Source of the DNA: a virus | Direction: 5' to 3' (one strand) | Length of the DNA: 44,315 nt | Virus record (IMG/VR): IMGVR_UViG_3300032770_000039 | Location: 1-44,315 of that record | Shown here: positions 1-44,315 of the stretch, one piece after another | Layout of the letters: each line of letters begins with the position of its first letter | Numbering within the stretch: the first letter of the stretch is position 1 | Position numbers and translations under genes: made by a program | The notes under the pieces: generated by a model | The model's input: only the letters and a program-made list of their open reading frames with translations | The model's database searches: none | Told to the model about the DNA's origin: nothing

Positions 1-1
1 C

Positions 2-670
2 CAGGACTTTCGCCAGAAGATGATGGACTGCATTGAACAGGCAGGCGCGCGCCCACGAAAGAACTTTGGCTACACGCCGCATCTGACGCTTAAGTATGTA
101 AGCCCGCACGCGCCGCACCTGCTTAACACCCCTGAGCACGTGCCGGTTACGTTTGACAAGATCGTGCTGAGCATTGGTAGCGAGCGCAAAGAGTTTCCGC
201 TAACCGGTATGCCTCTGAGCAAGGGCGAGTTCGAGTTCACTGGAATGATCACTAAAGTTGACAAAGACCGCCATCTGGTATTTGGGTTTTTCAGTGTGGT
301 GTCTATCGAGGGCGTACCAGTTACCGACACGCAGGGAGATCAAATCACAGAAGCTACCATCGAGGACGCAGCCTACCAGTTCACGTTGAACTCCCGTACG
401 GGTGGCGAGATGCACACGACCGATGGAGCGGGTGATGTTGTGGGCGTAGGTCGCTTGGTCGAGAGCGTTGTGTTCACTTTGGAGAAGCAGGCGGCTATGG
501 TGGGGTGCTTGCATGATCAGGGCATTTCTGCTGTGCTCGATCTTCATTGCGTCGCGTGGTGGGGCGGATTCTACATCGAGAGTCAAGCCGTCTGGGATCG
601 TATCACTACTGGGCAGTTACGAGGATTTTCAATTGGAGGAAAAGGAAAGCGAGCGAAGATTGCGGCTTAG
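2..670 (+). CDS. 2H phosphoesterase–XkdF-like prohead protease fusion (5' partial)
   Basis: The frame is open from the first bases of the window, so the N-terminus lies upstream; 222 residues are visible. Residues near 25-33 contain TPHLTLKYV, the HxTx-type motif of 2H (LigT-like) phosphoesterases; the first histidine motif would be outside the window. From about residue 78 the sequence (FEFTGMITKVDKDRHLVFG, then VTDTQGDQI, IEDAAYQF, VGRLVES, WGGFYIES, RGFSIGG) follows the order of conserved blocks in XkdF-type phage serine proteases, which mature capsid proteins inside the prohead. It stops straight after the GFSIGG block, without the EVSLVD-type C-terminal segment these proteases usually carry; that segment is found at the start of the 2363 gene. 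The protease assignment is strong; the 2H assignment rests on half a domain. Confidence 0.75.
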   Translation, partial: QDFRQKMMDCIEQAGARPRKNFGYTPHLTLKYVSPHAPHLLNTPEHVPVTFDKIVLSIGSERKEFPLTGMPLSKGEFEFTGMITKVDKDRHLVFGFFSVVSIEGVPVTDTQGDQITEATIEDAAYQFTLNSRTGGEMHTTDGAGDVVGVGRLVESVVFTLEKQAAMVGCLHDQGISAVLDLHCVAWWGGFYIESQAVWDRITTGQLRGFSIGGKGKRAKIAA

Positions 671-680
671 AGGAGGAATT

Positions 681-806
681 ATGGCAGACGAAGAAAAGAA
701 GCACAAAGACCGTCCCTTAGACGATGACGACGGCAATGGCGGAAGTGGTGATGGTGGATCAGGAAACCCACCGCCGCCTAACCCGCCCGAGGGCAGTGGC
801 AACTAA
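681..806 (+). CDS. small acidic proline/glycine-rich protein
   Basis: A 41-residue protein starting at ATG 681, ten bases after the protease stop, with a near-perfect ribosome site AGGAGGAATT at 671-680. It begins MADEEKKHKDRP, continues with a DDDDGNGG acidic run and ends in a PPPPNPP stretch. It is probably disordered. No family is recognised. The strong RBS and its position in the head operon argue it is translated. Its last 48 bases overlap the 3' end of the convergent minus-strand membrane gene. Confidence 0.6.
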   Translation: MADEEKKHKDRPLDDDDGNGGSGDGGSGNPPPPNPPEGSGN

Positions 807-1454
807 CGGTACGTGCTCTAGCATGCGCCACCACATTACAACGAGTAGCAGTTGAGCGAGTAGGACGGCGTTACCAATGACGAGCCAAAACCAATATCCA
901 CCCTCCCATGGGACTACGGTCCATGCTAACCCGTGTTTGGCTTTTGTACTTGTCAGGAACGCCGTCCACAACCAAAAGATCCACAGTACGGTGTGCCGGT
1001 TGGTTCTTTGGAAGATCACCGATGTGGTTACCGACATTGCAACGATCAGCAGGAAGTACTGCCGCAGTTCATCCAGTGCCTGGAAGTTGTTCTCGGGGTT
1101 CCACTGCCAGCAGCCTATCAGCAGCAGCGTTACCGCGCCTACGGCATAGATAGTCACTCGTCGCCGCTCGTGTGCGTGCATCGGCGGTTGACGCAGATCA
1201 AGACTCACCAACACGATCAGCACTAGACGTAAATAGGCCATTGGACACCAAACGAACCGCCACCACAAAGGGTTGCTCAGGTGCAGCGGCATAAGATCGC
1301 AGGAGGCGCTGATGACCATGAACACAAAGAACGAGAATCTTTCAAGCTTCCCGAAGAACATCTTTGCGGCCAATAGCGCTTCTGCAATTCCCAGGATCTT
1401 ACACATCGTGAAGTATATCGGCTCAAGCAGAGGAACGGATGTGGTGGTGGTCAT
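759..1454 (-). CDS. polytopic membrane protein on the opposite strand
   Basis: A 231-residue frame read against the direction of nearly all other genes. The predicted protein has several long hydrophobic stretches separated by polar or charged loops: around FFVFMVISASC, MAYLRLVLIVLVSLDL, VGAVTLLLIGCW, YFLLIVAMSVTTSVIF, VLWIFWLWTAFL and WLVIGNAVLLAQLLLVVMWW. That pattern is typical of an inner-membrane protein with five to seven helices and is hard to explain as an antisense shadow. The ATG at 1454 was chosen because the 1550 start would overlap the divergent 1513 gene; no good Shine-Dalgarno is visible at either. The family is unknown. By position it is a moron-like insertion between head genes; superinfection exclusion or lysogenic conversion is possible but unproven. 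Confidence 0.6.
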   Translation of the reverse strand: MTTTTSVPLLEPIYFTMCKILGIAEALLAAKMFFGKLERFSFFVFMVISASCDLMPLHLSNPLWWRFVWCPMAYLRLVLIVLVSLDLRQPPMHAHERRRVTIYAVGAVTLLLIGCWQWNPENNFQALDELRQYFLLIVAMSVTTSVIFQRTNRHTVLWIFWLWTAFLTSTKAKHGLAWTVVPWEGGYWFWLVIGNAVLLAQLLLVVMWWRMLEHVPLVATALGRVRRRWVS

Positions 1455-1512
1455 AACGTTAACTCTACTGTTCCTTGTTAGCGTAGTTGGGTGCGCGGCT
1501 TTCGGGAGTGAT

Positions 1513-1914
1513 ATGGAATTATTGCATGTATTGTTGGCGAACCTGCTCATTCAATTGCTGGCGGCGGTCGTCTGCGCCCTGGCGCTGCGCCGCGTTGCCG
1601 GTATGCACGCGCCTATGATGATGTCGTCCTCAGAAGACCGGCCACGTGATCTGCATAGTATTGATGAGCGTATTGATGACCGGATCAAGGATAAACTCCG
1701 CGCTAGTGACGCCGAAACAGAGTTGCGGCAGACCAAGTATGCCATTGAACTGGAGCAGCGCATGCGCGAGATCTTCGTTAGTAAGGAGGACTATACGCCG
1801 GTGCGCATGCTCGTATGGGGCATGGTTGGGTTGATCTTAACAACTGTGTTGGCGTCCCTCCTGCTCTTAATCATGAAGGGAGTGTCCCCTATCGGGCCGA
1901 CAGGAGTGAAATGA
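1513..1914 (+). CDS. small protein with two membrane segments and a coiled-coil middle
   Basis: 133 residues from ATG 1513 behind GGGAG. The first 27 residues are hydrophobic (LLANLLIQLLAAVVCALALR), the middle is charged and helical with ERIDDRIKDKLRASDAETEL, and the C-terminus has a second hydrophobic segment (MVGLILTTVLASLLLLIMKG). It reads as a membrane-anchored helical hairpin. Its TGA overlaps the next ATG (ATGA), implying translational coupling. No family is recognised. It belongs to the group of membrane genes lying between the two parts of the protease/scaffold region. Confidence 0.65.
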   Translation: MELLHVLLANLLIQLLAAVVCALALRRVAGMHAPMMMSSSEDRPRDLHSIDERIDDRIKDKLRASDAETELRQTKYAIELEQRMREIFVSKEDYTPVRMLVWGMVGLILTTVLASLLLLIMKGVSPIGPTGVK

Positions 1915-2360
1915 CACCAAGCCAAACATCACGCCGCCGAATCGAGATCGGGTTTCGGGTTACAGCGCTGCTGACTATGGTGCTGGCACTTAGTGTTGTT
2001 CTGCTGGCGTTTTATTGGCTGTGGCCGTTCCCTGTGCTGACGATCCGAAAAGATGTCACGGTTGACCAGAAGGTATACCGCGCGGGCGATTACCTGGAGT
2101 ATACGTTCAGCTACTGCAAACGTGACGATCTGGAAGCCGAGACGCACTTCTCTTTTGTTGACTCTGTAGTCTACTCCACACCTGGAATGACCATGCGAAG
2201 CCTTCCACCGGGATGTCATGTAGCTACAGAGGGCATCTACGTTCCAAACCTGCCAAGCGGTAGGTACAAACTCGAAATGGTGCGTATGTACCAACCAACC
2301 CCACTACGGCGTGTGATGGTGCAGAGCATGAGCAACGAATTCGAGATCATAGGGAGGTAA
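1911..2360 (+). CDS. membrane-anchored hypothetical protein
   Basis: 149 residues beginning at ATG 1911, within the ATGA overlap of the preceding gene, with AGGAG at 1902-1906. One N-terminal transmembrane segment (residues about 15-37, LLTMVLALSVVLLAFYWLW) is followed by a soluble, beta-rich domain with a conserved-looking YRAGDYLEYTFSYCKRDD segment. The predicted topology is a single-pass anchor with a periplasmic or extracytoplasmic domain. No family is recognised. The two cysteines (SYCKRD, PPGCHV) could form a disulfide outside the cytoplasm. It is co-transcribed with its upstream neighbour. Confidence 0.65.
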   Translation: MTPSQTSRRRIEIGFRVTALLTMVLALSVVLLAFYWLWPFPVLTIRKDVTVDQKVYRAGDYLEYTFSYCKRDDLEAETHFSFVDSVVYSTPGMTMRSLPPGCHVATEGIYVPNLPSGRYKLEMVRMYQPTPLRRVMVQSMSNEFEIIGR

Positions 2361-2362
2361 AA

Positions 2363-3982
2363 ATGGCGAATGAACTCAGCTCGCTTTCGATCCGAGAGGT
2401 AAGTCTGGTCGATAACTGCGCCAACGCAAGTGTTGATCCCAAAACAGGGCGCAGGGTTCCGCATGCCCGCGTCGCCCTCTTCAAGCGTGATGATGGAGGG
2501 AGCATGACAGAGAAGATCTTGAAACAACTTTATCCGCCATTAGGATCTACCGCTGAACCGAAAGCGCAGAGCTTCAAAGAAGTGCTGGACGGTTTGCAGC
2601 AGATGGAAGAGTTCAAGCAACTCGGCGAGGATCTGCAAAACAAACTCAATGCACTGGGACAGGTTATTTGGTCTGCTATCTCTGACAAGTCCATCACCGA
2701 TAAACAAGCCGCGATCAACACTGCGGTGGATGACTTTGTGGCAAGCGTCAAGAAATGTGAGCTTGCCTTCGCTGATGACAGCGGTGTGAGTAAGAAGGGC
2801 AAGACGCAAGGTGGCGTGACTTACCCCAAAAGCGACTACGCCTACACCCCCGACGACACACCATCACATTGGAAATTGAGATTGACCAGCACACCGGGTG
2901 GCAAGCCCGATGCTGGTATTGTAGGAGCCGCGATAGCAGCACTGGGCAAAGGTTTTCGCGGCAACAAGGTGCAGATTCCGGCCGAAGCGCTGCCCGGCGT
3001 GAAGGCTCGTGTACGGGCAGCGTGGCGCGCTGCAAACCCCGACAAGTCTACCGATGACATGCCGGAGATTATTCGAAAAGGAGAAAGCAATATGACTCTT
3101 GAAGAGTTAGAAGCAAAGGTTGTGAAGCAGGACGAAACCGTTGCAGCGCTCAAAGCTGAGAGCGATTTGTCCAAAGCCGAGACCGCCTTGGTTCTCAAGA
3201 TGTCGAAGAAGGAGCGGAAGCTCTACGCTTCGATGGACGAGGCCAAGCGCAAGACCTTCATGGCCGCCGACGCCGACAAGCGGAAGGCGATGATGGAGGA
3301 AGCCGATAAGGCGCGCAAGGAAAAGAAACTCTGCAACACCCTTGACGCCGACACCAAGAAGCGCTTCGACGAAGCCGGTCCGCTGGAACGTGCGGAGATC
3401 CTCAAGGCCGCAGCCCTGGAGCAGGAGAAGTTGGCCAAGGGCAAGAAGAAGAGCGGCAGCAAGCCTGATGTGGGTGGCGATGACGACGATGACGAAGACG
3501 AGGACGAAGAGAAGCGCAAGCTTGCGAAGGTCGCGGACTCGACGGTGAAACTGGAAGCCGAGTTGGCCGCGCTGCGCAAGCGCGACCGCTTGGTTACTTT
3601 CATCAAGGTGGCCGAAACTGAACTGAGCCACACGCCCGGTAGCCCGGAAGAGAAGGGCACGCGCCTCATGAAGATGGCCGACACGTTTGGCGATCAGAGC
3701 GAGGACTACAAGAAGGTTTTCGAAAGCCTAAAGGATGCCGATAAGGCCATCGCTCGTGGCTTCCAGGAAATCGGAAAAGACGGCAGCGGCTCGATGATCA
3801 CGGCGGAGAAGGAAATCGACGTCAAGGTCGCCGAGATCGTCAAGCGCGACAAGGTCAGCAAAGACGTTGCCATGATCAAGGCATCCGAAGAGTACCCGGA
3901 CCTGTTCATGGAATACGAACAACAGCACCGGCAGCGTGCGGCTCGCTACAACCCTTCGCCAAACGCGCGTGGGGCGGCGTAA
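2363..3982 (+). CDS. capsid assembly scaffold with XkdF C-terminal segment
   Basis: 539 residues from ATG 2363 with GGGAGGT just upstream. Residues 4-45 (SLSIREVSLVDNCANAS … HARVALFKRDD) match the EVSLVD-type segment that normally ends XkdF-like proteases. Residues about 150-238 hold a compact domain (YPKSDYAYTPDDTPSHWKLR … ARVRAAWRAANPDK) that I have seen associated with this protease/scaffold group. From residue 244 to the end it is highly charged, helical and contains a D/E run, as expected for an internal scaffold that is later removed. The decoration and major capsid genes follow directly. An internal start at 3092 is described separately. Confidence 0.75.
   Translation: MANELSSLSIREVSLVDNCANASVDPKTGRRVPHARVALFKRDDGGSMTEKILKQLYPPLGSTAEPKAQSFKEVLDGLQQMEEFKQLGEDLQNKLNALGQVIWSAISDKSITDKQAAINTAVDDFVASVKKCELAFADDSGVSKKGKTQGGVTYPKSDYAYTPDDTPSHWKLRLTSTPGGKPDAGIVGAAIAALGKGFRGNKVQIPAEALPGVKARVRAAWRAANPDKSTDDMPEIIRKGESNMTLEELEAKVVKQDETVAALKAESDLSKAETALVLKMSKKERKLYASMDEAKRKTFMAADADKRKAMMEEADKARKEKKLCNTLDADTKKRFDEAGPLERAEILKAAALEQEKLAKGKKKSGSKPDVGGDDDDDEDEDEEKRKLAKVADSTVKLEAELAALRKRDRLVTFIKVAETELSHTPGSPEEKGTRLMKMADTFGDQSEDYKKVFESLKDADKAIARGFQEIGKDGSGSMITAEKEIDVKVAEIVKRDKVSKDVAMIKASEEYPDLFMEYEQQHRQRAARYNPSPNARGAA
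3092..3982 (+). CDS. predicted nested scaffold product (internal start)
   Basis: An in-frame ATG at 3092 (residue 244 of the longer frame) is preceded by AAAAGGAGAAAGCAAT, as strong a ribosome site as any head gene here. It would give a 296-residue, highly charged helical protein beginning MTLEELEAKVV. This exactly separates the N-terminal XkdF-like and YAYTPDD segments from the scaffold part, as in the lambda C/Nu3 arrangement, where a scaffold is translated from inside a protease gene in the same frame. That it is used is an inference from the RBS and the domain boundary. Confidence 0.55.
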   Translation: MTLEELEAKVVKQDETVAALKAESDLSKAETALVLKMSKKERKLYASMDEAKRKTFMAADADKRKAMMEEADKARKEKKLCNTLDADTKKRFDEAGPLERAEILKAAALEQEKLAKGKKKSGSKPDVGGDDDDDEDEDEEKRKLAKVADSTVKLEAELAALRKRDRLVTFIKVAETELSHTPGSPEEKGTRLMKMADTFGDQSEDYKKVFESLKDADKAIARGFQEIGKDGSGSMITAEKEIDVKVAEIVKRDKVSKDVAMIKASEEYPDLFMEYEQQHRQRAARYNPSPNARGAA

Positions 3983-4004
3983 CGCGATCCACTACGCCCC
4001 CTGA

Positions 4005-4017
4005 CGCCGTTGCGGCG
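4005..4017. other. short GC hairpin between scaffold and decoration genes
   Basis: CGCCG at 4005-4009 and CGGCG at 4013-4017 form a perfect 5-bp stem with a TTG loop, in the 135-bp gap 3983-4117. A second possible stem pairs GGGGCG (3971-3976, inside the scaffold gene end) with CGCCCC (3995-4000). No T-run follows, so it is not a clear terminator. Nothing else, and no credible small gene, is seen in this gap. Confidence 0.3.
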
Positions 4018-4117
4018 ACACCCCGAAGCTCTAGACCCTTCACACAGTTCTAAGCGCGGACGGTCAAGACGGATAAAGGGGGCTCCACACAAATTTCAGC
4101 AAAGGAGAAATCGACTT

Positions 4118-4489
4118 ATGCCATATGAGATCGTAAAAACGAAGAGCCTTAAGGCGACCGCCTCGCTCGCGACGAGCCAGTTCTGCTTCGTTACGTTGGA
4201 TGCAAACGGGCAGATCGTGTTGCCATCGGCGGGGGCTTACTGCGAAGGCGTTCTGCAAGACAAGCCCGGTGCCGGTGATCCGGGAGCGGTTTGCTACCCT
4301 GGCGACATCACGCGCGTTGTTGTGGGCACGGGCGGCGTTACTGCCGGTGCCGACGTCGCAACGGACGCAAGCGGGCACGCCGTAGCGGTTACATCGGGTG
4401 CCTACATTCTTGGGCAAGCCCTGGAAACGCAGGCCACGTCGGGCAACATCGCGACGATCCTGTATCAGCCCAAGGGCTCGCACTCGTAG
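4118..4489 (+). CDS. capsid decoration/cement protein (DUF2190-like)
   Basis: 123 residues from ATG 4118 with AAAGGAG at 4101-4107. The sequence is rich in G, A, V and T with short beta-strand repeats (LDANGQIVLPSAGAYCEGVL, VGTGGVTAGADVATDASGHA, GAYILGQALETQATSGN). That is the style of small phage capsid cement proteins of the DUF2190 group, which are usually encoded just before the major capsid protein, as here. It would bind the outer capsid surface and stabilise the expanded head. The family call comes from pattern and position. Confidence 0.65.
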   Translation: MPYEIVKTKSLKATASLATSQFCFVTLDANGQIVLPSAGAYCEGVLQDKPGAGDPGAVCYPGDITRVVVGTGGVTAGADVATDASGHAVAVTSGAYILGQALETQATSGNIATILYQPKGSHS

Positions 4490-4494
4490 TTTCT

Positions 4495-4534
4495 GGGGCG
4501 ATGGCAGTACGCGTCGCCCTTGGTTTCTTGCTTC
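4495..4534 (+). terminator. possible attenuating terminator before the capsid gene
   Basis: GGGCGA at 4496-4501 pairs with TCGCCC at 4514-4519 (6-bp GC-rich stem, 12-nt loop), followed by a T-rich stretch (TTGGTTTCTTGCTTC). It lies in the 97-bp gap between the decoration and major capsid genes. The T-tract is interrupted, so termination may be partial, or the hairpin may mark an mRNA processing site. Confidence 0.35.
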
Positions 4535-4586
4535 AGTAGTTCCTTCCAGCAACAAAAATCTTTCAACAAATTAGGAGGCAGACTCT

Positions 4587-5597
4587 ATGCCAATGCCAAC
4601 ATTAGGTGACGTCCACGTAAACCGCCCGCTTACGAGCATGAGCGTCGGGTACTTGCAGCAGATGGACGACTTTGTGGCGGGGAATGTATTTCCCTCGATT
4701 CCCGTCAACAACAAGTCGGACAGCTACTTCATTTACAACCGTGGAGATTATTTCCGCAACAACATGCAGAAACGCGCACCCGGAACGCCTGCCGTAGCCG
4801 GTGGTTACAAGCTGGCAACGACTACGTATACGGCGGATGTATGGGCGGAGAAGTTTATCATCTCCGATCAGATCCGCGCGAACAGCGACAGCCCATTGCA
4901 GCCCGACCGCGATGCAACGTTCTGGCTTACGCAGCAAGCCTTGGTCAACCGCGACGTGAACTGGGTCTCCGCGTATTTCGGTACCGGCATCTGGGGCACC
5001 GATATGACCGGTGTGAGCGGCACGCCGTCTACCGGTCAGTTCAAGCAGTGGGACCAAAGCGGCTCAACCCCCATCGAGGATATTCTGCAAGGGCAGATCA
5101 CGATCAAGAGCAACACCGGCTTGTGGCCCAACATCCTTGTGCTTGGTGCCCAGGTGTACATCCACCTGCTCACGAACGCCGAAATCATTGACCGGTTGAA
5201 ATATGGTCAGACCGCTCCCGGTCCGGTGGTAGTCTCGGCCAACGATCTCGCGCAGTTGTTCAAAGTAAAGCGCGTACTCGTTGCGTCGGCGATTCAAACC
5301 ACCTCGGCAGAAACCACGGTAGCCGACAGCGATACGACGCCCGATACGTTCGCCTTCATCGCGGGGAAGAACGCCGGGTTGTTCTACGCCGCCGACGCGC
5401 CCGGTATCCAAACCGCGAGCGCCGGTTACACCTTCAACTGGACCGGTTTGATGGGCAGCACCGCCGCCGGTATGCGCATCAAGAAGTACCGCTGGGAGAT
5501 CGACAGCGCGGATCACGTTGAAATCGAATCGTCCTACGCCTTTGGCAAGGTCGGCAAAGCGCTGGGCTACTTCTTTAGCGGTGCAACCGCTACGTAG
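4587..5597 (+). CDS. major capsid protein
   Basis: 336 residues from ATG 4587 with TAGGAGG upstream, one of the best ribosome sites in the window, as expected for the most abundant virion protein. The N-terminal part (VNRPLTSMSVGYLQQ, FVAGNVFPSIPV, YFIYNRGDYFRNNMQKRAPGT) and the segment WAEKFIISDQIRANSD match the general look of HK97-fold capsid proteins with an N-arm/E-loop region. A C-terminal domain with Thr/Gly-rich strands follows. Its size (about 36 kDa) and its place after scaffold and decoration genes support the call. It would form the icosahedral shell. Confidence 0.85.
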   Translation: MPMPTLGDVHVNRPLTSMSVGYLQQMDDFVAGNVFPSIPVNNKSDSYFIYNRGDYFRNNMQKRAPGTPAVAGGYKLATTTYTADVWAEKFIISDQIRANSDSPLQPDRDATFWLTQQALVNRDVNWVSAYFGTGIWGTDMTGVSGTPSTGQFKQWDQSGSTPIEDILQGQITIKSNTGLWPNILVLGAQVYIHLLTNAEIIDRLKYGQTAPGPVVVSANDLAQLFKVKRVLVASAIQTTSAETTVADSDTTPDTFAFIAGKNAGLFYAADAPGIQTASAGYTFNWTGLMGSTAAGMRIKKYRWEIDSADHVEIESSYAFGKVGKALGYFFSGATAT

Positions 5598-5631
5598 GAA
5601 CATTTGACCGGTTAAGGGAGACTACTTGTTT

Positions 5632-6066
5632 ATGAGACCCGAAGCTTTCAAGTTATTGTGTGATCGCCCGCTGGCCAAGGATGTGGACTTCGATACCGCA
5701 CAGTTCGTCGTCGCATACGAGGCTGGTTTGAACGTCAACGGACGTAGATTGCAAAGGGGCGAGCTTGTACCGGTGGGCGCTTTGAGCACGATTGCCTTGC
5801 GGCAGGAGTACGAGTACCCACGTATCGAACTGTTGGAGCACGCATTGCACGATGAGTCTCTATCAGCGGCTTACTACGAGCACAACCCGCCCGCACAGGC
5901 AGGTGCTGCCGTACCGGTACAAGGTTCCATGGACGCGCTAACGGCGGAGGCACTGGATAAGTATGACCGCCGCGAGCTTGCCCGTGTTTGTGAGCAACAC
6001 GGTCTCCCTAGCACCGGTAACTGGACACAGTTGCGCAAGCGGTTGGGTCAAACCCTTGGCTTCTGA
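5632..6066 (+). CDS. head-module protein with C-terminal SAP-like domain
   Basis: 144 residues from ATG 5632. A TTG at 5626 has better spacing (5 nt) from GGGAG at 5616-5620 and is an alternative start adding two residues. The last 40 residues (LDKYDRRELARVCEQHGLP, then NWTQLRKRLG) have the helix-turn-helix-like spacing of SAP domains, which bind DNA. The N-terminal part is unassigned. Between capsid and connector genes such proteins may contact packaged DNA or the neck; the role is inferred from position. Confidence 0.6.
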   Translation: MRPEAFKLLCDRPLAKDVDFDTAQFVVAYEAGLNVNGRRLQRGELVPVGALSTIALRQEYEYPRIELLEHALHDESLSAAYYEHNPPAQAGAAVPVQGSMDALTAEALDKYDRRELARVCEQHGLPSTGNWTQLRKRLGQTLGF

Positions 6067-6086
6067 TCTTTTACACCCCTAACACT

Positions 6087-6150
6087 TTGGGCGGTGGTGT
6101 TTCGCTGAAGCGATTCTCCTCCGGGTAACAAAGCGATCATCGCCGCCCAA
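6087..6150 (+). other. structured intergenic leader (nested stems)
   Basis: In the 102-bp gap between the SAP-like gene and the next gene, TTGGGCGG (6087-6094) is exactly complementary to CCGCCCAA (6143-6150). Inside lies a second perfect hairpin, TCGC-TGAA-GCGA (6102-6113). Together they could fold the leader of the 6169 gene and end just before its ribosome site TGAGGT. No T-run follows, so a terminator is unlikely. The function is unknown. Confidence 0.35.
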
Positions 6151-6168
6151 CTTTTGAGGTAACTTATC

Positions 6169-6438
6169 ATGCGATCTCTTTTAACAGCACTCTTGATCGA
6201 GAAGTACTCTGAAAATCAACCTCGCGATGAACGTGGGCGGTTTGGATCTGGTTCGGGGGAGGGATCAAAAGGCCCAAAAGGTTCAAAGGGAACGAGCAAG
6301 CAGACGGACAGGAAAATTAGAACAATGTACGACAACGGGGCGAACGTATCGGACATTGCAGACAAACTTGGCATCTCCTACAAAGACGCCAGCGACTCTC
6401 TACGTCGCACAGCCGGTCCGCGTGCTGGTGCCCGCTAA
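6169..6438 (+). CDS. small basic protein with predicted helix-turn-helix
   Basis: 89 residues from ATG 6169 behind TGAGGT. The N-terminus contains NQPRDERGRFGSGSGEG, a motif type often found in phage head proteins (RDxxGRF). A Lys/Gly-rich linker (GSKGPKGSKGTSKQ) follows. Residues about 50-82 (IRTMYDNGANVSDIADKLGI, then SYKDASDSLRR) fit a resolvase-like helix-turn-helix. It could bind DNA or be a packaged head protein. It overlaps nothing and is followed closely by the connector gene. Confidence 0.6.
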   Translation: MRSLLTALLIEKYSENQPRDERGRFGSGSGEGSKGPKGSKGTSKQTDRKIRTMYDNGANVSDIADKLGISYKDASDSLRRTAGPRAGAR

Positions 6439-6453
6439 GAAGGTGTGGGGTTT

Positions 6454-6957
6454 ATGTCAACCTCGAACACTGTAATTACCAACTGGTCGTATAGCGGCGA
6501 CCCCACAACATCTCCAAAGGATGAAGTGCGCTTCTTGGTCGGCGATACCAACCCGAACGATCAAATGCTGCTAGACGGGGAGATCAACTATACGCTGAAG
6601 CTTGTGTATGGTCAGACCGCTCCGATACCGGCGCAGGGCAATTACCTACCTGCTGCGTATTGCGCCGACGGACTGATCGCGAAGTACACCCGCGCAGCCG
6701 ATAAGGCAGTAGGTGACCTGAAGATCAGTTTCAGCCAGCGGGTAAAACAGTTCCAGGAACTAGCCTGCCTGCTGCGTCGTCGCGCTACATTAGCCGGGGT
6801 CATTATCACTGCCGGTGGTCAATCGCTCGCTGATAAGGCGGCGCAGAATGCCGATCCAGATCGTGTGCAGCCTGCGATCACGATTGACGGCATGGACTAC
6901 TCAGGCACGTCCGACAACGGACCGTTCCTGAACTCGAACGTAGCAACGGAACCATAG
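6454..6957 (+). CDS. head-tail connector (adaptor) protein
   Basis: 167 residues from ATG 6454, with AAGGTG eight bases upstream. It shows the layout of gp6/gp15-type adaptors: a Pro/Asp-rich start with DEVRFLVGDTNPND, then LLDGEINYTLKL, then a helical region with ADGLIAKYTRAADKAVGDLK and QELACLLRRRATLAG. Such proteins form a ring below the portal and link head to tail. The C-terminal 40 residues are less conserved in style. Confidence is good because of motif order and position. Confidence 0.75.
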   Translation: MSTSNTVITNWSYSGDPTTSPKDEVRFLVGDTNPNDQMLLDGEINYTLKLVYGQTAPIPAQGNYLPAAYCADGLIAKYTRAADKAVGDLKISFSQRVKQFQELACLLRRRATLAGVIITAGGQSLADKAAQNADPDRVQPAITIDGMDYSGTSDNGPFLNSNVATEP

Positions 6958-6961
6958 TTGT

Positions 6962-7312
6962 ATGCCTGCAAGCGATTGGCTCGATATGTGCCCGCAGACC
7001 ATTTGCTGGCAGCCTATGCTGTCGCGCAACCAGTATGGCAAGCCCGTCTATGGACCGGCGCAAACATTTCGCGGCCGTCGTGTCTTCAAGAACACCCGCG
7101 TGAGCGCGTACGAACGTGGCACGAAGGGTCAGGGTGCGGAAGTGATTTCGGAGAGCCAGATCTGGGTACTCGCCTTACCGAACATCAAGTACGAGGATAA
7201 GGTTTACGTGCAAGGTGACACCGCGTTCCCGCCGGTGCTCAACATTCAGCGGTACCCCGACGAGCAGGGTGATCTGTTCACAAAGGTCTATCTCGGTAGC
7301 TCAAACGGTTAA
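6962..7312 (+). CDS. head closure / neck protein
   Basis: 116 residues from ATG 6962, four bases after the adaptor stop. There is no strong ribosome site, so translation is probably coupled. It is a small beta-rich protein (YGPAQTFRGRRVFKNTRV, QIWVLALPNIKYEDKVYV, PVLNIQRYPDEQGD). The size, strand pattern and place between adaptor and gp10-like genes fit a head-closure (stopper) protein. The family call is by context. Confidence 0.6.
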   Translation: MPASDWLDMCPQTICWQPMLSRNQYGKPVYGPAQTFRGRRVFKNTRVSAYERGTKGQGAEVISESQIWVLALPNIKYEDKVYVQGDTAFPPVLNIQRYPDEQGDLFTKVYLGSSNG

Positions 7313-7315
7313 GGC

Positions 7316-7477
7316 ATGCGCCTGCTGCTCGTAGCGAATGCATCGATTGTGGAATCTATGATCCCATCAGCGCAATGGGCTATTGAGAATGAACTACTGA
7401 CGCCAGAGGAAGCGTTGTGTACGTTAGCCGAAGCGTACATCGACACGATTCGTGTAGTGGAAGCGGAAGATGCCTAG
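7316..7477 (+). CDS. 53-residue hypothetical neck-module protein
   Basis: A short frame from ATG 7316, behind AAGGC and three bases after the previous stop, ending at TAG 7475-7477, which overlaps the start of the next gene. The protein (MRLLLVANASIVESMIPS, ending DTIRVVEAEDA) has helical, acidic character, with the segment NELLTPEEALCTLAEAYID. No family is recognised. It fills the gap between two genes with tight overlaps on both sides, which supports it being real despite its length. Confidence 0.55.
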   Translation: MRLLLVANASIVESMIPSAQWAIENELLTPEEALCTLAEAYIDTIRVVEAEDA

Positions 7478-7958
7478 CTTTGCTATCGACGGGTTGGCTG
7501 CTCTTAAGAACAAACTACGCGCGGCGATACCAAACGCCCGCAAAGAGGTCAAGACAGAGTTGTATCAGTTCTCCGAGGAAGTAATGACCGAAAGCAAGCA
7601 GCGTGTTCCCGTGCTCACCGGAACGTTGATGAGCACCGGGCACGTAGGTCGTAGAAGCGCTCCGGGCGAAGGTGTTGCGGAAGGCCCACCGTACGAAGAT
7701 GGGGAAAGCATCTGCATTGATCTGGGGTATGGTGGTCCAGCGGCCAAGTATGCGCTGTATGTACACGAGGCGTTGGAAGGAGCGCGAGCACCTAGCCCTA
7801 ACTGGAGCTGGACCAAGGCGGTAGCTGCTGGCAAGGAAATAAACTGGACGCGTCCATCGTCGGGTCCTAAGTACCTCGAAAATCCACTCAAGGAAAAACA
7901 GGACACATTGGCACCACGTTTGCGTGACGCCGCTATGCGTGGGTTTAAGCAGGGTTAA
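7470..7958 (+). CDS. HK97 gp10-like tail/neck protein
   Basis: 162 residues. The ATG at 7470 overlaps the stop of the preceding small gene. It has the HK97 gp10 signature: an N-terminal helix (IDGLAALKNKLRAAIPNAR), SKQRVPVLTGTLMSTGHV, then GYGGPAAKYALYVHE and a C-terminal PKYLENPLKE. Members of this family sit at the head-tail junction between closure and terminator proteins. The fit is strong over the whole length. Confidence 0.85.
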   Translation: MPSFAIDGLAALKNKLRAAIPNARKEVKTELYQFSEEVMTESKQRVPVLTGTLMSTGHVGRRSAPGEGVAEGPPYEDGESICIDLGYGGPAAKYALYVHEALEGARAPSPNWSWTKAVAAGKEINWTRPSSGPKYLENPLKEKQDTLAPRLRDAAMRGFKQG

Positions 7959-7960
7959 TT

Positions 7961-8374
7961 GTGCTGCTGGACGACATCTACACGTACCTTACGAGCTTTG
8001 GCGTGCTCCTTCCTATCGCACCGAGCACGTCGCCGTGGGTCATGTACGAGTCATATATCCCGGACGATCAGGACCAGATGATCGCGTTGTATGACACGGG
8101 TGGCATGCCCTTCGATACACTGAGCCGTGTGAACGAACGCCGTACGTTTCAGACGCGTGTGCGTGGCAGCCGATTGGATTACAATACGGCGTTCAATAAG
8201 TGGAAGCAGATTTTCGACCTGTTGCAGGATGCGCAGCAGACTACCGGATCGCCTATTTTGCTCTCTGGCTATTTCTTCATTCAGTGCATGCACTCGGGGC
8301 CGATGGCGTTCAACGATGATCTCGGCCGTCCGAACCTTATTTCGAATTGGAAAGTCTACAAGGTGCGCAGCTAG
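7961..8374 (+). CDS. tail terminator protein
   Basis: 137 residues from GTG 7961, three bases after the gp10-like gene. It begins with a helix (LLDDIYTYLTSFG), contains YDTGGMPFDTLSRVNERRTF and QTRVRGSRLDYNTAFNKW, and ends in ISNWKVYKVRS. This is the pattern of small phage minor capsid/tail terminator proteins, which cap the tail tube and join it to the head. Order after the gp10-like gene is exactly as expected. Confidence 0.7.
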   Translation: MLLDDIYTYLTSFGVLLPIAPSTSPWVMYESYIPDDQDQMIALYDTGGMPFDTLSRVNERRTFQTRVRGSRLDYNTAFNKWKQIFDLLQDAQQTTGSPILLSGYFFIQCMHSGPMAFNDDLGRPNLISNWKVYKVRS

Positions 8375-8386
8375 TAAAGTGTAAGC

Positions 8387-8761
8387 ATGAGTGCTGATAG
8401 TTGGAAGGAAGAATTTTACTCCGAAACGGCAGAGGATGCCGCCAAGCGCGGTGTGGTAGCCGCGGTGGAGCACAGTCTACGAAAGTGGCTTGGCGCATTG
8501 GAAAAGAACCTGAAGAAGCATGAGGTAAAGAACCTTCCTGTTCCTTTTTGGGGGGATACTTGTGCTTTGTGCCATAGATACTCACTTTCAGGTGATCCAG
8601 GCGAACCAGATTGTAAGAAATGTCCACTCTTTATGGCAACAGGGATGGCCTGCGATTTCCCTAAAAGTCCCTTTCGGATTTGGCAAGTAGCCAGAGACCC
8701 TCGTCCGATGATCACGGCGTTGAAGAAAGCACTTGCTTGGGCCAAGAAATATGCTGATTGA
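8387..8761 (+). CDS. hypothetical protein with a cysteine cluster
   Basis: 124 residues from ATG 8387. The middle has CALCHRYSLSGDPGEPDCKK followed by CPLF and a further cysteine, spaced CxxC … CxxC and so likely to bind zinc or form a metal site. The N-terminus is a charged helix (EDAAKRGVVAAVEHSLRK) and the C-terminus another (MITALKKALAWAKKY). No family is recognised. Its stop overlaps the next start by 11 bases. Confidence 0.6.
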   Translation: MSADSWKEEFYSETAEDAAKRGVVAAVEHSLRKWLGALEKNLKKHEVKNLPVPFWGDTCALCHRYSLSGDPGEPDCKKCPLFMATGMACDFPKSPFRIWQVARDPRPMITALKKALAWAKKYAD

Positions 8762-9068
8762 TATTCGTAGGGGCGTGTACGATCCCCCAGAAGTGCTATC
8801 GCGCTATCAAGGTGCCAGCGTGTATGTGGACGGCGTCAAGATCGAGCTTGCTTGGTTCATCGACACCACAAACGGTATCGTGAAGTCCTATGACGTGCTG
8901 AACGACGGACGCAACTGGCAGTCATTCCACTTCTACGGAGACGAGGCGATTCAAGCACGCATCAAGAGCGGCGAGATGGAGATACTTCCCGGCGACCTGC
9001 TGAGCAAGACGGTGCGTGGTGCAGTGACCCTGCAAACACGAGAGGAGATGCAGTGCGATACGAAGTAA
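8751..9068 (+). CDS. hypothetical protein
   Basis: 105 residues from ATG 8751, inside the end of the preceding gene. It has alternating strands (GASVYVDGVKIELAWFID, GIVKSYDVLND, WQSFHFYGDEA) and a polar C-terminus. No family is recognised. It overlaps the DUF115-like gene by 16 bases, so it belongs to the same transcription unit and links the neck genes to the glycan block. Confidence 0.55.
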   Translation: MLIDIRRGVYDPPEVLSRYQGASVYVDGVKIELAWFIDTTNGIVKSYDVLNDGRNWQSFHFYGDEAIQARIKSGEMEILPGDLLSKTVRGAVTLQTREEMQCDTK

Positions 9069-9730
9069 AGCGCGAGTGGGAAGGCGAGACTTGTGTGATC
9101 CTTGCCGGTGGCCCATCGCTGCGTACGCAGGACCTTACCGTGGCATGGAACCACCCATCGCTGCCACGGGTGATCACGATCAACGATAGCTGGCGTCTCA
9201 ACATATACGCTCATGTCAATTACTTTTGCGACTTGCGTTGGTGGCAGTTTCAGCTCGCGAAGAACCTGCGATCCTTTGACGGCATTCGCAGCTTCCACGA
9301 TCAGATCTATAAAGGTTTCTGGGTGTGCGGCGGCACCGGATTCGAGGACCACCCACAGGTGCGCCAGTTACGCTTTACCGGCCAACTTGGTCTTGAGAAC
9401 GATCCTACCGGTTTGCGCCACGGCAGCAATAGCGGGTACGCCGCGATCAACCTTGCCTATTTGTATGGCGCAAAAAAGATCATCCTGTTGGGCTACGACA
9501 TGCACTTCGAGAAACCCGAGCGCACGCACTGGCACGAAAACGGTTTGGAAGAACCCGCTACGTTGGCGAAGGCATTAGAGAACTGCATACCGCTGTTCAA
9601 CTATTTGGTGGAGCCGCTAGCGGCGGCGGGTGTGACAGTTCTGAACGCAACGCCTAATTCGGCTTTGAAGTGTTTCCCAACATGCACGTTGGAAGAGGCG
9701 CTGAACGAAACCACAGCAAAAGGAGTCTAA
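9053..9730 (+). CDS. DUF115/MptE-like putative glycosyltransferase
   Basis: 225 residues from GTG 9053 behind GAGAGGAG. Residues 14-24 (CVILAGGPSLR) form a glycine-rich nucleotide-binding turn, and residues 123-150 (HGSNSGYAAINLAYLYGAKK, then IILLGYDMHF) match the GSTSG…A…LG..xIxLxGxD signature of the DUF115/MptE-like group. That group is related to CMP-sugar-using transferases (GT42-like). It probably handles a nucleotide-activated substrate. It is the first gene of an eight-kilobase glycan-related block. The exact substrate cannot be read from sequence. Confidence 0.65.
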   Translation: MRYEVKREWEGETCVILAGGPSLRTQDLTVAWNHPSLPRVITINDSWRLNIYAHVNYFCDLRWWQFQLAKNLRSFDGIRSFHDQIYKGFWVCGGTGFEDHPQVRQLRFTGQLGLENDPTGLRHGSNSGYAAINLAYLYGAKKIILLGYDMHFEKPERTHWHENGLEEPATLAKALENCIPLFNYLVEPLAAAGVTVLNATPNSALKCFPTCTLEEALNETTAKGV

Positions 9731-9732
9731 CT

Positions 9733-9978
9733 ATGGCTACGGAAACGAGCATTAACGTCGGCATTCGCCGCAACTTTGCCACCTACGGCGACCGTAACTT
9801 CGAGGATGTTGGCACGGTGCAGTACGCAAGCAACCGTGTGAACCTGGAATTTCTGGGGACTCTGTATCAGGTGGGCAGCAGCCTGCCCTTCGATGTAGGC
9901 GGCACCTCTTACAGCGCAGCGGCTCTGCAAACCCTTCAGTTGTACTGGAACAACGGGTGGATCTCACCCATCGCGTAA
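9733..9978 (+). CDS. small hypothetical protein within the glycan block
   Basis: 81 residues from ATG 9733 with AAAAGGAG just upstream (about 9718-9724), a strong site. It starts MATETSINVGIRRNFATYGD and ends LYWNNGWISPIA. It contains no cysteine or membrane segment and looks like a small structural or acceptor-type protein rather than an enzyme. The good RBS contrasts with the weak, coupled starts of the enzymes around it. It might be abundant, for instance a virion protein modified by the neighbours, but that is speculation. Confidence 0.55.
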   Translation: MATETSINVGIRRNFATYGDRNFEDVGTVQYASNRVNLEFLGTLYQVGSSLPFDVGGTSYSAAALQTLQLYWNNGWISPIA

Positions 9979-9979
9979 T

Positions 9980-10669
9980 ATGGTTCACGAGTCAGTATCC
10001 ATCGTCGTCATCAACAGGAACAACGGTAGGTTCCTGGAGCAGGCATTGCACAGCGCAACTACGCAAACTGTGCGATGCGAAGTCATTCTAGTGGATGGCT
10101 GCTCAACGGATAACTCGATGACGATAGCCGAGAAGTTTCCAATTACTACGCTGCTGGAACCGGTGCGTGGTGTTGGACGCGCCCGCAACCTGGGAATTAG
10201 CGGAGCGCGTAGTACATGGATCGTGCCATTGGACTCGGATGACTGGTTGGAACCGAACTTTGTGGAACGTAGCTTGGCGGCGGCTACAAATTCACAGGCC
10301 GGTATCGTAGCCGGGGGCCTGTGGTTTGAGTATGCAGAGCGCCCACGCGAAGTAATGCTTCCTAAGCAACCGGTGAGCATCGGGCACCTGCTTAAAGAGA
10401 ACTGCATCTTCAACACCAGCATGTTCCGCCGCCGCGCTTGGCACGAAGTAGGTGGCTATACACCACTCAGCGACTATGAGGATTGGGATCTTTGGATTCG
10501 GTTGATGGCCGCCGGGTGGCACTGCGAAGTGATCGAGTCGCCGCTGTATCACTATCGCGTTCATGACGCAATGCACACCGCAACGTTGCCTTCTGGTGGC
10601 AGCGAAGCGTTGTGCAGGTACATGCGGTTGCGCCACGCCGATCTGATCGCGCTTCATGGATCGTGGTAA
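9980..10669 (+). CDS. GT2 family glycosyltransferase
   Basis: 229 residues from ATG 9980, immediately after the small gene. It is a classic GT-A fold: SIVVINRNNGRFLEQAL at the start, VILVDGCSTDNS around residue 36-46, a PLDSDDW metal/nucleotide motif at residues 83-89, and the acceptor-side motif DYEDWDLWIRLMAAGW near 166-181. It would transfer a sugar from a nucleotide-sugar donor. The length is that of a bare catalytic domain with no membrane anchor, so a cytoplasmic acceptor such as virion protein or DNA is plausible. Confidence 0.8.
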   Translation: MVHESVSIVVINRNNGRFLEQALHSATTQTVRCEVILVDGCSTDNSMTIAEKFPITTLLEPVRGVGRARNLGISGARSTWIVPLDSDDWLEPNFVERSLAAATNSQAGIVAGGLWFEYAERPREVMLPKQPVSIGHLLKENCIFNTSMFRRRAWHEVGGYTPLSDYEDWDLWIRLMAAGWHCEVIESPLYHYRVHDAMHTATLPSGGSEALCRYMRLRHADLIALHGSW

Positions 10670-11428
10670 ATGTCCTTTAGCGCAATTGCATTTGTTCCGG
10701 TGTACAACGAGGCGGATATTCTTCCCTGGACCATTCAGCATTTGTTGGATCAGGGAGTAGCGGTGTATATCGTGGACAACTGGAGCACCGATAACAGCGC
10801 TTGGGTTGCAAAGCAGTTTCCCATCGTGGGCTACGAAAAGTTCCCGGATGCGCCATCCAAGTATTACTCGTGGCGGCCGATCCTGGAACGCATTGCAAAG
10901 TTAGCGCGTGAGTGCGAGTACGATTGGTGCCTGTTAAACGACAGCGATGAGATCCGCCGCAGCCCGCACGCGAACGAAACCTTGTTGCAGGGAATGCACC
11001 GCATCCACGACGCCGGGTTCGACGCGATCAACTTTTCCGTGTATCATTTCTATCCCACGGACGATCTGTACACAGGCGATCCCGAGAAGCACTTCCGTTA
11101 TTACTCAATGGACGGCGTAGATGCCACGCTGCTGCACGTAAAGGCGTGGAAGCGAACGCAGCGCGTTACGCGGCTCTCAGAGAGCGGTGGGCATTACGGA
11201 ACGTACGTAGGTGCCAGCGTGTATCCCGAGAAGTGGATTCTGAAGCACTACCCGATCCGCACGAGCCAGCAGGCTGAGCGTAAGGTGGTGCATGAACGTC
11301 TGGAACGTTACGACCCTGCGGAGCGTGTGCAGCAATGGCACGTGCAGTACAACAGTTGGGATAAGACCAACTGGCTGCGTGATCCAAAGACTTTGAAGGA
11401 ATGGGCTCCTTGTTGCGGAACAGTATAG
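10670..11428 (+). CDS. glycosyltransferase family 2-like protein
   Basis: 252 residues from ATG 10670, directly abutting the previous stop. FVPVYNEADILPWTIQ and YIVDNWSTDNS open the GT-A fold; LLNDSDEIRR at residues 88-97 is the DxD region. Later segments (FDAINFSVYHFYPTDD, HVKAWKR, SGGHYG, LKHYPIRTSQQAERKV) resemble the Glyco_tranf_2_4 type. It is probably a sugar transferase acting with its upstream neighbour; donor and acceptor are unknown. Confidence 0.75.
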   Translation: MSFSAIAFVPVYNEADILPWTIQHLLDQGVAVYIVDNWSTDNSAWVAKQFPIVGYEKFPDAPSKYYSWRPILERIAKLARECEYDWCLLNDSDEIRRSPHANETLLQGMHRIHDAGFDAINFSVYHFYPTDDLYTGDPEKHFRYYSMDGVDATLLHVKAWKRTQRVTRLSESGGHYGTYVGASVYPEKWILKHYPIRTSQQAERKVVHERLERYDPAERVQQWHVQYNSWDKTNWLRDPKTLKEWAPCCGTV

Positions 11429-11433
11429 TTACT

Positions 11434-11463
11434 TTATAGCGAGCTTGCAGTTTGCCGCTATAA
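11434..11463. other. 8-bp perfect hairpin upstream of a strong RBS
   Basis: TTATAGCG (11434-11441) and CGCTATAA (11456-11463) form a perfect inverted repeat with a 14-nt loop. They lie in the 55-bp gap between the second glycosyltransferase and the 11484 gene. AAGGAGG follows at 11471-11477. There is no T-run, so a leader structure, operator or processing site is more likely than a terminator. Confidence 0.35.
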
Positions 11464-11483
11464 CCACAATAAGGAGGTTGCTC

Positions 11484-12161
11484 ATGGCAACCAAAGAACA
11501 AGTCAATGAAGTGCAGGTTAGCATCCCTGCACCTGAATTCGAAATCATGGAGTTCCCGATTCATGGGGACATCCTCGTAGCCCACCGGTTTTCACAAAAA
11601 GCCAAAAATGAACTGGCACAGAAGCAAGCAGGACTGTCGCCAAAGGGCAGTCGTAAGGTGCGTGTGGCGCAGTCGCCCGAAGACGTATACAACGCTGCGC
11701 GGTACATCCATAAGGAAGGTTGGGATGGGTGCCCGGCCAGTGCGATTCGAAAGGCAATGGTGCGGGCATGCTCACTGGTGGGATTCCAAATGACGTTGGC
11801 GCGTATGTCCATCTTTGTTATCCAAGATGGATGGGACAAAGTGGAGCCGCAGACACCGTTGGTGCGCATCTACGGGGAACCGGTGCTTCAGTCTGACATG
11901 GCACGTGTCTCTGGCGGTGCCCCCTACATTACATACCGCCCGGCATACCACGACTGGAAAATGCGACCGCGCCTTCGTTGGGATCGGAAACAATTCTCCG
12001 TGTCCGATGTATCGAACCTGCTACGTATTGCTGGTGAGCAGGTTGGCTTGCTGGAAGGGCGGCCAAGCAGCCCGAGCGGCGGCATGGGTTGGGGGTTGTT
12101 TGAACTCGATGGTGTCAGTTCGAGTGCCAGCAACGGCAAGCGGAAGAGGATCGCGGCATGA
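11484..12161 (+). CDS. conserved-type phage protein of unknown function
   Basis: 225 residues from ATG 11484 behind AAGGAGG. The second half has a recognisable pattern seen in many uncharacterised phage proteins: LVRIYGEPVLQSDMARVSGG, then YRPAYHDWKMRPRLRWDRK, then VSNLLRIAGEQVGLLEGRPS, ending in a G-W-G-L-F motif. No biochemical role is known to me. It is soluble, without signal or membrane segments. It is coupled by ATGA to the next gene, and its strong RBS starts a new translation unit within the block. Confidence 0.6.
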   Translation: MATKEQVNEVQVSIPAPEFEIMEFPIHGDILVAHRFSQKAKNELAQKQAGLSPKGSRKVRVAQSPEDVYNAARYIHKEGWDGCPASAIRKAMVRACSLVGFQMTLARMSIFVIQDGWDKVEPQTPLVRIYGEPVLQSDMARVSGGAPYITYRPAYHDWKMRPRLRWDRKQFSVSDVSNLLRIAGEQVGLLEGRPSSPSGGMGWGLFELDGVSSSASNGKRKRIAA

Positions 12162-12718
12162 ACATCGACCGTGCGGTCTCTTTGGTAGTTGAGCGTGTGC
12201 GCAAGACGGGCGAAAGCCAATCCCGTTCTGTGGATGCGCTCTGGAGCAAGATCGGAGGGGCCTTGAGCCCCTCCTCCATCGCAACGTTGGCGAAGGAAGG
12301 GTTACGTGCCCGTGCCGGTGATGTACTGACTAATGGCATGGCAATCAGATTCGCCGACCAGTTTACCGATGCCAAGCCCACCGATGTTGTGCGTCTAACG
12401 CAACCGCCCGCACGTACATCATCCGCTCCTATTGTGGTGCGGGTAACGATCCTCGATCAGGTCACATACACTACGTCAACGGGGAAGTCAAAGACCGTAA
12501 GTCGGTTCACGCAAGATGACTTTGTGTACTTGATCAAGCGTGACCGAGAGCAGGTACAAGGACTCAACACTCGCGTGCGTGCCTTTGAACTGGGGATCGA
12601 GTTGCTTAAGAAGCACAGGGTATCCCGCATCTGCGATCTTCCTGCGGCAGCGAAGGAACAGTATGCAAAGCATTGGAGCGCAGTTGTTCGGAAGAAAGCG
12701 GCGTCCGTAGCTGCGTAG
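12158..12718 (+). CDS. hypothetical helical protein upstream of the repeat array
   Basis: 186 residues from ATG 12158 in an ATGA overlap with the gene before. It is mostly helical and basic (RAVSLVVERVRKTGES, RDREQVQGLNTRVRAF, LLKKHRVSRICDL, ending VVRKKAASVAA). The basic ends would suit a nucleic-acid binder, but no domain is recognised. Its stop codon directly abuts the G/T-rich pentamer array, so it is the last gene before that interruption. Confidence 0.55.
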   Translation: MNIDRAVSLVVERVRKTGESQSRSVDALWSKIGGALSPSSIATLAKEGLRARAGDVLTNGMAIRFADQFTDAKPTDVVRLTQPPARTSSAPIVVRVTILDQVTYTTSTGKSKTVSRFTQDDFVYLIKRDREQVQGLNTRVRAFELGIELLKKHRVSRICDLPAAAKEQYAKHWSAVVRKKAASVAA

Positions 12719-13114
12719 TTTTGGCAGGTGGGGAGTGGTTTGGTAAGGTTTGGTCCGATGAGATCCGGTAGGGCGTGGCAGGTCAGGCGAGTTAGAGCAT
12801 GGACGGGTCCGGTATGGTCTGGTACGGTGCAGGAAGGTTTGGCAGGTAAGTTACGACGAGGTATGATGTGGTTCGGTAAGGTCTGGTATGGCATGGCAGG
12901 TCAGGTATGTACTGGCGTGGTCAGGCGAGGTGGGGCGTGGTACGGTATGGTTGGTTGCGGCAGGTCAGGTGTGTAACGGTCTGGTATGGTCAGGCGAGGT
13001 GGTGTAAGGTACGGTGTGGTACGCCAGTTTCGGTTTGGTTTGGTGGGGCAGGTGGGGCAGGGATGGTAGGTAGCGGTGCGGGAAGGTCAGGTTGGGTTGG
13101 TTACGGCAGGTTAG
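12719..13114 (+). repeat. degenerate G/T-rich pentamer array (TNNGG-like)
   Basis: About 400 bp with no credible gene. By hand count, positions 12721-13120 hold 183 G, 103 T, 64 A and 50 C, a very strong strand skew. GG pairs recur at 5-base spacing over long stretches, for example around 12820-12840 and 12960-13010 (TATGG, TCTGG, TACGG, TCAGG, CGAGG). The units are imperfect, so this is not a simple microsatellite. Open frames inside it translate into five-residue periodic, low-complexity peptides and are artefacts. It starts at the stop of the 12158 gene and ends before a short orphan coding segment. Confidence 0.75.
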
Positions 13115-13225
13115 TTGAGCAGCGGTGACGGACATAAGAAGTTTGTTGGTGTCCACATCGAAGGCGTTGGCACAGTTGTTATCGACGCTTCCCGTTACAA
13201 TCCTTCAACCATGCGATTACTATGA
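13115..13225 (+). CDS. short orphan frame, possible gene remnant, coupled to the next gene
   Basis: From TTG 13115 to TGA 13223-13225 there is a 36-residue frame whose later part (KKFVGVHIEGVGTVVIDASR, then YNPSTMRLL) looks like genuine protein. Its stop overlaps the ATG of the following glycosyltransferase as ATGA, the coupling used throughout this operon. An in-frame TAG at 13112 and the repeat array lie immediately upstream. It is either a very small gene or the C-terminal remnant of a gene whose front was replaced by the array. The start codon is uncertain. Confidence 0.4.
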   Translation: MSSGDGHKKFVGVHIEGVGTVVIDASRYNPSTMRLL

Positions 13226-14034
13226 TCGGCGATAAAGGCGGTAGCCTTATACGGTTCTCACAGAAGACCGATGGCATTACGCTGATCACGCCCACCGGCC
13301 AGCGCCCCGAAGCGCTTGCACTCTGCCAGCGTTACGTTGAGCGCCAGCAATATGATGGGTGCATACAGTGGATCGTGGTGGATGATGGGTGGAAGACTTC
13401 ACCACTAACACCTCCGCGCGTGGACTGGAACGGACACACATACCTATACCGGATTGGTTTTATTCGCCCAACACCTGTGTATAGCTGCGGACAGAACACG
13501 CAAGCACGCAACCTGCTCGCGGCAATACCAGAGATCGAATATGACAAGATTTTGTTTTTTGAGGATGACGACTGGTACTCACCCAACTACGTAGCTGCGA
13601 TGAGCAAATTGCTGGACGACCATCAGATCGTTGGCGAGATTCCGGCGCGTTACTACCACATGCCCACATGTGGCGCGCGTGTGCTTGGAAACCTTCAGCA
13701 TGCGAGCCTTGCGCAGTCCGGCATCCGTAGCAGTATGCTTCCACTGCTCAAAGCGGTGTGCGAAACACACACTACCGAGTTCATTGATCTGCGTCTGTGG
13801 GAGTACGCGAAGCAGCAGAACATTTCAATGTGCCTACAGAACGGCGCGCGGCATGTTGGGATAAAAGGAATGCCGGGGCGTGAAGGGATCGGTATCGGCC
13901 ACCATGCGCAAGCGGGTTGGTACACACCCGACCCCAATCAAACGACTTTACGCGCTTGGATAGGCGACGACGTGCAGTTGTACCAACCGTTTATATCTGC
14001 GAATTATGCAGGTTCTAGGGCGGTGGCTAAGTAG
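13222..14034 (+). CDS. GT-A type glycosyltransferase
   Basis: 270 residues from ATG 13222. ITLITPTGQRPEALALCQRY and IQWIVVDDG (residues about 48-56) are the nucleotide-binding start of a GT-A fold, and FFEDDDWYS at 112-120 is a clear DxD-type metal motif. The C-terminal part contains HVGIKGMPGREGIGIGHH. It probably transfers a sugar in the cytoplasm. It is downstream of the repeat array and upstream of the methyltransferase; its last codons overlap the first copy of the 93-bp repeated element. Confidence 0.75.
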   Translation: MIGDKGGSLIRFSQKTDGITLITPTGQRPEALALCQRYVERQQYDGCIQWIVVDDGWKTSPLTPPRVDWNGHTYLYRIGFIRPTPVYSCGQNTQARNLLAAIPEIEYDKILFFEDDDWYSPNYVAAMSKLLDDHQIVGEIPARYYHMPTCGARVLGNLQHASLAQSGIRSSMLPLLKAVCETHTTEFIDLRLWEYAKQQNISMCLQNGARHVGIKGMPGREGIGIGHHAQAGWYTPDPNQTTLRAWIGDDVQLYQPFISANYAGSRAVAK

Positions 14035-14104
14035 TTCGGTACCCGCTAATGGTTTGGTAGCAGCCAGCCTAGAAACGCAGCCAAAGCGCTTAAAACGCGA
14101 AATT
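14012..14104 (+). repeat. 93-bp repeated regulatory-type element, copy A
   Basis: Aligns without gaps to 25919-26011. Shared blocks are GTTCTAG at the left, TGGCTA, TAATGGTTT (14047-14055) and a 28-bp block 14077-14104 with a single mismatch, running from GCAGCCAAAG to ACGCGAAATT. The spacing between blocks is identical in both copies. The left arm around TGGCTA is partly complementary to the AGCCAA part of the right block. Here it spans the end of the glycosyltransferase gene and the 105-bp gap before the methyltransferase. A phage promoter, operator or processing site is likely; which one is not known. Confidence 0.6.
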
Positions 14105-14139
14105 TTCGTGGATTCGTTGAAAACAAAAGGCTTAGCCCT

Positions 14140-14709
14140 GTGACACCCACTAAAACCGAGATCTTTGGATGGTTCCACGCATGCAACCGCAGCAGCCTGG
14201 AAAAGCTGATCCGCAAGTACAGCATACGGTCGGTAATCGAGATTGGATCGTTTCTTGGATTATCGGCAGCGTGGTTCGCCGAGCGTGTGGAGCGCGTCAC
14301 CTGCATTGATCCATTTGAGTGGTGGGGCGAGCCGGGTATCGGACTGAATGGGAACACAAATACCGGTAACCTGATCCGCGACTTCACCGAGCATGACGTA
14401 CCCACGAAGTTCTTCAACGTGTTTAAGGCGAACATGATCGAGCGTGGTGTGTGGAGCAAGATCACACCCGTGATTGGTCATTCAGAGGATGTGTACCACC
14501 ATGTGCTACCTGCCGATCTTGTGTACATCGATGGTGAGCATACGTACGAGGGCGTGGCGCGCGACATTCGCAACTACCTTCCAAAGGCAATCAAGGTGAT
14601 CTGCGGCGACGATTACGTGAGCCGTGACGGATTTGGTGTAATACGCGCCGTATGCGAGTTGTTTCCCAGGCACGATGTAAACGGACCGTTTTGGAGCTTT
14701 GAGCGGTGA
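14140..14709 (+). CDS. class I SAM-dependent methyltransferase (Methyltransf_24 type)
   Basis: 189 residues from GTG 14140, with AAAAGG about nine bases upstream. VIEIGSFLGLSAAWFAE at residues 32-48 is SAM-binding motif I, CIDPFEW follows the second strand, and DLVYIDGEHTYEGVARDI at 126-143 is typical of the Methyltransf_24/cephalosporin-hydroxylase-like group often linked to glycan modification. It probably O-methylates a sugar or another small acceptor made by the neighbouring transferases. It is the first gene after repeated element copy A. Confidence 0.75.
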   Translation: MTPTKTEIFGWFHACNRSSLEKLIRKYSIRSVIEIGSFLGLSAAWFAERVERVTCIDPFEWWGEPGIGLNGNTNTGNLIRDFTEHDVPTKFFNVFKANMIERGVWSKITPVIGHSEDVYHHVLPADLVYIDGEHTYEGVARDIRNYLPKAIKVICGDDYVSRDGFGVIRAVCELFPRHDVNGPFWSFER

Positions 14710-15437
14710 TCAACACAATCATCTTTAGCAAAGACCGCGCCGCGCAGCTCGATCTGCTCTTGTGCAGCATCGAACGCTATGCGCAATGGTTGTGGCCACC
14801 CACGGTGTTGTACCGCTACTCGAATAACGACTATCTGGAAGGCTACCGGCTTGTATCCACGCGTCATGGTATTACGTTTACTTGGCAACTACCGCTCAAA
14901 CCAATGTTGCTGAGAGCCATCGACAGGATGGTGCCGCTTACGATGATGCTTGTGGACGATAGTGTGTTCTTTCGAAAGTTCTCTGAGTTTCATGGCTTGG
15001 ATGAAGGAACCACATTTGCCGCGCGCCTGGGCAGGAACTGCACTTATTGCTACCCATTGGACAAGCAGCAGCGAGTTGGTGAGTTGGACTTCGCCTACTC
15101 ACTGACTATCGACGGTCATGTGTACCGCACCAGCGAGATCCGTAAGCGAATTGAAGCCGTGGACTTTGCCACCCCCAATGAGCTGGAAGACAAACTGTCG
15201 CGTGGTAAGCAACTCTGTGTTGAGTACGGCGACCATAGCTGCATTGTGAGCATCCCACATAACCGCGTGGCCGAGTTTGACAACCGCTATGAAGGTGGTA
15301 GCGCCGAGGAACTAAACCGCCGCTTCCTAGCGGGTGAATGTTTGGACCTGGATGCAATGGATTTCAGTAATGTAATTGGTGCCCACCAAGCAATACCTTA
15401 CGTTTGGCGACCGCAGTGTTTCGTATCGTCACGTTAA
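14706..15437 (+). CDS. putative glycosyltransferase
   Basis: 243 residues from GTG 14706, overlapping the methyltransferase stop by four bases. The start (TIIFSKDRAAQLDLLLCSIE) and the MLVDDSVFFRK segment fit a GT-A nucleotide-sugar site. Later blocks (FAARLGRNCTYCYPLD, LTIDGHVYRTSEI, PNELEDKL, SIPHNRVAEF, LNRRFLAGE, GAHQAIPYVW) follow a pattern seen in uncharacterised bacterial transferases. It is less certain than the neighbours because the DxD is not canonical. Confidence 0.6.
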   Translation: MINTIIFSKDRAAQLDLLLCSIERYAQWLWPPTVLYRYSNNDYLEGYRLVSTRHGITFTWQLPLKPMLLRAIDRMVPLTMMLVDDSVFFRKFSEFHGLDEGTTFAARLGRNCTYCYPLDKQQRVGELDFAYSLTIDGHVYRTSEIRKRIEAVDFATPNELEDKLSRGKQLCVEYGDHSCIVSIPHNRVAEFDNRYEGGSAEELNRRFLAGECLDLDAMDFSNVIGAHQAIPYVWRPQCFVSSR

Positions 15438-16138
15438 CAGGTTTCCCCGACATCTTTGCGCAGTTCGAGGCATCTGTGGATGAGTTCGAACCCAACACCC
15501 GGCGTGTGGTTGTGACAAGCCGTGGAGTGCGTCCTACGTTGCTTCATCCGAATCGTTGGATCGTAGCCCCCGGTGCCAACCCTTTCCTGTTTGCACGCAA
15601 TGCGAATATCGGCATACTGAGTGCGGGCGAGGATGACGTAGTGCTGATGAATGACGACGTTCGTTTGATAACGAAACACTCGCTGCGTGAACTGGAACGA
15701 GTGGCTTACTTGCGATCTTCTATAGGTATTGTCTCACCACAGGTCGTGGGTGTTGTTGGTAACCCGCTGCAAGATGCTCGTAGTTATTGTGAGGACGCAT
15801 CGATAAGCGAAGAGCGCCTGTGCTTTGTGTGCGTGTACATAAAGCGCGAAGTGATCCGCAAGGTTGGCTCATTGGATGAGCGGTTCAACGGCTACGGTGG
15901 CGACGATGACGACTACAGCCTGCGTACACAACTTTTGGGTTACGATCTGGTCGTGACCAAGAGCTGCATGGTATGCCACGGGTTTGGTTCAGAGCGTTCG
16001 TCATCCAGCTTCGCACGCACGTTAGGCACAACCAAAGAGAGCATGACGGAAATGAACGCGGCGCTGGACGCTAAGTGGCATGATGGCGTCAGCCCAATGC
16101 GCTATGCAAAAACATTGGCTTATAGGACGCGTGTATGA
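15416..16138 (+). CDS. GT2-like glycosyltransferase (rhamnosyltransferase-like)
   Basis: 240 residues if GTG 15416 is the start; TTG 15404 is possible. It overlaps the previous gene by about 22 bases and lacks a clear RBS, so it is probably coupled. VLMNDDVRL (about residues 76-84) is the DxD region and YGGDDDDYSLRTQLLGYDL (about 160-178) is the acceptor-side motif of GT2 enzymes of the rhamnosyltransferase style. It is the last of the transferase cluster. Confidence 0.7.
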   Translation: MFRIVTLTGFPDIFAQFEASVDEFEPNTRRVVVTSRGVRPTLLHPNRWIVAPGANPFLFARNANIGILSAGEDDVVLMNDDVRLITKHSLRELERVAYLRSSIGIVSPQVVGVVGNPLQDARSYCEDASISEERLCFVCVYIKREVIRKVGSLDERFNGYGGDDDDYSLRTQLLGYDLVVTKSCMVCHGFGSERSSSSFARTLGTTKESMTEMNAALDAKWHDGVSPMRYAKTLAYRTRV

Positions 16139-16416
16139 GTGAGCAGGTAACTGAAAACGGTTTCGTGATCACTTTCTGGAAGGGGCAGAAGCGGTATCAC
16201 TGCCCGCTGTTTTGGGAAAGCGGCGCGCCTTGCATGTTCGATCACTACTCGCTGGACGAGTTGTTTGAGCACATGAAGGAGCCGCACAACCGGTTAGGTA
16301 AGGAACCAAGGAAAGCCCCGCAGCGCGTCTCACCAATTGTGGACGCGGACGGAAAGCCCATCTTCAAAGAAGTGCCCGCTGACTTGCAGCACATCCAGTT
16401 CCAAAAAGAAGAGTAA
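16135..16416 (+). CDS. small protein with C2H2-like zinc-binding motif
   Basis: 93 residues from ATG 16135, in ATGA overlap with the transferase before it. YHCPLFWESGAPCMFDH … LFEHMKEPHNR places two cysteines and two histidines in zinc-finger-like order (C-x9-C, then H-x4-H after a short helix). The C-terminus is proline-rich and charged. No family is assigned. It overlaps the following gene by one base (TAATG). Confidence 0.55.
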   Translation: MSEQVTENGFVITFWKGQKRYHCPLFWESGAPCMFDHYSLDELFEHMKEPHNRLGKEPRKAPQRVSPIVDADGKPIFKEVPADLQHIQFQKEE

Positions 16417-17087
16417 TGCCCCACCTCACGAGCGCAGCGGCCCTGCACGTAGCCCGTGTGCTGCTGTACAACTACGAGTTCACTTTGATCCCAGAAGCCG
16501 ACCTGCGTTGCGCTAAGATCCCCAACCTGGAAGCCAACGAGCGGTGCATTGCCATCATTGTGGACTATGTGACAAATGTTTTCGAGGTAGCCGCGTTACG
16601 CCCCGAGTTGAAGTATTGGCAGTATAGGTTATTCTCCAGCACGCCGGACGCGCACCTTGCACAGCAAGTCACAATGTTCCTGCAAAGAATGATTGCTGCG
16701 TTTGAAAAGGTGCCGCAGTATGCCCAAGAGGAAAAGAAGTTGTATGCGGCATTCGCAGCACCCGAGCAATTTGTGGAAGCCGCTGGTGTGCAGCAGATCA
16801 GCCGAGCAGCTATACAAGCACAGCGGGCAGTAATGCAGTACTTCACATTGCGTCAGATCGGTGGATTTAGCACCGACCCAGATCGTGTGGCCACAGTAGT
16901 TGATGCGGCTTTGGAAATTACACGTGCGCTTAGGGCGTTGCCGGTTGCACGTCAATGCCTTGAAGGCTTGCAGGAGAACAGGCTCACGCTTTCACAAGTT
17001 AAGGCGAAGTTCCGCGCCATTGGAGTCTGGTTGGAATATCTGTCATGTTATGAGGACCGGAACGAAGAATTGAAGTTACTAGCATAA
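16416..17087 (+). CDS. hypothetical helical protein before the tail tube gene
   Basis: 223 residues from ATG 16416 (TAATG overlap). Predicted almost entirely helical (ALHVARVLLYNYEFTLI, LAQQVTMFLQRMIAAFEKV, ALEITRALRALPVARQCLEG). No signal peptide, membrane segment or known motif is seen. It is the last gene before the tail tube start at 17101 and may belong to tail assembly, but this is from position only. Confidence 0.55.
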   Translation: MPHLTSAAALHVARVLLYNYEFTLIPEADLRCAKIPNLEANERCIAIIVDYVTNVFEVAALRPELKYWQYRLFSSTPDAHLAQQVTMFLQRMIAAFEKVPQYAQEEKKLYAAFAAPEQFVEAAGVQQISRAAIQAQRAVMQYFTLRQIGGFSTDPDRVATVVDAALEITRALRALPVARQCLEGLQENRLTLSQVKAKFRAIGVWLEYLSCYEDRNEELKLLA

Positions 17088-17100
17088 AGGAGATCAAGAT

Positions 17101-17169
17101 ATGGCGATCACTCCTTCTCGTACCGGCGTAGCAGCATCTCGCGTTGGTGCTCTCGTTGTTCGGGTGTGA
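17101..17169 (+). pseudogene. 5' fragment of the major tail tube gene
   Basis: AAAGGAG at 17091-17097 and ATG 17101 give a start as good as any structural gene, encoding MAITPSRTGVAASRVGA before the frame becomes meaningless and stops at 17167. This reads as the N-terminus of the tube protein whose continuation (QISDVGTSPFTFT…) begins at about 17992. Joining after GCT 17151 (or CT 17153) to CAG 17992 restores one frame: …SRVGA-QISDVGTSP. The interruption is the minus-strand endonuclease gene. Confidence 0.6.
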
Positions 17170-17944
17170 ACCTGTACCCTTTTGCGTAGGTGTTTCCGAG
17201 CATGGCTTTTCGGATCTTTTCTTTGGCCGCCTCTGGCATCTTCTTACCGAGATGTGCGTCACGGATCTTGGCCTTGGTTTCTTCGGAATGGTGCCAACCG
17301 GTGACACGCTTACGCAACTTTGCCGCCGCGCTTATTTTTGCTCGTATTTCCAGAGTTCGTTCATATGTTCCTGATTTATGCCTCCCTTTGGCAACCATAT
17401 CGTCAGTGTTTTGTTGGTTAGTCCCGAGAAACATATGGCTTGGGCGAACACATGGGGGGTTGTCACACTTGTGGCAAAGCAAGAGATCTTGTGGAATATC
17501 GCCATGCGTAAGCAACCACGCGACACGATGAGCAGGCCAGTGTTTCTTTTGGTATTGAACCTGACCGTATCCACCACCAGAAGTAAACTTGCCACCAGTC
17601 CATATCCAGCATCGTCCTAATTTTTGGTGAAGCACAGGACCGTTTTTATCTACACGCGCCCAGAACTTTTCAGGTGAACTATTTCGTGTTTCGATGTCGC
17701 TTTGCTTTCCTTTGTACAAGTGTTTTGGATTCACACATCCCTCTGTCTTGCAGGAGTGAAGAATAAGCGTGAATTTATCTGGTAGCGGCTTTTTGTTGTA
17801 GAGCGCCCATGCTAATCGATGAGCAAGGATGTTCGTTCCATTGTATTTGGTAAACAGCGCATGCTTGAAAGTCCAGCAGCCACTGGTCTTGATGCATGCA
17901 TCCCAAAATTCTTTGGGCGTGGTTGGTAATTGTTGCGTAAACAT
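17108..17944 (-). CDS. HNH homing endonuclease with two HNH domains and NUMOD3
   Basis: 278 residues from ATG 17944 on the minus strand (a GTG at 17962 is the longer alternative). Residues 41-80 form one HNH_3-type unit (AHRLAWALYN … LHSCKTEGCVNPKHLYKG). Residues 112-180 form a second (CWIWTGG … AHRVAWLLTHGD … CHKCDNPPCVRPSHMFLGT). Residues about 218-250 (HSEETKAKIRDAHLGKK, KEKIRKAMLG) are a NUMOD3 DNA-binding repeat. Such proteins nick specific sites and spread their own gene. The gene sits inside the tail tube gene, antisense to it, and its last 14 or so codons run into tube coding sequence. A -10-like TATACT lies just upstream of the ATG. Confidence 0.85.
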   Translation of the reverse strand: MFTQQLPTTPKEFWDACIKTSGCWTFKHALFTKYNGTNILAHRLAWALYNKKPLPDKFTLILHSCKTEGCVNPKHLYKGKQSDIETRNSSPEKFWARVDKNGPVLHQKLGRCWIWTGGKFTSGGGYGQVQYQKKHWPAHRVAWLLTHGDIPQDLLLCHKCDNPPCVRPSHMFLGTNQQNTDDMVAKGRHKSGTYERTLEIRAKISAAAKLRKRVTGWHHSEETKAKIRDAHLGKKMPEAAKEKIRKAMLGNTYAKGYRFTPEQREHQREMLLRRYEKE

Positions 17945-17991
17945 GCCCACAGTATAACACACAAATTAAGCATTACTAGGGAGGTACTTAG

Positions 17992-18393
17992 CAGATCTCG
18001 GACGTCGGAACATCCCCCTTTACATTCACGAGCATCAGCCAAGTACGGTCGATCACAGGACCTACCGTCAAGCCGCACATCGTGGATATCACGACGCATG
18101 ATACACCGGGTTTCTGGCGGCGCAAACTGGCCGTCCTGATCGACGCTGGTGATATCAGCTTCGAAATCAACTTCGACTCTGCCGACGCAACGCATGCGTT
18201 TGCGACCGGCATGTGGAACCAACTTGTGGGCCTGATCAAATCGGGCTTCCAAATGACCTTCCCCAACAGTGCGGGTCATTTGAAGTTTGTAGGCTACTTG
18301 GCGCAGCACGACTTCAACGTGCCAGTGGACAACGTGCTCGCGGTCAAAATCCAAGTGGCTATAACCGATAACATAACTGCCGCCACGCCGTAG
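17992..18393 (+). CDS. major tail tube protein (3' part, interrupted gene)
   Basis: The frame opens after TAG 17989-17991 and gives 133 residues. SPFTFTSISQVRSITGPTVK, DITTHDTPGFWRRKLAVLID, GDISFEINFDSADATH, LTFP-like MTFPNSAGHLKFVGYLA and the closing VAITDNI match the order of segments in lambda-like/TP901-1-like tail tube proteins. The only conventional in-frame start is GTG 18082, which would remove a conserved part. A strong AGGGAGGT (17978-17985) lies ahead, nine bases before an in-frame ATC (17995). The gene is split by the endonuclease. Confidence 0.7.
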   Translation, partial: QISDVGTSPFTFTSISQVRSITGPTVKPHIVDITTHDTPGFWRRKLAVLIDAGDISFEINFDSADATHAFATGMWNQLVGLIKSGFQMTFPNSAGHLKFVGYLAQHDFNVPVDNVLAVKIQVAITDNITAATP

Positions 18394-18422
18394 AGCGGGC
18401 AGTAACCAAGAAAGGAGCTACA

Positions 18423-18920
18423 GTGCATTTCGCCGAGATTCGCGTTCCGGTTATGCTCGACAAGGAACGCTTCCTGATCTTCGATGCCAATGCCATGGAA
18501 GCCTACGAGGAGGCGACGGGGAAGTTTTTCCTGGATACCGTCGCCTCACTTTATGAAGCCATGCGACCGGTTGTCGAGATGCAGCAGAAAAAGCTCAAGG
18601 TCAGTAACATGCAACTCACGCGTCATATACCCGTGAAATTTTTGCGGGCGTTAGTGTGGGCGACCTGTATCGAGTACGACAAGGACGACACGCCAAGCTG
18701 GCCGTTTACGCTGAACCAAATGGGACGTGTGTTGCTGCCGCATATGATCCTGCCGGTGTTCACCGCGTTCCTAAAGGGCGCATCCGCAAATAGCCCAACG
18801 ACGGCTGAACTGGGGGAATCCCAAGCTCTTCCCAAAGCGAACGGCACACAGGAGGAGCAGACCGAAGCCGACGGTGGTGGGGAACCTTCTATCGATGTGC
18901 CCGCTTCCGCTTTCGTCTAA
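18423..18920 (+). CDS. tail assembly chaperone (gpG-like)
   Basis: 165 residues from GTG 18423 behind AAAGGAG. Position after the tube gene and before the tape measure, an early helical part (EAYEEATGKFFLDTVASLYE) and a disordered acidic, Ala/Pro-rich tail (LGESQALPKANGTQEEQTEA) fit the G chaperone that coats the tape measure during tail assembly. A second frame overlaps its 3' end in the -1 register, as in lambda G/GT. Confidence 0.75.
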   Translation: MHFAEIRVPVMLDKERFLIFDANAMEAYEEATGKFFLDTVASLYEAMRPVVEMQQKKLKVSNMQLTRHIPVKFLRALVWATCIEYDKDDTPSWPFTLNQMGRVLLPHMILPVFTAFLKGASANSPTTAELGESQALPKANGTQEEQTEADGGGEPSIDVPASAFV

Positions 18921-19171
18921 CCGAGCGGGAGATTGGGCATCTAACCCTCCGCAAGTTCCACTTATTGCTTGCGGAGTGGCACGCGGAGCAGCGTGAATGG
19001 GACCGCCGCTGCTTCCTGTTATTGCAGACGCAATGCACGAAAGAGATCGATCCCGGTGAGTTGTTTTATCGCCTGCGTACTGCGGACCACAACGAGGAAG
19101 AAGCAACGGCGAACGATATGCTGAACTTCCAGGCTGTAACAGCGGCTTTGACGCCGTATCGCGGACAATAA
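18809..19171 (+). CDS. -1 frame extension for a GT-like tail chaperone
   Basis: The -1 frame relative to the G-like gene is open from 18809 to TAA 19169-19171. The protein-like part starts near 18902: RFRLTEREIGHLTLRKFHLL, LAEWHAEQREWDRRCFLLLQ, then a polar helix ending TPYRGQ. There is no good independent start (TTG 18965 would discard the first conserved-looking stretch), so a programmed -1 slip is likely. Candidate slip sites are GGGGGAA at 18812-18818 and the TTC codon preceded by T at 18911-18914. The stop overlaps the tape measure ATG. Confidence 0.65.
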   Translation, partial: TGGIPSSSQSERHTGGADRSRRWWGTFYRCARFRFRLTEREIGHLTLRKFHLLLAEWHAEQREWDRRCFLLLQTQCTKEIDPGELFYRLRTADHNEEEATANDMLNFQAVTAALTPYRGQ

Positions 19172-22100
19172 TGGCAGATACCCTCGCAGATCTGGTTGTC
19201 CGCCTTAGCGCGGACTTCTCTGGCTCTACCTCTCAAGTCAATAGCTTCATCGCGAAGCTTGAGCAGATGGAGAGCCAGAGCGCTGCGGTATCGGATGCCG
19301 TGGACAAGATCGCAACCGCCACAAGCAACGCCGCAGCGCCATTAGCAGAGGTAGGTGAGAGCGCGGCTGCGGCTGCCGAGCAGCTTGCGTTGTTTGACGA
19401 GGCTTCACAGATCCCGTTTGAAGATGAAGCCGGGCAACTAAACCTGTTTGCGACCGAACTGGAACCAATTGCGGGCAGTGCGCAAAGCGCTGCCGAAGCA
19501 ATGGAAGAATTGGCGCAAGGTGCTGCTGATGCAGGCGAGGCATCGGAGAATAGCGCGGAAGGTGTGGGCGAGGTAGGAGAACGCGCCGGTGAGGCTGGAG
19601 ACGAAATTGCGGAACTTGGATTCCGCATGTTGGAGTACGTAGGCATTGTATTTGCACTGGACGCGGTTAAAGATGCCGTGGAGGAATCGTTTACTGCGTT
19701 CGCACGTGTGCAGCGTGCCACGGAAGCGTTGACCGAACTAACCGGTAGCGCAAAGGAGGCGGAAGTACGAATCGCTGCATTAGAGGAACAGGCACGTGAT
19801 CAGGCACTGAGCTTCCCCGAACTGCTTACGGCGCATCAACGCTTGGCAGTGTTTATCGAGGATGGTGACCAGATCAACCGTGCGTTGCGCGCCGCTGCCG
19901 ACGCCTCGCGTGTTGCGGGAACTGACTTCGGAAACGTTACCACTGGGCTTACGATGATGGCGCAGCAAGGCGTGGTCATGCGCCGCCAGTTAGGATCGCT
20001 CGCAATTAGCATGGACGACCTTGCACGGGTAATGCAGGTTAGCGTTGACGATGTGCAAAAGCAGTTCAAGGAACTGGACCAGAGCGAACGGTTGGATGTA
20101 CTGACGGAAGCGCTCGATAAGCACAAAGGCGCGGCGGAAAGAACAGCGCACGACTTAGCCGGTAGTTGGCAGAACATGAAAAACGCTGCCGACGAAGCGT
20201 TTGAGGCGTCCGGTAAAGCGCTTGAAGGGCTTGCCCACAGCTTCCTTGCGCAAACGACCCAGATGATCGGCGACATAAAGGACACGATCACTTACATTCA
20301 GGATCTGGGCAAAGAGATGGGAGCGCTTAGTGATACCGGATCTGCGCTGAAAAAGGCGCTTGCGTATTCGCGCGAACTATTTGACGACGTATTTGGGTTG
20401 GGGCTGCTGAAGTATGGCGTTGACGCGCTGACAAGCTCGCAACGTGAGCAGGCGCAGGTATCGGCGAACCGCGAGATGGTTAAGAATCTCGACGAGACTT
20501 ATGTTTCCGTGCATCGCATGGTAGCGCTGATGCCTGATCTCAAGAAGCAACTGGAGGATGCGAAGAAAGCCTGGGAAGGTGGTGCCACAAGCAACGAAGA
20601 CTTCGCCAAAGCGCTGCGCGATGTAAATGCCGCCGCGCAGGGAATTGACCTTACCCCTCCGGCTGAAAAGGCAAAGCAGAAAAAAGGCGTTCCAGCTTCC
20701 TACGATCAACAGAAGATCGAAGTCGACGAGGAGGAGAAACACAAGCAGTCGCTGCTTAAGATCCGGCGAGAGTCTTTTGAGGAATTAGCGAAGGAGACGC
20801 ACCTGAACGAAGACGAGATTGCCGCTCAGGAACGTAAGTTTAACGAGGAAGAGTTTCGCATAACCGAGGCGGCGATCCAGCGCAAACTTGCATTGCAGAA
20901 GCAGGCGAAGGAAGAAGAAAAAGACCTAACATTAAATGCGCAGCTCCAAGAGGCGCGCGATAAGAAGGCCGAGCAGGATGCACAGGTTGACAACAAACTG
21001 GCCGCGAGCAAGCGCAAGCAAAGCGACGAGAACTTCTTGTACCTGTTGCGGAATCTGGTCAAGCAAGGGGAAGAGGAGCGTAAAGAGTTTGACGAGAGGG
21101 CCAAGGCCAACATAGAGTACAGCACCAAGGTCCATGAGGACGAAACCAAGGCGCAGTCCGAAGAGATCAGCGCAAACGCCGCACATCAAACGAAACTGTT
21201 AGAAGCGATCCGCGCGAAGTCTACCGCCGAACTGGAAATCCATCGCATCACGGCGCAAGAGAAGATGGATATTGACGCTCGCATCGATGCCGCAGAAGAA
21301 ACCCTGCAACGCAATGCAATAGCGCGGGAGGCAGAATTGCTCGATAAGGGCGCTGCCGACTATCTGAGCAAACGGCAGGCACTGGAGACCAAGTTACAAG
21401 AGCTGACCGATAAACGTGCGTCAAGCGAAGCCGTGCGTAGCGTGCGCGAGGAAGCCGAAGCCTATAAGGTTCTTGGCGTTGAGAGCGAAGCAGCTCTGGG
21501 CACACAGATTCGCGAAGCAGATGACGCTGTAAACCGTTTGCGCCAACTCGGCGCGTCACAAGGCGAGATCAATAGCGGTGTAGAACACCAACTTGAGCTT
21601 GAAATCAAGTTGGCCGAGTTGCAGGGACGCGACGCAACCGCGTACATCGTTGCGCTGGATAACATCAAGGAACGGCAGAAGGCGCTCGCGGATAGTGCTA
21701 CGAGCCTTGGCAACGTCTACACGAACCTCCTAAAGGAAATCGACAGTGCTATGACGGGATTCTCTAATTCCGTTGCCCAGGCACTTGTTGCCGGTAAGGG
21801 ATTCGAAAAAGACATCATCCGCGTGTTCCAGAACGTCGAAAAGGAGATTCTTGGAAACCTGATCAACACTGCGCTCAAGCAACTGAAGGATGCGATTGTA
21901 GGGCTTGGCGGTAGCGGTGGTGGGCTAGGTGCGCTTATTGGAGCGCTATCAGGGGGCGGAGCTGGTGGTGCGGGTGCTGCGTCTACAGCAGCTTCTACCG
22001 CTGCCGAGGCGGCAAACACCACAGCGGTGACTGCCGATACCGCAGCTACAACCGCGCTATCACCTATCATTGCCGCCCTTACGGCAGCGATCATCGCAAA

Positions 22101-22422
22101 TACAGCGGCAGTCTCTGCGAATGCGGCCAGCGGTTTTAGCTCATTCGCCGACCTGCTTGCAGTTCCTCTCATGGCGGAAGGTGGCAATGTTCTGGAAACT
22201 GGCGCAGCGGTTGTACACGCCGGTGAAAAGATTTTCGACCCCGGCGATAGCAAACAAATGTCCAGCCTCAAGGCCATGTTCGACAGCGGTGTGATGAGTG
22301 GTGGTAAGGGAGGACCTACAGTCAATTTTGGCCACGTAGGTGTTGGCGTGACACAACGCGATATGGACAACCTGATGTCGATGACCATTCGTGCATTGCG
22401 CCGGACAGGATTCCAGGACTAA
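19171..22422 (+). CDS. tape measure protein
   Basis: 1083 residues from ATG 19171 (TAATG). Nearly continuous helix and coiled coil with heptad-like Ala/Glu/Lys/Gln content, a middle very rich in KxxEE repeats (residues about 500-780), and a Gly/Ala-rich hydrophobic stretch at about 905-1010 (GLGGSGGGLGALIGALSGGG, AAIIANTAAVSANAASGF). The C-terminus has a GEKIFDPGD segment. The length sets tail length, about 160 nm at the usual 0.15 nm per residue. No lytic peptidase domain is evident. Confidence 0.9.
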   Translation: MADTLADLVVRLSADFSGSTSQVNSFIAKLEQMESQSAAVSDAVDKIATATSNAAAPLAEVGESAAAAAEQLALFDEASQIPFEDEAGQLNLFATELEPIAGSAQSAAEAMEELAQGAADAGEASENSAEGVGEVGERAGEAGDEIAELGFRMLEYVGIVFALDAVKDAVEESFTAFARVQRATEALTELTGSAKEAEVRIAALEEQARDQALSFPELLTAHQRLAVFIEDGDQINRALRAAADASRVAGTDFGNVTTGLTMMAQQGVVMRRQLGSLAISMDDLARVMQVSVDDVQKQFKELDQSERLDVLTEALDKHKGAAERTAHDLAGSWQNMKNAADEAFEASGKALEGLAHSFLAQTTQMIGDIKDTITYIQDLGKEMGALSDTGSALKKALAYSRELFDDVFGLGLLKYGVDALTSSQREQAQVSANREMVKNLDETYVSVHRMVALMPDLKKQLEDAKKAWEGGATSNEDFAKALRDVNAAAQGIDLTPPAEKAKQKKGVPASYDQQKIEVDEEEKHKQSLLKIRRESFEELAKETHLNEDEIAAQERKFNEEEFRITEAAIQRKLALQKQAKEEEKDLTLNAQLQEARDKKAEQDAQVDNKLAASKRKQSDENFLYLLRNLVKQGEEERKEFDERAKANIEYSTKVHEDETKAQSEEISANAAHQTKLLEAIRAKSTAELEIHRITAQEKMDIDARIDAAEETLQRNAIAREAELLDKGAADYLSKRQALETKLQELTDKRASSEAVRSVREEAEAYKVLGVESEAALGTQIREADDAVNRLRQLGASQGEINSGVEHQLELEIKLAELQGRDATAYIVALDNIKERQKALADSATSLGNVYTNLLKEIDSAMTGFSNSVAQALVAGKGFEKDIIRVFQNVEKEILGNLINTALKQLKDAIVGLGGSGGGLGALIGALSGGGAGGAGAASTAASTAAEAANTTAVTADTAATTALSPIIAALTAAIIANTAAVSANAASGFSSFADLLAVPLMAEGGNVLETGAAVVHAGEKIFDPGDSKQMSSLKAMFDSGVMSGGKGGPTVNFGHVGVGVTQRDMDNLMSMTIRALRRTGFQD

Positions 22423-25400
22423 TGGGCTATACCCCAATAGCGAGCAGCGGAGCACAGTTACACGTGCTGCTGGGCTATGTGAACACGGATGCCGGAATCA
22501 GCGGCACCGCGTTCACGGTAAATACGTCTGATGGGTTTTCGCTCCTGCCTACTGACGTAGGGAACATCCTGGTCATCCTGCGCCCGGTTGCCTCTGGTGG
22601 CCCATTGTGGACCACACTCGCCGGGTACAGCGGATCTACGAGCGGCACTACGGCAGACTCTTCAACTACGGTAACCGGCGTCAAGGCGGTGATCTTCCGT
22701 GAGAACACGTATTTGATTGGATCGATCAATTACCAAGGTTCGTTGCGCAACCGCCCGACGTTCAAGTTCGCCATCCACAACACATCGGTCGGGTTAACGC
22801 CTGCCGATTATGTTGGTATCCCGATCTTGGTGCGTCATAGTGTGCTGGGTGACATCTTTGGTGGAAGCATCGAGCAGGCGAAGGCGATCAACTATCCTGG
22901 TTATTCAGACCGAAACCGCATCGAGTTTGAGTGTATCGGTTGGGAGCAGGTGCTGCAAAAGCGGTTGCTCTCTTTAGTATCCACAGCAAACCCAACCCGT
23001 ACGGATCAGTTTGTTGGCGACAGCCATACAACCTCGTTCTCGCTTACATCCATTCCAACCGCTGCGCCAACCGTCACCTACTATACGTGGTACGGCATAC
23101 AGGCAATGCAATGGGTGAATGGCGTTGTGTACTTGCAGTTCTCGGGGTCGATACCAACCGTAGGCGCTACAGTTATTGTTTCCGAAAGCAGTGTGATCCC
23201 AGGAACAGGACCGGGCTTCAATGGCACCTTTGTGATCACGGGGCAGCCTTACTCAAACCAAGTAACCTACAGCCTTCCGACATACCCCGGTGTGCTCTCC
23301 GGCGTTGGTGGCGTCGCGTTTGACCCGGTAGCGCAGACCGTGGCGCAAACCGGAGCCGCCCCCGGAACAGCGCAATGGTATTGGGACCCGAACTCTACAA
23401 CGTTGCGGCAGGACACAACACTGCGTGGTCCGCTTTCCGATACGGAAGCAATCTTCGTTCTGTACCCATACGCCGCGCAGTTGGACTTCTACAACCAGAC
23501 GGCCGATCAGATCGTTGTAACCTTAGCTGAGTTGATTGCGAATGAAGGACTAACAACATCGACCGTTGTTGGTCCGCTCGTTCCTCACATTGCATTTACG
23601 CACTCCGACACGATAGCGAGCGCTTTACAGAGCGTGTGTGACTTTATCAGCGACGGAACGAACAACTATTGGGTGTATATCTCCCCACGCTTAGTGCTGA
23701 CGTTTGCCGTTCAGGGCGTAACGACCACCGCTCCGTGGAACATCAGCACATCGGATGCAAGCGACGGCAATGTTCTGACCGACGTAAGCAACTTAGTGAC
23801 GCGTGAGAAATATGCGAACGTTGCGCTCACGGATCTTTCGAAATCGTTGGGCACCCAACAGATCTCCGATCCAATCCCACTAAACGGAACACGCACGGTA
23901 CAGGCGACCTACCCAATCGGGCAATTGCTTTCGCTCACGTATGTTGTACCGGCAATCAGCGCGAACGCTCCTATATTTGGCGGGCCAATCTTTATTCCAG
24001 GCAGCAGCACGCCACAGACCTTTGGGATCTTAGGCGACCCGACGACAGGGCATGGAAATGAGTGGTATTGGTCGTACGGTAGCGCCACGCTTACGCTGGA
24101 CCCGTCCATTACGGCCTATGTTGCCGGACCGGCACGCCTTGTGGCCGTGTACCTACCGCTTACGAACAGTTTAGGAAGTTTCATCAATCAGTCCGCAATT
24201 AGCTCGCGGTATGCCATCGAGTTGGGCAGTGGTGAGTACGATCTGTATGAGTCTCTGGGCAGTGGTTCTCCTGAGCTGAATGGAACATCGGTAGCGCAGC
24301 AACTTGCGAGCTACTACTCTGCGCTCTCCAACACCGTAGAAATACAGACCTACCGTGGAGGATTGCAATCGGGGCAGGGCATTACGATCAGCCTTCCCGA
24401 TATTGGAGCGGTAGGCAGTTACGTTGTGGATTCGGTTGAGATTACCGATCCGGATAATGAACTGCTCTGGCACGTGACGATGATTGCAGGCGCGGTAATT
24501 GGTGACTGGAAGACGGCGTTTCGCGTATTAGCTGGTGAACCTGCGCCTATTGGCGTATCGGTAGGTGCGGCCTCCGCGCCTGTTCCAATTGCGCAGCCCA
24601 TGGCACCGGTACAATGGAGCCCCGCTTGGGTTGCCCCAGTGGCTGGCGACGCCTTGTACAAGGGTGACAGTTTTGGCGTGAACCTTGGATACATCCAGCA
24701 GCAGGACGGCTCGTTACAACCCGCGCTTACGATCAGCGGTTACCCACCGATCAGTCAAACATCGCCAACCCTGGAAGAGCCTTTCATCACGAACGTAGCC
24801 GCCGTTTCTGGTGGATCGCTTAATAGCCCATTTACGTACTCGGTTGGGGTGTGCGGAATCGACTCAAACGGGCTGCGATCAGCGGCGGTGTTCTTTACGA
24901 TCTCGCTTGCTTCGGGTTCCAGTCAGAAACTTCAGATATCCGTTACATGGCCTACAGGAACAGCAAGCGGCCTGCTGTTTATCTCGAACCAGACCACGGC
25001 AGCTCCGCCACCGATACAGGCGATACCACCTGGGTATCATCAAGAGCTAACGCTTACAGGCACGACCGGATCGGTCATCTATACGCTTAGTGCTGTTGCA
25101 GGCACAAGCACGGGCGTCCCAGATCAGAGCTTCGATCATTTCGTGTTCAAGGTTTCGCGCGAGTTTGTGAGTGGTCCGTTCGCGCAAGAAGCGGCGGCAG
25201 TCACGACGAACACGATCAGCTTTGGCGCTTCGGAATTGGCGGGTGGGTTATCGGCGGGCGCGTTTGTAGGACGTGGACTTTCGAAACTGGCAAATGCAAT
25301 CGCAAACACCGCCGATACACCCCTACAGGACTTTACGATTACGGGCGACGATGGTAGTGGAAACTTTACCGTAACGCCCGATCCATTGGCGGCGGGTTGT

Positions 25401-25910
25401 GCTGCTGGCGACCTGTTTACGTTGCGTACCGGTTCCGGTATCAGCGGCGCATCGGTAACGACCCCGATCACGGCAACCGCGACCAGTTTTACCGACCCGC
25501 TATTCGTCAATGGGTATAACAACGGGCTTACCGTGCATGGCAACGCAACAAACCTTGCGCTGGTCATTGCGGGCAAGGGCGCGTGGCAGCCTCCCGTTAC
25601 GGTCTTGGACAACAGCGGAACGGTTGTTACTGTGACGCCATGGTCGATCATCCCCGACGCTACGAGCGTAATTGTGTTAGTGGAGCAGACGCCACAAGTG
25701 GTCATGCCAAGCGTCAAGATCCCATTGAGCAGTTACACGAACTGGCAAGGCCCCTGTGGTGTGATCCCAGTTCCAAACTATGCCGGTGCCGTAGTGCGTA
25801 TTGAAGCCTACACAGCGAGTGTTGACGGACAGATAGGATCGCAATCCTTAGTGGCGTTCCGCGAGCAGTACATCTGGGGTACAGGCGGCACCATGCTGAT
25901 AACGCAGTAA
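22422..25910 (+). CDS. tail tip hub / baseplate structural protein
   Basis: 1162 residues from ATG 22422 (overlap with the tape measure stop). The first 180 residues hold a beta-rich domain (YLIGSINYQGSLRNRPTFKF … FECIGWEQVLQKRLLSLV) as found in proteins that combine distal tail and tail-associated roles. Then come TDQFVGDSHTTSFSLTSIP-type strands, a helical part and several Ig/FN3-like segments toward the C-terminus (VGVCGIDSNGLRSAAVF, SGLLFISNQTTAAPPPIQAI). This order after the tape measure fits a fused tail hub. Domain limits are approximate. Confidence 0.7.
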   Translation: MGYTPIASSGAQLHVLLGYVNTDAGISGTAFTVNTSDGFSLLPTDVGNILVILRPVASGGPLWTTLAGYSGSTSGTTADSSTTVTGVKAVIFRENTYLIGSINYQGSLRNRPTFKFAIHNTSVGLTPADYVGIPILVRHSVLGDIFGGSIEQAKAINYPGYSDRNRIEFECIGWEQVLQKRLLSLVSTANPTRTDQFVGDSHTTSFSLTSIPTAAPTVTYYTWYGIQAMQWVNGVVYLQFSGSIPTVGATVIVSESSVIPGTGPGFNGTFVITGQPYSNQVTYSLPTYPGVLSGVGGVAFDPVAQTVAQTGAAPGTAQWYWDPNSTTLRQDTTLRGPLSDTEAIFVLYPYAAQLDFYNQTADQIVVTLAELIANEGLTTSTVVGPLVPHIAFTHSDTIASALQSVCDFISDGTNNYWVYISPRLVLTFAVQGVTTTAPWNISTSDASDGNVLTDVSNLVTREKYANVALTDLSKSLGTQQISDPIPLNGTRTVQATYPIGQLLSLTYVVPAISANAPIFGGPIFIPGSSTPQTFGILGDPTTGHGNEWYWSYGSATLTLDPSITAYVAGPARLVAVYLPLTNSLGSFINQSAISSRYAIELGSGEYDLYESLGSGSPELNGTSVAQQLASYYSALSNTVEIQTYRGGLQSGQGITISLPDIGAVGSYVVDSVEITDPDNELLWHVTMIAGAVIGDWKTAFRVLAGEPAPIGVSVGAASAPVPIAQPMAPVQWSPAWVAPVAGDALYKGDSFGVNLGYIQQQDGSLQPALTISGYPPISQTSPTLEEPFITNVAAVSGGSLNSPFTYSVGVCGIDSNGLRSAAVFFTISLASGSSQKLQISVTWPTGTASGLLFISNQTTAAPPPIQAIPPGYHQELTLTGTTGSVIYTLSAVAGTSTGVPDQSFDHFVFKVSREFVSGPFAQEAAAVTTNTISFGASELAGGLSAGAFVGRGLSKLANAIANTADTPLQDFTITGDDGSGNFTVTPDPLAAGCAAGDLFTLRTGSGISGASVTTPITATATSFTDPLFVNGYNNGLTVHGNATNLALVIAGKGAWQPPVTVLDNSGTVVTVTPWSIIPDATSVIVLVEQTPQVVMPSVKIPLSSYTNWQGPCGVIPVPNYAGAVVRIEAYTASVDGQIGSQSLVAFREQYIWGTGGTMLITQ

Positions 25911-25918
25911 ATTGCGCA

Positions 25919-26011
25919 GTTCTAGCGCGTTGGCTACGTTTCCAAGGGGTTGGTAATGGTTTACGCTAGCTCGCGCAAACAATGCAGCCAAAGGGCTTAA
26001 AACGCGAAATT
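25919..26011 (+). repeat. 93-bp repeated regulatory-type element, copy B
   Basis: Gap-free counterpart of 14012-14104: GTTCTAG (25919-25925), TTGGCTACG, TAATGGTTT (25954-25962) and the 28-bp block 25984-26011, all at the same spacing. In this copy AGCGCGTTGGCTACGTT can pair imperfectly with AATGCAGCCAAAGGGCT (13 Watson-Crick pairs and one wobble in 17). It fills most of the 140-bp gap between the hub and first large fibre gene. That gap holds nothing else. Confidence 0.6.
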
Positions 26012-26050
26012 CGGTAGTATTTGTAGTAAGTTACTGATAGCAAAAGGTTT

Positions 26051-29000
26051 ATGAGCACGCAGGTCAGAACACGCTCTACTTACACGTTTGATACCTCCAG
26101 CGTGACGCCACCATCGCCTACAACGCTTAGTAGCGCGATGCTGGTGGGCGATACAACCGCCTCGTTCGCGTCTGGAACGCATGTCACGGTTGGCGCGTAC
26201 GTAACGATCCTTGCGGAGTCAACAAACACAACTGAAACCGTTCTGGTCACTTCTCTGGTTTCTGGAACCACCTACGATGTCACGCGGGCGCAGTTGGGTA
26301 CGGCCGCGAGTGCGCACAGCAACGGAGCGACGGTAAACCTTCCAGGAGCGATAGTATTCGACCTGTTAGCGAACACGGTTGTTCCGAACCAAACTGTATG
26401 GGCGCACAAGACCAGCAGCGACATAAACTTTGTGGACATCGTCGCAGGTGGCAGCAATTTCTTCCCCGGTGGCGTGACGCATCTGCTGCTGATCGACAAC
26501 AGCGCTCTGTATGGGCAAACGATCATCAAGTTCCCTGCGATTGGGAACCAATTGATCGTAGCCGGTGGTGTAGGCAGCGGTGCAGGAAGTGGTGCGCCTG
26601 GACCTCCAGGGCCTCCAGGTACGAACACGCCTCCGGCACCAAACATTCTTGGCGCTACCTGCACTGTAACCTACCCAGTAAATGGGAATGCTACTAACCG
26701 CGTTCAGTTCGCAGGGAACATCACACTTCCGGTTTCCGATCCGAACTACTCGCACTTCTACGAAATAGACATTGTTGGTGTAGACCCATCGGGGAATGGG
26801 TATCTCCTGCTCAGCCTTACGAAGCCTTCCGGTGGGTGGGGCAGTTCTCCGCTGGCCTACTCTGTAGTTTCCCAGATCCTTCAACCCGCTTCTACGCAAA
26901 GCTGGACGATTTATTTTTACGTCTTCAATGAGTCTGGGAACCCGACTACCTCCGGAGCTTACTCAGTTTCCGTCACGCTAACCGCGATTGCGTTATCGGG
27001 TTTTAGCTGCTCAGAACTGAGTGCGCAGAAATGGGCAGACCTTAGCGGGGCGCTGCATGACGTGATACAGGCTTCACTCACTGTCACGCCCTCCGGGGAG
27101 TCGACGAATGTAACTTTCTGGAATGGGCAGACTGGAACAGTCACCGTCTCGGGCGGAAACACTCTTACGGTTACTGGCGGAAATTTGTTCATCGAACCCA
27201 CCCAAGTAGGGTCGCAAATTCTTGTTGGAAGCGTTCTCACAACGATAGCCACTTGGATTAGTTCATCGCAGGTGACTACGACCGCAACTGGGCTGACGAA
27301 CACTTCGGGCGTTTCTGTAGTCATTTTTCAATGGCTTGGATGGAACCTTGTATCGGGCTCCCAAACCATTACGTTCGGGGCGCGCGAATCCAGCATATCT
27401 AATTTATTTGCTCCGGCCGGAACAGGTAATCAGACCTGGAAGCTTTACTCCCAACCTGGAGCGATTGACGGGCAACAACCAGTTCCGATCTCGACGGCTA
27501 CAGTAACCTCGACCTTCACTGCGTCGATAGGCTCGATTACCAGTTTGTCGGCGACCGAGACCAGTAAATGGCTTGACCAATCGGGCGCTGTTCATGAGGT
27601 AATTACTGCCGCAATCGGAACAAACTATCTCGGTAACGTCACGCTGTGGAATGGACAGACGGGCACCGCAACAGTCTCGGGTACAACCGTTACGGTCACC
27701 GGTGGAAACCTTTATGTTGAGGCCACTCAGGTTGGGTCACAGGTGCTTGTCGGTTCGGTTTTAACTACTATCGCCTCGTGGACAAGCCCGACTCAATTTA
27801 CAACCGCCGCAGCGGGTACAAGCGGGTCAGGGGTGGCGGTTACTATCTTCCAGTGGCTCGGTTGGTGGTTGTCCACGCCAACATCTACCAGCGTCATCAT
27901 TGGGCAGCAGAGCGGAAACAACTCATCGTTGTTTGCGCCCATTGGCGGCAACCAGACGTGGAAGCTTTACGGACAGTTAGGAACAATCGATGGCGCTCAA
28001 CCGGTTCCGGTTCTAACTGCGTTCATCTCTTCTGGGTTTACGGCAACGGCACCGCCCGCACCGGGATCTACGGTTGCTTCGGACGCCTATATAGACGCCA
28101 TCACATACACAACGACAAGCGGGGTAGCGACCACGTGGCGCTGGAACAATATGTACTGTACGGTCACGCCAACGCCGACAACCGAAACCCTGCAATTCGT
28201 TGTGCAGACCGGGCATTACAATTCTTCTGGAACGTTTGTGCCTGGAGGGGCATTTCCGCAGTCACCGGCGGCTAATAATGGTGCTGTTATTGGGCAGTTT
28301 TCGAACTACTCTGGTGGGCAACTCACTCCGCCTCCGGGGCAAACTTCAATCACGGTCAATAATAACAACCCTACCGGCACTGGCACCCTTGCTATTGCGC
28401 TTCCGACAGACGGAAATTTAATCTGGCGCGTCTATGCCTTTATCGGATCGGCACTGAACGGTGGTACCTGGACGCAGCAGAACACCTGGAGTTCGGGCGT
28501 TGGTGTGAGTACGCCGGGAACGAACCCCTATCAGGAAATCGTTTTGGACGGAACTAAAGCATCTGTGCTGTTATCGGGGCTTAGTGTCGGCGGCTCTCAG
28601 GGAATGGTGCTGGGTGTTCTTACGGTCAACGGAAACGCCTTCCTTAACCCAGGGTTTGAGAATTCGCACACAACGATAACCCCGTGGTTTGGAACAGGTG
28701 GTGTTGTTCTTAAGACGGACGGCAACGGGCATGGCAGCAGCCAGAATTATGTAGCTGTTCCTGTGAGCACGGGAGATATCCTGTATCAGGAGGTTTCGGG
28801 GGCTGCACCGGGCCAACAGTTTATTGCGTCTGTATGGATTCGTAACGATTCAGGCGTTACACGTTTCGACATCCAGCTCAACGCCTTTAACTCCTCGGGG
28901 TCCTACGTAGGCACGCCAGCGGATACAGTCGTAACCAGCGGTTTTCCCGGAGCTACGTGGAAGCAGTACAGCGTCAACGGAACAATGCCCGCAAACACTG

Positions 29001-30070
29001 CATTTGTTTCCCTCAATATAACAAGCCTGACGAGTGGAAGCGGAACGGGAAATATATACGTTGACGATGCGTCAATCACGCTGCTATCGAGTGGTGGTGG
29101 CATGGTCACGACGAGTTATCCAAACTCGGCTGCCGGACTGAATAACGGTAACCTTGCCCAAAGTGTCATCCCCGATCCAGGTTTTGAGTATGAAGGACCA
29201 ACAGGAACGTTGCTTCCTATGGCCGGGGGAGTCGGTCCGTGGATAGGAGATGGCATAGGAGCTTTTATAAGCACTCCGGGAGACAACAGTAATTACTGTT
29301 TAGAGCTGAACGGTGCGGGTAGCGGGATCGGTGCCTATGCGATGCAGACGGTTCCGGTAGTTCCGGGACAGCCCTATTATATTTCGGCCTATGTTCTGAA
29401 CAATGGTGTTACCGCCGGTGGAACACTTGCGATGTCTGTCAACATCGTGTGGTTTACCTCTTCGGGGTCAATAATCACTACAAACAGTTTTACGGTTAGC
29501 GGGTCGATCACCTCTACGTGGCAACTTGCACTGAATGGGTTTGTAACTGCGCCCTCTACTGCGGCAAACGCACGTATCCAACTGATCACCTCATCTGCAT
29601 CCGCCAGCGGTATGACATGGTTTGTGGATAATGTAAATCTACAGCCCGTCATCAATCAACCTGCGAATGGGCAGAACCAGAGCACATACCCAGTGGCGCA
29701 GACTTCGGGGTACAGTGCGCTGAGTAGCTCGTCTACAACAACGTCGGCGACCGCTACCTATGGGCTGATGTACGCACAGATCGTCAATAGCAATGGTGCG
29801 ATGGTACAAATGAGGAACGACAGCGGTGGAACCTATGAGTTCCTAGCGCAGTACAACTCAGGTAATTTCGCACAACTCTATACAGGTCCGTCAGCTTCTG
29901 GCATGTTAGTTATTGACTCCGGAACAGGTGCGCTGTCCGGAGTCCAATCGAATACGGGATTTATTTGTAAGGGAAGTAATGGATTCACCGGCACAATCAA
30001 CTACGCGAAGGCAGGTGGGGGAAGCGGAACAATCACGGTGACGGGCGGAATCATTACAAACGTCACATAG
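26051..30070 (+). CDS. large tail fibre/adhesin with repeat and CBM-like domains
   Basis: 1339 residues from ATG 26051, with CAAAAGG close ahead. Residues about 180-192 contain a short collagen-like GAPGPPGPPG turn. Two homologous copies of about 176 residues (around 317-490 and 494-665; DNA period 528 bp) share WNGQTGT, VTVTGGNL, TQVGSQ-LVGSVLTTIA and IFQWLGW. Two later segments starting NPGFEN (about 866) and DPGFEYE (about 1042) resemble jelly-roll carbohydrate-binding modules. There is no signal peptide, unlike the genes after 30525. It probably mediates binding to the host surface. Confidence 0.75.
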   Translation: MSTQVRTRSTYTFDTSSVTPPSPTTLSSAMLVGDTTASFASGTHVTVGAYVTILAESTNTTETVLVTSLVSGTTYDVTRAQLGTAASAHSNGATVNLPGAIVFDLLANTVVPNQTVWAHKTSSDINFVDIVAGGSNFFPGGVTHLLLIDNSALYGQTIIKFPAIGNQLIVAGGVGSGAGSGAPGPPGPPGTNTPPAPNILGATCTVTYPVNGNATNRVQFAGNITLPVSDPNYSHFYEIDIVGVDPSGNGYLLLSLTKPSGGWGSSPLAYSVVSQILQPASTQSWTIYFYVFNESGNPTTSGAYSVSVTLTAIALSGFSCSELSAQKWADLSGALHDVIQASLTVTPSGESTNVTFWNGQTGTVTVSGGNTLTVTGGNLFIEPTQVGSQILVGSVLTTIATWISSSQVTTTATGLTNTSGVSVVIFQWLGWNLVSGSQTITFGARESSISNLFAPAGTGNQTWKLYSQPGAIDGQQPVPISTATVTSTFTASIGSITSLSATETSKWLDQSGAVHEVITAAIGTNYLGNVTLWNGQTGTATVSGTTVTVTGGNLYVEATQVGSQVLVGSVLTTIASWTSPTQFTTAAAGTSGSGVAVTIFQWLGWWLSTPTSTSVIIGQQSGNNSSLFAPIGGNQTWKLYGQLGTIDGAQPVPVLTAFISSGFTATAPPAPGSTVASDAYIDAITYTTTSGVATTWRWNNMYCTVTPTPTTETLQFVVQTGHYNSSGTFVPGGAFPQSPAANNGAVIGQFSNYSGGQLTPPPGQTSITVNNNNPTGTGTLAIALPTDGNLIWRVYAFIGSALNGGTWTQQNTWSSGVGVSTPGTNPYQEIVLDGTKASVLLSGLSVGGSQGMVLGVLTVNGNAFLNPGFENSHTTITPWFGTGGVVLKTDGNGHGSSQNYVAVPVSTGDILYQEVSGAAPGQQFIASVWIRNDSGVTRFDIQLNAFNSSGSYVGTPADTVVTSGFPGATWKQYSVNGTMPANTAFVSLNITSLTSGSGTGNIYVDDASITLLSSGGGMVTTSYPNSAAGLNNGNLAQSVIPDPGFEYEGPTGTLLPMAGGVGPWIGDGIGAFISTPGDNSNYCLELNGAGSGIGAYAMQTVPVVPGQPYYISAYVLNNGVTAGGTLAMSVNIVWFTSSGSIITTNSFTVSGSITSTWQLALNGFVTAPSTAANARIQLITSSASASGMTWFVDNVNLQPVINQPANGQNQSTYPVAQTSGYSALSSSSTTTSATATYGLMYAQIVNSNGAMVQMRNDSGGTYEFLAQYNSGNFAQLYTGPSASGMLVIDSGTGALSGVQSNTGFICKGSNGFTGTINYAKAGGGSGTITVTGGIITNVT

Positions 30071-30081
30071 AAGGATACGCG

Positions 30082-30528
30082 ATGACGAACACTGAGAAGG
30101 CCCAGCACATCGATGCGTTACTAACAGCCGGAATGGATCTCCGTACGCTGATGGCAACAGCTCATGATCGATCAAACCGCCTGTTGCACGCGGCTGAGAT
30201 TGCAAAAGATCATCCGCTACTGAAAGTTCAAATGTCGGACGTAGAATTCGAAGCATTCTGCCAGCACCTTACTGACGGCGGTGGAGTTCACAGCGACACG
30301 GCGGATCTAGAAGAGCTTCCGCAAACGAGTTTGCTGCATAAAACACTCCAAGCTCTTCACGACCGCAATCAACCGGAACTGTTGCGCCTGATGGTGTGCG
30401 TATTCAAATCTTGGATGAAGCAGCGTGGGGTTATTGTGCCAGCTCAAGGAGCGGTCCACATAGTCGGTGGGGAGTCAATGGAATACCGCTTGGCCAATAT
30501 GGCTAAGAGAAATGAGGAGACAAAGTGA
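30082..30528 (+). CDS. hypothetical cytoplasmic protein between fibre genes
   Basis: 148 residues from ATG 30082, twelve bases after the fibre gene, with AAGGA ahead. Mostly helical (TEKAQHIDALLTAGMDLRTL, LLHKTLQALHDRNQPELLRL). No signal peptide or membrane segment. It overlaps the next start by four bases. Small soluble proteins after fibre genes are sometimes fibre assembly chaperones; here that is only a guess from position. Confidence 0.55.
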   Translation: MTNTEKAQHIDALLTAGMDLRTLMATAHDRSNRLLHAAEIAKDHPLLKVQMSDVEFEAFCQHLTDGGGVHSDTADLEELPQTSLLHKTLQALHDRNQPELLRLMVCVFKSWMKQRGVIVPAQGAVHIVGGESMEYRLANMAKRNEETK

Positions 30529-30896
30529 AAAAGTTGTTATTGATTGCTGCTATCTGTGGCAGTTGTATCCTGCCTGTGGTGGGGCAGTCATCAGTAGTTA
30601 CGGGTCAAGTAACGGCGACGATGCGACCGCCGTATACACCATGTTCTGTGTTGCCAGTTGCGGATGGTTGTATACCGGGGATTCAAGTAGTGTGGGTTGA
30701 CTTATCAGGCGATGGCCGAGGCGTTGTGACACTCATGTACACTAGCCAGGGAATGCTTCAGTCACAGAGCATGGTGGTAGATGTTAACGGGGCGGATGCG
30801 TGTATCTTTATCCTTCCGGCGGATGCAACCGGACTTGCGGTTGAGGTAACAAACCTGACGGTACGTATACGACGGCCAGCGCTGGCGCGGCAGTAG
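30525..30896 (+). CDS. small exported protein with signal peptide
   Basis: 123 residues from GTG 30525 with GAGGAG at 30514-30519. MKKLLLIAAICGSCILPVVG is a typical Sec signal peptide (positive start, hydrophobic core) with cleavage likely near VVGQ. The mature part is beta-rich with the segment DADACIFILPADATG in part and four cysteines that could form disulfides. No family is recognised. It opens the run of signal-bearing genes. Confidence 0.6.
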   Translation: MKKLLLIAAICGSCILPVVGQSSVVTGQVTATMRPPYTPCSVLPVADGCIPGIQVVWVDLSGDGRGVVTLMYTSQGMLQSQSMVVDVNGADACIFILPADATGLAVEVTNLTVRIRRPALARQ

Positions 30897-30928
30897 ATCT
30901 GAAGGCTGGTGCATAGTAAGTCACACCA

Positions 30929-31168
30929 ATGCACGCCGTCTCTGTCCAACGAGAGCACATTGCCGTCTGCCTTTCGGCTAGCTGCCCTTACTGCGGAAGC
31001 GTGGCGACGATTGAGAAGGAAAGTGTAGCAGGTTGCCATCACGCTGATCTGCTTCCAATGCGTGACGCGGCAGGTAATTTGTACATCGCTTTTACCGAGG
31101 ATCTGGAACCGGAGCGATTGAAGAGCAGAAAAGGAGCAATCTATGGTCGGAGCACCGTACCGAAATAA
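30929..31168 (+). CDS. small protein with CxxC zinc-ribbon-like motif
   Basis: 79 residues from ATG 30929. SCPYCGS and later AGCHHADL give a CxxC … CHH set that could bind zinc. The remainder (NLYIAFTEDLEPERLKSRKG) is unremarkable. No strong RBS is visible and it overlaps the next gene by 26 bases, so it is less certain than its neighbours, but no better frame exists in this stretch. Confidence 0.45.
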   Translation: MHAVSVQREHIAVCLSASCPYCGSVATIEKESVAGCHHADLLPMRDAAGNLYIAFTEDLEPERLKSRKGAIYGRSTVPK

Positions 31169-31397
31169 CGACAACGCACCGCCCAGCGAGGCGTGGACCA
31201 AGCTATATGACTACGCAGGTGGCAGCAACCTGATATACGAGGGGTTTGCGAAATCCGGTCAAGCTACGAGCGCCGCTGTATGGGCAATCAAGCAGTACAC
31301 ATACAGCAGCAATAACTTGACCGAAGAGGCGTGGGCCGGTGGCAGCTCCGCGCCCATTAACATTTGGGACAACCGCGCATCGCTGATATACTCCTAA
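31143..31397 (+). CDS. small phage structural-type protein
   Basis: 84 residues from ATG 31143 with AAAAGGAG upstream. It starts MVGAPYRNNDNAPPSEAW and ends NIWDNRASLIYS. The AKSGQATSAAVWAIKQYTY stretch resembles small proteins often encoded beside phage tail fibres. No signal peptide. Function unknown; the strong RBS suggests a well-expressed product. Confidence 0.6.
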   Translation: MVGAPYRNNDNAPPSEAWTKLYDYAGGSNLIYEGFAKSGQATSAAVWAIKQYTYSSNNLTEEAWAGGSSAPINIWDNRASLIYS

Positions 31398-31419
31398 CCT
31401 GGAGGAGAGGAACAAACTG

Positions 31420-34400
31420 ATGAGAAAACTACTCTTGTTGCTCGCCTTCAGCGCAATAGGTGCGTTCGCGCAGTGCGGCCCATACGCGAATCTCCTTCCT
31501 ATCGGCGGTGGACGCTTTAGTTGCGTGCCCAGCACAACATTTGCCGCGCAGTTTAAGCCTTACTACGCGAACTTTAGCGGGGTTGCCACACTATCGGTAA
31601 CGGCGGCAACTCACGGGCAGGGTACACAACCGTTTGGCGCGTGTTGGGATAATGCTTCTCCTGCGAACCTGATCCCGCAGACAGCAAATTATCCCACGGT
31701 ATCCTCCACGGGTACGATTGTATTTGCTTGGACCGGTAACAAGACGGGTTACTGCATTATCTCTGCCTTAGGACAGGGGGCTACAGGACCTTCTGGACCA
31801 ACTGTATATCCGGCTGCCGGTATTGCAGTTTCTTCCGGTAGTAGTGGACCGTGGGGCACATCGCTTACCGCTCCTACAGGCAACCTTGTCGGAACAGGGC
31901 AGGCAAATACGTTTACGACCGGCCTTCAAGACTTCAGCGCGGCATCATGGAAGATCCCAACGTCGGCGGGGTTTACTGCAACCGCGTCTAGCATGTTTGG
32001 CTATGACTCTACGGCAGGCGTACCGCATGTTTGGGCGGGCGCGGACAAAGCTTTCGGGACGGCGGCCTATAGCAACACCGGTACGAGTGGCGCTACAGTT
32101 CCAATTCTGAATGTTGCGAATACTTGGGGAGCAACGCAGATCATGACCCACTTGACTGTAGAGGGGGTTACGTCTGCGGGTGCTACCGGAACCGGAAAGT
32201 TTGTCTTCTCGGACACACCTACTTTTACTGGGCATCCTACAATCGAGGGCGTGACTTCGACTGGAGCTACCGGGACGGCCAATTTGGTTTTCTCTGCCGC
32301 TCCAACGCTGACCGGCCATCCGACAATCGAAGGCGTTACAAGTACAGGCGCAACAGGGACGGGGAACTTTGTTTTTTCTGCCTCTCCAACATTTACCGGA
32401 ACTGTTACAATGCCCGCCCCGACGTTGAACAACGTCACAGGTAGCACACAGTGCCTTCACGTGAACAGCTCTGGCGTCGTAAGCGGGTCAGGATCGGATT
32501 GCGGAAGTGGAACGGGCGGCGTCACGAGTTTCAGCGGGGATGGCAGCCTTATCAGCAATACCACTTCAACCGGAGCAGTTACGGCGGCACTCGCAAATGC
32601 AGCCGCACATAGTTTCTGGGGCAATAACACTGGCAGCACCGGCGCTCCGGGGTATCATCAACCGGCATTTACTGATATTTCTGGCACTGCTGCGGCGGCT
32701 CAATTGCCATTGGCAACCACACTGGCTTTTGGCGCGGTTAAGCCAGACGGAACAACCATCACAATCTCCAGTGGCGTGATTACCGCCGTCACAGGTGGTA
32801 GCGGAACAGTTTCTACAACGGGCAGCCCTGCGAGCACCTACCTCACGGTGTTTTCTGGAGCGGCCACGATTACCGGAGCTTCGAATGCCACGCTGAACAC
32901 GTCCACAGGAGCGCTTGCGGTCCAATCTGTTGCGACAGGCAGCAGCCCACCGTCGATTACTCCAGGAACGGGTGGGGCATACGGATTCGCTGAAGGAACT
33001 GCACCAAGCGTAGGCGCAGCTTCGGGCGTGGATCTGTTTTATGCAGATTCCACGCAGCATGGATTCCTTGCGAGTTTCAATAACGGGTCCTACCTGCCTT
33101 TGGTTCAAGGTCCAGCGACATCAACCACAGGCCATTTGGCACTGTGGAACTCTGGGAACGGTGGGCTGCTTCAGGATGGTGGAGCGATTCCGTCTTGTAC
33201 AAACGATGGAGCGCACGCGCTTACGTACCCCTCTGGGTCGCTTTCATGCACTCCGATTACTGGAGGCGGTGGCGGATCGGCGGCGGTTCTCACTTCGGTA
33301 GCCTTCAATAGCACTCCGACGTTCGTGGTTGCGGCCAATAGCACACCTCAGGTCTTCAGCTTCGGCGCTCTCACGGGCAACGTCACAGCAAGCACCCTCA
33401 CTACCTCAAGCGCTACAGCGGGCGAGATGGTGGCGTTTATTGTGCCACAGGATGTTACCGGAGGAAGGCAGTTCGCATGGCCGTCCAACGTCACAAATCC
33501 GGTCACGGTGTCTCCCACAGCTTCGGGCAAGACTATCCAGTACGGCGTGTGGGACGGATCGAATGTGGTCGGGAACTTTGCGGTAACGACCGATACATTC
33601 GTGAGCTTCCCTACTGCTGCCGCACCAGCGACTCCTGCAAGTGGATCGATTTCCTACTGGCACGATTCGACAGACCTTGATGCCGAATGGAAGAACGCGA
33701 GTGGTTCGGTTTTCAAGGGGTTTCTGACCGGAGCGGATTGCAACCCCGTAACGGGCGTCTGCACTAAGACCAACGGGACATCATTTTCGGGACTCGCCAC
33801 GTTAGCTGGGGTAGCAGCGGGCGACATTGCGTACTACAACGGTTCTTCGTGGGTCCGCTTGGCTGGCAACGCAAGCGGCACGAACTATTTGCAGGAGAAC
33901 GCTTCTGGCGTGCCCTCATGGGCGGCGGGTTCATCCAGCATCGCGTGGAACTCGATCAGCAACGCCACGGGGAACCTCAGTCTGTCGAACGGAACGAACA
34001 CCACTACGTTCAACCACACTTCCGGGGTTGCGTGGCTCTGGGCGAACACCACGGCGGCAACCAGCGGGGCTTCGCAAAGCAGCCCGATTTGGGAACTTGA
34101 GGGCACCGAATGGCACTCCGCTGCTTCGACCCCTGGTGGGGCTACGATTCAATTTGTTCCTGGCACGGGCACCGATGCCGCGAGCACTCTCACCATCTCA
34201 CATGCTGGGACCGCAACGGGCACGATGACTACGAGCTTTCCCGGACCGATCTCAGCGGCGGGAGACGGAGTTCATCCCGGTGTGGATCAGTTCGTCGGCA
34301 ATACGACGGCCCCGTCTTTGCCATCCAATACATTCAGCCTGATCGGTCCGAATGCGGCGACCTTTACAGCGTATGGGCTCCAATTCCCAACGACCAATCC

Positions 34401-35226
34401 AGCGGCGAATCAGGTCCTTGCGGTCGGCGCACCGAGCAGCGGGGTGGCGCAGATTTCGTACATCAGCAATGCGCTGACAATAAATGGAGCGGCAATCGCC
34501 CTTGGTGCATCAGGAAATGCCAACTGGGTCACGGGTGCTATCACAACCCTCCACGTAGCCCAATTCACTGGCACTAGCGGCGAACTTCAGGACGGCGGGG
34601 TGCTTGGTACAGCGGCAGCGGCAGCGACAGCTTCAGCCTGTAGCGGGCAGTTGTCCCTTGGCTGGACCTCGGGAAGCAACAATTGTTCGGCGACTCCTAC
34701 GCTCGGGGCTTCGGGCACCTTGGGCAGCGTGACAATGGGGAATGCCACGAGTGGATTGCTGACATTGGAGCCCGCTACCGGAGCGATCACTAGCTATACT
34801 CTGCAATTCCCGGTGGCTCAACCCACGAGTGGCAATACGTTCATTTCATGTACAGCAGCAAACCCATCAGTGTGTACTTTTACTGCGGGAGGTGGTGGAT
34901 CAATAACTGGTAGTGGGCTTACCGCATATGATGTATACTATGTAAGTTCAAGTGGCCTAGCTCTCGCGGAAGCAAATGCCTCCTCTACTACTCCTGCTGT
35001 GTGTGTAGCAAGTTCTAACACCGTCTGCATCACCAATGGCACAGTGACAAATGGCTCATGGACGTGGACGGCGGGACAGATTCTCTATCTATCAGATTCC
35101 AGCAGTGGGGCACTCACATCTACCGAGCCATCTACCAGTGGACATTACGTACAGCGCGTTGCAGTTGCCTTGTCTGCAACCCAAATTCTAGTCATGCCTT
35201 CGCTCGATGTCGGAGGAATTCAATGA
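31420..35226 (+). CDS. large fibre-like protein with N-terminal signal peptide
   Basis: 1268 residues from ATG 31420, GGAGGAGAGG ahead. The first 18 residues (MRKLLLLLAFSAIGAFAQ) form a clear signal peptide with an AFA-Q cleavage site. Residues about 243-330 hold three tandem 28-residue units (DNA period 84 bp; EGVTS-GATGTGNFVFS-TPTFTGHPTI). Then typical phage fibre segments follow: FWGNNTGSTGAPGYHQPAF, TDISGTAAAAQLPLATTLAF, GAVKPDGTTITISSGVI. It is Gly/Ser/Thr-rich throughout. The sequence is that of a tail fibre, but the export signal is unusual for a virion part. Confidence 0.7.
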   Translation: MRKLLLLLAFSAIGAFAQCGPYANLLPIGGGRFSCVPSTTFAAQFKPYYANFSGVATLSVTAATHGQGTQPFGACWDNASPANLIPQTANYPTVSSTGTIVFAWTGNKTGYCIISALGQGATGPSGPTVYPAAGIAVSSGSSGPWGTSLTAPTGNLVGTGQANTFTTGLQDFSAASWKIPTSAGFTATASSMFGYDSTAGVPHVWAGADKAFGTAAYSNTGTSGATVPILNVANTWGATQIMTHLTVEGVTSAGATGTGKFVFSDTPTFTGHPTIEGVTSTGATGTANLVFSAAPTLTGHPTIEGVTSTGATGTGNFVFSASPTFTGTVTMPAPTLNNVTGSTQCLHVNSSGVVSGSGSDCGSGTGGVTSFSGDGSLISNTTSTGAVTAALANAAAHSFWGNNTGSTGAPGYHQPAFTDISGTAAAAQLPLATTLAFGAVKPDGTTITISSGVITAVTGGSGTVSTTGSPASTYLTVFSGAATITGASNATLNTSTGALAVQSVATGSSPPSITPGTGGAYGFAEGTAPSVGAASGVDLFYADSTQHGFLASFNNGSYLPLVQGPATSTTGHLALWNSGNGGLLQDGGAIPSCTNDGAHALTYPSGSLSCTPITGGGGGSAAVLTSVAFNSTPTFVVAANSTPQVFSFGALTGNVTASTLTTSSATAGEMVAFIVPQDVTGGRQFAWPSNVTNPVTVSPTASGKTIQYGVWDGSNVVGNFAVTTDTFVSFPTAAAPATPASGSISYWHDSTDLDAEWKNASGSVFKGFLTGADCNPVTGVCTKTNGTSFSGLATLAGVAAGDIAYYNGSSWVRLAGNASGTNYLQENASGVPSWAAGSSSIAWNSISNATGNLSLSNGTNTTTFNHTSGVAWLWANTTAATSGASQSSPIWELEGTEWHSAASTPGGATIQFVPGTGTDAASTLTISHAGTATGTMTTSFPGPISAAGDGVHPGVDQFVGNTTAPSLPSNTFSLIGPNAATFTAYGLQFPTTNPAANQVLAVGAPSSGVAQISYISNALTINGAAIALGASGNANWVTGAITTLHVAQFTGTSGELQDGGVLGTAAAAATASACSGQLSLGWTSGSNNCSATPTLGASGTLGSVTMGNATSGLLTLEPATGAITSYTLQFPVAQPTSGNTFISCTAANPSVCTFTAGGGGSITGSGLTAYDVYYVSSSGLALAEANASSTTPAVCVASSNTVCITNGTVTNGSWTWTAGQILYLSDSSSGALTSTEPSTSGHYVQRVAVALSATQILVMPSLDVGGIQ
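32149..32415 (+). repeat. three 84-bp in-frame repeats in the fibre gene
   Basis: The GAG/GAA-GG start of the EGVTS unit recurs at 32161, 32245 and 32329, an 84-bp period. Codons differ between copies while the amino acids are conserved, so the duplication is old and maintained at protein level. Each unit probably adds one turn or strand set to the fibre shaft. Confidence 0.65.
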
Positions 35227-35978
35227 GGATTAATCGTTGGTGCGTTCTGCTCATCTGTTATGTTGCCCAAGCACAAACTTGGGCAACATGGGATGGGTAC
35301 ACTGCTGGTGCTGCAACCGAACCGACCTTCACCGAAATCCAAGGGAAGCGCGGCAATCTAGTTTCGAGTGGCACAACCACCAATGTCACTTTGACTTCAG
35401 CTCCGACTAGTGGCAACGCTGTAATCTGCCGTGTCTATTCAGAATCTGGGTCTTTGACCGTTTCGACGGTGAAGGATGGAGCCGGAACACCGAACAGTTA
35501 CACTGTGAGTCCTAGTTCTCCATCAAGCGGTGGGATCTCGGGAGCGCGTATATCGCTTGCATATTTACTCAATGTTCCATCTGGGGCTAACGCCACAATC
35601 ACAGCCACGTATTCCGGAACGATTACAGCCAATGCCGGGATTGCGTGCAGTGAGTTCCACCGATCATCCGGAACATGGGTTTTCGATGTTGATGCAGTAA
35701 ATTTCAGTTCCTCCGCAGTCACCACAGTCACGACGCCATCCATTAGTCCGGCGCTAACTGGAGAATTAGTCTATGGTGCCGCGCAAGTTACGGGTGGCCA
35801 GTATTTTCTCACTTCTGGTCCCCAATCTCCATGGACTCAGGACCCGGCCGGACCAGATAGTACGGTAGGCCACTTCAATGGAGCGTACATTCTAGCATCG
35901 TCAGGTTCGCCTGCTATGAACATGAACATATCCGGCGGTAGTTCCGCCTATAACGCGATCTCGATGGCGGTGAAGTGA
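35223..35978 (+). CDS. exported beta-sandwich-type protein
   Basis: 251 residues from ATG 35223 in an ATGA overlap. MRINRWCVLLICYVAQAQTW is a short signal peptide followed by QTW. The mature part (GNAVICRVYSESGSLTVSTV, AYLLNVPSGANATITATYSG, ACSEFHRSSGTWVFDVDAVN, GELVYGAAQVTGG) has the strand pattern of an extracellular beta-sandwich repeated in bacterial adhesins and is related in style to the 40137 product. It is probably an adhesin or fibre partner. Confidence 0.65.
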   Translation: MRINRWCVLLICYVAQAQTWATWDGYTAGAATEPTFTEIQGKRGNLVSSGTTTNVTLTSAPTSGNAVICRVYSESGSLTVSTVKDGAGTPNSYTVSPSSPSSGGISGARISLAYLLNVPSGANATITATYSGTITANAGIACSEFHRSSGTWVFDVDAVNFSSSAVTTVTTPSISPALTGELVYGAAQVTGGQYFLTSGPQSPWTQDPAGPDSTVGHFNGAYILASSGSPAMNMNISGGSSAYNAISMAVK

Positions 35979-38245
35979 TGCGATTGGTACTCACCCTATT
36001 ACTCACGTCTGTCCTACTCTTAGCGCAGAACGTCTCGAAGATGAACGGTGTTACGATTGGTGCGTCAACTGGGAATTATAATTCCTGGAATGGACTTCTT
36101 TTCCCTGGTGCATCCGGACCAAACTCTTTTGGTAGTTCCCCCACCCAGACTGGAAGCTGCTTTTTTAATTCGTCAAATACCACCAGTTGTAATATCAGCC
36201 TTGGATCATCCGTAACTGCCGGGGATGCGGATTTAATAGGGTGCTATTTCGCTAACGGAAACTCAGTCCCGGCAGCGGCAATCTCCAGTGTCAATATCAG
36301 CGGGACATTACTACCGCTTGTCGGCGCGAGCACCGGATCATACCCGAGCGCTGCTAATACTCAAGCATCATGGATGTACATCCTTCCATCGACTAGCGGC
36401 TCTCAGGCATCTCCGGTCACAGTCAATTTCAATCAACCCCTCGGGGAAGGTTGGTGCTACTTTGCTGAATACCACCCAAGTTCAAATGGCTCACTGGTTG
36501 GACTAGATATCGATGCAGGCTATCAGCCCAGCACGGCCTCTACCAGCCTTACAAATATTAGCCCGACTTTGTCGGCAACAAATGACGCCGGATTACAAGG
36601 ATATATGAGCGTGAGCGGGTATGTGCTCGCTACCGCCGTCTCGTCTCCTTATTCCACCTACTCATTTTTGGGCGTAAGCGGGAACGGTACCGGCTTTGGA
36701 ACCTCAACGCCTGTTAGTGGTATCGGACCAACATGGACTGCTGCATCTTCGATTGTTCCGTTACTATCAGCGGCTTACTTTGGCTGGAATCCATCTGCCT
36801 GTGTCGAAGAGTCTTTCAACGACTTCACGGGCGGATCTGGAGTCGTGACGACCTCTCAATTGGTATCGAGTCATCATGGTTACCAGGGAGGATTTTGGAA
36901 TGTCTCGCAGGTAACGCATCTGTCGTATGACTCGGTAGGGGCATTCGAGTTGCAGAATTCCACTGGCCGTACGTGCGGTGATGGGGGAACATACCCAACA
37001 GGAGCGCCAAATAGTGGACTTAAGCTCGGCCTTGTATCGACCGGTGTGCTTGGTATTGACCAAGCTGTTTACTATTGGGGCTACAACAATCTGGCCGTGG
37101 TTGCTGGCGGGCAATGGTATATGCAGACTTTTCCTCCGACCGATGTCACGGCGGTAGACTGTAATGCCTTGTACGGGTCGCAAGCTCACGACTTTAGTTC
37201 GAATAATTGCTACGGAGACGGCACACGTCGAACTCTTAACTTGGAGGCCGGTTCGGGCAATGCGCCGCAAGCTAAGATCTCAGATTACAAAGCTACATCG
37301 GTATCCGCTTCTGTTTCAAGCGGGACTATCACCTTCACGGGTACCTTCACTGCTTCCCAATGGCCAACGAGCGCAGTTATTGTTCCATCTGGCTGTACAG
37401 GTGGTAGCGGGATAAATTTAGTTCAGTTCACAATCCTCACCTCCAGTTCTACGACCATAACCGCGAACGCAGGTTCCGCAAGCGGGAGCGCGACTGGATG
37501 CCAACTGAACCAATGGACATGGCAGCAACAGATCTTCACGTCGATTGCTGGATACGATGCTACGGTGTCCGGGACCGTCGCCGGATCGACGGTTACGTTT
37601 ACTTTCAGCTTCACTGGAGTTACGGGGGTAAGCGCGTCAGTTGGGTCAGGGCTGGCTGCTTTCACCGGTACTTTCACAGCATCCCAATGGGCCACGAACA
37701 CATTGTTCACCGTGAGCGGATGCTCCGGAGGGAGCGGATGGAATGGCACGGTATTCAGCGTGCTCACTCCAAGTGCGACTACGCTTACTGCTCTGGCTGG
37801 TTCCGCGACTGGTTCCCCCACGGGCTGCACGCTCACTGCTAAGGTAAATCCTGCCCAGTGGCCTGTTGGGACTCCGTTCTCGGTCTCTGGTGGCTCAGGG
37901 GGTACTAATTACAATCTCAGCCTTTTTTACGTGACAGGTTCTACGGCATCAACACTTACCGCTTCCACAACGGCTTGGACATGCAGTGGTTCGGGCTGTA
38001 CTCCAGCCCAAGGGACGGTGAGCGGTTCCTATTCCGGAGGAACGTTGACCGGCCAGCATGTTCTCCAAATCTCGAATGCCCCAAACAACATAACCGGCAT
38101 CCAATGGGCAGCGTCAAATGGAAATGACTTCCCGGCGCGATGGGACGTTGGGAATGCCCAATCCTCGGGCACTTGGACTGGTGGATATTATGCCTACTGG
38201 GGAAGCTATGATCATGCGTTTAACTCGACTGCGATAAAGCAATGA
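35978..38245 (+). CDS. exported multi-domain adhesin-like protein
   Basis: 755 residues from ATG 35978 (GTG 35975 is possible); the start overlaps the previous stop. MRLVLTLLLTSVLLLAQ is a signal peptide. The N-terminal third resembles the beta-sandwich of the gene before (CYFAEYHPSSNGSLVGLDID). The C-terminal third carries two similar strands sets beginning FTGTFTASQWPT and FTGTFTASQWAT, each followed by a SGCxGGSG loop, which is an internal duplication of about 110 residues. Cysteines are numerous, as in disulfide-stabilised secreted proteins. Confidence 0.65.
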   Translation: MRLVLTLLLTSVLLLAQNVSKMNGVTIGASTGNYNSWNGLLFPGASGPNSFGSSPTQTGSCFFNSSNTTSCNISLGSSVTAGDADLIGCYFANGNSVPAAAISSVNISGTLLPLVGASTGSYPSAANTQASWMYILPSTSGSQASPVTVNFNQPLGEGWCYFAEYHPSSNGSLVGLDIDAGYQPSTASTSLTNISPTLSATNDAGLQGYMSVSGYVLATAVSSPYSTYSFLGVSGNGTGFGTSTPVSGIGPTWTAASSIVPLLSAAYFGWNPSACVEESFNDFTGGSGVVTTSQLVSSHHGYQGGFWNVSQVTHLSYDSVGAFELQNSTGRTCGDGGTYPTGAPNSGLKLGLVSTGVLGIDQAVYYWGYNNLAVVAGGQWYMQTFPPTDVTAVDCNALYGSQAHDFSSNNCYGDGTRRTLNLEAGSGNAPQAKISDYKATSVSASVSSGTITFTGTFTASQWPTSAVIVPSGCTGGSGINLVQFTILTSSSTTITANAGSASGSATGCQLNQWTWQQQIFTSIAGYDATVSGTVAGSTVTFTFSFTGVTGVSASVGSGLAAFTGTFTASQWATNTLFTVSGCSGGSGWNGTVFSVLTPSATTLTALAGSATGSPTGCTLTAKVNPAQWPVGTPFSVSGGSGGTNYNLSLFYVTGSTASTLTASTTAWTCSGSGCTPAQGTVSGSYSGGTLTGQHVLQISNAPNNITGIQWAASNGNDFPARWDVGNAQSSGTWTGGYYAYWGSYDHAFNSTAIKQ

Positions 38246-40140
38246 TGAAGATTATATATCTATTTTTCTTCACTTGGGCTGCATTCGGATCTTGTTCCGG
38301 CTCCATCCCGAACTGGACTAGCAGTCCTGATCAGGCAAGCGTGACAACGTGTTGGAATAACGCTGTCGCGGCTGGTGGCACTCAGACGATCACTCTTCCC
38401 CAAGGAGCGGCGACATGGAGTTCGACATGGGCAGGCAATTCCACTACGTCCTCGATTACCATAATCGGAGCCACCACCGTGACTTTCAGTGGAGTCGCTG
38501 GACAAAGTGGATATTCGGCGGTTTGGGGTGACAACTCTGGCTCCTGTTCAAGTGTAGGGACCTGCATCACTGGAACAGTGGATAATGTCTTTGCTCCACA
38601 AGCCAGCAATAATGCTCTAGTTCGCCTGACCGGAATAACCTTCATCAATTCGGATTCTGGCACCTCCCATGGAATTCTCGGCCTGAGCGGAACGCATCTG
38701 CAAACTAATTATAGGATAGACCATTGCCATTTTTACATGAGCCCTCTCGCCCTTACCATGTTTGGCTACAACGGTGGGGGATTAATTGACCATAACCAGT
38801 TTGACGATACAAGTACTGGAGGTGGTGGCCCCATAGCGATTGGAGGAGACTTAACAAGTGCTGGTTACTTGAACTGGCAGGATGTGGCCAGTTTAGGAAC
38901 CGCTCAAGGTTGGGTAATCGAGCAAAATATCATCAACCTGACTGGCCCCACAGATGGCGTGGTCGATAGCTATTATGGGGCGAAAGTGACCTTTCGATTC
39001 AACAATGTTATAGCGACCAATAATTTGCAGAATGGTATCGGCTGGAATCACGGAACTGACTCGGGAGGATATAGGTCCACGGTGCTGGACGAGATATATG
39101 GTAACTATTTCGCCAACAATACCGGATCTGCATCAGAAATAGGTAATTCGCGCGGAGGCACAGTATTGTACTGGGCAAATACCCACGTAGGCAATGCGGC
39201 TTGGACAACGTTTTTGCTTCAATATTTCCGATGCCTGGGACAGCAATACAGTTATCCTTGGGGATCGGTGTGCAACAATCCAGGAAATAATCCGGCGGCT
39301 AATTTGGCGATTAATTGGACGCCAGTATCTGCTGTGGACACGAGTGCTGGTTCACAGGAAGTCACAGCAAACGCGGGCGACTTTGTAGCAACTCACTTAT
39401 ATGGCGCAAACGCTTTAGTTGGTCCGTTAAGCAACAACAGCGGACACTATAACTATCTGTTGACAAATGGTCCTAAGACTTGCGGAACATATCCAGGAAC
39501 ATGGAATCAGACGTTTCCGTTTGGTACCACAACCGATAGTGCGAGTTGTGTTTGGATGATCGTTGGCGGGAATATCTCGGCCTCACCGGCTCCGGGAACA
39601 GCCGCAGGGTTCTGCGCCGCAAATCCTGATATCTCTTGTTCGGCGAACGCGACATGTTCTGCTATACAGGGTGGTGATACGTGCAGCGCCTATTTCGATT
39701 CGCAATCTGGCGTGTGCTTTTACCGCGACATGCCGGGTTGCGCTCACAATCAGACAGCAAGTCCGAATTATGAATGGCTCAATAGTGGCGCACAAGCCCC
39801 GGCTCAGATATTCACAACGAACACTCAGACTTCGACGCTGATAGCGCAGAACTCAAATTATTACGACTACACCGGGACCTTCACCGGGGTATCGGGCGTT
39901 GGAAGCGGAACGCTGGCGAGTCGCCCATCAACATGCACAACCGGAGTGGCGTATTGGGCGACAGATCAAGGCAGTTGGAATCAAAGCGGTAGCGGTAGTC
40001 AAGGCATTCTTTACCAGTGTTCATCGACTAACACATGGAGTACCTACTATACTCCGTACACCTATCCCGATCCACTAGAGGGGTCGTCGCCAACCTCCTC
40101 TGTCCAAGGTGTTACGTTGAATGGAGTAACCAAGAAATGA
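38242..40140 (+). CDS. exported right-handed beta-helix protein (possible depolymerase)
   Basis: 632 residues from ATG 38242 (ATGATGA overlap). MMKIIYLFFFTWAAFGSCSG is a signal peptide. Residues about 60-320 have repeated N/H/D-rich turns (LTGITFINSDSGTSHGILGL, YRIDHCHFYMSPLALTMFGY, GLIDHNQFDD, WVIEQNIINLTG, VTFRFNNVIATNN, DEIYGNYFANNTG) typical of pectate-lyase-like beta-helices. Such folds are common in phage spikes that cut capsule. Catalytic residues cannot be assigned. A Cys-rich region follows near 470-510. Confidence 0.65.
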   Translation: MMKIIYLFFFTWAAFGSCSGSIPNWTSSPDQASVTTCWNNAVAAGGTQTITLPQGAATWSSTWAGNSTTSSITIIGATTVTFSGVAGQSGYSAVWGDNSGSCSSVGTCITGTVDNVFAPQASNNALVRLTGITFINSDSGTSHGILGLSGTHLQTNYRIDHCHFYMSPLALTMFGYNGGGLIDHNQFDDTSTGGGGPIAIGGDLTSAGYLNWQDVASLGTAQGWVIEQNIINLTGPTDGVVDSYYGAKVTFRFNNVIATNNLQNGIGWNHGTDSGGYRSTVLDEIYGNYFANNTGSASEIGNSRGGTVLYWANTHVGNAAWTTFLLQYFRCLGQQYSYPWGSVCNNPGNNPAANLAINWTPVSAVDTSAGSQEVTANAGDFVATHLYGANALVGPLSNNSGHYNYLLTNGPKTCGTYPGTWNQTFPFGTTTDSASCVWMIVGGNISASPAPGTAAGFCAANPDISCSANATCSAIQGGDTCSAYFDSQSGVCFYRDMPGCAHNQTASPNYEWLNSGAQAPAQIFTTNTQTSTLIAQNSNYYDYTGTFTGVSGVGSGTLASRPSTCTTGVAYWATDQGSWNQSGSGSQGILYQCSSTNTWSTYYTPYTYPDPLEGSSPTSSVQGVTLNGVTKK

Positions 40141-40871
40141 GACTCGCATCCATCTTCCTCTTCGCGGCTCTGGCCTATGGGCAGACATGGCCTGCTGGAA
40201 TCCGGTTCCCGAAAGGTACGAGCCTGCCAAGCTCGCAGCCAGCAGCGGGCATCACGGTAACGAGCAAGAGTTGTGGGGGGAACACCGATGGCTGCACCAC
40301 GGCAGCGGTCGATACCACAGGTGTCACGGGCATAATCTGTGTAGATTCGGTCTACACAGGTGGACCGGGATTCGGGTTCACAGACAGCAAGGGTAACTCG
40401 TGGACGAAGCTGACCACGTACACCGCTACGGCAGCGCACGATCAGATGAGCCTATACTACTGCGGCAGCCCCACAGTAGGGACCGGCCATACGTTTGGAG
40501 ACACTGGCACAGGCTCCTATGCAGGCGTCGGTTGCCTTCTGCTGAAAGGCTCCAATTCAACTCTCTACGTGCCTTCGAGCGACCGAGGGCAGACGGATGC
40601 CTTGTTCTCCGGGACTGGCCCGATTCAACCGGGAGCGTTCTCGGTGCCCGGACTGGACATCGATATCGCTGTGATGAATGTGTCGTTTGGCTTCCCGACG
40701 ACGGGCAGCGCGCCGGGGTACACCGTGGCTGAAACGCAGAATAGCGTTACTTCTGAGGGCTTCGTACTGGCCTATCAGATTCCTGGTACGACAACGAGCC
40801 TGAATCCGGCATGGACGCCGAGCGCCACGGGATATTATGCCTTGGCCTCGGCAACGTTCGCACACCAATAA
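40137..40871 (+). CDS. exported beta-sandwich-type protein, paralogue of 35223
   Basis: 244 residues from ATG 40137 (ATGA). MRLASIFLFAALAYGQTW is a signal peptide ending in GQ-TW. FTDSKGNSWTKLTTYTATAA, DQMSLYYCGSPTVGTGHTFG, GAFSVPGLDIDIAVMNV and SEGFVLAYQIPGTTTSLN follow the order of strands of the extracellular beta-sandwich type seen in the 35223 product, suggesting a paralogous pair. It is immediately followed by the small membrane protein gene. Confidence 0.65.
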   Translation: MRLASIFLFAALAYGQTWPAGIRFPKGTSLPSSQPAAGITVTSKSCGGNTDGCTTAAVDTTGVTGIICVDSVYTGGPGFGFTDSKGNSWTKLTTYTATAAHDQMSLYYCGSPTVGTGHTFGDTGTGSYAGVGCLLLKGSNSTLYVPSSDRGQTDALFSGTGPIQPGAFSVPGLDIDIAVMNVSFGFPTTGSAPGYTVAETQNSVTSEGFVLAYQIPGTTTSLNPAWTPSATGYYALASATFAHQ

Positions 40872-40873
40872 TG

Positions 40874-40884
40874 AAGGAGGTGAT
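40874..40884 (+). promoter_or_regulatory. full-length Shine-Dalgarno
   Basis: AAGGAGGTGAT is complementary to 11 consecutive bases of the usual bacterial 16S rRNA 3' end (AUCACCUCCUU). It lies five bases before TTG 40890 and decides the start of the small membrane protein gene. It is the longest anti-SD match noticed in the window. Confidence 0.7.
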
Positions 40885-40889
40885 GCAAA

Positions 40890-41030
40890 TTGACCAACAA
40901 ATTCCGAGCACTACACTTCCGGGACCGCCGCTTTGTTGCCCTATTGGGGACACTTGTGTTGGCCTTCCCGCTTGTTTTAGTCGCTCAGATCAATCCGCAC
41001 CCCGGCGTGGCAAGGTGGCGGAGTGAATAA
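40890..41030 (+). CDS. 46-residue single-pass membrane protein
   Basis: TTG 40890 to TAA 41030. The protein has a basic N-terminus (LTNKFRALHFRDRRF), one hydrophobic segment (VALLGTLVLAFPLVLVAQI) and a short polar tail (NPHPGVARWRSE). The start is set by the exceptional Shine-Dalgarno just ahead. An ATG at 40871 in another frame gives a less protein-like product. No family recognised; position among exported fibre genes might suggest a holin-like or anchoring role, but it is not shown. Confidence 0.6.
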   Translation: MTNKFRALHFRDRRFVALLGTLVLAFPLVLVAQINPHPGVARWRSE

Positions 41031-41099
41031 GACCACGCAATTTACCAGATTGTATCGTCGTAGTCGCGAGGAACGTATTCGGCACAGGTGAGCCAAATT

Positions 41100-44000
41100 A
41101 TGAAGCGTCTCCAGATTCTTTTCATGCTGTCGATTATACCCCTTGCGGCGCAGACGTGGACAACGGTCACACCGGGAGGGGCCGCGCTCTACGCCAACGG
41201 ATTTGAGAACAAGCTCCTCTGGGACAGCACCAACAGCGAGCTTCTGTACCTCGGGCACCCCACGAGCATTTCGACAATCTACAGTTCAGCGATCTACGGA
41301 TATTCGACCCAGACGCACAACTTCACGCAGCGAGTGAACAACGGCGCATCAGTCGAACTCTGCACATGGCAAGGAGGCGGCCCGTTCGACCCTGAACTTG
41401 CGCACTACAATGGATACTTCACATACGACACGACGCACAGCCAAGCGATTCTGACGGCCCCTCTCTGCAATACACATTTTTACGGGTACACGTACTTTTA
41501 CAAGTCCGCGACCATGAACATGGGAACGGAACTTGGGAAAAGCCCTGTTAGCCCTACAGGCGATGGCACCCTGAACGCGAGCTTCAATTCCAACTATACA
41601 AATATGGACTGGATCAGCGGATACGGTAAGGCGATTGTCTGCTGCATTAATCAAGGCTCCGCGCTTCGCATGGTTGAATTCGACGGGGTGAGCACATTCA
41701 GCGATATCACATCCAGCGTGACAGGAACACTTCCTCCGGCTCCCCTCACAGCGATGGCAACGGTCACGGACGGAACATATCTGTACATCGTCGGCGGCTG
41801 CAATGGGAACACTCCGGGGAACTTCGGGGTGAACGCTTGTGCGGCGAACTCCGGGACACCGCTGAATGACATCTATCGGTACGATCCTGTGGCTAAGTCA
41901 TTCACCAAGATTGCTCCAGTCGGTGGCGTGAAACCGCCAAGCACGAACAGTTCATTTCCATTCGTCTATTACGATTCGACGCGTGGACGCATCGTCTGGT
42001 ATGGCGCGGGAGGAACGAATGACCTGTGGTGGTATACGATCCTTACGAACACTTGGACGAACGTAACCACATCAGGTGGATTCACCATTCCAACGAGCGG
42101 CACCGTGGGGCCGGATGGCAACCAAGCGGCCTATGACCCCGTGCATGATGTCGGGGTGTTCATTTATCCGGTGGCGGGCGGCGGATCGGCTCCCGGTGTT
42201 TGGCAACTGACGTTTCCATATACCACCACGCTCACGGTTTCGGAGGCGATTTACACGGGCGGGTATGCCGGGACAAATCGGACTAATGAGCCTGTTCAAA
42301 TGGGAGTGGCTTTCCCGGACGGTGCGAACGTCAACGGGTGCAACCAGCTTCAAATTTCGAGCGGATCAAGCATCTACCAGTTCGAAAAGCCGATGACTTG
42401 GCCTGATGGGAACGCCAAGTGGTGCAAGATGTCGGCGGTGATTCCCTCTCTGACTGGGGGAAGCACAGCGAGCGTGACGGTGACGACCGGCGGTACAGGC
42501 AATTCAGGTGGCTCGAACCTTGCCACGAATAACCAGCAATGTTCTGGGTCATCCAATTCAGACTACATCTGCGTCAATACAGGTGCCGCGAAGTTCCAGT
42601 TTAAGAAGACGAACTTTGATGGTTTCGATTCGGTGGTGATCGGCGCGACAACCTTGGTAAGCGCTGGAACAAGCAAAGGGTTTGTCGTTTATGGCCCAAC
42701 ACCGACCGCAACGTATCCGGGTAACGTGACCTGCTCTCCAACATCGGGCGGTACGGATTGCTCTGTGGCGACCGGCACGCAGTACACAAGCGCCAATGAT
42801 TCTACTTCCACCGTATCGATTGTTGAGAACGGCCCCGCAGCGGCAATGCTCAAAGCCACATGGACTTTTACGGATGGCTCCAGCCACACGTACATGGGCG
42901 GCACGGCCTATATCTATTGCTATTATAACGAGACGTACTGCCGGATTCTTCCGGTCCTTCGGAATGCCTTCTACGGCTCTGGCGCAGTGGCAGCCACAGC
43001 GTACAAAGGATTGCAGGGATTCGAACTTCAGGTGGCTCTTCAACTCACATCGGGGAACATCGCTATCGCCAATCACACCGGAACGCCAACCACGGCCAGC
43101 ATGACAACCTCGGACGATCTCGATATCTACCAGGGGTACAACTCGACGATGCAGGCGGAAGAAACCGCCAATCCATGGACAACGGATCAAGGTTACGTGA
43201 TTCGCAAGAACGGCGGCACAACGGGCCTGACCGGCACGACTTCGGGTACGGCAGCCCAGACGCCGGAGGGGTGGGCGAACCTCGATTCCTCGGGCTCCGG
43301 TGTCGAAATAGGGCAGTTCTGGTTTGGTCCGCAGGGGAGCAAGAGCCTCGAATTCACGGGCAGTGGAAGCACCATCATTGCGAAGCTTGGCATCCTGGCA
43401 CCACAGAATAGCAAGCCCTACTATCACGAGTACCCTGCATGGCTGACTGAGAATCCGCGTGGTGTTTGGTTGGAGTTTCACACCTCAGCGATCTCGTCTC
43501 CATCTACGGACTTCAACAAGTTCCAGAGCTTTTTGGTTGCGCGACAGGCTGTGGCGGATTACAATGCCGCGAATGTCTTCCCATCCACCATCCTCACGGC
43601 CACGCAGGAAGATACATTCGAGACCACCAACTACACCAGCGCATCACCGGCCACTATCCCATCTGGGAACGCTTGGGCCACAGGCAATGTGACGAACGGA
43701 ACGGATACAGCCTGTCCAGGAACAGCAACCTGCCCGAGCACAACGAATGCTTTTTCGTGGGAACTGGAAAATGACTATCGCTACGATTACATGCTGACGT
43801 TCCTTCAGCGGGGATGGGCGGCGCGGTTCCTGGAAGCCTATAGTTGGTACAACTACTACGGAGAATATGGCGCACCACACAGTGACGGATTCTATTGGTA
43901 CAACCATTGGGATTCCTCATTCACGGAAGTCACAGGGTTCGGTCAACCCAAAGTCACAGCGAACGGATCTAATGCTAATGCCACCCTCGGGATTCACGGA

Positions 44001-44315
44001 ACGGGAGCCTGTTGCCAGTTCGCAGGATATACAAACTGGTTCAATCAAGAGCACGCTCACCGTTGGGGCATGGGGATGTTCTGCGATCTTTCAGGTGAGC
44101 AGTTCTGCACAGATGCATGGGTGAATGAGGAGTACAACTGGTATCTGTCGCTCAACACCTATCAGGACGGCGGATATGCGGCATCCGAAACCGCGACATT
44201 CGTCAACGGCTCCTCAACCATCACGCGGACATGCTGTTCGAGTTGGGACGCAACAATTATCGGACAGGTGATTTTGGCCGGGACAAGTCCTAACCTTACA
44301 CCGTACAAGGTCACG
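41100..44315 (+). CDS. exported kelch-repeat/exo-rhamnogalacturonan-lyase-like protein (3' partial)
   Basis: ATG 41100 (AGGTGAG ahead) opens a frame that stays open for 1072 codons to the window edge. MKRLQILFMLSIIPLAAQTW is a signal peptide. Residues about 190-370 carry kelch/galactose-oxidase-type blades (LYIVGGCNGNTPGNFG, LNDIYRYDPVAKSFTKIAPV, GRIVWYGAGGTNDLWWYTIL). From about 395, NEPVQMGVAFPDGANVNG, TWPDGNAKWCKMSAVIPSL and later ENGPAAAMLKATWTFTDG match the start of YetA/PcRGLX-type exo-rhamnogalacturonan lyases. The C-terminal visible part is Trp/Tyr/His-rich, as in an alpha-toroid. It probably binds or cuts an acidic polysaccharide. Confidence 0.7.
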   Translation, partial: MKRLQILFMLSIIPLAAQTWTTVTPGGAALYANGFENKLLWDSTNSELLYLGHPTSISTIYSSAIYGYSTQTHNFTQRVNNGASVELCTWQGGGPFDPELAHYNGYFTYDTTHSQAILTAPLCNTHFYGYTYFYKSATMNMGTELGKSPVSPTGDGTLNASFNSNYTNMDWISGYGKAIVCCINQGSALRMVEFDGVSTFSDITSSVTGTLPPAPLTAMATVTDGTYLYIVGGCNGNTPGNFGVNACAANSGTPLNDIYRYDPVAKSFTKIAPVGGVKPPSTNSSFPFVYYDSTRGRIVWYGAGGTNDLWWYTILTNTWTNVTTSGGFTIPTSGTVGPDGNQAAYDPVHDVGVFIYPVAGGGSAPGVWQLTFPYTTTLTVSEAIYTGGYAGTNRTNEPVQMGVAFPDGANVNGCNQLQISSGSSIYQFEKPMTWPDGNAKWCKMSAVIPSLTGGSTASVTVTTGGTGNSGGSNLATNNQQCSGSSNSDYICVNTGAAKFQFKKTNFDGFDSVVIGATTLVSAGTSKGFVVYGPTPTATYPGNVTCSPTSGGTDCSVATGTQYTSANDSTSTVSIVENGPAAAMLKATWTFTDGSSHTYMGGTAYIYCYYNETYCRILPVLRNAFYGSGAVAATAYKGLQGFELQVALQLTSGNIAIANHTGTPTTASMTTSDDLDIYQGYNSTMQAEETANPWTTDQGYVIRKNGGTTGLTGTTSGTAAQTPEGWANLDSSGSGVEIGQFWFGPQGSKSLEFTGSGSTIIAKLGILAPQNSKPYYHEYPAWLTENPRGVWLEFHTSAISSPSTDFNKFQSFLVARQAVADYNAANVFPSTILTATQEDTFETTNYTSASPATIPSGNAWATGNVTNGTDTACPGTATCPSTTNAFSWELENDYRYDYMLTFLQRGWAARFLEAYSWYNYYGEYGAPHSDGFYWYNHWDSSFTEVTGFGQPKVTANGSNANATLGIHGTGACCQFAGYTNWFNQEHAHRWGMGMFCDLSGEQFCTDAWVNEEYNWYLSLNTYQDGGYAASETATFVNGSSTITRTCCSSWDATIIGQVILAGTSPNLTPYKVT

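Follow-up and report, generated by a model that had tools for sequence, protein, structure and literature searches.

A run of seven signal-peptide-bearing genes in the late region of a metagenomic tailed phage: a candidate cassette of exported fibres

Seven genes at the end of a metagenomic soil-phage contig encode products with predicted Sec signal peptides (SPs), and we propose that they form an exported-fibre cassette whose fibre and spike members would most likely join virions at lysis, a reading to which we give a probability of about 0.5. The window, meaning the whole stretch of DNA analyzed, is the 44,315-nt IMG/VR record IMGVR_UViG_3300032770_000039, a single linear metagenomic contig in which the last gene is cut. 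Judging from sequence, the SP-bearing products are very likely to be exported and cleaved; that the fibre and spike members join virions at lysis, rather than staying free, is about an even call.

Signal peptides and layout of the late block

The seven starts (30525, a GTG, 31420, 35223, 35978, 38242, 40137, and 41100) were re-translated and scored with a home-made SP predictor. It combined a von Heijne-type weight matrix with an n/h/c rule that asks for a positively charged n-region, a core of 9 residues with a mean Kyte-Doolittle value of 2.0-2.9, and small residues at -3/-1. All seven products conformed to the rule and six of them also passed the matrix (scores 3.8-9.2), as against 0/31 of the other window genes, bearing out the earlier note, which had described these Sec signals as convincing. 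The matrix exception was 30525, which scored -2.4, yet has an SP-like N-terminus. Null rates were 3/1093 for start codons drawn at random from the remainder of the window and 58/3500 for shuffled N-termini; in 400 kb of an Acidobacteriota chromosome, 11% of genes scored as SP-bearing and the longest run was three. Chance and host background are excluded as sources of the seven-gene run. By eye, a canonical lipobox (L-[AS]-[GA]-C) was absent from the cleavage site of all seven products, and a lipoprotein reading was rejected. The +1 residue was Q in 20/36 predicted cleavage sites and in 13/38 Acidobacteriota secreted proteins, and the QTW that had been noticed after the hydrophobic core of three products is indeed present in 35223, 40137, and 41100.

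All features described here lie on the plus strand. The major capsid protein (MCP) is encoded at 4587..5597 (phrog_1005, E 2.3e-69) and the tail tape measure protein at 19171..22422 (phrog_1686, E 1.4e-5). Downstream of the latter are an SP-less tail protein (22422..25910) and a 1339-aa fibre without SP (26051..30070), which is Cys-poor (0.37%) and offers an internal contrast to the SP set. The first SP gene (30525..30896; leader MKKLLLIAAICGSCILPVVG, then QSS) encodes a small secreted protein of 123 aa, and the block likewise begins with a small SP protein in the relatives G008, G012, and G001. An 84-aa protein at 31143..31397 has no SP itself and is 57% identical over 75 aa to G012_68760, the product of an SP-bearing gene. 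The second SP gene (31420..35226; MRKLLLLLAFSAIGAFA, then QCG) encodes a 1268-aa fibre with GATGTG-type repeats; the pattern EGVTS-GATGTG-F-FS--PTFTG agrees with the classic fibre repeats claimed earlier. Its mature part holds 16 paired Cys and its fibre C-terminus matches phrog_12121, a PHROG of unknown function; the other six SP genes had no PHROG match. The third gene (35223..35978; MRINRWCVLLICYVAQA, then QTW) encodes a 251-aa beta-rich protein with 36% identity to part of the SP protein G012_82107, with which the fourth product, a fibre-like protein of 755 aa (35978..38245; MRLVLTLLLTSVLLLA, then QNV; frame also open from a GTG at 35975), has a domain in common. The fifth product (38242..40140; MMKIIYLFFFTWAAFGSCSGS), Cys-rich and 632 aa long, is, judging from sequence, probably a right-handed, pectate-lyase-like beta-helix and aligns over its full length to L170_1356. 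The sixth, a beta-rich protein of 244 aa (40137..40871; MRLASIFLFAALAYG, then QTW), is 31% identical to L168_8161 over the full length, SP included. The seventh gene (41100..44315; MKRLQILFMLSIIPLAA, then QTW) encodes an SP, a Kelch domain, and a PcRGLX region and is incomplete, as it reaches past the window end. AlphaFold models of 38242 (pLDDT 32) and 40137 (47) were of too low quality to be searched for similar folds, and searches of solved structures with 41100 and 38242 gave no match.

Translational coupling, which had been asserted for the whole block, holds for five SP genes whose start overlaps the preceding stop: 30525, which overlaps the stop of 30082; 35223 and 40137, each through an ATGA; 35978, through a GTGATG; and 38242. 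It does not hold for 31420, which has its own Shine-Dalgarno sequence GGAGGAGAGG, or for 41100, which follows a gap of ~229 nt and whose frame is also open from a GTG at 41088. SP-less genes (26051, 30082, and 31143) occur in the same region. The term tail operon suits the window, where the block follows the tape measure and tail genes, but not the relatives, whose cassette is placed at other points of the late region, frequently between the terminase and portal genes. The GC content at third positions is 48-55% in most SP genes, lower than in the head genes.

Cysteines, recurrence, and the Acidobacteriota link

The number of Cys residues was even in 43/47 mature SP proteins (p=3e-9), compared with 52% of 430 controls, and the bias was weaker among relatives of the 38242 product (25/37). 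Cys content was 1.91% in SP proteins versus 0.91% in the comparison proteins. The pairing of Cys in 31420 and 41100 was matched in 0/500 shuffles, and the shuffle test gave no pairing signature in 35978 or 38242. The seven mature parts contained no membrane anchor (maximum 19-residue hydropathy 0.97-1.51, no C-terminal anchor), which speaks against the membrane-anchored receptors suggested in the earlier note. By eye, the seven mature N-termini had no common virion-anchoring domain, and we therefore did not file the seven products as confirmed fibres. The phages carried no DsbA gene, so oxidation by the host would be needed.

Relatives were found using the MCP as query (65-77% identity to that of the window phage); 22422 or 31420 alone retrieved none. 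Within this clade, SP genes occur in G012 (ten in a row), G008, G001, G005, G010, and G011, and in G005 a homologue of 22422 directly precedes an SP fibre. The 31420 core domain is present in seven virus contigs besides the window and leads to podovirus-like and other contigs carrying SP runs; homologues of 31420 with an SP were seen in G012, G001, L166, L168, L169, L171, L172, and as gp13 of the phages Tunturi_1 and Tunturi_2. For the 38242 product we found 55 viral relatives, 45 of the 54 testable ones with an SP, compared with 5/95 non-fibre genes and 0/20 fibre-like control genes, and sampled relatives adjoin portal, MCP, TerL, or tail genes. A tblastn search of 50,697 phage records with 31420, 38242, 40137, and 26051 gave no match, although the Tunturi gp13 proteins were seen by direct comparison to be distant homologues of 31420; no gp13 homologue was found in 250 genomes.

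Three cultured phages of Acidobacteriota (host genus Tunturiibacter), Tunturi_1, Tunturi_2, and Tunturi_4 (Demina et al. 2025, PMC11924767), resemble the window in carrying coupled, SP-bearing, Cys-rich fibre or spike genes in the late region, with the 31420 domain in gp13, and differ in being podo- or siphovirus genomes otherwise dissimilar to it. Tunturi_1 and Tunturi_2 have six consecutive leader-bearing genes (gp12-gp17) annotated as tail spike, tail fiber, pectin lyase, and virion structural; the Tunturi_1 block comes directly after the gp11 tail protein, and tail fiber is the annotation of Tunturi_2 gp13. Tunturi_4 has two SP genes (gp113/gp114). In gp114 the SP precedes a beta-helix that has 50% identity with the central part of Tunturi_1 gp17, and the SP thus appears to be kept while domains move. 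Among the late proteins checked in Tunturi_1, only the SP proteins gp12, 13, 14, and 17 have fibre composition, leaving this phage without other spike candidates. No SP fibres were found in the stretches checked of Tunturi_3 and Tunturi_5, phages of the same host genus. PMC11924767 does not use the term signal peptide, and we found no virion proteomics in it. The comparison with related phages that had been proposed earlier finds SP runs recurring in relatives, other contigs, and cultured phages; this recurrence, extending to unrelated soil phages, suggests that phage fibres may pass through the host secretion machinery, a route of which we found no description.

The 41100 product has Pfam Kelch matches, and its residues 369-1017 match a secreted, PF21345-bearing protein of Acidobacteriota at 32% identity (E 1e-70); the PF21345 score of 41100 itself was below reporting, with no direct match. 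By sequence it is a Kelch plus rhamnogalacturonan-lyase-like protein (PcRGLX, exo-rhamnogalacturonan-lyase-like). A scan of the viral contigs for PcRGLX found none. Host homologues occur in 3/347 Acidobacteriota genomes, where they are secreted and encoded in exopolysaccharide clusters among flippase and glycosyltransferase genes. Secreted PF21345 proteins share with 41100 the homology to its C-terminal part, but are host chromosomal, and 41100 differs by its N-terminal Kelch domain. The link to Acidobacteriota implied in the earlier note is upheld by these homologues, the Tunturi phages, and Acidobacteriota prophages with 48-50% MCP identity. One 31420 C-terminal match, adjoining SP genes, was seen in an Acidobacteriota genome (prophage or host locus).

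A proposed export route and its rivals

We propose that the seven genes would be translated late in infection together with the tail genes, that host Sec would carry the products over the inner membrane, and that signal peptidase I would cut off the leader, after which the Cys-rich, beta-rich mature proteins could form disulfides in the periplasm. Once beyond the cytoplasm, the products may work on polysaccharide of the host surface: the fibres and beta-helix proteins as appendages that bind receptors or act as depolymerases, and 41100 as an enzyme of polysaccharide-lyase type with relatives among the host exopolysaccharide-cluster proteins. Fibre and spike members would meet cytoplasm-assembled virions once lysis opens the inner membrane and would be added to them as assembly ends, a plausible order of events because attachment to particles in vitro is established for both P22 tailspikes and T4 tail fibres. 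The earlier idea of exported phage proteins, of the fibre or surface-enzyme type, gains support from the SPs, the number and parity of Cys, the lack of anchors, and the repetition across unrelated phages.

The same SP, Cys, and anchor evidence would also fit products that are exported and never enter the virion, acting as free secreted lectins and enzymes that degrade exopolysaccharide, whether to loosen the matrix of the host, to release progeny, or to block superinfection by coating the infected cell. A shared docking domain would be expected if all seven docked on the tail, and none was seen; the SP-less 22422 and 26051 could be the virion fibres of the window phage; up to ten different proteins are encoded per genome; and the homologues of 41100 are secreted host proteins. 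This reading is set against the fibre repeats and phage-fibre C-terminus of 31420 and the placement among tail genes, and it would leave Tunturi_1 and Tunturi_2 without an obvious spike; we hold it possible, if somewhat doubtful. Gene position and fibre composition would also be expected of conventional virion proteins that assemble in the cytoplasm and retain the hydrophobic N-terminus for tail docking or membrane insertion, and the single SP-like N-terminus on a Rhizobium phage tail hub indicates that a presumed virion protein can bear such a sequence. The cleavage sites of signal peptidase I type, at which Q is a frequent +1 residue here and in the secreted proteins of Acidobacteriota, the even Cys numbers, and the presence of SPs on mature domains that are unrelated to one another, one of them in a lyase-like enzyme, make this unlikely.

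The block might instead be a moron, that is, host secreted genes captured wholesale with no role in the infection cycle, as the host homologues of 41100 and the lower third-position GC could suggest. The 31420 core domain, found in the seven virus contigs, had no profile match in 396 Acidobacteriota genomes; with the coupling and the recurrence in many viruses, this led us to reject host capture of the whole block, and of the large-scale capture raised in the earlier note at most one gene (41100) is left. We regard the moron reading as very improbable. A chimeric contig or chance start codons could be feared in a single linear contig with a cut last gene, but null rates were low and the same organization appears in independent contigs and in isolate genomes, which already refute such an artefact; we give it next to no credence.

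Significance and comparison with known systems

Tail fibres are taught as cytoplasmic proteins, folded there and docked before lysis. If fibre and depolymerase sets go through Sec in many soil phages, virion maturation could end outside the cytoplasm, with disulfide folding; alternatively, tailed phages may commonly dose the host surroundings with secreted lectins and polysaccharide-degrading enzymes. That a widespread group of tailed phages, some of them cultured on Acidobacteriota, export receptor-binding fibres and spikes via Sec, fold them with periplasmic disulfides, and complete virions from outside at lysis is a generalization we offer tentatively, at slightly less than even odds. With similar reserve, a Sec-exported fibre cassette may represent a way of assembling virions that has not been described for tailed phages, provided that they are completed outside at lysis. 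Either outcome would alter the annotation and expression of receptor-binding proteins, since the leader must come off and oxidizing conditions are needed, and the question is open to direct experiment in the cultured phages Tunturi_1, Tunturi_2, and Tunturi_4.

The block resembles P22-type tailspikes and depolymerases in its beta-helix, pectin-lyase-like annotation, late position, and presumed polysaccharide target. To our knowledge, those tailspikes are made without signal peptides, in which they differ from the window set, and are not known for disulfides. Bacterial DGR proteins, which are surface-displayed (PMC6199706), are similar to the window set in being Sec-exported adhesive proteins, whereas the phage DGR target proteins, as that paper states, lack signal peptides, the opposite of the window set. 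Sec-exported phage endolysins, such as fOg44 Lys44 (reviewed in PMC6116005), and other exported lysis proteins are likewise late phage proteins that use host Sec; they are, however, lysis proteins, whereas the SP genes described here encode fibres, spikes of the beta-helix type, and a lyase-like protein and stand up to ten in a row.

Leader-bearing genes in the window

The window is a single linear record of a tailed phage, encoding a major capsid protein (MCP; phrog_1005 match), head-tail connectors, a tape measure, tail protein 22422, and 26051, a large fibre that lacks a signal peptide (SP). From 30525 to the window end, seven genes (30525, 31420, 35223, 35978, 38242, 40137, and 41100) each encode a product opening with a Sec SP, as the earlier note had proposed. 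By a rule combining a positive n-region, a hydrophobic core, and small residues at −3/−1, all seven passed versus 0/31 other window genes, with a background of 3/1093 random starts and 58/3500 shuffled N-termini; 30525 satisfied this rule and failed an approximate weight matrix. Because five starts (30525, 35223, 35978, 38242, and 40137) overlap the preceding stop, translation starts are fixed at or beside the leader, and the coupling claimed for the run holds for these five genes. An 84-residue SP-less protein (31143-31397) is 57% identical over 75 residues to the SP-bearing 118-residue protein opening the SP block of a relative, G012; judged by sequence, they are the same protein without and with a leader in two relatives.

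The 31420 product is indeed a repeat-rich fibre, and its core domain, present in 0/396 host genomes, looks virus-specific. The 38242 product is probably a pectate-lyase-like beta-helix, as read from sequence, its predicted structure model being poor. 41100 combines Kelch with a region that aligns at 32% identity (E 1e-70) with a secreted exo-rhamnogalacturonan-lyase-like (PcRGLX-like) protein of an Acidobacteriota genome and therefore looks host-derived; the suggested capture of host secreted genes thus narrows to at most one gene of the set. Two host PcRGLX-like genes sit amid flippase-like, glycosyltransferase-like, and sugar-nucleotide genes, as read from translations. An Acidobacteriota genome, G120, has tandem SP-like genes (L165, 3275-8412), one weakly matching the 31420 C-terminus, in a prophage remnant or host locus.

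Between the head-tail connectors and the tape measure, sialyltransferase-like, glycosyltransferase, and methyltransferase-like genes (9053-17087) could glycosylate the virion or capsid; the cluster is longer still in a relative, G005. An HNH homing endonuclease (17108-17962, minus strand) lies within the late region on the opposite strand.

Recurrence in relatives, cultured phages, and unrelated contigs

MCP searches recovered a clade at 65-77% identity. G012 (96 kb) carries ten SP genes in succession between terminase and portal, G008 five to six in that interval, and G001 four and then a patatin-like gene; the counts are two in G005, three to four in G010, and one in G011. Contigs of the 50% clade gave no SP calls, or single and scattered ones. 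Since its position varies among genomes, the cassette moves as one unit or is rebuilt by recombination. Domains are shared mosaic-wise: 31420 with G012_78282, G012_69139 (leader included), and G001_39554, and 35223 with G012_82107. The patatin-like phospholipase gene just 3′ of the SP block in G001 (44631-45365) and G008 (50143-51042; oriented contigs, GGG-x-RG motif identified by eye) has a possible role in lysis or at the outer membrane.

Similar runs occur in cultured phages of Tunturiibacter (Acidobacteriota; Demina et al. 2025, PMC11924767). A term search of that paper's main text gave no match to signal peptide, to tail fiber, or to mass spectrometry. Right after a tail protein of Tunturi_1, six successive genes with overlapping or touching ends (gp12-gp17) begin with leaders, five of the six being scored as SP, as gp15 has a short hydrophobic start only. 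Annotations include tail spike (gp14) and virion structural protein (gp17) in Tunturi_1 and tail fiber (gp13) and pectin lyase (gp14) in Tunturi_2; gp13 shares a domain with 31420 (33% identity over 121 residues). The siphovirus Tunturi_4 has two SP genes (gp113 and gp114). In gp114 the leader runs straight into a domain that shares 50% identity with the central part of Tunturi_1 gp17. No SP fibres were seen in the stretches of Tunturi_3 and Tunturi_5 examined. Between Tunturi_1 (L182, 19474-23028) and Tunturi_2 (L184, 18902-22744), which share a host strain, gp12-gp16 are 97-100% identical and the second quarter of gp17 differs by ~96 residues.

The 31420 core domain also retrieved contigs of unrelated viruses (L166, L168, L169, L170, L171, and L172), podovirus-like records among them, with an SP on the matching gene wherever its 5′ end was present; L172 has five SP genes in a row. 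The 38242 family spans 55 contigs, and an SP is present in 45 of the 54 relatives that could be tested, compared with 5/95 non-fibre genes from those contigs and 0/20 control-phage genes of fibre composition; as starts were accepted anywhere within the first 80 codons, the controls were scored by this loose rule too. Among ten sampled contigs, six had portal, major head protein, terminase, tail assembly, and tape measure neighbours, and four had no PHROG match; L235 and L263 of this family have tail genes like those of Tunturi_1.

Probable export and possible fate of the proteins

Mature SP proteins contain 1.91% Cys versus 0.91% in other large clade genes (p 7e-7), and 43/47 have an even Cys number (p 2.8e-9) versus 52% of 430 controls, both p-values being optimistic because the proteins are homologous to one another. 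The even-Cys excess is weaker in 38242 relatives (25/37). In shuffle comparisons, Cys residues are closely paired in 31420 and 41100 (0/500 shuffles) and not in 35978 or 38242. The mature parts contain no transmembrane anchor, and 20/36 predicted cleavage sites carry Gln at +1, as do 13/38 proteins predicted to be secreted in two Acidobacteriota genomes. The Cys signature, anchor absence, and cleavage-site Gln lend independent support to the predicted export. The leaders, coupling, recurrence, and Cys signature are observed; beyond these, we infer that the proteins would cross via Sec, lose their leader, and form disulfides, the last with host enzymes, as no DsbA was found in the phages.

Exported fibres and spikes would then encounter virions at lysis and attach as the final step, a reading to which we give a probability of about 0.5. 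Gene position and fibre architecture favour it, as do Tunturi_1 and Tunturi_2, which have no other spike candidate (among the Tunturi_1 late proteins checked, only gp12, 13, 14, and 17 have fibre-like composition). Somewhat less probably, the proteins stay free as exoproteins, to which the absence of a common docking domain, the nature of 41100, and the fact that the window phage also has fibres lacking an SP all point.

Comparison with known systems

Besides endolysins, other phage lysis and superinfection proteins are known to use Sec export. According to one study, the target proteins of phage DGRs have no signal peptide (PMC6199706). The tail hub of Rhizobium phage RHph_Y52 (L190, 24888-27569, minus strand) has a lone SP-like N-terminus (MKLVFWFFVALLTLTETALA/DPV), a warning against interpreting single cases. 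The earlier note knew of no such system; for exported fibre sets this agrees with our search of open-licence papers, which found no account and could have missed an earlier description, whereas Sec export itself is already described for phage endolysins (PMC6116005).
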